A stretch of DNA of 38,070 nucleotides from Rhodovulum sp. MB263 (GTDB taxonomy: Bacteria > Pseudomonadota > Alphaproteobacteria > Rhodobacterales > Rhodobacteraceae). Where the stretch lies: the NCBI RefSeq assembly GCF_002073975.1, contig NZ_CP020384.1, forward strand, positions 3,822,501-3,860,570. The letters are read 5' to 3'. Positions 1 to 38,070 of this stretch are shown here, one piece after another. Positions within the stretch are counted from its first letter, which is position 1. Each line of letters opens with the position of its first letter. The position numbers were made by a program, and so were the translations under genes. The notes below the pieces were generated by a model, which made no database searches, had not been told where the DNA came from, and worked only from the letters and a program-made list of their open reading frames with translations.

Positions 1-846
1 TCCGGAAGCCAGCGCCGTAAGGCCGCGCCCCAGGAGATCAACCGCCCGTTTCTGATCGGTCCGATCAACGTCGCGCTCCGCTTCAGCATGTTTGGCTTCG
101 AGAAGCTTTCCGCGAAGCGCCTCGAGGCTGCGGGCAATCACTCCGATTTCGTCGCCGCGTTCGGTATCGGGCACCTGGCGGTCCAGACTGCCGTCAGCGA
201 CCATGGCCATTGCTTCGCTCACCTCATCGAGCGGACGGCCGATCATCCAACGCAGTAGGAGAGTCGCCCCGATCAGGAGAAGTGCGAACAAAACGACGAT
301 CATTGCCATCGCCGGAGCCATCTCCGTCAGGAAGTAGCCAATCATCGCCTCCTGCGACCAGATCGCCGCGAACGCCCCGACGACACGGCCACTCTTGCCG
401 TAGCGAACCGGAGCGGCGATGGCCAGGCCATCATCCGAATAGACCACGGCACCGCTCTCGATCGCGCGGGCGCTCAATACCTTTAGCAAATCCTGATCTG
501 CGCTCGGACCGTCACGCGTCTCGGCCAGAACGGTCCCGTCAGCCGCCGTGACTTTCACCAGGTCCAGTTCCTCGCCTGCCCCATGAACATATTGTGCCAT
601 CTCGGCCGCGATCTCGGCCTCGTTGCGGAATGCAATATGACCGCCTAGAGCTTCGGAACTGGCCTGCGTCATCTGCGTCATCAGCCGGTCGACCGAGCGG
701 TCCACGAGCTGAAGGGTCGAACGCACCGACAAGGCGATGAGAAGCGCCGCGACGATAGCGACCGTCAGGGCAATCAGACCGGCGATCCGGACGAAAACCG
801 ACGAACCGAAAGACTTCGTCCGTGCGCGGGGGGACTTGGCTTGCAC
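1..846 (-). CDS. Methyl-accepting chemotaxis protein, N-terminal part (C-terminus outside window)
   Basis: Reading leftward from a GTG at 846, placed 9 bases after a GAAGGAG ribosome site, the frame stays open to the window edge (282 codons). A short basic start is followed by a membrane segment (about residues 12-35), a periplasmic stretch of about 130 residues, a second membrane segment (about 168-190, rich in A, M, V, L) and a HAMP domain (RWMIGRPLDEVSEAMAMVAD onward, with a later DEIG motif). After a linker comes RAVDLLGRGLTALASG, which resembles the second HAMP-like helix of alphaproteobacterial receptors. The methyl-accepting and CheA-coupling parts would lie outside the window. A HAMP sensor kinase is the main alternative. 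It sits 24 bases after the periplasmic sensor gene, probably in one operon, and next to flagellar genes. Confidence 0.75.
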   Translation of the reverse strand, partial: MQAKSPRARTKSFGSSVFVRIAGLIALTVAIVAALLIALSVRSTLQLVDRSVDRLMTQMTQASSEALGGHIAFRNEAEIAAEMAQYVHGAGEELDLVKVTAADGTVLAETRDGPSADQDLLKVLSARAIESGAVVYSDDGLAIAAPVRYGKSGRVVGAFAAIWSQEAMIGYFLTEMAPAMAMIVVLFALLLIGATLLLRWMIGRPLDEVSEAMAMVADGSLDRQVPDTERGDEIGVIARSLEALRGKLLEAKHAEAERDVDRTDQKRAVDLLGRGLTALASG

Positions 847-870
847 CTTCACTCTCCTTCGAAAGGCGGA

Positions 871-1449
871 TCAGAGGAACTCTTCCGCATCGACCGCGAC
901 AGTCATCGCGCCGATGGGCTTTCCGGAATCAGGGTCGACAAGCGTGAACGAGATCTGTGCCTGATATTTCATGCTCGACTCGTCGAATTCGACCTCGCCG
1001 AAATCCATACCCTCCGGGCCAACACCGAACGTCTTCTGGTATTTGGCCTCGTCGCCCTGCCAGTAGTCGGATGGAATACTCGATGTCGCCACATTCAGAC
1101 CGCGGGCGTCCATCACGATGATCTCCGTCACCGCCCCTTCCAGAAACATCAGTTGCTGCCGCAAAAAGTCCGACACCGTATTGCCGGTAACGGACTCGAT
1201 CAGCGGCTCCGAAACGGCACCGATTTCAGCAACCCATTGCTTGTCGAGCCGTTCGATATCCTCCTGTGTCAGGTCGACGGTGCGCGCATTCTGCGCGACA
1301 ACCGCATCAATGATCTGCGGCGCGCCGGACCAAGGCGAAACGGAGGCCTCGTAGAAGGCCCGCATCTGGGCATCAAATTCACCTGCCTGGACGGCACAAC
1401 CATGGCCACCGACGAGAAGCACAAGATACACTATGCGAACTGCGCGCAT
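871..1449 (-). CDS. Secreted periplasmic PDC/Cache-like sensor protein
   Basis: A 192-residue protein with an N-terminal signal peptide (basic MRAVR, hydrophobic VYLVLLVGG, cleavage near AVQA/GEF) and no further membrane segment, so probably periplasmic. The rest looks like a PDC/Cache sensory fold: long helices (about 30-90), then a strand region with MDARGLNVATSS, a YWQGDEAKYQKTF stretch, and a final strand pair ending in PDSGKPIGAMTVAVDAEE, the usual end of such domains. It stops 24 bases before the chemotaxis receptor and may feed ligand information to it. Starts at 1473 and 1461 are also in frame; 1449 was chosen for its GAGG ribosome site and the shorter signal peptide. The Cache assignment is an inference from the pattern. 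Confidence 0.65.
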   Translation of the reverse strand: MRAVRIVYLVLLVGGHGCAVQAGEFDAQMRAFYEASVSPWSGAPQIIDAVVAQNARTVDLTQEDIERLDKQWVAEIGAVSEPLIESVTGNTVSDFLRQQLMFLEGAVTEIIVMDARGLNVATSSIPSDYWQGDEAKYQKTFGVGPEGMDFGEVEFDESSMKYQAQISFTLVDPDSGKPIGAMTVAVDAEEFL

Positions 1450-1840
1450 GGAAAGCCTCATTAGATTGAACATCGACCGCAAGCCGCGAACTATGACAGC
1501 ATATTACGTAACGTTACCCCATAATCGCTGCGCATTTCTTAACCGACCTCGCATCGACAAACCGCTTTCCGGTTACGGCCCCGGAGCAGTCCGGCCATCA
1601 ATTTTTTTCGATTACGAGGCTTCAAAGCCTGCCATTCGATGGCCTACTCTCGTTTTAATACATTGATATAAAAATAAATAATGTCAAATTTAGCCTGTCA
1701 GGTCCGCCCGGCGCCCCGCGGGACAGCTTGTAGAGGCCACTTGCCGCCGTTCCGCATGAACAGGGTAAAATTCCTAAAACTCGACCGATGCGGGTTGGCC
1801 CTGGCTCTGATCATGTGACCGCCCCCCCGACGACATCTGT
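1450..1840. other. Intergenic, AT-rich, no gene recognised
   Basis: About 390 bases between the sensor gene and the IS110-type remnant. The part near 1600-1690 is markedly AT-rich (runs such as TTTTTTT and ATAAAAATAAATAATG), unlike its surroundings. I see no convincing coding region. It probably holds the promoter of the leftward sensor/receptor pair and the outer flank of the transposon debris. Confidence 0.5.
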
Positions 1841-1882
1841 GTGCCAAGCTTGGTCTGCGATGATCCAGATAGGAGGACGGTC

Positions 1883-2219
1883 ATGTCGGAGATTATAAGG
1901 ATCGGCCTCGACCTGGCGAAGAATGTGTTTCAGGCGCACGGTTCGGAAGCTCTGGGACGGGCAGTGCTGCGCAAAAAGCTTCCGCGGGATCAGACTCTGG
2001 ACTATTTCGGGCAGTTGGAGCCTCGCACCGTGGCGAAGGAAGCCTGCGGCTGCGCGCATTTCTTGGGTCGGAAGACAAATAAGCTGGGCCACGAGGTGCG
2101 GTCGATCCCGCCCGCCCATGTCAAGCCGCTTCGTGAAGCAGTAGAAGAACGACGCGGCCGCTCCAGAAGCGATCTGCGAGGCCGCCATGCGCCCCACAAT
2201 GCGTTTCGTCGAGTTCAGC
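1883..2219 (+). pseudogene. IS110-family transposase, N-terminal fragment, frameshifted
   Basis: From an ATG at 1883 with an AGGAGG ribosome site the translation reads IGLDLAKNVFQAHG, the start of an IS110-type DEDD transposase, and runs to the family segment PPAHVKP. Near 2127 homology moves to another frame: FVKQ, a TAG stop at 2142-2144, then KNDAAASEAICEAAMRPTMRFV, matching the family segment KNDAADAEAI. The coding sequence therefore carries a frameshift and an in-frame stop. It ends abruptly near 2210-2220, where sequence of a different transposase begins. The C-terminal half, with the serine-containing domain, is absent, so this is a dead remnant. Confidence 0.8.
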
Positions 2220-2430
2220 CGGCACACGCTGCTGACGTTCGACGACTATCTTTATGCGCTGCAGCCGACGACCCCACACCTGACCCGATCTGCGCTGCAT
2301 CGGTGCCTTCAGCGATGAGCCACGATGCGCCAGTGGTTCAAGCGCCATGGCGAATGCATCTCGCGCCTGTCTGATGTCAACGGCGACAAGCCGAAGCGTC
2401 AACGATTCAAGCGCTACACAAGCCATGTAC
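2220..2430 (+). mobile_element. IS481-like transposase fragment fused to the IS110 remnant
   Basis: Starting at 2220 the frame reads RHTLLTFDDYLYALQPTTPH followed by LTRSALHRCLQR, then a TGA. In another frame from about 2345 it reads RHGECISRLSDVNGDKPKRQ and RFKRYTSH. Together these match the helix-turn-helix and linker region of IS481-type integrases (family pattern LDDCLYALQ, LTRSSLHRCLQRHG, DKPKRQRF). A frameshift or stop separates the two parts, and nothing of the DDE catalytic domain follows. The fragment lies directly behind the IS110 remnant and ends about 70 bases before the flgI stop codon. Confidence 0.7.
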
Positions 2431-2503
2431 CCGAAGTCCTTCATCTTGTCGCCAGCAACCAAATATGGGACGCTCACCGGAACGAGATGCGGCCTGGGAT
2501 TCG

Positions 2504-3607
2504 TCAGCGAACCAAGAAATCGGCGTGCAGCGCACCTGCAGCCTTGATGCTTTTCAAAATGTCGATCATGTCGCGCGGCGAAACTCCGAGGGCATTGAGT
2601 CCGGCCACAACCTCGGAAAGCGAAGTTCCCTCGTTGATCTCGGCCAGGCCGGTCCCCGGCGCTTCTTCAATCGCGGCCTGTGTGCGCGGAACGACAACCG
2701 TCTGGCCTTGCGCAAAGGGATTCGGCTGAATCACGAGAGGTTCTTCCTGAACCCGCAGAGTCAGATTGCCTTGAGATACCGCCACGCGCGAAATCCGCAC
2801 ATCCTCGCCCATCACGATAGTGCCCGACCTCTGATCGACCACGACTGTGGCCTTCTGCTGAGGTTCGACCAAAATACCTTCGATGCGTTGCAGCGCATGT
2901 GCCGGCGAGGGAGCGCGGGTCGCAGCGATGTCCAGCATGACAGTGCCGGAGTCGAGCATGCGTGCAACCCCGCGACCGTAATCGTTGTTGATCGCAGCCT
3001 CGATCCGTCCCGCAGTGGTAAAGTCGGGATTACGAAGCGCCAGGCGAAGCCGTCTGAGCGATGTGAAGTCGAAATCGATCTCACGCTCGACCCGCGCTCC
3101 GGAAGGAATAACGCCCGATGTGGGAACACCTTCTACCACCCTTGCTCCGTCACCCTCCGCAGACGCGCCTCCTGCAATAACCGTCCCCTGTGAAACGGCG
3201 TAGATCTGTCCATCGGCGGCGTTGAGAGGCGTCATGACAAGCGTTCCGCCCAACAGGCTCTTGGCATCACCAATCGCCGAGACGGTGACGTCGATCTGGG
3301 AGCCGGACCGCGCAAAGGGTGGCAAGCTGGCCGTCACAAGAACGGCTGCAACATTCTTGGGACGGAATTGCTCTCCGGTAACGTTAACACCGAGCCGCTC
3401 GAGAATGTTGGACATGATTTCTTCGGTGAAGGGCGCATTCCGGATACCGTCACCGGTACCGTTGAGACCGACGACCAGACCATATCCGACGAGATCGTTG
3501 CCGCGCACGCCATCGAACTCCACCAGGTCCTTGATGCGGATCGGGGCTGCGGACGCCGGAAATGCGACAAGCATAACAGCGAGGAGAAGAGACAGACGAC
3601 GGATCAT
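2504..3607 (-). CDS. flgI: Flagellar P-ring protein FlgI
   Basis: A 367-residue protein, the usual size for FlgI. It starts with a clear signal peptide (MIRRLSLLLAVMLVAFPASA, cleaved before APIRIKDL), as expected for export to the periplasm, where FlgI forms the P ring around the rod in the peptidoglycan layer. Family signatures include RIKDLVEFDGVRGNDLVGYG, GLNGTGDG, MSNILERLGV, KNVAAVLVTASLPPFA and, near the end, LNALGVSPRDMIDILKSIKA with AGALHADF. The start codon overlaps the flgL stop by 4 bases (ATGA), so the two are translationally coupled. It is the last flagellar gene in this direction; transposase debris starts about 70 bases beyond its stop. Confidence 0.97.
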   Translation of the reverse strand: MIRRLSLLLAVMLVAFPASAAPIRIKDLVEFDGVRGNDLVGYGLVVGLNGTGDGIRNAPFTEEIMSNILERLGVNVTGEQFRPKNVAAVLVTASLPPFARSGSQIDVTVSAIGDAKSLLGGTLVMTPLNAADGQIYAVSQGTVIAGGASAEGDGARVVEGVPTSGVIPSGARVEREIDFDFTSLRRLRLALRNPDFTTAGRIEAAINNDYGRGVARMLDSGTVMLDIAATRAPSPAHALQRIEGILVEPQQKATVVVDQRSGTIVMGEDVRISRVAVSQGNLTLRVQEEPLVIQPNPFAQGQTVVVPRTQAAIEEAPGTGLAEINEGTSLSEVVAGLNALGVSPRDMIDILKSIKAAGALHADFLVR

Positions 3608-4614
3608 GGCATATAGTTCGTGAAGCTAAGGCGCGCCAGGCGCGCGGTGACCTTGTAGAGCGTTTCGATCTGTGCCTCGACAGCATCCATCTCGGTTGCG
3701 GTGTCGTAGGGATCGACGCCAAGGACCCCCTCGCGGGCGAGCAACAGCATCGTCCGGTTTGCGCCGTTCTCGGTCTCGATAGATTCGATTTTTTCCTGGC
3801 GCACCCCCAGCAACGCCCGTAGCTCGGTAACAGCGCTATCGGCAGAGAGAAGGCCCTCGCCCGCGGATTGGGCCAGCAGCGACCGCAGCACCGGATTACC
3901 TGACAAGACGGTTTCATCGGCCAGCAACGCCCCGGTAGCCAGAAACTTCAAGACGTCACGAACCGCCGGATCCAGCGCGGTGACATCGAGACGGACAGTC
4001 TCCGTCTCGTTGAGGCGGATCGATCCGACCGGGGTCGTCGATCCCTGATAGGCAACGGTGTCGAAGCCACCGGGGGTGTTGAACCAGTCGTCGATGGCAG
4101 TCTCGATATCGGTGACACTCGTCAAACCACTGATCGTCGCCCCCAAAGCAGAGAGTATCGTGTCGGCACTGGCGAGCGCTGAAGTATCGGTCGCATCGCC
4201 AGCGAACAGCGCCCGACCGGCGAAGCGGGTGTTCAACGCAGCGACCACCTGACGAAACTGCTCTTCGGCCTCCTGACCCGCCGCGACGATCATGTTTCCA
4301 TGCTGTCCCGATGATCCATTGATCAGGCTCGAACCGATTTCCTTCGCGGTATCGCTGACCACTCCGAGCGCAGCCTGCATCACCTGGGCGGTCGATTTGG
4401 TCTCGGATGTAGCAAGATCATAAGCGTCGAGCAGGGTCAGGCTGCGGTCGATGGCCCCGAGAGGACGGAAATCACCGCGCACACGGGCAGCCGGATCGGC
4501 CGTGACCCCGCTGATGAGCTCTTCGGTGAGGCGCGCAAACTGTGCCTTCACTTCGGCATTGCGGATGCGCAGTCCGAGTCCTTGAGCGAGATCTCCCATT
4601 GAAATTAAGGACAT
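3604..4614 (-). CDS. flgL: Flagellar hook-associated protein 3 (FlgL)
   Basis: A 336-residue protein with the flagellin-like heptad N-terminus (about residues 1-80) and C-terminus (about 250-336) that pack as coiled coils in the axial filament. The middle carries IVAAGQEAEEQFRQVVAALN and RFAGRALFAGDATDT, matching the FlgL/flagellin pattern FAG. The C-terminal helix includes DAVEAQIETLYKVTARLARL and SFTNYMP. FlgL joins the hook-FlgK junction to the flagellin filament. The gene lies 3 bases after flgK and overlaps flgI by 4 bases, inside a leftward operon. It is divergent relative to enteric FlgL, as usual in alphaproteobacteria, but its position between flgK and flgI supports the call. Confidence 0.92.
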   Translation of the reverse strand: MSLISMGDLAQGLGLRIRNAEVKAQFARLTEELISGVTADPAARVRGDFRPLGAIDRSLTLLDAYDLATSETKSTAQVMQAALGVVSDTAKEIGSSLINGSSGQHGNMIVAAGQEAEEQFRQVVAALNTRFAGRALFAGDATDTSALASADTILSALGATISGLTSVTDIETAIDDWFNTPGGFDTVAYQGSTTPVGSIRLNETETVRLDVTALDPAVRDVLKFLATGALLADETVLSGNPVLRSLLAQSAGEGLLSADSAVTELRALLGVRQEKIESIETENGANRTMLLLAREGVLGVDPYDTATEMDAVEAQIETLYKVTARLARLSFTNYMP

Positions 4615-4617
4615 GAC

Positions 4618-6087
4618 CTAGATCTCCAGCAACATGTTGATCAGTTCGTCAATCGTCTGCATCACCTTCGCATTGGCGGCATAGGCCTCCTCGAACAGCA
4701 TCAGCATCTGCAACTCGTAATCGGTATCGACGCCGTCGGCGAGTTCGGCCTCGCTGAGCGCCGAAGCGCGGGCAGAGCTAAAACTGGACTGCTCGATCGC
4801 GGACTGCGCCCGAACCGAAATCCCGGAGACGACTTCGGAGGCGAGATCAGCCATGGTGAAGGATTGGGTGATATAGGATCCCGAACTCGGAACCCGGCTC
4901 GCGGTCAAGGCGTCACCCATGGCATTGAGAAGACTCGCATCTCCCACCGAGCCCGGCGCCCCCGCCATCAGCCCGCTGCGAAGGCGCCAAAGTGCACCGC
5001 CTTGATCCGGATCGGCGACGAGGTTCACCCCGATCCGGGTGGACAGCCCGGTTTCGGCGTCAGGATAGGAAACGAGATTGAAAGCAGCACCGAAATTCGT
5101 GAACAGCCCCGCATCTCCTGTCCCCAACGAGGCATCGACCGCCGGATTCTGGAAACGCTCGATGAGGTCGCGAGCAAGCGCGTCAAGCTCGGTCTGCGCG
5201 TCGACCGCAGCTATGTCTCGTTGCCCGAACAGGGCTTCGAGACTGCCCCCGCCCATCGCGGCATATGTCCCGGACACCCGAACCGGCTTGCCGTTCATGG
5301 TCAGACCGTTCAGCGCGCCGCCTTCGAGCGTCATCTCCGGAACGATCACCCCGGCGCTGGCGAATTCGAACTCTGCCGGCGGGCCGTCAATCAGCGCGGC
5401 ACCGTTTTCGGTATAGAGGGCGACCGTGCCGTTGTCGCGCGCGATTTCGCGAAGCGGAACGATCCCCGCGATCTTGTCGATCAGGATCTGACGCTGATCG
5501 ACGAGAGCACTGGCATCGTTGTTATAGGAATACTGCTTGAGGATTTCGGTATTGAGGTCCGCGACCTGCTGAAGTGTCTCATTGAGGGTCCGGACATTCG
5601 ATACGATACCCGCTTCGGCATCCATCCGCGACTGCTGGATATCATCTGCCGCCTCCTTGATCCGTCCGGCCAGATTCTGTGCGGCCGTCAGCACATTGGC
5701 AAGCCGCGCATCGCTGTCGGGTCGGCTGGATGCCGCAACCAGAGCCGACTCGAAAGCGGAAATGCTGCCGGAAATAGAGTCGGCACTGTCTGAAATTCCG
5801 AAGGCGGCCTCGAGTTTCGAGAGGCCATCGGCACGTGTCTCGGCCTCGGCCGAAGCCGCATCGGCCAAGCGTCGGTCGCCGATCAGTTGCTGGTTTACGT
5901 CGCGACGCACTCCCACGATCTTCACACCGCTGCCTGACGTGGAAACGGTGTTCGGTGTGGTTTCCAGAACGCGCCGTCCGTAGCCTTCCGTCAGCGCGTT
6001 GGACACGTTCGACGAGACGACCTGGGCGCCGCGGGAAGCGGCATTGAGGCCGGATAGGGCGTTGGCCAGGCTGGCGCTCAGGCTCAT
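4618..6087 (-). CDS. flgK: Flagellar hook-associated protein 1 (FlgK)
   Basis: A 489-residue protein. The N-terminus SASLANALSGLNAASRGAQV then VSSNVSNALTEGYGRR is the rod/hook/HAP signature, and the C-terminus ELADGVDTDYELQMLMLFEE with AYAANAKVMQTIDELINMLL is the matching C-terminal helix. These two ends form the coiled-coil core, and the middle is variable. FlgK is the first junction protein between hook and filament. It starts 34 bases after flgE and ends 3 bases before flgL, in the operon motB-flgE-flgK-flgL-flgI. A GAGGTGAC ribosome site precedes the ATG. Confidence 0.95.
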   Translation of the reverse strand: MSLSASLANALSGLNAASRGAQVVSSNVSNALTEGYGRRVLETTPNTVSTSGSGVKIVGVRRDVNQQLIGDRRLADAASAEAETRADGLSKLEAAFGISDSADSISGSISAFESALVAASSRPDSDARLANVLTAAQNLAGRIKEAADDIQQSRMDAEAGIVSNVRTLNETLQQVADLNTEILKQYSYNNDASALVDQRQILIDKIAGIVPLREIARDNGTVALYTENGAALIDGPPAEFEFASAGVIVPEMTLEGGALNGLTMNGKPVRVSGTYAAMGGGSLEALFGQRDIAAVDAQTELDALARDLIERFQNPAVDASLGTGDAGLFTNFGAAFNLVSYPDAETGLSTRIGVNLVADPDQGGALWRLRSGLMAGAPGSVGDASLLNAMGDALTASRVPSSGSYITQSFTMADLASEVVSGISVRAQSAIEQSSFSSARASALSEAELADGVDTDYELQMLMLFEEAYAANAKVMQTIDELINMLLEI

Positions 6088-6121
6088 GTGTCACCTCCTC
6101 TTCCCGCTGCCGACGCGCGGA

Positions 6122-7435
6122 TTACCGTTTGATGTTCGTCGTTTCCTGAAGCATCTCGTCGACGGTCTGGATGACCTTCGCATTCGACGAATAGGCGCGC
6201 TGGGTCTGGATCAGGTCCGTCAGTTCGCCAGCAACGTCGGTTGCCGACTCCTCCAGCGCGAAGCTCACCACATCGCCGGTCGGCCCGTCGCCCGCATCCC
6301 ACATGAAGAACGAGCCGCTGGTATCCGACGGGCTGTAGCACTGGTTGTCATGGGTATAGAGACCGTTCGGGTTCGACACATCGACAATCGGCACCTGATA
6401 GAGGGTACGGGTGATCCCGGTATCGAAGTTCGCGCGGACGAATCCGTTCGAGTCGATCTCGATCGAGGTCATGTTGCCCACCGGAAAGCCGTTCTTGGTG
6501 ATGCTGGTGGGCGCGAAGCTGTCCGACAGCTGGGTGGTGATCGACCGGCTCTGGAAAGCGCCGATATTGATGTCCATGTTGTCCCCGTTCGGACCGACCT
6601 GAACCGTCAGGATACCGCTTGCCGGGTTCCAGGCGCCCCCGATATTGTTGGTCGCACTGATCAGTGTCCCGCCATATTGCTGGCTGTCATCGAAAACGAG
6701 ATCGTAATCGCCGACGACCGCTCCGGTCGCCGAGTCGGTCAGCGTCATGTTCCAGCTGTTGGAGAGGCCCGGGGCCGATGTGTCAGGCGTATAGACGACG
6801 TCGATGCTCTGCGACGTCCCGAGATTGTCGAAATACTCGATCGACAGGGACAGCGGATCCCCGGTGGCCGAACTCGCATCGTAGGCGGTCTCGGTGGCGG
6901 GCAGGTTGACGCCGAGCGTCATTTCGGTCGTCGGCTCGGTCGCGAACTGGTTGGTCTGGATCTGGATTGGCACGAGATCATCGGTGGTGTCGCGCGAATA
7001 GGACGGAATCGAGCCGTCCGCATCGGCTGGCCATCCCATCAGCACAAGGCCCGTCGTGGTCTTTAGATATCCGTCCTCGTCGGTCCGGAAGGAGCCGGTG
7101 GTGGTCATGTACATCGTGTAGTTGCCGACATTGGAGATCAGTTCCGATTCCGTCATTACCGGCAGGAAGCCGCGGCCACGGACCGCAAGGTCGGTGGCAT
7201 TGGCGGTGGTCAGAAGCGCACCGGCCTGGTCGATCATCCGCGTGGTCGTGGTGCGCACGCCGCCGGCCGAATAGGTCCCCCGCGATCCGTTGATCACCAT
7301 CGAGTGGAAATCGGCTTCGGCCGCCTTGTAGCCATAGGTCGAGGAGTTCGCGATGTTATCGGAAATCGTCGCCAGGCGGGTAGCGTTTGCCGCGAGACCG
7401 GCCACGCTTGCGTTGAGCGAGGAAGAAATCGTCAT
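6122..7435 (-). CDS. flgE: Flagellar hook protein FlgE
   Basis: A 437-residue protein with the axial N-terminus MTISSSLNASVAGLAANATR and LATISDNIANSSTYGYKAAE, the hook motif DLAVRGRGFLPV (about residues 82-93) and FRTDEDGYLKTTTGLVLMGW, and the C-terminal helix LTDLIQTQRAYSSNAKVIQT followed by VDEMLQETTNIKR. The D1/D2 middle is Thr/Asp rich. It polymerises into the hook, the universal joint outside the outer membrane. An 86-base gap separates it from motB; the leader ends in AAAGAGGCG before the ATG. I looked for sigma-28 or sigma-54 boxes in that gap and found none that were convincing. Confidence 0.96.
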   Translation of the reverse strand: MTISSSLNASVAGLAANATRLATISDNIANSSTYGYKAAEADFHSMVINGSRGTYSAGGVRTTTTRMIDQAGALLTTANATDLAVRGRGFLPVMTESELISNVGNYTMYMTTTGSFRTDEDGYLKTTTGLVLMGWPADADGSIPSYSRDTTDDLVPIQIQTNQFATEPTTEMTLGVNLPATETAYDASSATGDPLSLSIEYFDNLGTSQSIDVVYTPDTSAPGLSNSWNMTLTDSATGAVVGDYDLVFDDSQQYGGTLISATNNIGGAWNPASGILTVQVGPNGDNMDINIGAFQSRSITTQLSDSFAPTSITKNGFPVGNMTSIEIDSNGFVRANFDTGITRTLYQVPIVDVSNPNGLYTHDNQCYSPSDTSGSFFMWDAGDGPTGDVVSFALEESATDVAGELTDLIQTQRAYSSNAKVIQTVDEMLQETTNIKR

Positions 7436-7521
7436 TTGGGGGGCGCCTCTTTGCTGCTATTCCCGTTGCACCAGAGGTACGGCCTTTGTCTTTAACGGGG
7501 CCCTAACATTCAAAATTTTCT

Positions 7522-8394
7522 CTAGTTTCTCAGGTCCGACCTCAGGAGTGTCAGTTCGAGCCGGTTATTGCGGACCGCCATCGGCCGCGCGATCGCGGGT
7601 TTGCGATCGGCAAATCCGGTGACCCGCTCGATCCGCGCAGGCGCCACACCGACATCTTCAAGCATCTTGCGGGCGATCTGGGCATGAAGGGTGGAAATGT
7701 CCCAGACCGGATTGTCGACCAGAACGATGGGCCGGGCGCTGACGTGACCGGCAACCGACACCTTGTTGCGCACGATGGCGAAGGCGGCCCCGATCACCTC
7801 CATCAGCCGGCCGAGGATCTCGGTCGGACGGTCGCGATCGTCGAAAAGCGGCACGCCCTCGATGTCGAAGAGCTCGATGACGAGGCCCTCATCGGTGAGC
7901 CGGGTCACGATATGTCGCATCATCTGTTCGCTCAGGACCGTTTCGCCGCTCTTGCCATTGAGCATGTCCTCGACCTGCCTCAGCACCTCGTTCTCGGCCT
8001 CGGCTTTGGCAGCGGACGCGCTCTCGTCATCCTTCTGCACCAACGGACCGCTGCCGATCTCGCCCTTGGCCTGACGGTCGGGCGTGGGGCTGGGACGGCT
8101 CGCCCCGGTGCCGCGCTGGGCAAGCGTCTCCTCGGAAAAGATCGAATCGCCGCCGAACGCGCCTTCGCCGCCGCCGGACACGCGGTTCACCGGAATTGTC
8201 GGATTGAAGTAATCCGCGATCCCCTTGCGTTGCTTTTCTGTCGTCGCGTTCAGCAGCCACATCAGCAGAAAGAAGGCCATCATGGCCGTCACGAAGTCAG
8301 CGTACGCGACCTTCCAGGCACCGCCATGGTGCCCATCGCCTCCGACAACCTTCTTCCGTTTGATGATGACTGGCGCGTTGGTTCCAACGGCCAT
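7522..8394 (-). CDS. motB: Flagellar motor stator protein MotB
   Basis: About 290 residues from the ATG at 8394, which follows an AAAGAGGTGG ribosome site; an upstream start at 8412 would add six residues and has no such site. The N-terminal part HHGGAWKVAYADFVTAMMAF FLLMWLLN is the MotB plug and single membrane helix, with the proton-binding Asp in YADF. A linker rich in G, S and P follows. The C-terminal OmpA/MotB peptidoglycan-binding domain is recognisable though divergent (LVIELFDIEGVPLFDDRD, VSVAGHVSARP, DISTLHAQIARKMLEDVGV, RNNRLELTLLR). MotB anchors the MotA/B stator. No motA gene is adjacent in this window. It heads the flagellar operon. Confidence 0.93.
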   Translation of the reverse strand: MAVGTNAPVIIKRKKVVGGDGHHGGAWKVAYADFVTAMMAFFLLMWLLNATTEKQRKGIADYFNPTIPVNRVSGGGEGAFGGDSIFSEETLAQRGTGASRPSPTPDRQAKGEIGSGPLVQKDDESASAAKAEAENEVLRQVEDMLNGKSGETVLSEQMMRHIVTRLTDEGLVIELFDIEGVPLFDDRDRPTEILGRLMEVIGAAFAIVRNKVSVAGHVSARPIVLVDNPVWDISTLHAQIARKMLEDVGVAPARIERVTGFADRKPAIARPMAVRNNRLELTLLRSDLRN

Positions 8395-8517
8395 AGCACC
8401 ACCTCTTTTCACCCGCCCCCAGCTTTAGAACGCGGACATGAACAGCGACTTAATCCAAAAAAGTGGCATAAATCAGGTGAGACTCTGCGCGCGCTTGTCC
8501 GCGACCCCATGGTCTGA

Positions 8518-8724
8518 CGCAGTCAGGGCCAGGGCGCGTTCCGCTCGGCCGTGACCCGCTTCATGACCGCCAACACCGCCGGATCGCCCGGCGCGGTGCG
8601 GGCGCTGATCCGGCCCGAGCTGTGGGACTTCCTGGACGGCACGCTGATCGAGGGCACCGCCATCTCGGAATTGGAGCGCCTGGTGAAGAATATCCCGGCC
8701 GGGAACATCGCCATGGCCCATAAC
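8518..8724 (+). pseudogene. C-terminal fragment of an unrecognised gene, cut by an IS21-type element
   Basis: An open frame follows a TGA at 8515-8517 and reads FRSAVTRFMTANTAGSPGAV, RALIRPELWDFLDGTLIEGT and AISELERLVKNIPAGNIAMAHN up to 8724. There the IS21-type terminus starts and supplies a stop codon two codons later. The composition is that of a real folded protein, and codon use is high-GC like core genes. There is no start codon or ribosome site, so both ends seem lost. I do not recognise the family. Confidence 0.45.
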
Positions 8725-9460
8725 TGTTGATTTCCACCCAGAACGGCCCCACCCTGGATTATGCTGAGCGGGTCATGTTTGGGTCAAGACATGGCTTCCC
8801 TCCCTCTTTTTCCGCGTTGCTGCAGACGCGCTGTCCTTGAAGCGGAGCTGTCGTTTCCGGTCTCGAGGATGTCACAGCGATGGGTCAGCCGGTCGAGGCG
8901 CGCGGTGGTCATTTTGGCGTCACCGAACTCAGTGGCCCACTCGCTGAAGCTGAGGTTCGTGGTGACGATTACGCTGGTGCGCTCCTAGAGCCTGCTCAAC
9001 AGATGGAAGAGCAAGGCGCCCCCTGAAGCGCTGAACGGCAGGTATCCGAGCTCGTCCAGGATCACCAGGTCGAGGCGGGTGAGGGTCTCCGCGATGTGTC
9101 CGGCTTTTCCCCTGGCCTTCTCCTGCTTGAGAGCGTTGACGAGTTCGATGGCCGCGAAGAAGCGCACCTTCCGGCGGTGAAGCTCGATGGCATGAATGCC
9201 GGGCGCGGTTGCAACGTGGGTCTTCCCGGTCCCGGGGTCGCCGATGAATACAACGTTCTGCGCCCGTTCCATGAACTCGCCGCGATGCAACAGGCGCACC
9301 GTCGCCTCGTTCATCTCGCTGGACGAGAAGTCGAAGTTGGGCAGATCCTTGTAGGTCGGGAAGCGTGTCACCTTCATGTGATAGGTGACCTGCCCCCTGC
9401 CGGTCCCTCACCGCAATCTAGCGTCTGCACCAACTCTGAAGAAGCAGACGAATGCGAAAG
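8725..9460 (-). mobile_element. IS21-family relic 1 (right end plus istB remnant)
   Basis: The sequence TGTTGATTTCCACCCAGAAC at 8725 has the form of an IS21-family terminus (TG start followed by spaced repeats). About 60 bases inward begins the 3' end of a reversed istB gene. The element has lost its istA side: istB homology begins only near 9400, and the sequence between 9412 and 9460 is of unknown origin. A second IS21-type terminus starts at 9461, so relic 2 may have landed in or beside relic 1. Confidence 0.6.
8784..9377 (-). pseudogene. istB: istB-like transposition helper ATPase, broken
   Basis: Reading leftward from 9377: a Walker A motif GDPGTGKTH, Walker B-type [19 protein letters not shown], then LLFHLLSRL followed by a TAG stop (near 8985) where the family has Tyr. 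The same frame continues with [40 protein letters not shown] and ETGNDS. The last residues are then out of frame by a small deletion, ending at a TGA at 8784-8786. The N-terminal domain normally found before the ATPase core is missing. IstB is the AAA+ helper of IstA transposase. One nonsense mutation, one frameshift and a 5' truncation make it a pseudogene. Confidence 0.8.
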
Positions 9461-10203
9461 TGTCAATCGGCAGGCAATCTTGACCCCCTATCGGCATCTA
9501 AAAATGACCCCCTTGTAGTGCTCCGGTAGCTGGCCCGATGCGGTATAGCCCTCACACAGCGCAGCCGTATCGGGCCAGCGGGGTCTTGGTCATTCACGGG
9601 TCTTGAAGCGCCAGCTCTCGTTGCCGGTTTCGACGATGTCGCAGTGGTGGGTCAGGCGGTCGAGCAGCGCAGTGGTCATCTTTGCGTCGCCGAAGACCGA
9701 AGGCCATTCCCCGAAGTCGAGATTGGTCGTCACGATGATCGGGGTGCGCTCGTAGAGGCAGCTGATAAGATGGAACAGCAGCTGGCCGCCGGTCTGCGCG
9801 AAGGGGAGATAGCCGAGCTCATCGAGGATCAGGAAGTCGAGGCGGCAGAGCAGGTCTTCCGTGCGCCCTTGTCGGTCGGCACGGGCTTCGGCATCGAGCT
9901 TGTTCATGAGGTCCACGACATTGAAGAAGCGCCCCCGTTTGCCGCGTCGGATGCAGGCTCGTGCGATGCTCACGGCAAGGTGGGATTTTCCGGTCCAGGT
10001 GCCACCAATTAGCACGACATTGCGCTGCTGTTCGTGGAACTCACCGGCGGCCAGATCGCGCACCAAGGCCTCGTTGACCGGCGTTTCCTCGAAGCTGAAC
10101 TCGTCGACCTCTTTCGCCAGCGGCAGCTTGGCGATCGTCATCTGGTATTTGATTGAGCGCGCCTGCTTCTCGCTGATCTCGGCATTCAGCAGGAGGGGCA
10201 AGG
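9461..10203 (-). mobile_element. IS21-family relic 2 (right end plus truncated istB)
   Basis: The terminus starts at 9461 with TGTCAATCGGCAGGC, followed by repeated TGACCCCC blocks (near 9480 and 9505) separated by a CGGCA motif, the multiple-repeat ends typical of IS21. The istB gene follows. The other end and istA are missing: near 10200 the sequence switches abruptly to the C-terminal part of a tyrosine integrase on the opposite strand. This junction is either a one-ended insertion remnant or a deletion end point. Confidence 0.7.
9590..10200 (-). pseudogene. istB: istB-like ATPase, N-terminally truncated
   Basis: About 203 residues of an IstB ATPase: [19 protein letters not shown], the Walker A motif GGTWTGKSH, Walker [20 protein letters not shown], then [40 protein letters not shown] and [14 protein letters not shown]. 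The core is uninterrupted to a normal C-terminus, unlike relic 1. The first 40-60 residues of the family are missing because the sequence changes to integrase-derived DNA near 10200. An in-frame start at 10246 exists but lies in the foreign sequence. It has no partner istA in the window, so it is probably non-functional. Confidence 0.75.
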
Positions 10204-10421
10204 GCCTACGCCACACCGTCGCCACGACCCTGCGCGAAGCAGGCATGGAGGAACGGCAGATTGCGGATCTGCTGGGCCAGAAGACCCCTGCGATGGCACG
10301 ACACTATTCCCGCTCTGCCAACCTTGCGGAGCGCAACCGGCTAACGCTCGAAGTCCTCGAAAAGGAGAACGAACGGCGATCAGAAACTGTCAAACCCCTC
10401 AAGAAAAGCGTCAAACCCTAG
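10204..10421 (+). pseudogene. C-terminal remnant of a tyrosine integrase
   Basis: The plus strand reads [20 protein letters not shown] then [20 protein letters not shown] and LAERNRLTLEVLEKENERR to a stop at 10421. This is the final third of a tyrosine recombinase: GLRHTVAT carries the HxxR box, [16 protein letters not shown] carries the second box and the catalytic Tyr. The family's usual His or Trp in the second box (LGH) is Gln here, which also occurs in some integrases. The catalytic Arg of the first box and the N-terminal DNA-binding domains are gone, replaced by IS21 relic 2. Its 3' end points at the 3' end of tRNA-Phe 52 bases away, the geometry of tRNA-targeting elements. Confidence 0.8.
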
Positions 10422-10473
10422 GAGGCTTTCCCGACATGAAAACAGAAAAAGCCAATCATAACAAGAGTTTTAA

Positions 10474-10548
10474 TGGTGCCCGGGGGCGGAATCGAACCAC
10501 CGACACGAGGATTTTCAATCCACTGCTCTACCCCTGAGCTACCCGGGC
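10474..10548 (-). tRNA. tRNA-Phe (anticodon GAA)
   Basis: The minus strand folds as a standard tRNA: acceptor GCCCGGG pairing with CCCGGGC, D arm TAGCTCAGGGGTAGAGC, anticodon stem-loop GGATTGAAAATCC with anticodon GAA, T arm with GGTTCGATTCC, and an encoded CCA (10476-10474). It lies downstream of yacG in the same orientation. Its 3' end faces the integrase remnant. Confidence 0.97.
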
Positions 10549-10661
10549 ATGGGTGAAGCGCGCGGCTTCGGATGGCAGGTGTTTAGGCGACAGGCGGGGG
10601 GCTGTCCAGAGGGTCCGACAGGATTTCGGGGTATTTTTTCGCGACCTCCGGCCGACCGCTG

Positions 10662-10850
10662 TCAATGCCGCCAGGACGGCGAGGGCGGGGGAGCGTCATC
10701 GGGCTCGGTGGACTCGATAGGCTCGGCGGGATCGCCGGGAAGGGCATAGCCACCGGTCAGCCAGCGCCCCAGATCGACATCGGCACAGCGGCGCGAGCAG
10801 AACGGACGGTAGGCCGGGTCGGTGGGCTTCTTGCAGACGGGGCAGGTCAT
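10662..10850 (-). CDS. yacG: DNA gyrase inhibitor / zinc-binding protein YacG
   Basis: A 62-residue protein beginning [30 protein letters not shown], with four cysteines (CPVC and CSRRC) that form the YacG treble-clef zinc site, followed by the conserved [14 protein letters not shown] and an acidic/Pro-rich tail. In E. coli the family binds GyrB and inhibits gyrase. The start overlaps the end of the RNase G/E gene by 4 bases. The order infA-maf-rng-yacG-tRNA-Phe is common in this family of bacteria. Confidence 0.93.
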
Positions 10851-11884
10851 CTTGGCAGCGTCTCGCTCAGAGGCAGGCGTTCGCGCTTGCGGGTCAGTTC
10901 GGCATGGCCGAGCGGCGTCCAGCCGACGAAAGTGGTCTCGACCGCATCGGCGCGGAAAGCGGCCTTCATCACCTGTTCCAGCGCCACCCGGTCCTTCTTG
11001 GGCATCGGCGCGAAATCGACCACCACCTGGCCGGCAAGGCCGCGCAGGCGCAGGAGGCGCGGCAAGGCACGGGCAGCGGCGATATTGGCCTTGAGCCCGG
11101 CCGCGGGCGAGCTGTCGGAACCGGTATTCACATCGACCGCGGTCAGCGCGCGGGTGGGCTCGACATGGACGCTGCCGCCGCCCGGCAGGGCTTCGGAGCC
11201 GGAAAGCGCGTCGATCGCCTCGAGAACTCCGCGCGCGGCGAAACATCCGGCGCTGTCATCCAGCTCATCCGGGCCGGGCCAGTCGCGCCAGGCCAGCGCA
11301 TGGGCATCGGGACCGTCGAGAAAAAGCTCGGGCGCCCCATCGGCGGGTTCGGCAAGGATCGCGGTGGCCAGCGCCAGCTGCGCTGCGATATCCTCGGCGA
11401 CGGCCTCGGGATCGGCGATCTCGGCGGCCGAGCGCAGGATCGCGCCAAGCCCTTCGGGCGCAGTCGCCATGCCGTCATGCAGCAGTTCCAGCAGCCGGTC
11501 GCGGGCCTCCTCGTCGCGGATCGCGCGCGAGACATTCAGACCCGGCGCCTCGGGGGTGAGGATCGCATAGCGGCTCTTGAACAGGAAACGCGGCGTGACC
11601 GGCACCGCCTTGCCCTCTTCGGCAAAGCCCGTGACCTGCACCAGCAGGCCCTGGCCCGGACGCAGCCCGCGGGCCTGTTTCAGGAAGGCACGACCTTCGG
11701 GCAGCCGCAGGAAGACCCCGCCCTGGCCCTTCATCTGGCGATCGACCACGCCGCGCAGGATCGCGCCCGGCACCGGGCGCCCGTCCGGCGGATCGATCAG
11801 CAGGTCTTCGAGCCGACCGTCCTCAAGCAAGGCTGCGGCTTTCCGGCCGCCGATCTCGTCAAGCAGGATGCTGCGTCCGTTCAT
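10847..11884 (-). CDS. rng: Ribonuclease G/E family protein
   Basis: A 345-residue protein starting at the ATG at 11884, which overlaps the maf stop by 4 bases. The N-terminal third resembles the S1-like part of RNase G/E ([20 protein letters not shown] and [20 protein letters not shown]). The C-terminal half carries the DNase I-like catalytic segment [13 protein letters not shown] with the Asp pair that binds Mg2+, and [20 protein letters not shown]. It is clearly shorter than E. coli RNase G (about 490) and lacks the CxxC zinc-link region; this short form next to yacG is known in Rhodobacterales. Expected to cleave single-stranded RNA endonucleolytically. Confidence 0.88.
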
Positions 11885-12459
11885 ATGCGCTCCGCGTCCA
11901 GAGGATATCCAGCCGCGCGCAGAAGCGTCGCGGTTTCGGCCAGCGGCAGGCCGACGACGGCAGAAAACGACCCGCCGATCCAGGGCACGAAGGCCCCGGC
12001 GCGCCCCTGGATGCCATAGCCGCCCGCCTTGCCCTGCCATTCGCCCGAAGCGAGATAGGCGTTGATCTCGGCATCGTTCAGTTGCTTCATGCGGACCTGG
12101 GTCACGACGTCGCGCTCCCAGATCCGCTCGCCCAGACGCAGCGCAACGGCCGTCACCACACGGTGCCGCCGGCCCGACATCGCATAGAGAAAGGCCGCCG
12201 CCTCGCCCGCATCGGCGGGCTTGCCGAGAATGCGCCGCCCCAGCGCCACGGTGGTATCGGCACACAGCACCAACTCGTCGGGGCCGGCCGCGACGGCGCG
12301 GGCCTTCTCGGCCGCCAGCCGGATGCAATAGGGGCGGGGAAGCTCACCCCGATGGGGCGTTTCGTCGATATCGGCTGGACGCACGTCATCGGGGAGAACC
12401 CCGATCTGCGCCAGAAGCTGTTTCCGGCGCGGGCTCTGAGAGCCTAGGATCAGCCTCAA
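11881..12459 (-). CDS. maf: Maf-type nucleotide pyrophosphatase
   Basis: A 192-residue protein with the Maf signature [19 protein letters not shown] at the N-terminus, then [20 protein letters not shown] with AAEKARAV, the catalytic [17 protein letters not shown], and [20 protein letters not shown] followed by SAVVGLPL. Family members hydrolyse non-canonical or modified nucleoside triphosphates. The start is a TTG at 12459, three bases after the infA stop, giving the family's usual first residues (M)RLILGSQSP; no better in-frame start is present. It overlaps rng by 4 bases. Confidence 0.93.
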
Positions 12460-12462
12460 GGC

Positions 12463-12681
12463 TTACTTGAAGCGGTAATTGATCCGACCCTTGGTCAGAT
12501 CGTAAGGGGTCATTTCAACCTGAACCCGGTCGCCGGCCAGAACGCGGATGCGGTTCTTGCGCATCTTTCCTGCCGTATGCGCGATGATCTCATGGCCGTT
12601 TTCCAGCTCGACCCGAAACGTCGCATTCGGCAGGAGTTCCTTCACGACGCCGGGAAATTCGAGCATTTCTTCCTTGGCCAT
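12463..12681 (-). CDS. infA: Translation initiation factor IF-1
   Basis: A 72-residue protein, [20 protein letters not shown] followed by [40 protein letters not shown] and [12 protein letters not shown], the full-length IF-1 OB fold. IF-1 binds the 30S A site and assists IF-2 and IF-3. The start at 12681 gives the canonical MAKE N-terminus; an in-frame start seven codons upstream is not needed. It leads the infA-maf-rng-yacG operon, preceded by a hairpin and T-run at 12691-12720. Confidence 0.98.
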
Positions 12682-12690
12682 GGTCACTCC

Positions 12691-12720
12691 AAAAAGGGGC
12701 AAGCCCGGAAGGGTTCCGGG
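12691..12720 (-). terminator. Probable terminator between the amidohydrolase gene and infA
   Basis: On the minus strand a perfect 7-bp stem CCCGGAA/TTCCGGG with a 3-base loop (12704-12720) is followed within 8 bases by TTTTT (12695-12691). Next to it on the promoter-distal side is a perfect palindrome GCGCATGTACATGCGC (12722-12737). The position just after the amidohydrolase stop and before infA fits termination of the upstream operon. Confidence 0.55.
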
Positions 12721-12753
12721 CGCGCATGTACATGCGCCCGATCACGCAATAAT

Positions 12754-13662
12754 TCAAGTCGTAAATGCGTGAAACGGCACCCGGGCCACCGGGGCGCTGC
12801 GAAGGCTCTGTTCAGGCCAGTGGGCGCGGTTCAGGACCTGACCTGCGGCGCGGACCCGGGCGATGGCCGCACGGTCGATTTCGGCATAGACCCAACCAGG
12901 TGCGTTCAACGCGCCTTCGGCCAGAATACCGGTCGGCGGAAAGCCCGCATCGGGCGGGCCATAGATGGCGGCGGCGCCGATATTGACGTCGACCGCCGGG
13001 CACCAGGGTGCCGCGCCGACGGTCGGCGACTGGACCACGACGCATTGCCCTTCCAGCGCCCGGGCCATGGCTCCGACCCTGACCCGCCAGTAGCCCGCCA
13101 GCGTGTCGGTACAGGAAGGCACAAGCAGGATCTCGGCCCCGGCCTCGATCAGAGCCCGGGCCAGAAGCGGGAACTGGCAGTCATAGCAGATCAGCACGCC
13201 GATCCGGCCGAGCGCGGTGTCGAACAGCGCAAGCCCCCCACCCGGATGCACGTCCCACTCCTCGCGCTCGAAACGGGTCATGATCTGCTTGTCCTGATGC
13301 GCGACCTCGCCCTGCGGCCCGAACAGCCGTGCCCGGTTGACCGGACGCGCACCCTGCCAGACCGGGGCGCTGGCGCCGAGGATATGGACGCCATGATCGC
13401 GCGCCAGCCGGGCGTGAAGGGCCGAGGCCTGCCCGATCCGGGCCGAGACCGCGACCAGCGAGGCCTCGAGACCGGCCGCGGCAGCCGCACCGTCGAGCAT
13501 GGCCAGTTCCATCGCGCCATATTCGGGAAAGACCAGCAGATCGGCGCCCTGGCCGGCAGCCTCGGCAACCCAGGCAGTCAGCTTGGCCTCGTAGCCCGAC
13601 CAGTCGTCGAACCGGTCGATGGGATAGGCGGCGGCGGCGATCTTCATGACGTCCGGCGTCAT
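12754..13662 (-). CDS. Carbon-nitrogen hydrolase (nitrilase superfamily)
   Basis: A 302-residue protein with the complete catalytic triad of the superfamily: Glu47 in DLLVFPEYGAMEL, Lys125 in AHQDKQIMTRFEREEW, and Cys162 in LICYDCQFPLLARAL. Members hydrolyse amides or nitriles by a thiol mechanism in the cytosol; the substrate cannot be told from sequence alone. The ATG at 13662 overlaps the stop of the GNAT gene by 4 bases; an internal ATG at 13647 is an alternative. It is the last gene of a minus-strand chain that begins with hisD. Confidence 0.9.
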   Translation of the reverse strand: MTPDVMKIAAAAYPIDRFDDWSGYEAKLTAWVAEAAGQGADLLVFPEYGAMELAMLDGAAAAAGLEASLVAVSARIGQASALHARLARDHGVHILGASAPVWQGARPVNRARLFGPQGEVAHQDKQIMTRFEREEWDVHPGGGLALFDTALGRIGVLICYDCQFPLLARALIEAGAEILLVPSCTDTLAGYWRVRVGAMARALEGQCVVVQSPTVGAAPWCPAVDVNIGAAAIYGPPDAGFPPTGILAEGALNAPGWVYAEIDRAAIARVRAAGQVLNRAHWPEQSLRSAPVARVPFHAFTT

Positions 13663-14258
13663 AGCTCTCGGATCCAGAATTGCAGCCGGTGCCGGGTCGG
13701 GGCGGTGTCGTCGAGATCCTTCCAGTCGAATTCGGCGACGATGCCGGGCAGGGGCGCATAGCCGCGCCTGCGCCAGAACCCGTCAAGCGGCCGGAAGCCT
13801 TCGGGACGGCGCGGATGGTCCTCGGGACGGATCACCGAACAGAAGGCGCTGTAGCGGCGACCAAGGGCCCGGCCCTGCGCCTCGCGCGCCTCGAAGAAGG
13901 CATGACCCGCGCCCTGGCCACGCCAGTCAGGCAAGAGCACGCTTTCGGCGCAGTAGAAGATGTCGGACAGATCGAACCCGCTGCCCGCGAAGGCACTGGC
14001 AAAGCCCTCGGCATGATCCTCCATCGGCGTGCCGGTGGCCGCGCCGACCAGCCGGTCCCCGGCACAGGTCCCGGCGAAGGCACCGACAAGGATCGCACGC
14101 GGATTGTCGCGATAGCTGGCCATGTAGCGCCGCTCGTAATCGAGATCGCCGTCATAGAGATAGGGCCAGTCGCGGAAGACCGCGATGCGAAGCCGCGCGA
14201 GATCGTCCAGGGCAGCCTCGATCGCGGCGCCGGTCAGGGTCCGGATATCGAGGCTCAT
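13659..14258 (-). CDS. GNAT-family N-acetyltransferase
   Basis: A 199-residue protein. The segment CAESVLLPDWRGQGAGHAFF EAREAQGRALG (about residues 105-135) has the acetyl-CoA binding loop RGQGAG, and the C-terminus has GFWRRRGYAPLPGIVAEFDW. It begins MSLDIRTLTGAAIEAALDDL ARLRIAVFRDWPYLYDGDL. The acceptor is unknown. Start and stop both overlap their neighbours by 4 bases, so it is translationally coupled to the 113-residue protein upstream and the carbon-nitrogen hydrolase downstream. Confidence 0.88.
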   Translation of the reverse strand: MSLDIRTLTGAAIEAALDDLARLRIAVFRDWPYLYDGDLDYERRYMASYRDNPRAILVGAFAGTCAGDRLVGAATGTPMEDHAEGFASAFAGSGFDLSDIFYCAESVLLPDWRGQGAGHAFFEAREAQGRALGRRYSAFCSVIRPEDHPRRPEGFRPLDGFWRRRGYAPLPGIVAEFDWKDLDDTAPTRHRLQFWIREL

Positions 14259-14596
14259 CGCACTAGCCCCGCTTCGTCGACGAGGTTGTCGCAGAAGGCA
14301 ATGCGGCCCTGCCTCGGGGAGAGGAAGACCCCGGCGGACAGCCGGTCGCGCTGGCCCCGGGCCGCGAGCAGGCCCGCATCGGGTTCCGGATATGTGCAGT
14401 GCACGACGAATTCGGCTACGGCACGGCCCTCCCAGTCGCCGGGGCAGATCACCGGCCCGGTCAGGCGCTCGCGATGGCAGCGCGACCTGCGGGCACCGGC
14501 CCCGGCGAACGGCGCCCCGCGGACCCGGCCCTCGGACCCATGAGGGCCGACATCCTCTGTCGCGCCCGCGTTGAAGGCCGGAAAACAGCGGCTCAT
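14255..14596 (-). CDS. Unrecognised 113-residue protein in a coupled operon
   Basis: The frame is supported by position: its ATG overlaps the stop of the phosphatase gene and its stop overlaps the ATG of the GNAT gene, each by 4 bases. The sequence has an Arg/Gly-rich first half and a better ordered second half, GDWEGRAVAEFVVHCTYPEP and LSPRQGRIAFCDNLVDEAGL. I recognise no domain. Cys, Trp and His content is fairly high. It might act with the phosphatase or acetyltransferase. Confidence 0.6.
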   Translation of the reverse strand: MSRCFPAFNAGATEDVGPHGSEGRVRGAPFAGAGARRSRCHRERLTGPVICPGDWEGRAVAEFVVHCTYPEPDAGLLAARGQRDRLSAGVFLSPRQGRIAFCDNLVDEAGLVR

Positions 14597-15060
14597 GGCG
14601 CATTTCCTGTGCGCGGGGGGCCGAAACGGCCGGTCAGCCGGTCCACGATCTGGTCGCGGGTCTGGCGATAGGCGGCAAGCTTGTCGGGCCGGGTCTCTCC
14701 CAGCCCGGTCGGGTCGAGCACCGGCCAGTATTCGACCTCGAGATGGTAATAGCGCGTCAGCTCCTGCGCCCGGCGCAGGCTGGCGGGGCTGAGCGCGATG
14801 ATCAGGTCGAAGCCCGACAGGTCGTCGCCCCAGTCCTCCATCTCGTCGAAGGAGCGCACCCGGTGGCGGTCGAGCTTCACCCCCATCTCGTCACAGACGC
14901 TGACGGTGAAGCCATCGATCTCGCGGTCGTTATGAACGCCGACCGACTGCACATAGGCGCGCTGGCCGTAGAACTTCTTCATCAGTCCCTCGGCCATCGG
15001 CGAGCGGACGGAATTGTGGTCGCAACAGAAAAGTACCGAGGAGGGCAGCTGCCCGGTCAC
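14593..15060 (-). CDS. Low molecular weight protein-tyrosine phosphatase / arsenate reductase-like
   Basis: A 155-residue protein with the active-site loop CDHNSVRS (Cys13, five residues, Arg19) and the general-acid motif DPTG (Asp116) near the C-terminus. VLFCCDHNSVRSPMAEGLM is the normal N-terminal strand-loop-helix. It may remove phosphate from tyrosine residues or act as an arsenate reductase; the loop alone does not decide. The start is GTG at 15060, one base after the UPF0262 stop (TGAG GTG); no in-frame ATG fits better. The pairing with UPF0262 and hisD recurs in Rhodobacterales. Confidence 0.88.
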   Translation of the reverse strand: MTGQLPSSVLFCCDHNSVRSPMAEGLMKKFYGQRAYVQSVGVHNDREIDGFTVSVCDEMGVKLDRHRVRSFDEMEDWGDDLSGFDLIIALSPASLRRAQELTRYYHLEVEYWPVLDPTGLGETRPDKLAAYRQTRDQIVDRLTGRFGPPRTGNAP

Positions 15061-15061
15061 C

Positions 15062-15547
15062 TCATCCCCCGTGATGCAGGACGCAGATCAGGGTGAAAAG
15101 TCGTCTTGCCGTGTCGATATCGAGATCCGCCTTGCCCTCGAGCCGTTCCTGCAGCAGCCGGGCCCCCTCGTTATGGATGCCGCGACGGGCCATGTCGATG
15201 GCCTCGATCTGGCTGGGCGGCAGGCGCTTGACCGCGTCGAAATAGCTTTCGCAGATCTGCCAGTAATCCTTCACCGCCTGCCGGAACGGCGACAGCGACA
15301 GATGGAATTCGGCCGCCGGGTCGCTGGCCTCGGTCCGGACATCGAAGACCAGCCGCTTTTCCCGGATCGACAGCGTCAGCCGGAACGGGCCCGCCGGGGC
15401 CGGCCGGTCCTCGCGCCCGGGCAGGGCGAAGGAATTGTCCTCCATCAGGTCGAACAGCGCCACCTTCCGTTCCTGCTCGATCTCGGGCGTCGGCGGCGGC
15501 AGGTTCGAATCGTCGAGTTCCACATGGCAGAGGCGGGCCGTCATCAT
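15062..15547 (-). CDS. UPF0262 family protein
   Basis: A 161-residue protein, MMTARLCHVELDDSNLPPPT followed by PEIEQERKVALFDLMEDNSF, FRLTLSIREKRLVFDVRTE, LSPFRQAVKDYWQICESYFD and the end RRLFTLICVLHHGG. This matches the alphaproteobacterial UPF0262 family, of unknown function and always small and cytosolic. The start overlaps hisD by 4 bases, and the next gene begins one base after the stop, so hisD, this gene and the phosphatase are probably one transcript. Confidence 0.88.
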   Translation of the reverse strand: MMTARLCHVELDDSNLPPPTPEIEQERKVALFDLMEDNSFALPGREDRPAPAGPFRLTLSIREKRLVFDVRTEASDPAAEFHLSLSPFRQAVKDYWQICESYFDAVKRLPPSQIEAIDMARRGIHNEGARLLQERLEGKADLDIDTARRLFTLICVLHHGG

Positions 15548-16854
15548 GGTGCATCCTCGTTCAGACGGTCGAGCCGGACGCGGATGGACAGGCCATGCGC
15601 CTCGAGGCTTTCCGAGATTGCCAGCCGCTCGGCCGCGGGGCCGATGGCCTTCAGCGCCTGCGGCGTCATCCTGGCCAGTGTCGTCCGCTTGATGAAATCA
15701 TGCACGCCCAGACCCGACGAGAACCGGGCCGAACGCGCGGTCGGCAGGACATGGTTCGGTCCGCCGATATAATCGCCGATGGCCTCGGGCGTCCACTGCC
15801 CGAGGAAGATCGCGCCGGCATGGGTGATCTTCCTCGACAGCGCCTCGGGATCGGCGACGCAAAGTTCCAGATGCTCGGGCGCGACCCGGTTCGAGAGCGC
15901 GGCCGCCTCGTCGAGATCGCGCACCACGATCACGGCACCGAAGTCGCGCCAGCTCGCCCCCGCGATGGCGCGCCGCTCGATCGTCTCGAGCCGCCGCTCG
16001 ACCGCCGCCGCCACAGCGCGGGCGAATTCGGCATCGTCGGTCAAAAGTAGCGATTGCGCGCTTTCGTCATGCTCGGCCTGCGACAGCAGGTCGATGGCGA
16101 CCCAGTCGGGGTCGTTGTCGCGGTCGGCGATGACCAGGATCTCGGACGGGCCCGCGATCATGTCGATGCCGACCTTGCCGAAGACCCGGCGCTTGGCCGC
16201 CGCCACATAGGCATTGCCGGGTCCGGTGATCTTGTCGACCGGGGCGATGGTCTCGGTGCCATGGGCCATGGCCGCGATCGCCTGCGCGCCACCGATCCGG
16301 TAGACCTTCTCGACCCCGGCCAGCCGCGCCGCCATCAGCACCAGCGGATTGGCCTTGCCGTCCGGGGTGGGGGCACAGATCACCAGCCGCTCGACCCCCG
16401 CCACCTGGGCCGGGATCGCGTTCATCAGGACCGAGGACGGGTAGGAGGCCAGCCCGCCCGGCACGTAAAGCCCCGCCGCCGAGACCGGGGTCCAGCGCCA
16501 GCCCAGCGTCGCCCCCTCGGGATCGGTCCATTGCGCGCCCTCGGGCATCTGGCGGACGTGGTAGGCACGGATCCGTTCGGCCGCGAGCTCCAGCGCCGCG
16601 CGTTCCTCGCGGCTGACGGCGGCGCAGGCGGCGTCGATCTCGTCGGAGGTGAAGGCCAGCGTCTCGGGGGTCAGCTCCAGCCGGTCGAATTTCGCGGTCA
16701 GCTCGATCACCGCCGCATCGCCACGCGCCTTCACGTCGGCGATGATGGCCGCGACGGCGTCGTCCACATCGGGGCTGTCCTCGCGCTTGGCGCCGAGAAG
16801 AGCCGAGAATTGCGCCTCGAAATCGGCGGATGTGGTGTCCAGGAATACCGGCAT
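15544..16854 (-). CDS. hisD: Histidinol dehydrogenase
   Basis: A 436-residue protein, normal length for HisD, which oxidises L-histidinol to L-histidine in two NAD+-dependent steps at a Zn2+ site. Recognisable blocks: GLYVPGGLASYPSSVLMNAI, VYRIGGAQAIAAMAHGTETI, VDKITGPGNAYVAAAKR, GIDMIAGPSEILVIAD, LLSQAEHDESAQSLLL (with the catalytic Glu-His pair region), RVAPEHLEL and GPNHVLPT with SSGLGVHDFIKR. The ATG at 16854 gives MPVFLDTTSADFEAQF; a longer frame upstream to 16977 does not resemble HisD and is not included. It lies 85 bases after the DUF2948 gene. Confidence 0.97.
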   Translation of the reverse strand: MPVFLDTTSADFEAQFSALLGAKREDSPDVDDAVAAIIADVKARGDAAVIELTAKFDRLELTPETLAFTSDEIDAACAAVSREERAALELAAERIRAYHVRQMPEGAQWTDPEGATLGWRWTPVSAAGLYVPGGLASYPSSVLMNAIPAQVAGVERLVICAPTPDGKANPLVLMAARLAGVEKVYRIGGAQAIAAMAHGTETIAPVDKITGPGNAYVAAAKRRVFGKVGIDMIAGPSEILVIADRDNDPDWVAIDLLSQAEHDESAQSLLLTDDAEFARAVAAAVERRLETIERRAIAGASWRDFGAVIVVRDLDEAAALSNRVAPEHLELCVADPEALSRKITHAGAIFLGQWTPEAIGDYIGGPNHVLPTARSARFSSGLGVHDFIKRTTLARMTPQALKAIGPAAERLAISESLEAHGLSIRVRLDRLNEDAP

Positions 16855-16939
16855 TGGGGTCCTCGCAAGCTTCACAATGCTGCATAGCCGCATTTTGACG
16901 GCGGGTGAACCTCCCCGAACATAAGGGCGCGGGACTGTG

Positions 16940-17416
16940 TCAGCTGTGGCGCGGTGCCTTGCCCGAGGGCGCGACATAGGGACGGGTCACGTCGGTCAGC
17001 GTCACTTCGAGACATTCGACATCGAGCGCGACCGCGCCGTCGCCCGCCAGCGTCAGAACGACCCGGCCGGTGCCATCCGCGCCCGGCTCGAAGCCGACCG
17101 ACAGCAGCGACAGCACCAGATCGGGATCGGCACGGTCGATGCCCTGGCTTGCGACATGGGTCACATCCTCGACGGTCAGGACCGCCTGCACCCGTTCGAA
17201 CGGGCGGCCGCGGCGCTCGGCGGCATCCCGGTCTTCCCAGCGGAAGCGGTTGATCAGGACCGCGAAACGGCGCCGGGGCCGGTCCCAGCGCATTTCCGTC
17301 GCGGGCAGGACCGCATCCTGCGCCAGCGCCGAGATCACCTCCAGATCGGCCTGCGTCACCGCCATCAGATGGAGCGGCGCCTCCGCGCCGTCCTCGAACC
17401 GGGCATCTTCCGTCAT
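16940..17416 (-). CDS. DUF2948 family protein
   Basis: A 158-residue protein with [46 protein letters not shown] near the N-terminus, then [20 protein letters not shown] and [40 protein letters not shown]. This fits DUF2948, an alphaproteobacterial family of unknown function commonly found between murA and hisD. No signal peptide, so cytosolic. Start overlaps the murA stop by 4 bases. Confidence 0.85.
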
Positions 17417-18681
17417 TCTGCGCTCATCCGTTCGATATGCGCGCCGCAGGCGCTCAGCTTCTGCTCGACCTTCTCGTAGCCGCGATCGAGATGATAGACC
17501 CGGCTGACCACGGTCTCTCCCTCGGCGGCAAGCCCGGCCAGGATCAGCGAGACGCTGGCCCTGAGATCGGTGGCCATCACCGGCGCGCCGCGCAGCCGGT
17601 CGACCCCGGTCACCGTGGCGGTGCCGCCCGCGACATCGATTCGCGCCCCCATCCGGATCAGCTCGGGCGCATGCATGAAGCGATTCTCGAAGATCGTCTC
17701 CTCCAGGCAGCTGGTGCCCTCGGCGGTGCACAAAAGTGCCATCATCTGTGCCTGAAGGTCGGTCGGAAAGCCCGGGAAGGGTTCGGTGGTGACATCGACC
17801 GCCGAGACCCGGCCGTTCCTGCGCGCGACGCGCAGGCCGCGATCGGTCTCCTCGACGGTGATGCCCGCGGCATCGAGCGTCTCGGCGAAGGCGGGCAGAA
17901 GCTCGAGCCGGCCACCAAGGCAGGTCACGTCGCCGCCGGTGATCGCGGGCGCCAGCATGTAGGTGCCAAGCTCGATCCGGTCGGTGACGACCCGGTGGGT
18001 GGCGCCGCCAAGGGCCGTGACGCCCTCGATGGTGATCGTGTCGCTGCCCTCGCCCTCGATCCGGGCCCCCATCGCGCGCAAACAGCGGGCGAGATCGACG
18101 ATTTCGGGTTCGCGCGCGGCATTCTTCAGAACCGTGAGCCCCTTGGCCAGCGTCGCCGCCATCAGCGCGTTCTCTGTCGCCCCGACCGAGACCTTCGGAA
18201 ATTCGACGACCGCGCCCTTCAGCCCGCCCGGCGCCTCGGCATGGACATAGCCCTCGCGCAGTTCCAGCTCGGCGCCCATCGCCTCGAGCGCCTGCAGATG
18301 CAGATCGACCGGGCGTGCGCCGATGGCGCAGCCGCCGGGCAGCGAGACCTCGGCCCGGCCATGGCGCGCCAGCAGCGGGCCCAGCACCAGGATCGAGGCC
18401 CGCATCTTGCGGACGATGTCATAGTCGGCGCGGTGGCTGGTCAGCCTGTGGCTCGACAGTGCCAGCACCTTGCCCCGGTGCAGCGCCGAGACCTCGGCCC
18501 CCAGCGATTGCAGCAGCGTGGTCATGGTGCGGATGTCCGACAGCCGCGGCGCGTTGGTCAGGGTCAGCGGCTCGTCGGTCAGCAACGTCGCCGGCATCAG
18601 CGCGAGGCAGGCATTCTTGGCGCCTGCGATCGGGATCTCGCCCTTCAGCGGTGCCCCGCCCCGGATCATGATCTGGTCCAT
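17413..18681 (-). CDS. murA: UDP-N-acetylglucosamine 1-carboxyvinyltransferase (MurA)
   Basis: A 422-residue protein, the expected size. MurA transfers enolpyruvate from PEP to UDP-GlcNAc, the first committed step of peptidoglycan synthesis. Key residues are present: Lys22-Asn23 in [16 protein letters not shown] and the catalytic loop Cys118 in [20 protein letters not shown] (the fosfomycin target). Other blocks: [34 protein letters not shown], and [18 protein letters not shown] with [14 protein letters not shown]. It is coupled to the DUF2948 gene downstream and to a 50-residue gene upstream (TGATG). Confidence 0.98.
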
Positions 18682-18833
18682 CAGTTCTGCTCTTCCTGCC
18701 CTTTGGGCTTGTCTTCGCGGGCCCGGGCCTGGGCCTTGCGGCGTGCGAGGTTGGCCTTGAGCGCCTGCTTGAGGCGCTCTTCGCGCGTCCCGGACGGCTC
18801 CCGCGCGCCCGGCTTGGGGGTTTTGCCTGTCAT
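18681..18833 (-). CDS. Small basic protein upstream of murA (50 residues)
   Basis: The translation is [50 protein letters not shown]. It is highly charged, helical and rich in Arg/Lys/Glu, and ends in a TGATG overlap with murA. Comparable short ORFs precede murA in other Rhodobacterales, in my recollection, which supports a real gene; function is unknown. Given the charge it might bind nucleic acid, or be a coupling peptide for murA expression. Confidence 0.65.
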
Positions 18834-18957
18834 GGCGTCCCTAGTAGCGCAGGGGCAAAAAACCGTCCAGATACCGCTTGCGTCCTCTGAAATTTGCGTC
18901 TAATGAGCCGCCCACCGGCACATGACGGGCCTCAGGGAGCACCGTTGCCGTCAGAGT

Positions 18958-19032
<75 letters not shown>

Positions 19033-19037
19033 TAAAA

Positions 19038-20081
19038 TCAATCACTTACACGACCCCTTGAGGATTGCACTTTGGTTCGTTGAACCAATTTCGGCTTTCC
19101 GAACTCCAAAGAGCCAGCCGCGTGGCGCAGATAGTCGGGGCTAAACCGGGCATAGGTCGAGCGCGTGATGTTCGGGTTGGTGTGCCCTAGGTATTCGGCG
19201 ATCTCCTCGATGGGAACGCCAGCCTCGGCCATGAAACGGCCCGCCGAACGGCGCAGATCGTGCGGGGTACAATGGGCGATCCCCGCACGCTTGACGGCTG
19301 CGTTGAAGCCCGTCTTGATTGAACCGACGCGCCGTCCGCCCCATTCCACGACATAGTCCGAAACTGCAGCTTGCCGCGCCTCCTGCAGCGCTGCCATCAG
19401 TGTATCGTTGATCGGCACCAGCGCGCGCTTCTTGCGGGGCGATATGTCCGCCGTGGCGAGCCGGATCATCCTGTTTTTAAAGTCGACCCGGTCCCATGTA
19501 AGGTCGAGTATGGCACCCTTTCGGCCGGCGGTTGTCAGCATCAGCAGCATGGCCAGTCTGATGTGAGGGTCCACCGCACCGGCAAGCAGCCGATCCACTT
19601 CATCCAGCGTCAGGTATCGGTCCCGCGGGGCCGGAACTGGCGGCATCTCCACAGTGGGCGCTTGCGGAATCAGCCGCGACTTCTGCGCCCACAGCAGAGC
19701 CGATCTGAGACAGCCCATCTCGGACCTGATCGTTCCGTCCTTGCGCCCCGCCGTGCGGCGTTTCGCGATATAGCCGCGGCAATCGGCGACCGTGATCTGG
19801 TCCACGGACAGATGCCCGAAGGCAGGCAGGATCACCTTGGCCGCGAAATCCATCTTCTCACCCTGGCGGCGGTCGCCCATTTCGATACGGTATGCGTCCC
19901 ATACCTGCGCAACAGTCATGCCCGCAGGCGGCGCGTCCAGCCTCAGGATGAGGTCGCGCGCTTCCCGCTCGGCCTCCCGGGCCGTGTTCGCCTCAAGACG
20001 ATAGCGTCGACGTTTGCCCTCGTCGTCGGTCCAGATGACGACATGTCGGCCCTTGAGGCGGCCGATTCGATAGTCCCGCAT
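19038..20081 (-). CDS. int: Phage tyrosine-type integrase
   Basis: A 347-residue tyrosine recombinase. The N-terminal part (MRDYRIGRLKGRHVVIWTDD EGKRRRYRLEAN) is an arm-binding-like strand region, residues about 60-150 form the core-binding SAM-like domain, and the catalytic domain has Arg in TAGRKGAILDLTWDRVDF, HDLRRSAGRFM (HxxR), LGHTNPNI (His) and STYARF (nucleophilic Tyr). The start at 20081 gives the family N-terminus; a longer frame to 20195 belongs to the excisionase region in another frame. The gene ends 5 bases from tRNA-Thr and overlaps the excisionase gene by 139 bases. Confidence 0.95.
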   Translation of the reverse strand: MRDYRIGRLKGRHVVIWTDDEGKRRRYRLEANTAREAEREARDLILRLDAPPAGMTVAQVWDAYRIEMGDRRQGEKMDFAAKVILPAFGHLSVDQITVADCRGYIAKRRTAGRKDGTIRSEMGCLRSALLWAQKSRLIPQAPTVEMPPVPAPRDRYLTLDEVDRLLAGAVDPHIRLAMLLMLTTAGRKGAILDLTWDRVDFKNRMIRLATADISPRKKRALVPINDTLMAALQEARQAAVSDYVVEWGGRRVGSIKTGFNAAVKRAGIAHCTPHDLRRSAGRFMAEAGVPIEEIAEYLGHTNPNITRSTYARFSPDYLRHAAGSLEFGKPKLVQRTKVQSSRGRVSD

Positions 20082-20245
20082 TCGAAATCCTTCACTGTCT
20101 GTGCTGCGATCCTGAGAAGGCGCCCCCCGACTCGGAAAGCGGGCAGCCTCCCCTCGCGGATCATTGCCCGCACGGTCTCTCCGGAACAGCCCCACCGCTC
20201 GGCCAGCATGTCGGGCGTGTAGGGGCGCTGGGGCTCAGCCATCAT
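19943..20245 (-). CDS. xis: Excisionase-like helix-turn-helix protein
   Basis: A 100-residue protein starting MMAEPQRPYTPDMLAERWGC SGETVRAMIREGRLPAFRVG GRLLRIAAQTVKDFE. This is the winged-helix MerR/Xis-type fold common in excisionase-family DNA-binding proteins (about residues 8-55), followed by a low-complexity Ser/Thr/Arg tail. Xis-type proteins bend attachment-site DNA and steer integrase towards excision. The ATG overlaps the upstream stop by 4 bases. The tail runs 139 bases into the int gene in another frame, so expression of the two is probably linked. Confidence 0.8.
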   Translation of the reverse strand: MMAEPQRPYTPDMLAERWGCSGETVRAMIREGRLPAFRVGGRLLRIAAQTVKDFECGTIESAASRADMSSSGPTTRANVDAIVLRRTRPGRPSGKRATSS

Positions 20246-20667
20246 GCGGTTTCCCTCTGCTTTTCTGCCAGGTGGGGACAATTGGCGGCGATGATCGCGG
20301 CGGCGACGGGCGGGCAGGCCCGGGGCTTGCCCGGCGGTTGCCCGGCCTCCGGATCGCCCAGCAACAGCCGCTCCGCGCGGCGCGGGTCATTGGCCAGGCG
20401 CAGCCGCCAGCAGAGCTTGACGGCGGCCATCACGCCCGCGCGGTAGCGCAGATCCTCACCGAGCTCGGCCTCGATCAGTTCGAGCCCCCAGCGCAGCGCG
20501 CGCTCGATATCGGGCGTCCAACTGCCGCCCAGAAGCGAGCTGCGGATCAGGTCGCGGCCGAAGAGCCGGATCATGACATGCCCGTCTTCGCGGATCGTCA
20601 GGCAGGCCAGGGCCGGGGTGACCTCGGCGGTGAAGCGGCCGAAGGTTGCTGTCGGGGTGTCAGGCAT
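20242..20667 (-). CDS. Phage protein of unknown function with a methyltransferase-like C-terminal tail
   Basis: A 141-residue protein. Residues 1-60 (FGRFTAEVTPALACLTIRED GHVMIRLFGRDLI) look like a compact beta-rich domain, followed by a helical part (DIERALRWGLELIEAELGE, AVKLCWRLRLANDPRRAERL). The end, ACPPVAAAIIAANCPHL, is nearly the same as motif X at the end of the C5 methyltransferase gene 900 bases upstream (VCPPVAAAIIAANCEHL). A 51-base DNA repeat (45 of 51 identical) underlies this. The first part is unrecognised. The start at 20667 (MPDTPTATFGRF) was chosen because upstream codons overlap the next gene. Confidence 0.7.
   Translation of the reverse strand: MPDTPTATFGRFTAEVTPALACLTIREDGHVMIRLFGRDLIRSSLLGGSWTPDIERALRWGLELIEAELGEDLRYRAGVMAAVKLCWRLRLANDPRRAERLLLGDPEAGQPPGKPRACPPVAAAIIAANCPHLAEKQRETA
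20267..20317. repeat. 51-bp direct repeat, copy 1 (see 21145-21195)
   Basis: Bases 20267-20317 and 21145-21195 align without gaps over 51 bases with 6 mismatches. Both copies encode the C-terminal segment of a minus-strand gene (PPVAAAIIAANC). Copy 1 lies in the 141-residue gene and copy 2 in motif X of the C5 methyltransferase. The repeat could mark a recombination or duplication boundary. Confidence 0.85.
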
Positions 20668-21115
20668 TGACGGCCTCCCACAACCACTTCTGTCCAGTCG
20701 GTGATTTTGCTGGGGCGCGGAGGCGAGACGGGGTTGACCACTCACCCCCGCCAGCCTCACCAATCAGGTGCCAGCCAGCGGCGCGCAGGGATGCGCCGCC
20801 CTCATCCGGAAGGGTGTAAGTCCCGATGCGGCGATATCCGAGCGCGAAGGCGGCGCGGGAAGCTCGCCCGTAGAGAAAAGAGCAGGCATTGCGCGTGCCG
20901 CCTGTGCAAAGTCTGGTGACCTCAAGGGTTACGCCGTCGTCTCGGTGTCGCGCGACGGGGCGGCCGACGATCACGATCCCGACCAACTCGCCAGAAATGG
21001 TGGCTCCAATTGAAAACTTGTGCCCGACGACGGGAGGGTGGTGCCGGTGGTGATGCGCGACAAACGCATTTGCATCGCTTAGCGTCAAAGGGATGGATCG
21101 CAGTTTTTCAGGCAT
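20660..21115 (-). CDS. XF1762-like phage protein (GNAT-like fold)
   Basis: A 151-residue protein with DANAFVAHHHRHHPPVVGHK FSIG, then GELVGIVIVGRPVARHRDDG VTLEVTRLCTGGTRNACSFL YGRASRAAFALGYRRIGTYT and LPDEGGASLRAAGWHLIGEA GGGEW. The pattern HHRHH...P...G.K...G, VGRPVAR and EVTRLCT.G..NACS.LY matches the XF1762 family of small phage/plasmid proteins, which look like acetyltransferases without proven activity. The ATG at 21115 overlaps the methyltransferase stop by 8 bases. It lies directly downstream of the C5 methyltransferase, so a role in DNA modification is possible but unproven. Confidence 0.8.
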   Translation of the reverse strand: MPEKLRSIPLTLSDANAFVAHHHRHHPPVVGHKFSIGATISGELVGIVIVGRPVARHRDDGVTLEVTRLCTGGTRNACSFLYGRASRAAFALGYRRIGTYTLPDEGGASLRAAGWHLIGEAGGGEWSTPSRLRAPAKSPTGQKWLWEAVNA

Positions 21116-23102
21116 TGTTCGCTTCCTCGGCTTGCATGGGCACCGCCAGGTGCTCGCAGTTGGCGGCGATGATCGCGGCGGCGACCGGCGGGCAGACCGA
21201 GTTGCCGCAGCAGCTGATCTGCACATCCTTGGAAAACGGGCGGAAGGTGGGCTCGTCGCTGTCGAGCCCCTCCCAGGCGCCCTCGATCACGTAATCGGGC
21301 GGGAAGCCCTGGGCATTGAACAGCTCGCGCGGGCTCAGCATCCGCATGCCGATATCGATCACGACAAAGCTCTGCCCGTCGATCTCGAGCGTGACGAAGG
21401 CGCCGCCGTCCCAGGCGCCATGGGCGCGCAGGAACTCGGCCACCTCGCGCGCCCTTGCCTCGTGTTCCGGGGCGAAGGGCGGCGCGGCCAGATCGGCCTG
21501 CATATGCCCCATGCGGTCCTTGACCGTCACCGTGTGGCAGGGCCCGTCCATCCGGGCACCGTCGCCGGTGCCGTAGTATTTCGCGAACCATGCCGCGACC
21601 GGCGTCTGGTGGCTGCCGCTGGCGGCCACCGTCGACAGGGGCGCGCGCGGGTCATGCCCGGAATGGGCGGCCATGCGCGGCCCGCCGTTCTGCTGCGCGA
21701 GGAAGGCCGCCACCGGGTAGTGCTTCACGCCACCCGCAACCACGGTATTCAGCGGCGCGCCGATGTCGAGCGCGCGCGGCGCCTGCCCGGGCCGTTCGCC
21801 GTTGCCGACATGGATCATGGTCGCGGCCAGCAGGCTGTTCTGGTCCTTCTTCGAGGCGCAGATCGTGTGGTGCGGATCTTCGGCCGAGCGGTTGCCGCCG
21901 CCCTGCTGGGCGTAGGTCAGGACCGGCGCGATCACGGCGCTGTGGCCGCCACCGGCCAGCACGGTCGGGTGCGGCGCCGAGACGGCACCATCGCGGCGGG
22001 CCGAGCCCTTGAGGCTCAGCAGATGCGGCGTGACGATGCCCAGCGGCATCGCGCCGCCCGGCCGCTTGATCCAGCTGTTCGCGGTGACGGTCGGCATCGG
22101 GTCGCGCAGATCGGCGCCCGTGGCCCCGCCGTTGAAGCGGGTCAGGCTTGGCGCCACCAGCGCCTTTTCGCCCCGGTTGGCGCCGGTGATCGTGCGCAGC
22201 GGCTGAGCCAGATCCTCGGTCCGGGCGCCGTGGGTCAGGTTCACGATGAAGGGCCGCTCGGCATCCAGCACATAGCGGCGCATGCCCCTGGCAATCCGGG
22301 CGAGCGTGTTCTTCGCCAGCGGGCGCACCGCGCGCAGGCCGTGCCGGGCCATGATCTCGGCCGAGCTGTCGAAGATCGACGGACAGGGCAGCGACCAGTC
22401 GATGCAGTCGGCGGCGCTGCGCCACGGCAGCAGCCTGCCCTTGCGGACCGCCGGGCTGGCCGGATCGCCATGGGTCGGCGCAGGCCAGGCGATGGGCCGG
22501 CCGTCCCGTCGCGCGACACAGAACCAGCGCTTGCGGATCGTGGGCGCGCCGTAGTCGCAGGCCCGCAGCTCGCGCCATTTGACCTTGTAGCCCGCCTTGC
22601 GCAGCCGCTTGACCCAGAGCTCATAGGTCATGCCCGCAAACTCGCGGATCGGCCGCCCGTCCTCGCCGACCGGCCCCCAGGTCACGAACTCCTCGACATT
22701 CTCCATGCAGATCACGTCGGGGCGGGCCTCCTCGGCCCATCTGACGACGACCCAGGCGAGATCGCGGATGTTGCGGTCGCAGAGCGCCGCGCCCTTGGCC
22801 TTCGAGAAATGCTTGCAGTCCGGGCTGGCCCAGAGCAGCCCGACGTGGCGCCCGCCGGTCACGCTCAGCGGGTCCGCGTCCCAGATGTTGCTGTTGAGGT
22901 GCAGCGTCTCGGGGTGGTTGGCCTGATGCAGGGCCAGCGCCGGGCCGCTGTGGTTGATCGCGACGTCCGGGCTGCGGCCGAGCGCCATTTCGATCCCGGT
23001 CGAGGCCCCGCCGCCTCCGGCGAAGCTGTCGACGATCAGGGGACGTGGATCGGCCGGGCCGGGCGAGCCCAGGTCGAACAGGAGAGATGAGCCGTCAGCC
23101 AT
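21108..23102 (-). CDS. Phage DNA (cytosine-5) methyltransferase with seven TRD-like repeats
   Basis: A 664-residue protein. Motif I DSFAGGGGASTGIEMAL (residues 25-41), motif IV SPDCKHFSKAKG (catalytic Cys96), motif VI ENVEEF (Glu134), motif VIII IRKRWFCVAR (about 189-198), motif IX RMLSPRELFNAQGFPPDY (587-604) and motif X CCGNSVCPPVAAAIIAAN (631-648) are all present and in order, so catalysis should work. Between VIII and IX, where the target-recognition domain lies, are seven repeats of the form P-x-x-T-[VI], starting at residues 301, 335, 377, 410, 450, 488 and 521, spaced 33-42 residues. Typical single-specificity enzymes are 330-450 residues. A phage enzyme of this kind would protect phage DNA from host restriction. 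It is in the early-left operon. Confidence 0.92.
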   Translation of the reverse strand: MADGSSLLFDLGSPGPADPRPLIVDSFAGGGGASTGIEMALGRSPDVAINHSGPALALHQANHPETLHLNSNIWDADPLSVTGGRHVGLLWASPDCKHFSKAKGAALCDRNIRDLAWVVVRWAEEARPDVICMENVEEFVTWGPVGEDGRPIREFAGMTYELWVKRLRKAGYKVKWRELRACDYGAPTIRKRWFCVARRDGRPIAWPAPTHGDPASPAVRKGRLLPWRSAADCIDWSLPCPSIFDSSAEIMARHGLRAVRPLAKNTLARIARGMRRYVLDAERPFIVNLTHGARTEDLAQPLRTITGANRGEKALVAPSLTRFNGGATGADLRDPMPTVTANSWIKRPGGAMPLGIVTPHLLSLKGSARRDGAVSAPHPTVLAGGGHSAVIAPVLTYAQQGGGNRSAEDPHHTICASKKDQNSLLAATMIHVGNGERPGQAPRALDIGAPLNTVVAGGVKHYPVAAFLAQQNGGPRMAAHSGHDPRAPLSTVAASGSHQTPVAAWFAKYYGTGDGARMDGPCHTVTVKDRMGHMQADLAAPPFAPEHEARAREVAEFLRAHGAWDGGAFVTLEIDGQSFVVIDIGMRMLSPRELFNAQGFPPDYVIEGAWEGLDSDEPTFRPFSKDVQISCCGNSVCPPVAAAIIAANCEHLAVPMQAEEANNA
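21145..21195. repeat. 51-bp direct repeat, copy 2 (see 20267-20317)
   Basis: This copy encodes motif X at the end of the C5 methyltransferase, where it belongs functionally. The same DNA at 20267-20317 ends the 141-residue gene, 45 of 51 bases identical. That makes copy 2 the likely source and copy 1 a captured tail. Confidence 0.85.
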
Positions 23103-23105
23103 CGC

Positions 23106-23432
23106 TCAGGCCTCCTGGACGTCGACCGGACGTGGTTTCATCTCGATCATTGCTTTTTCGCTGAGGGCTTCGATTAACGCCCTCTGTTGCGCAATGTGTG
23201 CCTCGATGATGGGACGGCACATGGACCACGGGACGTTGAATAAACGGAAACTTCCTTCTCCTGACGGGACCCCAAGCTGCAAGCCGCTCTGGAGGCGCCC
23301 GAAGGCATCCCGAATATCAGGGACGCTGTGGCGGCTTCTCGTATCTTCGATCTTCTTGAGCAACTCCTCGGCGGTCAGGATTTCCCGGTGGGCAAGCGCG
23401 ATGTCGCGGGCGGTCTCGGCCGAAATGGGCAT
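23106..23432 (-). CDS. Small phage protein, unrecognised (108 residues)
   Basis: Starts at an ATG at 23432 preceded by AAAGAGGGAAG. Sequence: MPISAETARDIALAHREILT AEELLKKIEDTRSRHSVPDI then GRLQSGLQLGVPSGEGSFRL FNVPWSMCRPIIEAHIAQQR and a final ALIEALSEKAMIEM helix. Helices at both ends flank a short beta section. No known domain recognised. It lies 3 bases upstream of the methyltransferase in the same operon, after DUF2303. Confidence 0.7.
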   Translation of the reverse strand: MPISAETARDIALAHREILTAEELLKKIEDTRSRHSVPDIRDAFGRLQSGLQLGVPSGEGSFRLFNVPWSMCRPIIEAHIAQQRALIEALSEKAMIEMKPRPVDVQEA

Positions 23433-23497
23433 GTCTTCCCTCTTTGCTTTAATGGCTTCCGTCGCTGGCCCCTCTTCCGAAGGGCCAGAAAGAGAGG

Positions 23498-24298
23498 TCA
23501 GGCCACGCGCAGTTGCAGGATGGGATGGGCGGCGCCGAGGGCGTGTTCGCACCGCTCGAATGCCGTCCGTTCGACCTGTTGCTTGTCGTGGATCTCGAAG
23601 GAGAAGGTCAGGCGCGCTTCATCAATCCGGTATTTCAGCCGAACGGGGATGCGGTCGGGCTCCATCCCTTCGAAGACGGGCACCAGCAGCGTGACACGCT
23701 CGGGAATGGCGACGGCCCCGCGCACCTCGTCCTCGGTCGTGTAGATGAATTGCACCGTACCGTTCTGCAGCTTCTGCGACTGCTTGAAGTTGACCTTCCG
23801 CAGCGCATCGAACTGCATCACCATGTCCATCAGCGTGGCTGGATCCGGCTCGGCCAGGTCGACGGCGCGCTCCTCGAGGAATTCCCCGGCCGCCTTCTGG
23901 CCGATCCATTGGCCGTGTTTCTCGGCCCATGCCTCGTACTGCGGCGACTTGATCGCCCGGAACGCGGCGACGTGTTCGCCCCAGCGCGGCCGGATCGCGG
24001 TCGGTTCACCGCCTTCGTGGTAGTCCAGCACGCATTTGATCGTCGCGGCGTCCGGGTCCGAGAAGGCAAGCGAGTGATCGTCCGCGAAGCGATCCAGATA
24101 GGCGGACAGCGAGGCCACATCGCGGAACGTGGTGCTGCGCCGGATGCGCGCCGGGGCCTCGCGGTAGGCATCGAGGCTTTCGAGGTGCTGCCCGTTCGGG
24201 ATGGCCATGAAGGGCTCGAAGCCGTCGATCTTGTTCGGGACGGCCGCCGCAGCCTCTGCGAGGTGTTTCAGGGCTTCGATTTCGGTGAGATCAGCCAT
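23498..24298 (-). CDS. DUF2303 family phage protein (YfdQ-like)
   Basis: A 266-residue protein with SLSAYLDRFADDHSLAFSDP DAATIKCVLDYHEG, RWGEHVAAFRAIKSPQYEAW AEKHGQWIGQKAAGEFLEER, and a C-terminal beta domain (LLVPVFEGMEPDRIPVRLKY RIDEARLTFSFEIHD). This matches the DUF2303 family, frequent in early regions of temperate phages and in E. coli YfdQ. Its function is not known; the neighbouring genes suggest involvement in early recombination or replication. It overlaps the preceding 106-residue gene by 8 bases. Confidence 0.85.
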   Translation of the reverse strand: MADLTEIEALKHLAEAAAAVPNKIDGFEPFMAIPNGQHLESLDAYREAPARIRRSTTFRDVASLSAYLDRFADDHSLAFSDPDAATIKCVLDYHEGGEPTAIRPRWGEHVAAFRAIKSPQYEAWAEKHGQWIGQKAAGEFLEERAVDLAEPDPATLMDMVMQFDALRKVNFKQSQKLQNGTVQFIYTTEDEVRGAVAIPERVTLLVPVFEGMEPDRIPVRLKYRIDEARLTFSFEIHDKQQVERTAFERCEHALGAAHPILQLRVA

Positions 24299-24611
24299 TG
24301 AAGGCCTCCGCTTTCAGCAGCGATTGCTGGACATAGTTGGGGGCCTCGCGGGTCAGATCGCCGTCGCGGCCCATGAAGAAGAAGGATTGCCCGAACTGCA
24401 GCTGCGGCGCGGTGGCCTTCACCCTGGCGGTCACGGCAAAGCCGGTTTCGCCGTTCGGGTTGACCTCAAGGGTCACGGTTACGGTGCCCTTTTTGCCGGT
24501 CCGGTTGACTGCCGAGATCACCTCGCGCAGCTGCTCGTCGGCAACCTCGATGGCGTGCCCGCCGTCGACCCTGCCGAGTGCCATCAGGAAATGGCTGTTT
24601 CCGTCGCTCAA
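24291..24611 (-). CDS. Conserved phage protein paired with DUF2303 (106 residues)
   Basis: Begins MSDGNSHFLMALGRVDGGHA IEVADEQLREVISAVNRTGK KGTVTVTLEVNPNGETGFAV TARVKATAPQ, a mostly beta protein, then QLQFGQSFFFMGRDGDLTRE and APNYVQQSLLKAEAF. The start is a TTG at 24611, 9 bases after GAGGAG and overlapping the HNH stop (TTGA); no ATG or GTG in frame fits. Similar proteins sit beside DUF2303 in Rhodobacterales phages, by recollection. Function unknown. Confidence 0.75.
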   Translation of the reverse strand: MSDGNSHFLMALGRVDGGHAIEVADEQLREVISAVNRTGKKGTVTVTLEVNPNGETGFAVTARVKATAPQLQFGQSFFFMGRDGDLTREAPNYVQQSLLKAEAFNG

Positions 24612-24964
24612 ATCTTATTCTCCTCTTCCTTGTGGAGCCGGTCCTCGGCCCACGAAATCCAGTCGGTGTCGTTGCCATAGAGCCGCCGCCAGCGGCTCGG
24701 GGCCTGGTGCAGGGCGAGCTTCGAGCCATCGAGCAGGCCCTGGTGGTGGCCCTCGCAGAGCGGGATCGCCATGCAGTCGGGAGCGCGGCGCGTGCTGAAC
24801 CGGCCATGGATGCAGTGATGCGCCTGCGTGGGTGAAAGCTGCGGCAGGCCCCATTCGGCGCAGATGCAGCAGGGCAGCGACCGGATGCGGGCGAGGTGAT
24901 CCGGGTCATCCGGCACACGCGGAGCCTTGAGCCCGAGCGGGCCGCGTGCGGACAGATCGGTCAC
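24608..24964 (-). CDS. HNH / Ref-like zinc nuclease of phage
   Basis: A 118-residue protein with Cys32, Cys33 and Cys35 (LPCCICAEWG), a His pair 49-50 (QAHHCIHG), Cys70 (IPLCEGHH) and a second His pair 73-74. This C..C / HH / C..HH arrangement is that of small HNH-type nucleases of the P1 Ref and DUF968 kind, which nick or cut DNA during recombination. C-terminal part is helical with SRWRRLYGNDTDWISWAEDR. Starts at a GTG at 24964 with a GAGAGGGG ribosome site, overlapping the next stop by 4 bases (GTGA). Exact subfamily uncertain. Confidence 0.75.
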   Translation of the reverse strand: MTDLSARGPLGLKAPRVPDDPDHLARIRSLPCCICAEWGLPQLSPTQAHHCIHGRFSTRRAPDCMAIPLCEGHHQGLLDGSKLALHQAPSRWRRLYGNDTDWISWAEDRLHKEEENKI

Positions 24965-25233
24965 TTCGCCCCCCTCTCTGGTTCATCGAACAAGGGAAGC
25001 CCGGCCTTTTCTGCCTCGCGCGCCGCCTTCGTCATCGGCACGTAACCAAACCTTACGAGGTAATCCCGCCGGGCGGCCTGCCAGGATTTTTCAGCGTGCG
25101 AGGTTATGCTGGCCCAATGGGGCCGCGCCCGGTTCACAGCTGCCTTGCGATCCTTCAGCGGCATGTCAGCCGGAAGATCCTCAGTTGCCTTAGCGATAAT
25201 GATCGCCATACGCTGACGCTCTGTATGCCTCAT
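24961..25233 (-). CDS. Small helical phage protein, unrecognised (90 residues)
   Basis: MRHTERQRMAIIIAKATEDL PADMPLKDRKAAVNRARPHW ASITSHAEKSWQAARRDYLV RFGYVPMTKAAREAEKAGLP is basic and helical, with many Arg/Lys, and may bind nucleic acid. The 4-base overlaps on both sides confirm the frame: ATG at 25233 with the stop of the 137-residue gene, stop at 24961 with the HNH GTG start. No family recognised. Confidence 0.72.
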   Translation of the reverse strand: MRHTERQRMAIIIAKATEDLPADMPLKDRKAAVNRARPHWASITSHAEKSWQAARRDYLVRFGYVPMTKAAREAEKAGLPLFDEPERGAK

Positions 25234-25643
25234 GCCGCGCGCCTCATGGCCCACGGGTCGAAGCCCATCTGCTGGGCGAACCGCATCTGCGCGAGCCGGA
25301 AATAGGCGGCGAACTCGCTCTCCCCCATCCGGTTGAAGGCGGTGGACTGGACGCGGACCTCGTCCCGGCCGGTCAGCGGGTTGTGATATACATCGACATA
25401 GCCGCAGAGGCGCTTGAGGTCGTCGTGCAGATGTCGCGTCGTCGGCCATGCCTCCGCGTTCTCGATGGCGGTGGTCAGCCCCGCCCAATAGGCGGCGTTG
25501 CGCGGGATGGTGCGGCCCTTGCGCGGCTTCGAGGTCAGGACCTGCCCCATGACCAGCTCGTCCAGCATCGGGCCGCTATGCGGGCCGTAGGGCATCAGCC
25601 CGGAGGGCGTCTTCTGGATCAGGATGGCGGGCGGGTTCTGCAT
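25230..25643 (-). CDS. DUF1367-like phage protein (137 residues)
   Basis: Begins MQNPPAILIQKTPSGLMPYG PHSGPMLDELVMGQVLTSKP RKGRTIPRNAAYWAGLTTAI, with GYVDVYHNPLTGRDEVRVQS TAFNRMGESEFAAYFRLAQM near the end. The S-x-x-F-x-[KR]-M-x-x-x-E-F segment recalls DUF1367 (YbcN/NinB neighbours of lambdoid phages), a family thought to help recombination or base-flipping. The likely start is the ATG at 25643, in a TGATG overlap with the upstream stop; a GTG at 25649 would add two residues. DUF1367 assignment is tentative. Confidence 0.65.
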   Translation of the reverse strand: MQNPPAILIQKTPSGLMPYGPHSGPMLDELVMGQVLTSKPRKGRTIPRNAAYWAGLTTAIENAEAWPTTRHLHDDLKRLCGYVDVYHNPLTGRDEVRVQSTAFNRMGESEFAAYFRLAQMRFAQQMGFDPWAMRRAA

Positions 25644-25828
25644 CAGCACGCCCCCAGCCCGACCCAGGAGGCCCGCACGACTTCCGCGATCTCGGCCGCG
25701 GAAAGCGCATGGTCCTCGGCCATTTCCGCGAAGATCATTTCGGGATCGGCGCCCCCGGCAAGCCCGCCTGCAGCGCGCTCGCGGCGTTCATACTCTCGGG
25801 CCAGCTCGGCCAGCGTGTTGCGGGTCAT
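25643..25828 (-). CDS. Small acidic phage protein, unrecognised (61 residues)
   Basis: MTRNTLAELAREYERRERAA GGLAGGADPEMIFAEMAEDH ALSAAEIAEVVRASWVGLGA. It is helical, with an Ala/Glu-rich second half. The start overlaps the 58-residue gene by 4 bases and the stop overlaps the next start, the spacing of a compact phage operon. No domain recognised. Confidence 0.6.
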   Translation of the reverse strand: MTRNTLAELAREYERRERAAGGLAGGADPEMIFAEMAEDHALSAAEIAEVVRASWVGLGAC

Positions 25829-26001
25829 TGGCGGTATTCCTCGGCTCGGCGGATCAGTCGCTCGACGTCAGAGAGGGCCTGGTGGACGGGGTGCATGTCG
25901 AGCAGTCGGCGCATCCTGGACCCCTCGCCCGCGTCCAGCGTGGAGAGGATCGAGGCGCGCAGGTCTTCCAGGGCAGCGGGGAGAGGATCAGCGGCGGCCA
26001 T
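25825..26001 (-). CDS. Small phage protein, unrecognised (58 residues)
   Basis: MAAADPLPAALEDLRASILS TLDAGEGSRMRRLLDMHPVH QALSDVERLIRRAEEYRQ is a mainly helical sequence. It sits between two translationally coupled genes: TGATG with the stop of the coiled-coil gene, and ATGA with the 61-residue gene. No family recognised. Confidence 0.6.
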   Translation of the reverse strand: MAAADPLPAALEDLRASILSTLDAGEGSRMRRLLDMHPVHQALSDVERLIRRAEEYRQ

Positions 26002-26726
26002 CAATACGCCTCCTTCTCTTCCCAGACGCGGACGCCCGCGATCACCCGGTCCTTGTGGTGGCGCCGCACATAGTCCTCGACGAAATCCGTCAGGGCGTCG
26101 CGGTCGTTCTTGGCGATGTCGTTCAGGGCGGCCTTGTGGCTCTCGAACTCGTACCGGGTGACGGTGCGGACCCCTTTCACCCGATCCTTGCCGGCCGCGC
26201 TGGCGGCCTTCTGGGCGGCCTTCGCCTCGGCCTGAGCCTGGGCGGCGGCGCGCTGCGCCTCGATGTCGCCCGCGGCGGCCGTCCGGGTCGCTTCCTCGGC
26301 CTCCCGGCGCTTGCGGTCGGCTTCGGCCCGGGCCTTCCGGGCGGCCTCCTCCTGTTCGGCCTTGAGCCTGACCTTGAAGGCGCTCACCAGAGCGGCGAGC
26401 CCTTTCTTGATCCGGTCGAGGTCTTCCAGCGTCGGTTTCCAGCGCTTGATCTCGGCCTGCCATGCCGCATGGAGCGGCTTCGTTGCCGCGTCCCGGGCCG
26501 TGCTGACGGCCTTCTCGGCCGCCTTGATTTCCTTCGCCAGATCGTCGACCGCCTTCATCTGGGCCGCGGTCGTGACCTGCGTTCCGTCAAGCCAGCCCTC
26601 GGCCTCTGTGATGAAATCGCCATAGGGGGCCAGCGCCTCGTCCAGCGGGTCGGGCGGATTGTTCCCGCCGATCACGGCGCGCGGGTTCGCGCCCTCCTTC
26701 GAGGAGGTCGGGGTCATGTCGTTCAT
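26001..26726 (-). CDS. Phage coiled-coil protein next to ERF (241 residues)
   Basis: Residues 1-30 (MNDMTPTSSKEGANPRAVIG GNNPPDPLDEALAPYGDFIT) are followed by a long charged helix from about 60 to 185 (AKEIKAAEKAVSTARDAATK and KAEQEEAARKARAEADRKRR, with long Ala/Glu/Arg/Lys runs), clearly coiled coil. A folded C-terminus follows (VTRYEFESHKAALNDIAKND RDALTDFVEDYVRRHHKDRV). Proteins of this layout accompany phage annealing proteins (ERF, Bet or RecT). The ATG at 26726 was preferred to one at 26762 because the latter would run into the preceding gene. Possible structural or loading role in recombination; not shown. Confidence 0.7.
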   Translation of the reverse strand: MNDMTPTSSKEGANPRAVIGGNNPPDPLDEALAPYGDFITEAEGWLDGTQVTTAAQMKAVDDLAKEIKAAEKAVSTARDAATKPLHAAWQAEIKRWKPTLEDLDRIKKGLAALVSAFKVRLKAEQEEAARKARAEADRKRREAEEATRTAAAGDIEAQRAAAQAQAEAKAAQKAASAAGKDRVKGVRTVTRYEFESHKAALNDIAKNDRDALTDFVEDYVRRHHKDRVIAGVRVWEEKEAY

Positions 26727-26736
26727 GGGATCTGCC

Positions 26737-27561
26737 TCAATAGGGGATTTCGTCGTCGCCAATGTCGGAGGCGGCGCGCGTCAGGGTCAGCTTCCGGGCG
26801 TCCTTGCTGCGCTCGAGCTCGGAATAGAGGCCGGGCTCGGCCGCCTTGATGTCCTTGAGAACGGCGGTTTCGTGCATCCAGACCGCGCCGAGATCGTCCA
26901 GCGAGGGCGCCCGTTCCAGCGATCTACGGATACGTCCGGCTGCAGCCCGCGGGTCAAACCGTGGGGGCTCGCGATCCTCGGCCGCCCGCCCGGCACCCTG
27001 CGCGTCGTCGTCCTTCGCGGCCGAGAGCCCCAGCGCAAGCTTGAGCGTGTATCGCTGCAGGTAGGTCGCGGCGCTGCCGATGGCCTGATAGGCGTTCTTG
27101 TTGCCGCTCTGGTCGGGCGGGCCGCTGAGGGTCGTTTCCTCGCTGTAGCCGTCGCAATGGGCAACGATGCAGGTCACGGCCAGCCCGCCGCGGTCGCTCT
27201 GCTGGGAGCGGAAGCGATAGGAAAGGCCGTGCTGGGCGAGGATCGGGTCAACCTCGCGCGCAATCGCGTCGAGGGTCTCATAGGAGTAATTGGTCCGGTC
27301 GCCCGACTTCTTGCTCGCGTAATCTACCGTCGAGCCCTTCACGATAGGCTTGATTTCAGCCCGGGCCGCCGAGATCGCGGCGTCGAATGCCTTCCGTGCG
27401 CGCCCGGATTCCCAGCGTTCATGCAGGGCGATCAGCCGCTCGACAGTCTCGATGCTCGCGCCCTTCGCGACGGCCTGCGAAATCATCCCCATGGGGGTGA
27501 TCGCGCCGAAGCTGGCCGGGGTCGCGGCTTCGTCCTGCTGGATCTTCGTCAGCTCGCCCAT
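26737..27561 (-). CDS. ERF family single-strand annealing protein
   Basis: A 274-residue protein. The ERF core is visible from about residue 45: ALHERWESGRARKAFDAAIS AARAEIKPIVKGSTVDYASK, NYSYETLDAIAREVDPILAQ HGLSYRFRSQQ, LAVTCIVAHCDGYSEETTLS GPPDQSGNKNAYQAIGSAAT YLQRYTLKLALGLSAAKDDD AQ. ERF anneals complementary single strands for phage recombination or circularisation (P22 Erf type). A linker rich in Ala/Arg/Asp follows, and the last residues are SDIGDDEIPY, almost the acidic tip of the phage SSB (LDDEIPF). The gene overlaps the 79-residue membrane gene upstream by 13 bases. Confidence 0.92.
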   Translation of the reverse strand: MGELTKIQQDEAATPASFGAITPMGMISQAVAKGASIETVERLIALHERWESGRARKAFDAAISAARAEIKPIVKGSTVDYASKKSGDRTNYSYETLDAIAREVDPILAQHGLSYRFRSQQSDRGGLAVTCIVAHCDGYSEETTLSGPPDQSGNKNAYQAIGSAATYLQRYTLKLALGLSAAKDDDAQGAGRAAEDREPPRFDPRAAAGRIRRSLERAPSLDDLGAVWMHETAVLKDIKAAEPGLYSELERSKDARKLTLTRAASDIGDDEIPY

Positions 27562-27788
27562 TGGCTTACCTCGCTTCCGTGCATGTCGTGGATAACCTGC
27601 CCGATGGCCTTGTCGGCGACGTGGCCGATCAGGCCGATCACGAGCAGGCCAACGGAGGTCCAGGCCAGCCAGCGCGCGGCCCGGGCCGCCTCGCGCAGGA
27701 TCGCCCGGCGGCGGTCGCGGGCCTCGGCCCGGCCCTGCGGCGTGCTGATCGGGTCCAGCGCCTCGGCGGTGCGGAGAGGGCAGGTCAT
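27549..27788 (-). CDS. Small membrane protein of the early-left operon (79 residues)
   Basis: Starts MTCPLRTAEALDPISTPQGR AEARDRRRAILREAARAARW then LAWTSVGLLVIGLIGHVADK. One membrane helix at about residues 40-58 follows a basic cytosolic segment, with a short exterior tail. Start overlaps its upstream neighbour by 4 bases (ATG 27788). Function unknown; small membrane proteins at this position sometimes block superinfection or host functions, which is only a guess here. Confidence 0.62.
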   Translation of the reverse strand: MTCPLRTAEALDPISTPQGRAEARDRRRAILREAARAARWLAWTSVGLLVIGLIGHVADKAIGQVIHDMHGSEVSQWAS

Positions 27789-28021
27789 GCCGCCATCCCC
27801 GCGAGGCGGTCCTCGAGCCCGCGCCACGCTTCGTCCGTGACCTCGGTCATGGCCGGGGTGTTGAAGTCGAGACGGAAGACCCGGGCGGGCCGGTCCTCGT
27901 CAGCAGCGGCGGCGAGCTGGTCCAGCGCGTCGTCCCATGTCGCTGCGGGATCGGGTGCGCCGACGCCGTGGGGGCCGAAGTCGGTCATCACCAGCCAGTG
28001 GAGTCCGCTCAGCGCCAGCAT
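27785..28021 (-). CDS. Small phage protein, unrecognised (78 residues)
   Basis: Starts MLALSGLHWLVMTDFGPHGV GAPDPAATWDDALDQLAAAA, then DEDRPARVFRLDFNTPAMTE VTDEAWRGLEDRLAGMAA. Second gene of the leftward operon. The ATG at 28021 overlaps the stop of the 41-residue gene by one base (TGATG); a GTG one codon earlier is an alternative. Acidic, one domain, no family recognised. Confidence 0.6.
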   Translation of the reverse strand: MLALSGLHWLVMTDFGPHGVGAPDPAATWDDALDQLAAAADEDRPARVFRLDFNTPAMTEVTDEAWRGLEDRLAGMAA

Positions 28022-28146
28022 CACAGCGCCTCCCGCAGGGACGCGAGGAAATGGAAGGCCGCGGCGATCAACCCGAGCTGGGTCCCGGCGATGAACAGCG
28101 CGAGGGCGAGGCCGCGCCAGGTCAGCGGATATTCGGTGTTGCTCAT
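28021..28146 (-). CDS. 41-residue membrane peptide, first gene after PL
   Basis: The translation is MSNTEYPLTWRGLALALFIA GTQLGLIAAAFHFLASLREA L, with one membrane helix (about residues 12-35). It has a strong AAGGGGG ribosome site and is the first product from the predicted PL promoter. Lambda has the antiterminator N at this place. This peptide is not N-like (not Arg-rich), so if the phage uses antitermination the factor must be elsewhere. Confidence 0.6.
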   Translation of the reverse strand: MSNTEYPLTWRGLALALFIAGTQLGLIAAAFHFLASLREAL

Positions 28147-28176
28147 GGGAACCCCCTTGCTGTTGTTGGTAAGGGG

Positions 28177-28205
28177 ACGATATGCGGTAATATTACCGCA
28201 GTCAA
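28177..28205 (-). promoter_or_regulatory. Predicted early-left promoter PL
   Basis: On the minus strand: -35 TTGACT (28205-28200), a spacer of exactly 17 bases, -10 TATCGT (28182-28177). The spacer is the perfect palindrome of operator OL1 (28183-28200) except its first base, so a bound repressor would block RNA polymerase directly. Transcription would start near 28170 and first meet the AAGGGGG ribosome site of the 41-residue gene. Confidence 0.78.
28183..28200. promoter_or_regulatory. Operator OL1
   Basis: TGCGGTAATATTACCGCA is a perfect 18-base palindrome. Near matches occur at 28212, 32511, 32546 and 32569, flanking the repressor gene and the early-left operon, so it is the predicted binding site of the phage repressor and Cro-like protein. 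Confidence 0.85.
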
Positions 28206-28211
28206 GGGACA

Positions 28212-28229
28212 TGCGGTAAAAAAACCGCC
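28212..28229. promoter_or_regulatory. Operator OL2
   Basis: TGCGGTAAAAAAACCGCC keeps the TGCGG...CCGC arms and 18-base spacing of the perfect operator 29 bases away. It lies just upstream of the PL -35 box. Confidence 0.75.
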
Positions 28230-28527
28230 ATCTGGTATGACGCCTGGCTCTGCCTCGCGCTATCCTGCCTCCATCAGGCCCAAGCTGAGGACATGTCAGC
28301 TCGGGCGAACAGAAGGACGCAGAATGCGGAAATAATCTTCTCAGACGCGGACAACTCGGGCTGCCGTCGTGTCCGTCCCGAAGCTACAGGACGTAACTCC
28401 CTCCGGAGTCATATGATGCAGGTTCGCCAAATCAGCCATTCAAACGGGACTGATTACTGGCCACACGGAGTGAAGATTTTTCGTTGGACCGGTTGCGTCT
28501 CGCGCCAAACAGAACGATTCTGAGCAG
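28230..28527. other. Gap between OL and the methyltransferase gene, no clear gene
   Basis: About 300 bases of mixed composition, less GC-rich than the phage operons. Short open frames exist but none has both a ribosome site and protein-like composition. It probably holds the rightward promoter of the adenine methyltransferase gene and one boundary of the inserted cassette. I could not pick out a -35/-10 pair with confidence. Confidence 0.4.
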
Positions 28528-29403
28528 ATGAACGACCAACGCGTCATAGGTTTGAATGAGTACCCCCGTCGGCACGCGCAGGCAGTGGCCTCGCCGTTTC
28601 GCTATCCGGGCGGGAAGGGGTTCCTAACCGGTTTTCTGGCTCAGGAGTGTGTAGTCAAGCTGGCGGGGGTTGGCAGGCGGTACGCGGAGCCGTTCTGCGG
28701 TGGTGCTGGCGCGGCGTTGAACTTGTTGAAGGACGGTACGGTTACCTGCATCGCACTTAACGACTTCGACATACGCATTTACTCGGCATGGACTGCCATT
28801 GTTCGAGAAACTGATCGGTTCGTTGCCCGAATTCGTGAAACTCCCCCGACCGTCGCAGCGTGGCGACGAATGCGCGAGCAGGTTGAAGACGCAGGCCAAG
28901 GCTACAACTTTGACCTCGGGTTCGCGACCTATTTTCTAAACCGAACGAGTACGGCTGGCATTGTCATCGGGTCCGGTCCTATCGGCGGCTTCGAGCAGGC
29001 TGGAAAATGGAAGATCGACGCCCGGTACTACGCAGATAGCATGATCCGGCGCATCGAATGGATCGGCACTCAAAGTGAGCGCATCCAGATTAGCTGCGAA
29101 ACTGCTCACGACTTTCTTGAGCGGGAGGTTTCGGAGGGAAAGGCGAGAGGGACATTTTACTTCGTCGACCCGCCCTACATCGAGGCTGGTTCAAAGCTCT
29201 ACCTCAATGCCATGGACTTGCTGCAGCACCGCTCGCTTGCGCAAATTCTCCGCTCAGGCGTTTTGCCGCATTGGGTGCTGACCTATGATGATGACCCTTA
29301 TGTCCGAACCGTCTACGCGGGATGCGACATCCAGCAGCTTGAAGTGAACTATAGCCTTAGAAAAACCCGAAAGGCGCGCGAGTTGATCATCCGCGCTGCC
29401 TAA
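28528..29403 (+). CDS. D12-class (Dam-like) DNA adenine N6-methyltransferase
   Basis: A 291-residue protein with the D12-class N-terminal motif PFRYPGGKGFLTGFLA (residues 23-38), the SAM-binding RYAEPFCGGAGAAL (about 51-64), NDFD in ALNDFDIRIY (Asp binding the ribose), and the catalytic DPPY at Asp214-Tyr217 (YFVDPPYIEAG). It should methylate adenine N6 in double-stranded DNA; the target is not predictable. It differs from the phage genes around it in lower GC and in orientation, and runs head-on into the nuclease-like gene with a 4-base overlap of their ends. It may protect the phage or host DNA in a restriction-like system. Confidence 0.9.
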   Translation: MNDQRVIGLNEYPRRHAQAVASPFRYPGGKGFLTGFLAQECVVKLAGVGRRYAEPFCGGAGAALNLLKDGTVTCIALNDFDIRIYSAWTAIVRETDRFVARIRETPPTVAAWRRMREQVEDAGQGYNFDLGFATYFLNRTSTAGIVIGSGPIGGFEQAGKWKIDARYYADSMIRRIEWIGTQSERIQISCETAHDFLEREVSEGKARGTFYFVDPPYIEAGSKLYLNAMDLLQHRSLAQILRSGVLPHWVLTYDDDPYVRTVYAGCDIQQLEVNYSLRKTRKARELIIRAA

Positions 29404-30374
29404 AGCGCAAGAACGGCCGCTCGGTATTCCTCGACCCAATGCCGGATAGAGTTGACGTTTTCTGTCTCGTCGAACGTTCGCCCTAGGGCAGCAAGATCAA
29501 TAGCTTTAGCGACTCTCGAGGGAACGGTGAGCCTGTCGAGTATCGCTCCATGTTTAACGTCAAGGTGTTGAGTTTTGGCGCCATCGTTCCGGCGAAATGG
29601 TATAATAGTAGCCATATCTCTATTTGCCGGCCAAGTGCATACATAACCTTGTTGAAAAGGCTCTATGTACTCGCGAACTGATTTGCCCCGCCAATTATTT
29701 CCGCTCGCCAACTGACCAATGATTATTCGGGAGGCCAAGTTTGCTCCATATGGATAATCGGACCAAGCAATGGCATCAATTCCGCCGTCCTTGTCGTCAG
29801 GAGACGCGGCTTCGGTCGGCTGTTCATGTGGCCTGATTGTACTGCCGCGTTCCCATCCTCGACGGAGTGCCTGGATGATCGGCTCGCCTTCGATGCGTGG
29901 CCATCCCACGCTTATGGCCCCTCTCCCTGCCTCCGCAGCTAGCGCCAGCGTTCCTATCGTTTGGAAAACCCGTTTGGTAAACGGGATCTCAAGGCACTTA
30001 AGATCGGGATCCCACCCTCTCACTGCGTTGACGCGAAGAAACGCGCAGATCAGGCAGGCAATGTAGGTGTTTTGCGCCGGCGTTGTTGCGGTGTTGTACT
30101 CGAGCGTATCCCCCGTAGCATCGAGATCAAATGGATAGTGCTCACCGAGGGCCTTCTTTCGGATGCTTACTTCTTCCTCTATTTCGACGGCGCGGCTGTT
30201 CTCATCGACGGCATCATCGACGATATCCTCGTCGGGCTCTTCTTCCTGAAGCTTTTCGTCGTCGATCACGCCGAGTACGGAGGCCCGTCCGTAGGGGTCC
30301 AAGAACGATTCTATCTCAAGATAGTCCACTAGGTCAGCGACGGAAGCTTGCGGCCCTGGTCCATCGTAGCGCAT
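29400..30374 (-). CDS. Probable PD-(D/E)XK-type nuclease, restriction-like
   Basis: A 324-residue protein. Residues 85-175 are helical. From about 195 comes KDGGIDAIAWSDYPYGANLA SRIIIGQLASGNNWRGKS: Asp200 in GGIDAIAW, then Gln221 in IIIGQ and Lys231. A GGxDxxAW strand followed by a second strand with hydrophobic-x-Gln and a downstream W..K fits PD-(D/E)XK nucleases of restriction-endonuclease-like fold with a Gln variant. The N-terminal third is very acidic (EEEPDEDIVDDAVDE at about 45-60). The start is coupled (TGATG) to the stop of the ParB-like gene. No known restriction enzyme was recognised; the fold call is an inference. Confidence 0.6.
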   Translation of the reverse strand: MRYDGPGPQASVADLVDYLEIESFLDPYGRASVLGVIDDEKLQEEEPDEDIVDDAVDENSRAVEIEEEVSIRKKALGEHYPFDLDATGDTLEYNTATTPAQNTYIACLICAFLRVNAVRGWDPDLKCLEIPFTKRVFQTIGTLALAAEAGRGAISVGWPRIEGEPIIQALRRGWERGSTIRPHEQPTEAASPDDKDGGIDAIAWSDYPYGANLASRIIIGQLASGNNWRGKSVREYIEPFQQGYVCTWPANRDMATIIPFRRNDGAKTQHLDVKHGAILDRLTVPSRVAKAIDLAALGRTFDETENVNSIRHWVEEYRAAVLAL

Positions 30375-31513
30375 CAGTCGTCCTCGGACACCGCGAGTGC
30401 CGCCACAAGCGCTCGCGCAGAGGAGCGAACTTCGAGGGCGGTCTCCAAGACATCCTCGTGAATCTTGGCGTCGTAAGACCCCGTGTCCGCAAGAGCCTCT
30501 CGCAAGCCTGCACGCGCTGCATAGACGCCGCGACGGAGAGCTTCCCCCTTGATATCCGCGATGGAATATGCAGCGTCCAAATTCCGATCAGTTTCTAGCG
30601 CGATCGTGGCCTTCTGATTGCCTAGAACTTCTCGCACCCGTTTGAGGTCTTGGGCTTGAGTGCGGATGATCGGATCGACATTCTCCCGGCGATCACCGAA
30701 CAACCACCCTAGAAGGGTCTTTAAGTTTCCATGGTGAGTCGGTGGGATTGGATCTTGGGGCGGATTACCCCGTTCATCCTCCACCTTCAGATCAAGGAAA
30801 TCGGCGAACTGCTGGTAGCTGAGGCCAGTGTATAGATGCGAGAAGCCGAACTTTTTTGATGTCCTATCTTCGACTTCCCAGAGTCCTCGCTCTCGGGCCT
30901 GATCAAGAACTTCGATAGCTAGAACCATACGGCGAAGCGTGTTGTGTCGATCTCCCATGCGCTGTGCGATCTCGCGCAGCGTCAAGCCACCCTCGCCTTT
31001 TGCCCTTTCACGATCGAGCCAAGCGGCAGCGAACCGTGCCTTCGCATAGGCATCCCATGGCCGAGGGCCATTGATATGCTTGAACCCGATGATGTCTTGT
31101 GCGTCCTCGCGCGCAGCAACACGATGAACATTGATCATTTCCAGAGATTGCCGATGTGCCGCGCTCATATCGGGGAGGGCAATGCGGACGTCGGCAGCGA
31201 TCGCCGGATTGCGGAGAGCGAGGACAGCGGCGAGGCGCCGGTTGCCTTCAAGGACTACAAGAGCGCTGTTCTGATACATGGCGATCATCGGCTCAATGCC
31301 GACATACCCGTTTTGAGAGATGGACTGCAGTAGCTCACCTAGCTCAGCTTGTTGGACAAGGTTCCGGATGATGTCTGTAACGTTTCCGCCCAAGGGTTCC
31401 TTGCCAGGTACGAAGCGAGGGTTTTCAGGGTCGAAAGTCAGCCAGTCGACCGGAACGTAGGCCGACGCGCCGACCTCGAGACCTTTGTCTTGCAATTCCA
31501 ACTCAGTAGGCAT
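30374..31513 (-). CDS. ParB-like protein with ParBc and helix-turn-helix domains
   Basis: A 379-residue protein. The N-terminal ParBc-type domain (about 20-130) has the box VVLEGNRRLAAVLAL (Glu89-Arg93), equivalent to the GERR/GxRR nucleotide-binding motif of ParB and sulfiredoxin-like proteins. Residues about 176-205 (LTLREIAQRMGDRHNTLRRM VLAIEVL) form the ParB-type helix-turn-helix. The C-terminal half is helical. It is not beside a parA gene, so a partition role is unlikely; ParBc proteins elsewhere have CTP-binding or nuclease activity. The ATG at 31513 follows an AAAGGGG site. Confidence 0.8.
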   Translation of the reverse strand: MPTELELQDKGLEVGASAYVPVDWLTFDPENPRFVPGKEPLGGNVTDIIRNLVQQAELGELLQSISQNGYVGIEPMIAMYQNSALVVLEGNRRLAAVLALRNPAIAADVRIALPDMSAAHRQSLEMINVHRVAAREDAQDIIGFKHINGPRPWDAYAKARFAAAWLDRERAKGEGGLTLREIAQRMGDRHNTLRRMVLAIEVLDQARERGLWEVEDRTSKKFGFSHLYTGLSYQQFADFLDLKVEDERGNPPQDPIPPTHHGNLKTLLGWLFGDRRENVDPIIRTQAQDLKRVREVLGNQKATIALETDRNLDAAYSIADIKGEALRRGVYAARAGLREALADTGSYDAKIHEDVLETALEVRSSARALVAALAVSEDD

Positions 31514-31526
31514 TTTTGTATCCCCT

Positions 31527-31709
31527 TTATCCGCAGTTCCCCATACTCGACCAAGGCGATCCCGTCAGCATCTTTCGCCAAGCTCTTGCCGCGGCATAGC
31601 AAACCCAAAATTGCGAACGCCCGACATCTGCACGTTGGTGTCGCTCGTGCCACATGCGGCGAATTTCTGGAGGAAAATCGATGTAACGCCTGTCTCCGGT
31701 GTAGCGCAT
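31527..31709 (-). CDS. Possible 60-residue protein ahead of the ParB-like gene
   Basis: Translation: MRYTGDRRYIDFPPEIRRMW HERHQRADVGRSQFWVCYAA ARAWRKMLTGSPWSSMGNCG. It is rich in Trp, Tyr, Phe and Arg and ends 13 bases before the ParB-like start; its TAA lies in the ribosome site of that gene. It might be a coupled leader peptide or a small component of the cassette. Evidence is only position, composition and a weak GAAGAG ribosome site, and no homology is recognised. The remaining stretch to 31857 shows no other gene. Confidence 0.35.
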   Translation of the reverse strand: MRYTGDRRYIDFPPEIRRMWHERHQRADVGRSQFWVCYAAARAWRKMLTGSPWSSMGNCG

Positions 31710-31857
31710 GGAAACTCTTCGCAGTCTGGGCTCGCCGCTTCGAACCCGTGGTTAAGGTCTAGTTCCCGCCCGACAGGCGACCAAGGCGCTTGCTGCGCGT
31801 CGCTTCCGCTCGTCTTGGCCGCAGCAAAGGGCCGCTTTCTGCCTATGTGTGCAACGC

Positions 31858-32511
31858 TTACACCCTGCGCGCCAGCTCCGCCGGCCAATGGAGCTTGATC
31901 GGTGCCGCCCACTTGAGCCGGACCCCGTACATCACTGGGGTTTGGTCGTTGAAGCTGTGCAGGTCGAACAGCCCAGGCTCGCGACCCTGGCGAACAACCT
32001 TCACCCAGCCCAGCCCCTCTTCGCACTCGCAAACGCACCGCTTGCCAACTGCCTCGCTGGGCACGCTTCCGTCCGACCAACGGGTGTAGAACAGCAGATC
32101 CCCTGCCGAATAGACCGGCTCCATGCTGTCACCCTCGATCTCAACCGCGACAATGTTGTGCGGGGATAGCCCAGGTGGGCATTCGACCTGGGGGCCGTCG
32201 CCCTTCTCGTAGGTGTCGAAGACCGGCACGCGCGCCCCGGCGCCGACCTTGCCAGCGATGGCAATGGTCGGCGTGTCCGGCCCGTCCCCAATCCCATGGA
32301 TAAGCCACGTCTCGGAAACACCAAGAGCACGCGCGACACCCGCAAGCGCCGATATGGTGGCTCCTGCTGCATCTTCCCCTTTTTCAAGGCGGCGCCGCCA
32401 GTTGCGTATCCCGTCGCGCGACAAGCCGGCCTGAAGGGACAGCGCACCTTCAGATATGCCGAGTCTCTCTCGGTGTTGCGTTATGCGATCAAGGATATCT
32501 TGCAGGGCCAT
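31858..32511 (-). CDS. Phage repressor, LexA/CI-like with S24 peptidase domain
   Basis: A 217-residue protein. The N-terminal helix-turn-helix (about 16-40: ISEGALSLQAGLSRDGIRNW RRRLEKG) is followed by a linker with the self-cleavage dipeptide Ala91-Gly92 (KVGAGARV), then the S24 domain with nucleophile Ser129 (VEIEGDSMEPVYSAGDLLFY) and general base Lys171 (GLGWVKVVRQG). It should bind the palindromes TGCGGTAATATNACCGCA and be cut by activated RecA, causing SOS induction. The ATG at 32511 has no ribosome site and lies within operator OR3; a longer frame would run through the operators. Low GC and lack of a ribosome site suggest a leaderless message. Confidence 0.9.
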   Translation of the reverse strand: MALQDILDRITQHRERLGISEGALSLQAGLSRDGIRNWRRRLEKGEDAAGATISALAGVARALGVSETWLIHGIGDGPDTPTIAIAGKVGAGARVPVFDTYEKGDGPQVECPPGLSPHNIVAVEIEGDSMEPVYSAGDLLFYTRWSDGSVPSEAVGKRCVCECEEGLGWVKVVRQGREPGLFDLHSFNDQTPVMYGVRLKWAAPIKLHWPAELARRV

Positions 32512-32528
32512 GCGGTTATTCTGCCGCA
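32511..32528. promoter_or_regulatory. Operator OR3, overlapping the repressor start
   Basis: TGCGGTTATTCTGCCGCA has the TGCGG/CCGCA arms with the same 18-base spacing, less conserved in the centre than OR1. Its first base is the last base of the repressor start codon complement, so binding would shut off the repressor's own transcription or translation at high concentration. Confidence 0.65.
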
Positions 32529-32545
32529 CGCTTTGGCGTTGAGTT

Positions 32546-32563
32546 AGCGGTAAGATAACCGTT
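32546..32563. promoter_or_regulatory. Operator OR2
   Basis: AGCGGTAAGATAACCGTT keeps the GCGGTAA/ACCG arms of the operator consensus with the same length, and overlaps the -35 region of the predicted rightward promoter at 32562. Confidence 0.75.
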
Positions 32564-32590
32564 GACGATGCGGTAATATAACCGCATAAG
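32562..32590 (+). promoter_or_regulatory. Predicted early-right promoter PR
   Basis: TTGACG (32562-32567) is followed by a 17-base spacer and CATAAG (32585-32590). Transcription would start about 7 bases on, close to the ATG of the Cro-like gene (32597), which has no ribosome site; the message is probably leaderless. Operator OR1 (32569-32586) fills the spacer, mirroring PL/OL1. Confidence 0.65.
32569..32586. promoter_or_regulatory. Operator OR1
   Basis: TGCGGTAATATAACCGCA differs from the perfect OL1 palindrome at one base. Located within the predicted PR spacer just ahead of the Cro-like gene. Confidence 0.82.
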
Positions 32591-32596
32591 TCAGTC

Positions 32597-32836
32597 ATGC
32601 AAACCATCGAACATCTTCTTCGGCTGGCCGATGCCTACAAGCAGGCTGCAGGAGTCGCGGAGGACACTACGGTATCCTACCGGGTCTTTGGCGACACCAA
32701 GAAACTTGCCGCATTGAGGGCGGGGGGCGACATCACAACGCGTCGTTTCAATGCTGCGGTCGCTTGGTTCAAGAACAACTGGCCGAACACAGCCGATGCG
32801 CACCCCGTGCCGCAAATTTCCGGGGACGCGGCCTGA
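32597..32836 (+). CDS. Cro-like DNA-binding protein
   Basis: A 79-residue protein: MQTIEHLLRLADAYKQAAGV AEDTTVSYRVFGDTKKLAAL RAGGDITTRRFNAAVAWFKN NWPNTADAHPV. VSYRVFGDTKKLAALRAG and DITTRRFNAAVAWFKNNWP look like a helix-turn-helix in small phage regulators of this group. It is the first rightward gene after OR and opposite the repressor, the Cro position, and lacks a ribosome site so may be leaderless. It should compete for the same operators. Confidence 0.75.
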   Translation: MQTIEHLLRLADAYKQAAGVAEDTTVSYRVFGDTKKLAALRAGGDITTRRFNAAVAWFKNNWPNTADAHPVPQISGDAA

Positions 32837-32944
32837 TGCCGCGCCCCCGGTCCCCCATTCCTCAAATGAACGATGAAAACGGCCTTGCTCCATGCGCCCA
32901 AGGTGCGCGCAGCGCGAGCCCCCCTCAAGGAAAAGGCGTTTCCC

Positions 32945-33376
32945 ATGGATAAGCGGCTCTTCATGCACATGGCTCGGGCCACCATTGCCCGTGTCGGAGG
33001 TGTGGACGCCGCCTGTGCCGCCATCGAAGCCGAATATGGCGAGCCGGTTTCGCGCGGCACGATCTCGAAGATCCAGAACGGGCATCTCGACATCACGTTC
33101 GCGCAGGTGGTCGCGCTGCAGAAGGCAACGGGTGACATCGCCTTCGCGAACTTCCTGCGGCGCGCGAACGAGCATTGCGGGGCTGTCCCTGCGGTGACGC
33201 ACGTCCACACGCTCAAGGAAGCGACCGAGGCCGTCATGGCCCAGGCGGAGGCCGAGCAATCCGGGGATGCCGACAGCCAACTCCGCGCTGTCAAGGAAAC
33301 GCTCGAAGCCGTCGACATCATGCGGGATTGGCTCGCGGGAAAGGCGGCCAGCCTCAAGACCGGCACCCCGGCGTGA
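32945..33376 (+). CDS. Phage regulator with helix-turn-helix (CII position)
   Basis: A 143-residue protein: MDKRLFMHMARATIARVGGV DAACAAIEAEYGEPVSRGTI SKIQNGHLDITFAQVVALQK ATGDIAFANFLRR. VSRGTISKIQNGHLDITFAQVV is a helix-turn-helix of the XRE type. The second half is an acidic helix (EATEAVMAQAEAEQSGDADS). An upstream in-frame start at 32873 would add 24 residues; 32945 is preferred because it gives the compact domain and follows AAGGAAAAGG. Placed second after Cro, where lambda has cII, but it is not clearly homologous to CII. Confidence 0.75.
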   Translation: MDKRLFMHMARATIARVGGVDAACAAIEAEYGEPVSRGTISKIQNGHLDITFAQVVALQKATGDIAFANFLRRANEHCGAVPAVTHVHTLKEATEAVMAQAEAEQSGDADSQLRAVKETLEAVDIMRDWLAGKAASLKTGTPA

Positions 33377-33386
33377 GGGAGGCGAC

Positions 33387-33473
33387 ATGACGAATTTCAC
33401 CAGATCCACTCGCGGCACGGCCCCCGGCTCTGCGCCATTTCGCGCGGCGGCCGGGGGCAAGGGGGCAGCATGA
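33387..33473 (+). CDS. Possible 28-residue phage peptide
   Basis: ATG at 33387 follows GGGAGGCG; the frame reads MTNFTRSTRGTAPGSAPFRA AAGGKGAA and its stop overlaps the next ATG by 4 bases. Good initiation signal and coupling, but too short and low in complexity to identify. It might only couple translation. Confidence 0.4.
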   Translation: MTNFTRSTRGTAPGSAPFRAAAGGKGAA

Positions 33474-33664
33474 GCAACAGCATCCATGTCAGCGTGAGAG
33501 ACGGCCGAGCCCACATCGACCTGCCTCTTGAAGAAGCCCACGGGCTGCGCGTGGCGATGCGCCCGCGGCTGGCGGGCGAGGTCGAGAGCAACTCCACAAA
33601 GGCGATCCGCGAGGCTTTCGACAAGGCCCTCGCCCGGGCACAGATCAGGGCGGGCCGGGTATGA
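33470..33664 (+). CDS. Small phage protein, unrecognised (64 residues)
   Basis: Translation: MSNSIHVSVRDGRAHIDLPL EEAHGLRVAMRPRLAGEVES NSTKAIREAFDKALARAQIR. Beta strands followed by a helix. ATG overlaps the 28-residue frame's stop by 4 bases, and its own stop overlaps a 15-codon frame by 4 bases. No family recognised. Confidence 0.6.
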   Translation: MSNSIHVSVRDGRAHIDLPLEEAHGLRVAMRPRLAGEVESNSTKAIREAFDKALARAQIRAGRV

Positions 33665-33708
33665 GCCTGCACCGCCACGAGCATTTCAGACAGGAGGTGT
33701 CCAGATGA
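33661..33708 (+). CDS. Possible 15-codon coupling peptide
   Basis: ATG at 33661 inside the previous stop region, MSLHRHEHFRQEVSR, ending in TGA that overlaps the nuclease ATG at 33705 by one codon. It contains the GGAGGTG ribosome site of the next gene. Probably a translational relay rather than a functional peptide. Confidence 0.25.
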   Translation: MSLHRHEHFRQEVSR

Positions 33709-34169
33709 AGGACCGATCCGCCATCGGCCGGCGCAACCGCGCCAAGGGGGCCGAACTCGAGCGCGAGGTCGCCGCGGCCCTGTTCGACCTGACCGGCATC
33801 GCGTTCCGCCGCAACCTGCGCCAGTGCCAGGAATCCGGCTGGAGCGATCTGGTGACGGACGATCCGGCCTGGCCGTTCTCGATCGAGTGCAAGCGCCGAT
33901 CCGCAGGGACCGGCTGCGCTGACGACTGGCGCGCGCAGGCGGCTGCCAGCGCCCGGAAGGCCGGGCAGCTGCCCGTGGTGGTCTATCGCTTCGACCGCCG
34001 CCCGATCCGCTGCGCCTTGCCGCTGGGCGCGATCCGCGCGGCCTTCGGCGACAGGGGCGCAGCACCACCCGAGGAATGGGTCGAGTGCAGCCTGGACGGG
34101 CTCGCCTATCTCGCCCGCGAAATCATGGCCGGGCCGGGCGCCGCCGGGATCGAAGGGGCCGCGCCATGA
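33705..34169 (+). CDS. PD-(D/E)XK nuclease, Holliday-junction-resolvase-like
   Basis: A 154-residue protein: MKDRSAIGRRNRAKGAELER EVAAALFDLTGIAFRRNLRQ CQESGWSDLVTDDPAWPFSI ECKRRSAGTG. Pattern KGAELEREVAAAL...RRNLRQ...G.SDL and FSIECKR (Glu-Cys-Lys) is the core of PD-(D/E)XK nucleases such as Hjc or phage resolvase-like enzymes (Glu18 region, Asp58, Glu71, Lys73). Expected to resolve branched DNA made by replication/recombination. ATG follows a GGAGGTG site; stop overlaps the O-like gene by 4 bases. Confidence 0.82.
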   Translation: MKDRSAIGRRNRAKGAELEREVAAALFDLTGIAFRRNLRQCQESGWSDLVTDDPAWPFSIECKRRSAGTGCADDWRAQAAASARKAGQLPVVVYRFDRRPIRCALPLGAIRAAFGDRGAAPPEEWVECSLDGLAYLAREIMAGPGAAGIEGAAP

Positions 34170-35008
34170 GTATCAGGATCATGGCCGAGATCTGGGACAG
34201 TGAATTGTCCGACGTCTACGAATGCGCGGTGATGCTCGCGCTGGCGAACCATGCCGATGACGAAGGCCGGTGCTATCCATCGGTCTCACGGGTCTCCCAT
34301 CTCGCTCGCTGCAGCGAGCGCAAGGTGCGCCAGATCATCGGGGCCCTGGAGGAGCGGGGTTATCTGACGATCTATCGGAACGCGGGGCCGAAGGGCTGCA
34401 ACGTGTTCTTCGTTCGCTCGACCCCTGCACCGCGTGCACCCCTGCATGATGTGCACCCCCCTGCACACCGTGCACCCCTGCACGACATGCACCACTGCAC
34501 ACCGTGCACCCAACCCCTGCACACCGTGCACCACCCCCCTGCACAGCGTGCACCCGAACCGTCAGAGAACCATCAGGAACCGTCAGAGAGAGAAGCTGAC
34601 GCTTCTCGTGCATCCGCGCCGTCTTCCGAAATCGAGGAAGTGATCGCGCTGTTCAACGAAACCGCCGAGCGCATCGGCTTGGCGAGGGTCCAGAAACTCA
34701 CCCCGGCCCGACGTCAGGCCATCAAGGCCCGATTGCGTGAGGTTGGCGGCATCGACGGCTGGCGGGAGGCGATGCGCCGCGTCGAGGCTTCGGACTTCCT
34801 CAGCGGCCGAAGCCGGGACCCCACGCACTCATGGCGCTGCAACTTCGATTTCCTGGTCAAGCAGGCCAACTTCACCAAGCTCATGGAGGGCAACTATGAC
34901 AACCGATCTGGCAACCGTGGACCCGCGCCTTCCGGCCGAGGTGGATCGGGGTCTGGCCTATTTGACGCGTGTGCTGCGGTCGCTGCGCGCCGCGCCGGCC
35001 GAGCGTGA
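34166..35008 (+). CDS. O-like replication initiator with helix-turn-helix
   Basis: A 280-residue protein. Residues 1-75 (AEIWDSELSDVYECAVMLAL ANHADDEGRCYPSVSRVSHL ARCSERKVRQIIGALEERGY LTI) are a phage replisome-organiser winged helix. Residues about 85-130 are low-complexity Pro/His/Thr/Ala, encoded by the iterons (34426-34552). A helical C-terminus (IEEVIALFNETAERIGLARV QKLTPARRQAIKARLREVGG, and a WRCNFDFLVKQANFTKLMEG motif) is common in phage replication initiators. This matches lambda O: an N-terminal DNA-binding domain, an origin inside the gene, a C-terminal part that recruits the P/helicase loader. Start overlaps the preceding gene by 4 bases. Confidence 0.85.
   Translation: MSIRIMAEIWDSELSDVYECAVMLALANHADDEGRCYPSVSRVSHLARCSERKVRQIIGALEERGYLTIYRNAGPKGCNVFFVRSTPAPRAPLHDVHPPAHRAPLHDMHHCTPCTQPLHTVHHPPAQRAPEPSENHQEPSEREADASRASAPSSEIEEVIALFNETAERIGLARVQKLTPARRQAIKARLREVGGIDGWREAMRRVEASDFLSGRSRDPTHSWRCNFDFLVKQANFTKLMEGNYDNRSGNRGPAPSGRGGSGSGLFDACAAVAARRAGRA
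34426..34552. repeat. Seven iteron palindromes, predicted phage origin
   Basis: TGCAC-N3-GTGCA units occur at 34426, 34443, 34462, 34479, 34496, 34518 and 34540, each 13 bases (five with exact TGCAC/GTGCA arms; the second begins TGCAT, the fourth ends ATGCA), with start-to-start spacings 17, 19, 17, 17, 22 and 22 bases. Flanking bases are CC on both sides. They lie inside the O-like gene between its DNA-binding and C-terminal regions, as in lambda. Confidence 0.8.
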
Positions 35009-35468
35009 GGCGGCGGCGATGATCGCGGCCCAGCTTTCCCGGCCTGGCGATCCGGTGCGCACCATGGCCCGCGTCGGCGCGCTGCTGACCCCGTATTTCG
35101 ACAGGGAGACGCCGCGGGCGCTGCGCGAGATCGAGATGGAGGATTGGGCCGACGCTCTGGCCGATTTTCCCGATTGGGCCATCGAGCGGGCGGCGAAATG
35201 GTGGAAGTCCGCGGACAACCCGCAGCGCCGCAAGCGGCCCCTCGAGGGTGACATCGCGGAGCGCTGCCGCATCGAAATGCGGGCCGTCCGCGCGACCAGG
35301 GTCCGGGCGCGCAGCGGGTGGGCCGGGACCGAGGCCCCCGAGGACCGCGAGCGGTGCAGCCCCGAGGCTGCGGCCCGGGCCATGCGGGCCGCCGGTTTCA
35401 GCGCGGCGGAAGACTTCACCGGCCCGAAGCGGTTCGGCGGGGCCGAGGATCAGCGGGGGGCTGCCTGA
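34896..35468 (+). CDS. Phage replication accessory protein, P-like position (190 residues)
   Basis: ATG at 34896, seven bases after GGAGGG. Helical protein: [99 protein letters not shown]. The segment [20 protein letters not shown] resembles small phage proteins that follow O-like initiators and load the DnaB helicase. No ATPase motif, so it would be a non-ATPase loader as lambda P. Role is inferred from position. It overlaps the O-like gene by 113 bases, and its stop overlaps the SSB start (TGATG). Confidence 0.65.
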
Positions 35469-35941
35469 TGGCCGGATCCGTCAACAAGGTGATCCTGATC
35501 GGGCATCTGGGGCGCGACCCCGAGGTGCGCACCTTCCAGAGCGGCGGCAAGGTCTGCAACCTGCGGATCGCCACCTCCGAGACCTGGAAGGACCGCAACA
35601 CCGGCGAGCGGCGCGAGCGGACCGAATGGCACTCGGTCTCGATCTGGGCCGAGGGCTTGGTCCGGCTCGCCGAGCAATACCTGCGCAAGGGCTCCAAGGT
35701 CTATGTCGAGGGCAAGCTCGAAACCCGCAAGTGGCAGGACCAGACCGGGCAGGACCGTTACACGACCGAAATCGCCGTGCGCCCGTTCGCCGGGGAAATC
35801 GCGTTCCTGGATCGCCGGGAGAGCGGAGGGGGCGACAGGGGCGGCTCGGGGACAGGAGGCCATGGCTACGGCCAAGGTCCGTCAGGCGGCCCCGCGGGCG
35901 GATATGGCGGCCCCGATCTCGACGACGAAATCCCCTTCTGA
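35468..35941 (+). CDS. ssb: Phage single-stranded DNA-binding protein
   Basis: A 157-residue protein: [60 protein letters not shown] is the OB-fold of bacterial SSB (about residues 1-110), including the conserved W in TEWHSV and [19 protein letters not shown] Gly-rich linker follows and the C-terminal tip LDDEIPF binds partner proteins. It coats single strands in phage replication and recombination. Coupled to the P-like gene (TGATG). Confidence 0.96.
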
Positions 35942-35951
35942 GCGCGGCCTG

Positions 35952-36596
35952 ATGAGCATTCACGAGATCAAGGGCAAAGGCGTCAACCGGGCGCGGGTGG
36001 TCTGTGATGGCTGCGGGCGCGAGGAGGTCGTGACCTGCAACTACCTGCATCGACCCGGTCGGGTCTGGGTGCCGGATGCGGGGCAGATAAACCGGAAAAT
36101 GATCGGGCAAGGCTGGGCCGAGGTGAAGGGCAAGCTCCACTGCCCGGCCTGCGAAGCGAAACGAAAGGCGACAGGCATGACGAAGACGACGACGGCTCCG
36201 GCCGCGAAACCCGCCGAGGGGCTGCGCCAGCCCTCCCGGGAACAGCGCCGCGAGATCGTGGATATGCTGCGGGAGGTCTATGACCCCGAGGCGGAACGCT
36301 ACCGGCAGAACGACACCGATGCGACGGTTGCCGATGTGCTGGGCGTGATGCCCGGCTGGGTAGCCGAGATCCGGGAGGCCTTCTTCGGCCCCGATGGGGG
36401 CAACGAAGGCATCGAGGCCGCGACCGAGAGGCTGGTCGCTCTCGAGCACGAGATCCGTGCGATTTCGGATCTGGCCGGAAAGCAGCAGGAGGCCGCATCG
36501 AAAAAGCTGGCCGAGGTCTCGGCGATGCGCGCGGAGCTGGGGCGGATCAGGGACGCCGTTGGGCCCCGCGCCCTCCGGGCCGCCGGTGTGAAATAA
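35952..36596 (+). CDS. Phage protein with four-cysteine zinc site (214 residues)
   Basis: Begins MSIHEIKGKGVNRARVVCDG CGREEVVTCNYLHRPGRVWV PDAGQINRKMIGQGWAEVKG KLHCPACEAKRKA. The CDGC and CPAC pairs make a zinc-ribbon (about residues 17-75). A helical region follows (SREQRREIVDMLREVYDPEA, VADVLGVMPGWVAEIREAFF, LAGKQQEAASKKLAEVSAMR). Zinc-ribbon plus helix-turn-helix-like VADVLGVMPGWVAEIR suggests a DNA- or RNA-binding regulator. It follows SSB by 10 bases. Unknown function. Confidence 0.68.
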   Translation: MSIHEIKGKGVNRARVVCDGCGREEVVTCNYLHRPGRVWVPDAGQINRKMIGQGWAEVKGKLHCPACEAKRKATGMTKTTTAPAAKPAEGLRQPSREQRREIVDMLREVYDPEAERYRQNDTDATVADVLGVMPGWVAEIREAFFGPDGGNEGIEAATERLVALEHEIRAISDLAGKQQEAASKKLAEVSAMRAELGRIRDAVGPRALRAAGVK

Positions 36597-36606
36597 GGGA
36601 CAGGAC

Positions 36607-37245
36607 ATGGGCAAGGGCAGCAAGACCCGCGCGCGGGCAGTGAAACTGGCGAAGAAGGCCGAGCTGGCGGGCGTGCCGGGGTTGGCGCCGGTAACGCGGC
36701 GCCGGGCGGATGGGCGCAAGGCGTCCAGCAACTATGACCAGACAGCCGCCGACCTGGCGCTGAAAACCCGGTGTCGGCAGATGGGGTGGAAACCGAACGC
36801 GGCGAACATGCGGAAGGCCCGGGGGCCGAGCCTTGAATGTGAGGCGGGCCGGGTGCTGCATATGCTCTGCACGCCTGACGAAGCGGAACGGCTGTGGTCC
36901 GTCTTCGGCGGGCTATGCCGGGCGCAGGCGGTCTATATGCGGCGGTATCTGGGGGCCAGGAGGCACGCGAAGACGGCTCGCCTCGAAACCATGTGCGAAC
37001 GGTTCGAGGTCACGGGCGACGAGGACCTGGACACGCGGACAGAGGACGAGAAGGCCGACGCTGCGGTCAATAACTGGATGGCGTGGCAGGGCTGCATCGG
37101 GAACCTGGAAAGCGCGCAGCAGCGGGCGATCTGGGGCGCGCTGTGGGAGGACTTCGTGCTGTTCGACACCGCCCCGACCGTGGCCGGGCGCGCCTATGCG
37201 CAGGCGCTGCGCGAGCTGGCCGATGTGGTCGAGCGACGGCAATAG
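36607..37245 (+). CDS. Phage protein, unrecognised (212 residues)
   Basis: Begins MGKGSKTRARAVKLAKKAEL AGVPGLAPVTRRRADGRKAS SNYDQTAADLALKTRCRQMG (very basic) and continues with two helical regions: CTPDEAERLWSVFGGLCRAQ AVYMRRYLGARRHAKTARLE and DEKADAAVNNWMAWQGCIGN LESAQQRAIWGALWEDFVLF. The basic start suggests nucleic-acid contact. Its place at the end of the replication block is where lambdoid phages have late regulators; no further evidence. An AAGGGACAGG ribosome site precedes the ATG. Confidence 0.65.
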   Translation: MGKGSKTRARAVKLAKKAELAGVPGLAPVTRRRADGRKASSNYDQTAADLALKTRCRQMGWKPNAANMRKARGPSLECEAGRVLHMLCTPDEAERLWSVFGGLCRAQAVYMRRYLGARRHAKTARLETMCERFEVTGDEDLDTRTEDEKADAAVNNWMAWQGCIGNLESAQQRAIWGALWEDFVLFDTAPTVAGRAYAQALRELADVVERRQ

Positions 37246-37257
37246 GGGCAGGTGCCC

Positions 37258-37500
37258 CTATAGGCCGGCCGCCTTCCTCAACGCTTCATCAATCCGAGTT
37301 TGCCAGCCGGGGCCACCGGCTTTGAAATGTTCCAAGACTTCGGGGCTGAGCCGGATAGTCGTGCTAACCTTCGTCCGGGCCGCTTTCGGGCGGCCCCGCT
37401 GCGGCTTTGCCTTGGCGAATTTGGCCCGCCATTCCGGCGTGGACAGGTCGGGCAGATCGTCATCGAAGTTCGGGGGCATAGGCTTTCTGTTCTCGGGCAT
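37258..37500 (-). CDS. brnA: BrnA-family antitoxin
   Basis: An 80-residue protein ending STTIRLSPEVLEHFKAGGPG WQTRIDEALRKAAGL: the [ST]TIRLSPEVLE...G.GWQTRIDEALR pattern is the ribbon-helix-helix of BrnA antitoxins. The N-terminal part binds the toxin. It overlaps brnT by 41 bases. BrnA neutralises BrnT and represses the operon. Confidence 0.88.
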   Translation of the reverse strand: MPENRKPMPPNFDDDLPDLSTPEWRAKFAKAKPQRGRPKAARTKVSTTIRLSPEVLEHFKAGGPGWQTRIDEALRKAAGL

Positions 37501-37732
37501 TGGCTTTCCTCATGCTGATGATGCGGCGGGCGGCGCCGCGTTGCGTCCATGCGAGCAAGACCATACGGCCGGACAGGTATCCGATTGTGATATAGCGAAC
37601 CTCGCCATAGTCGAAACGGTCGTCCTCAACCGTCAGGGTATCGCCCTCGAACACTTTGGCGGCATCGGCCATGTCGAGGCCTCTCTGGTCGAGGGTGATC
37701 TGGCGCTTGTTGGGGTCAAACTCGATTTCCAT
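37460..37732 (-). CDS. brnT: BrnT-family toxin (ribonuclease)
   Basis: A 90-residue protein: MEIEFDPNKRQITLDQRGLD MADAAKVFEGDTLTVEDDRF DYGEVRYITIGYLSGRMVLL AWTQRGAARRIISMRKANAR. The EFDPNK start, Arg/Trp in VLLAWTQRG, and RIISMRKANAREQKAY end match BrnT, an RNase with a RelE-like fold. The toxin gene precedes the antitoxin gene, the usual brnT-brnA order. The region upstream (37733-37800) holds an imperfect GTTACTACAC/GTGGTAAC inverted repeat, possibly its operator. Confidence 0.88.
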   Translation of the reverse strand: MEIEFDPNKRQITLDQRGLDMADAAKVFEGDTLTVEDDRFDYGEVRYITIGYLSGRMVLLAWTQRGAARRIISMRKANAREQKAYAPELR

Positions 37733-37842
37733 GAATTAACGTTACCACAAAAATATGGCCGCGCAATAGTGTAGTAACAAGAAATAACGTCATCGTATGG
37801 GCTTGACGTTCCGCGCGAAAAAAGGGACATTGGCATCATCGT

Positions 37843-37874
37843 CAGGGGTTTGCGGAAACGCGAGCCCCTGTTTT
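37843..37874 (+). terminator. Possible terminator, rightward
   Basis: A 6-bp stem CAGGGG (37843-37848)/CCCCTG (37865-37870) with an inner GTTT/AAAC pairing potential is followed by TTTTCG on the plus strand. On the minus strand it lies just behind the stop of the antitoxin gene but has no T-run there. Weak evidence. Confidence 0.4.
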
Positions 37875-37878
37875 CGTT

Positions 37879-38070
37879 TCAGGCCGACGCCTCGACCTTC
37901 AAGGTCAGCCCAAGCGCCTTCGTCACGCCGAGGATAGTAGACAGCCTCGGGTTTCCCTTCTCACCCAAGGCGCGGTGCAGCGCCTCCCGGGTGATCCCGG
38001 CGGCCTCGGCCGTGTCCTTGATCCCGCGCGCCCTGGCGACGATCCCGATGGCGTGCTTGATGTAGGCGGC
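37879..38070 (-). CDS. Addiction-module antidote-like protein (HigA/YdaS type), C-terminal part
   Basis: The minus-strand frame, cut by the window edge, reads AAYIKHAIGIVARARGIKDT AEAAGITREALHRALGEKGN PRLSTILGVTKALGLTLKVE ASA (63 residues). This is the helix-turn-helix antitoxin of a family annotated 'putative addiction module antidote protein' (pattern VARARG...A..AG[IL][ST]RE.L..AL...GNP...T...V..ALGL.L). Its N-terminus (family starts about 30 residues earlier) and any HigB-type toxin partner lie outside the window. Belongs to the same accessory end of the prophage as brnTA. Confidence 0.78.
   Translation of the reverse strand, partial: AAYIKHAIGIVARARGIKDTAEAAGITREALHRALGEKGNPRLSTILGVTKALGLTLKVEASA

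Follow-up and report, generated by a model that had tools for sequence, protein, structure and literature searches.

Gene organization of the prophage locus

The window, a 38,070-nucleotide stretch of the Rhodovulum sp. MB263 genome, contains a three-gene cassette at positions 28528-31513, where a D12-class adenine methyltransferase gene converges with a gene pair that encodes a ParB-like protein and a 324-residue partner (Table 1). The trio is located between the left operator-like sites and the CI-like repressor gene of a prophage. The first-pass annotation of this DNA had placed the same three ORFs and had described a methyltransferase converging on a coupled minus-strand pair. Both points hold: the 3' ends of the partner and methyltransferase genes overlap by 4 bases, and base 30374 is common to the stop of the ParB-like gene and the start of the partner gene. 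The lower-GC block that it reported is also evident, with a GC content of 0.52-0.60 across 28250-31999 versus 0.63-0.73 in 24000-28249; rightward, the value is 0.58-0.73. A 60-residue ORF is found in 31514-31709, the remainder of the range assigned by that annotation.

Table 1. Positions of the genes, motifs and operator-like sites in the window
Feature	Position	Strand	Basis
D12-class DNA adenine methyltransferase, 291 aa, PD-Lambda-5_B family	28528..29403	+	Pfam PF02086, PADLOC
324-aa probable PD-(D/Q)xK nuclease, PHROG 14650 (unknown function)	29400..30374	-	PHROG, fold match
Catalytic-like region of the 324-aa partner, D196/D200...Q221...W228..K231	29682..29789	-	residue conservation
379-aa ParB-like protein: ParB/Srx N-terminal domain, HTH, helical C-terminal part	30374..31513	-	PHROG, profile, fold
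ParB box II-like motif EGNRR, residues 89-93	31235..31249	-	alignment; equation with box II by eye
Probable helix-turn-helix of the ParB-like protein, residues 179-208	30890..30979	-	model helices; by eye
Left operator-like sites (two; starts 28184, 28213)	28184..28228		read-off consensus
Right operator-like sites (three; starts 32512, 32547, 32570)	32512..32585		read-off consensus
CI-like repressor, S24 peptidase family	31858..32607	-	Pfam PF00717 1.6e-06; PHROG 4 transcriptional repressor 1e-19

The repressor gene precedes the pair and shares its strand. The pair thus lies between a repressor and a left operator and reads in the direction of the repressor, as do the rexAB genes of lambda, which we take to be the appropriate positional comparison. 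The rexAB-like position claimed earlier is thus correct. The operator pattern has 11 matches with at most one mismatch in the window versus a shuffle mean of 1.1, a count that is descriptive because the pattern was taken from the same sites and palindromes were counted on both strands. A promoter-like match at 28205-28177 on the minus strand, one of three promoter-like sites versus 2.0 expected, overlaps the first left operator-like site.

The ParB-like protein and its nuclease-like partner

The ParB-like protein matches PHROG 3694 (1.9e-69). It has no Pfam match at 0.1, and the NCBIfam model parB_part reaches only 0.015, under the model cut-off. Its kinship to ParB is supported by the family profile, which matches Spo0J (4umk, 5.4e-05), and by the predicted structure (pLDDT 93.5), whose fold matches include KorB (8.1e-05), ParB, Noc and Spo0J. 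The EGNRR motif is invariant in all 90 rows of the family alignment. With a ParB N-terminal fold and a GNRR/GERR-type motif, the protein belongs to the ParB/Srx superfamily. The helix-turn-helix was assigned by eye from model helices 179-186 and 190-208, and HTH-type Pfam models match a few family members. The first-pass reading of a ParB-like protein with an EGNRR box and a helix-turn-helix is thus upheld, the latter by eye. NTP binding should not be assumed for this protein, because 17 of 28 ParB-fold proteins tested bound none, according to the cited part of a survey (PMC12704722).

The 324-residue partner matches PHROG 14650 (1.3e-24). None of 95 proteins of its family matches Pfam at 0.01, and the known PADLOC nuclease families yield four models that match one of the 95 rows each (0.004-0.01). 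The best PDB fold match of the predicted structure (pLDDT 93.1, pTM 0.92) is the nuclease MspJI (4f0p; probability 0.95, marginal E 5.3e-3, TM-scores 0.20-0.26), which the cited section of PMC12707154 gives as a PD-QxK enzyme; no match reaches 0.001 in the viral fold search. Among 155 aligned rows, D200 is conserved in 154, Q221 in 152 and K231 in 142. The lysine has migrated within the family: it occupies Q+2, as in canonical QxK, in 10 rows and W+3 in most members, and it is found at neither position in two of 152 rows; alanine replaces the glutamine in one row. The MspJI match and the lysine migration suggest that the partner is probably a nuclease-like protein of the PD-(D/Q)xK type; the first-pass annotation had supposed a PD-(D/E)XK nuclease. 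The partner family shares its conserved D..Q..K sequence pattern with MspJI/Mrr-type endonucleases but differs from them in its W+3 lysine, in its place beside a methyltransferase and in that no SRA domain is seen (no Pfam match).

Recurrence of the trio and exchange of the methyltransferase

The plus-strand gene, rightly recognized as a D12-class adenine methyltransferase in the first pass, matches Pfam PF02086 (2.9e-09) and the PADLOC model PD-Lambda-5_B (1.8e-81 over residues 20-289). Do the three genes also occur together elsewhere? Among 160 loci retrieved with the ParB-like family alone, the partner family is adjacent to the ParB-like gene (gap of -160 to +150 bases) in 148. A DNA methyltransferase is encoded within 150 bp in 135 loci and within 3 kb in 141. 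These counts favor completeness because each cluster was represented by its best-preserved member. The conserved neighborhood that the first-pass annotation proposed to look for therefore exists, and its recurrence in most loci found with ParB alone places the trio beyond chance. A methyltransferase beside a probable nuclease, the arrangement of Type II restriction-modification, is thus the common state. Long flanks accompany the pair in 94 loci; there, 90 methyltransferase ORFs are located no more than 150 bp from the pair versus 16 elsewhere (about 10.9 kb of flank per locus). Nine of the 160 loci, none of them truncated shortly downstream, have no detected methyltransferase. Four of these nine (L101, L106, L121 and L166) keep the pair with D200 and Q221 intact, and two have methyltransferase remnants. 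In seven loci, ParB occurs without the partner despite the contig continuing.

The methyltransferases beside the pair belong to three unrelated classes: D12 (adenine-N6), C5-cytosine and N4/N6-beta. Classes were called by HMMs from 27 aligned neighbors (24 D12, 2 C5 and 1 N6_N4), four of which were excluded from the D12 seed; since the seeds came from the same loci, the classes sought are not independent, and the places of the methyltransferases are. On a quick ParB tree with long branches, the class changes 12 times with all labels, including methyltransferases more than 150 bp away (L083, L104, L108 and L164 among the tree rows) and PD-Lambda-5_A loci, and 10 times with strict labels, which are restricted to methyltransferases no more than 150 bp away in loci that have no PD-Lambda-5_A. 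Thus, one of three methyltransferase classes is kept beside a fixed pair of a ParB-fold protein and a nuclease-like protein, and the class has been exchanged repeatedly.

The pair itself varies as a unit. Over 8140 locus pairs, the identities of ParB and partner move together (r 0.905), and no locus pair has one of them at 75% or more and the other below 45%. Phages Wphi and 12474III carry methyltransferases that are 98% identical beside ParB proteins at 32% and partners at 24%. The DNA recognition of the pair shows no sign of tracking that of the methyltransferase in indirect comparisons, made by segment identity. When 78 diverged ParB pairs with C5 methyltransferases at least 80% identical were set against 165 pairs below 55%, with no significance test, no ParB segment was more than 3 points more alike in the 78 pairs, and the helix-turn-helix segments were 4-6 points less alike; the largest gain in the partner was 7 points (residues 226-255), likewise with no significance test. 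ParB gains were at most 4 points in the D12 group, a weak contrast given methyltransferase identities from 39% up versus up to 32%. Many segments were more alike in the N-beta group, but those pairs were more alike overall (39 versus 35%). Co-evolving DNA specificity was therefore not seen in the ParB proteins of the C5 group.

Relation to known systems and proposed function

No PADLOC system is matched in full by the trio, as the first-pass annotation had expected, and its further view that a ParB-like partner is not known from a named system must be corrected: both PD-Lambda-5_A and the PADLOC candidate PDC-M38A have a ParB-like N-terminal domain. PD-lambda-5 (Vassallo et al. 2022, PMC9519451, in the part cited) is the closest named system, with the methyltransferase family and the ParB domain in common but not the probable nuclease. 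The methyltransferase in the window belongs to the PD-Lambda-5_B family, and the N-terminal part of the ParB-like protein is homologous to PD-Lambda-5_A (hhalign probability 99.8 over 223 columns, using ten A-like proteins that match the PADLOC models). However, most A models are 428-592 positions long, and the match here is confined to the ParB-like N-terminal part; the best match covers residues 25-162 of 379, and all 23 A matches listed end at or before residue 190. The partner family is unrelated to A-like proteins (hhalign probability 0.2), and the methyltransferase beside the pair may also be C5 or N4/N6-beta. The window contains no PD-Lambda-5_A-like ORF; 16 of the 160 loci also carry such a gene. 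PDC-M38A, whose N-terminal half matches the ParB-like family (e.g. 3.3e-31), is a single protein of 715 positions; in four full-length examples, the partner profile has no match and the three methyltransferase classes are absent within about 1.5 kb on each side. With a partner match in neither, the idea that PD-Lambda-5_A or PDC-M38A is a fusion of ParB and partner was rejected. GmrSD, SspE and DndI join a ParB/Srx-like domain to a nuclease in phage defense, according to the cited parts of PMC12839542 and PMC11662687, and GmrSD_N matches three of 90 ParB rows at 0.01. In contrast to these HNH systems, the ParB-like protein is separate here, its partner is PD-QxK-like and a methyltransferase is added. 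Phage Wphi has the same convergent layout (gp98, gp96 and Mth) with homologous ParB and partner but a C5-cytosine methyltransferase, and its record gives gp98 and gp96 no function. In the open-licence PMC literature searched, no paper was recognized as describing the trio, and no cleavage or defense assay of the pair was found.

What is the biological function of the trio? We propose, with a probability of roughly 0.65, that it is an undescribed three-gene, restriction-modification-like defense (superinfection exclusion) module carried as lysogenic cargo, in which both cutting and defense are our inference. The methyltransferase would mark the DNA of the lysogen. The ParB-like protein would load on DNA via its helix-turn-helix, perhaps with a nucleotide switch in view of the conserved GNRR box, and would bring or activate the PD-QxK nuclease, which would then cut unmarked DNA. 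The pair is apparently indifferent to the chemistry of the mark, given that enzymes of all three classes stand beside it. A defense role is favored by the kinship to PD-lambda-5, which affected all but one of ten phages tested, and by the P2-type portal gene within 2.5 kb of 38 of the 160 loci, a neighborhood known as a defense hotspot (both in the cited parts of PMC9519451). A more specific mechanism is offered tentatively, as somewhat doubtful: a ParB-type nucleotide-switched DNA clamp, rather than a translocase or a sequence-specific nuclease, may search the DNA and deliver the PD-QxK nuclease, with self told by a plugged-in methyltransferase of any of the three classes. The restriction half would diversify or be exchanged as one unit while the methyltransferase stays nearly fixed, so that recognition would be conveyed by some route other than the classical co-specificity of restriction and modification.

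It is unlikely that the pair attacks modified DNA in a Type IV-like manner, as MspJI does, with the methyltransferase as part of an abortive or signaling step and not of self-protection. The closest fold is the modification-dependent MspJI, one of 95 partner proteins marginally matches the PADLOC methyl-directed REase model (0.0098), recognition does not visibly track the methyltransferase, and the cited part of PMC9519451 calls PD-lambda-5 a compacted RM+Abi system. However, a modification-dependent nuclease whose neighbor is an active methyltransferase would turn against the host itself, and three classes beside one pair family would not be easily tolerated by a reader of a single methyl group. 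It is quite improbable that selfish addiction, or maintenance of the element, is the main role of the trio in place of antiphage defense. Restriction-modification-like units can stabilize their carriers, and viral contigs often carry relatives (of 158 found, 80 were kept), but the hotspot and the kinship to PD-lambda-5 favor defense, and pairs without a methyltransferase exist. Addiction and defense are not mutually exclusive.

A takeover or anti-restriction role in lytic growth, in which the methyltransferase shields phage DNA and the pair degrades host DNA, has a precedent in phage KL3, for whose methylase/endonuclease genes the cited part of PMC3091744 proposes a lytic-cycle role. It is highly improbable here: the pair is read in the direction of the repressor within the immunity region, and relatives also occur in bacterial contigs, which may include prophages, of 15 named phyla. 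Although the ParB fold might suggest partition or replication, with the methyltransferase as an unrelated neighbor, this is scarcely plausible, as methyltransferases and the partner are the closely linked genes and a ParA-type Walker motif occurs in only one of 160 loci (regular expression on ORFs of at least 150 residues). A partition role of the ParABS type was therefore rejected.

As a defense module, the trio would connect restriction with the ParB nucleotide-switch fold and would point to a role for two genes of the classical phage Wphi. It would offer a natural experiment, three methyltransferase classes serving one cutting machine, and a testable answer to what divergent orphan ParB folds do, the role of many of which was left open in the cited part of a 2025 survey (PMC12704722). 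The trio is distributed across many bacteria and phages, yet Pfam has no family for its nuclease-like protein. The 80 genome loci span 15 named phyla by record title, and many are metagenome bins. Of 5426 complete E. coli genomes, 139 match the Wphi cassette or its methyltransferase; the E. coli records listed name the products of the pair a ParB-domain protein and a hypothetical protein.

The cassette and its prophage

The cassette consists of a D12 (adenine-N6) methyltransferase gene and, on the opposite strand, a pair of genes that encode a ParB-like protein and its partner. The stop codon of the ParB-like gene and the start codon of the partner gene have one base in common, and the partner and methyltransferase genes overlap by four bases. 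As the first-pass annotation had stated, the cassette forms a lower-GC block (GC content down to 0.52-0.60) and occupies the position of rexAB in lambda, between two left operator-like sites and an S24-type repressor, which is accompanied by three right operator-like sites.

The prophage appears to be complete and to span both contig ends. The integrase gene adjoins tRNA-Thr, the end of which recurs as a 47-base copy (98%) near the contig start, and Erf and exonuclease genes are present. The window ends with the 3,860,570-base contig, and the contig's first 17 kb contain terminase, portal, protease, major head, tape measure and tail fibre genes. Should the contig be circular, the prophage would measure ~44.7 kb.

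Coordinates of features in the window, on the same contig counted from its start (C1) and at related loci (L labels)
Feature	Sequence	Position	Strand	Basis or remark
Left operator-like sites	window	28184, 28213		two sites flanking the cassette
D12 methyltransferase	window	28528-29403	+	ORF call; PF02086; PADLOC PD-Lambda-5_B 1.8e-81
Partner, 324 aa	window	29400-30374	-	ORF call; two PHROGs, both unknown function
ParB-like protein, 379 aa	window	30374-31513	-	ORF call; PHROG 3694
Integrase beside tRNA-Thr	window	18958-20195
Larger second phage DNA methyltransferase, same prophage	window	21108-23102	-	PHROG 116, 5.6e-95
Small phage endonuclease-like protein	window	33528-34169	+	Pfam PDDEXK_15, 3.3e-13
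Copy of tRNA-Thr end	C1	25532-25578
Methyltransferase remnant	L106	8665-8889		beside intact-looking pair
Methyltransferase remnant	L121	7008-7148		beside intact-looking pair
Split Microvirga partner gene	L006	5956-6931		two overlapping ORFs near transposase-like ORFs

Association of the three genes

Relatives were fetched with the ParB-like alignment (best 80 of 158 from viral contigs, best 80 of at least 491 from genome contigs), and the analysis covered each of these 160 loci. The three genes, originally proposed as a cassette from the window alone, form a conserved neighbourhood: the partner is found in 149 loci and adjacent in 148, and 141 loci have a methyltransferase within 3 kb, 135 of them within 150 bp. 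Ten of the 19 loci without a methyltransferase end at a contig border close downstream. Because some viral and genome loci are seemingly the same DNA (e.g. L011/L097), the loci were clustered at 80% ParB identity; the partner occurs in 101 of the 108 clusters, a methyltransferase in 96 and PD-Lambda-5_A, a part of the defence system PD-lambda-5, in 9. At the 94 loci with long flanks, 90 methyltransferase ORFs lie within 150 bp of the pair and 16 elsewhere. In the window's family the partner profile matches 7 of 198 genomes, and in the window's phylum 6 of 398, each count including the window's own genome and one weak or fragmentary match.

The partner is missing from 11 loci, four of which (L030, L043, L112 and L155) break off at the contig end. 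The contig continues in L124, L131, L141, L142 and L159, which have close ParB-like relatives with neither partner nor methyltransferase detected, and in L162 and L163, where a D12-type methyltransferase lies 1.1 kb from the ParB-like gene; L162 retains the partner as a weak trace only. The methyltransferase remnants at L106 and L121 would be unexpected if methyltransferase loss were lethal. L006, with its split partner gene, keeps a D12-type methyltransferase and has no ParB match.

A P2-type portal gene lies within 2.5 kb in 38 of the 160 loci (30 with C5-cytosine methyltransferases, 7 with D12 and 1 without a detected methyltransferase), and these loci occur in two orientations. PMC9519451 describes a defence hotspot, occupied mostly by hypothetical genes, between the replication endonuclease and portal genes. 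The C5-type cassette of phage Wphi, or its methyltransferase, was matched in 139 of 5426 complete E. coli genomes; at least 80% of the cassette is covered in 103, with 103 places at ≥99% identity, and the other 36 match at 90-95%, the four of them listed all through the methyltransferase alone. In one matching genome that was inspected, genes for a ParB-domain protein, a hypothetical protein and the methyltransferase stand next to the portal gene; their lengths are those of the trio of phage 12474III, also of C5 type.

ParB fold and the conserved site of the partner

The ParB-like protein adopts a ParB fold. Its family profile matches ParB of known structure (4umk, 5.4e-05), and its model (pLDDT 93.5) matches KorB (8qa9, 8.1e-05), ParB, Noc and Spo0J in a fold search. 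All 90 alignment rows carry the EGNRR box unchanged. Pfam ParB_N matches 18 of these rows at 0.01, the window's own protein not being among them; a survey of ParB folds that used ParB_N with its cut-off (PMC12704722) thus probably missed most of the family. Since 17 of 28 ParB-fold proteins assayed there bound no NTP, NTP binding should not be assumed here.

None of 95 partner family members matches Pfam at 0.01, four PADLOC models each match one member (0.004-0.01), and a PDB sequence search gave nothing better than 0.35. The first-pass annotation had suggested a nuclease fold, which structure prediction and fold search support but do not settle. The model is confident (pLDDT 93.1, pTM 0.92), and the best Foldseek PDB match, MspJI, is marginal (E 5.3e-3, probability 0.95), missing the 0.001 line; viral matches are weaker (best 0.035) and include restriction-endonuclease and Mrr entries. 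The MspJI site is given as PD-QxK in PMC12707154. The partner alignment (155 rows of ≥200 aa from 157 genes, the window and its copy L008 both included) contains a conserved site: D196 and D200 are each kept in 154 rows, Q221 in 152 and K231 in 142. Among the 152 Q rows, 140 have K231 without a lysine at Q+2, 9 have the reverse, 1 has both and 2 have neither. This pattern looks like a migrating catalytic lysine, and the shift was probably a single event because the Q+2 rows present on the ParB tree cluster in one part of it, so that a Fisher test over the rows is not a valid measure of significance here.

PD-lambda-5 and the exchangeable methyltransferases

No entry in PADLOC, Pfam or NCBIfam matched the complete trio, and the open-licence PMC literature searched yielded no recognised description. 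By sequence comparison, PD-lambda-5 is the nearest known system. The window methyltransferase belongs to the PD-Lambda-5_B family, and the N-terminal part of the ParB-like protein is related to PD-Lambda-5_A (hhalign 99.8 over 223 columns), whereas the C-terminal part of PD-Lambda-5_A is unrelated to the partner. The window trio is not classed as PD-lambda-5 because the window has no A protein. At 16 of the 160 loci the trio occurs together with a PD-Lambda-5_A-like gene, giving four gene kinds with D12 (L132, L133, L135, L136, L143-L145, L147, L155, where the partner is cut off, and seven others); the pair and PD-Lambda-5_A may thus be sibling restriction halves able to share a methyltransferase. 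PMC9519451 terms PD-lambda-5 a compacted RM+Abi system and reports broad protection.

We rate the trio as a putative methylation-coupled, R-M-like defence system, a sibling to PD-lambda-5 that has a real chance of embodying a new principle. We infer that methylation would be the mark of self, that the ParB-like protein would find or clamp DNA, perhaps through a nucleotide switch, and that the putative PD-QxK nuclease would cut unmarked DNA.

The methyltransferase is exchangeable. Its classes number 66 D12, 46 C5, 29 N4/N6-beta and 19 none. The ParB tree (90 rows, 87 labelled) needs 12 class changes against a minimum of 2, with 9 D12 changes forced by well-supported branches and C5 forming one clade; strict labels (methyltransferase within 150 bp, no PD-Lambda-5_A at the locus; 77 rows) give 10 changes, 7 forced for D12. 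ParB and partner identities covary (r 0.905, 144 loci). Wphi and 12474III share 97.8% identity in the methyltransferase, 31.9% in ParB and 24.0% in the partner (the 40 most extreme such pairs are all C5, many redundant), and L148 and L156 are 76% (ParB) and 67% (partner) identical, yet differ in methyltransferase class. These contrasts argue that pair and methyltransferase are exchanged or evolve separately.

The simplest R-M reading, a shared and co-evolving site, predicts that near-identical methyltransferases accompany some more similar ParB segment. In a descriptive comparison of C5 loci (78 versus 165 pairs), the gain of any ParB segment is at most 3 points and the HTH segments are 4-6 points less alike; this missing covariation would count against that reading. 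The largest partner gain in the same descriptive comparison is 7 points, at residues 226-255.
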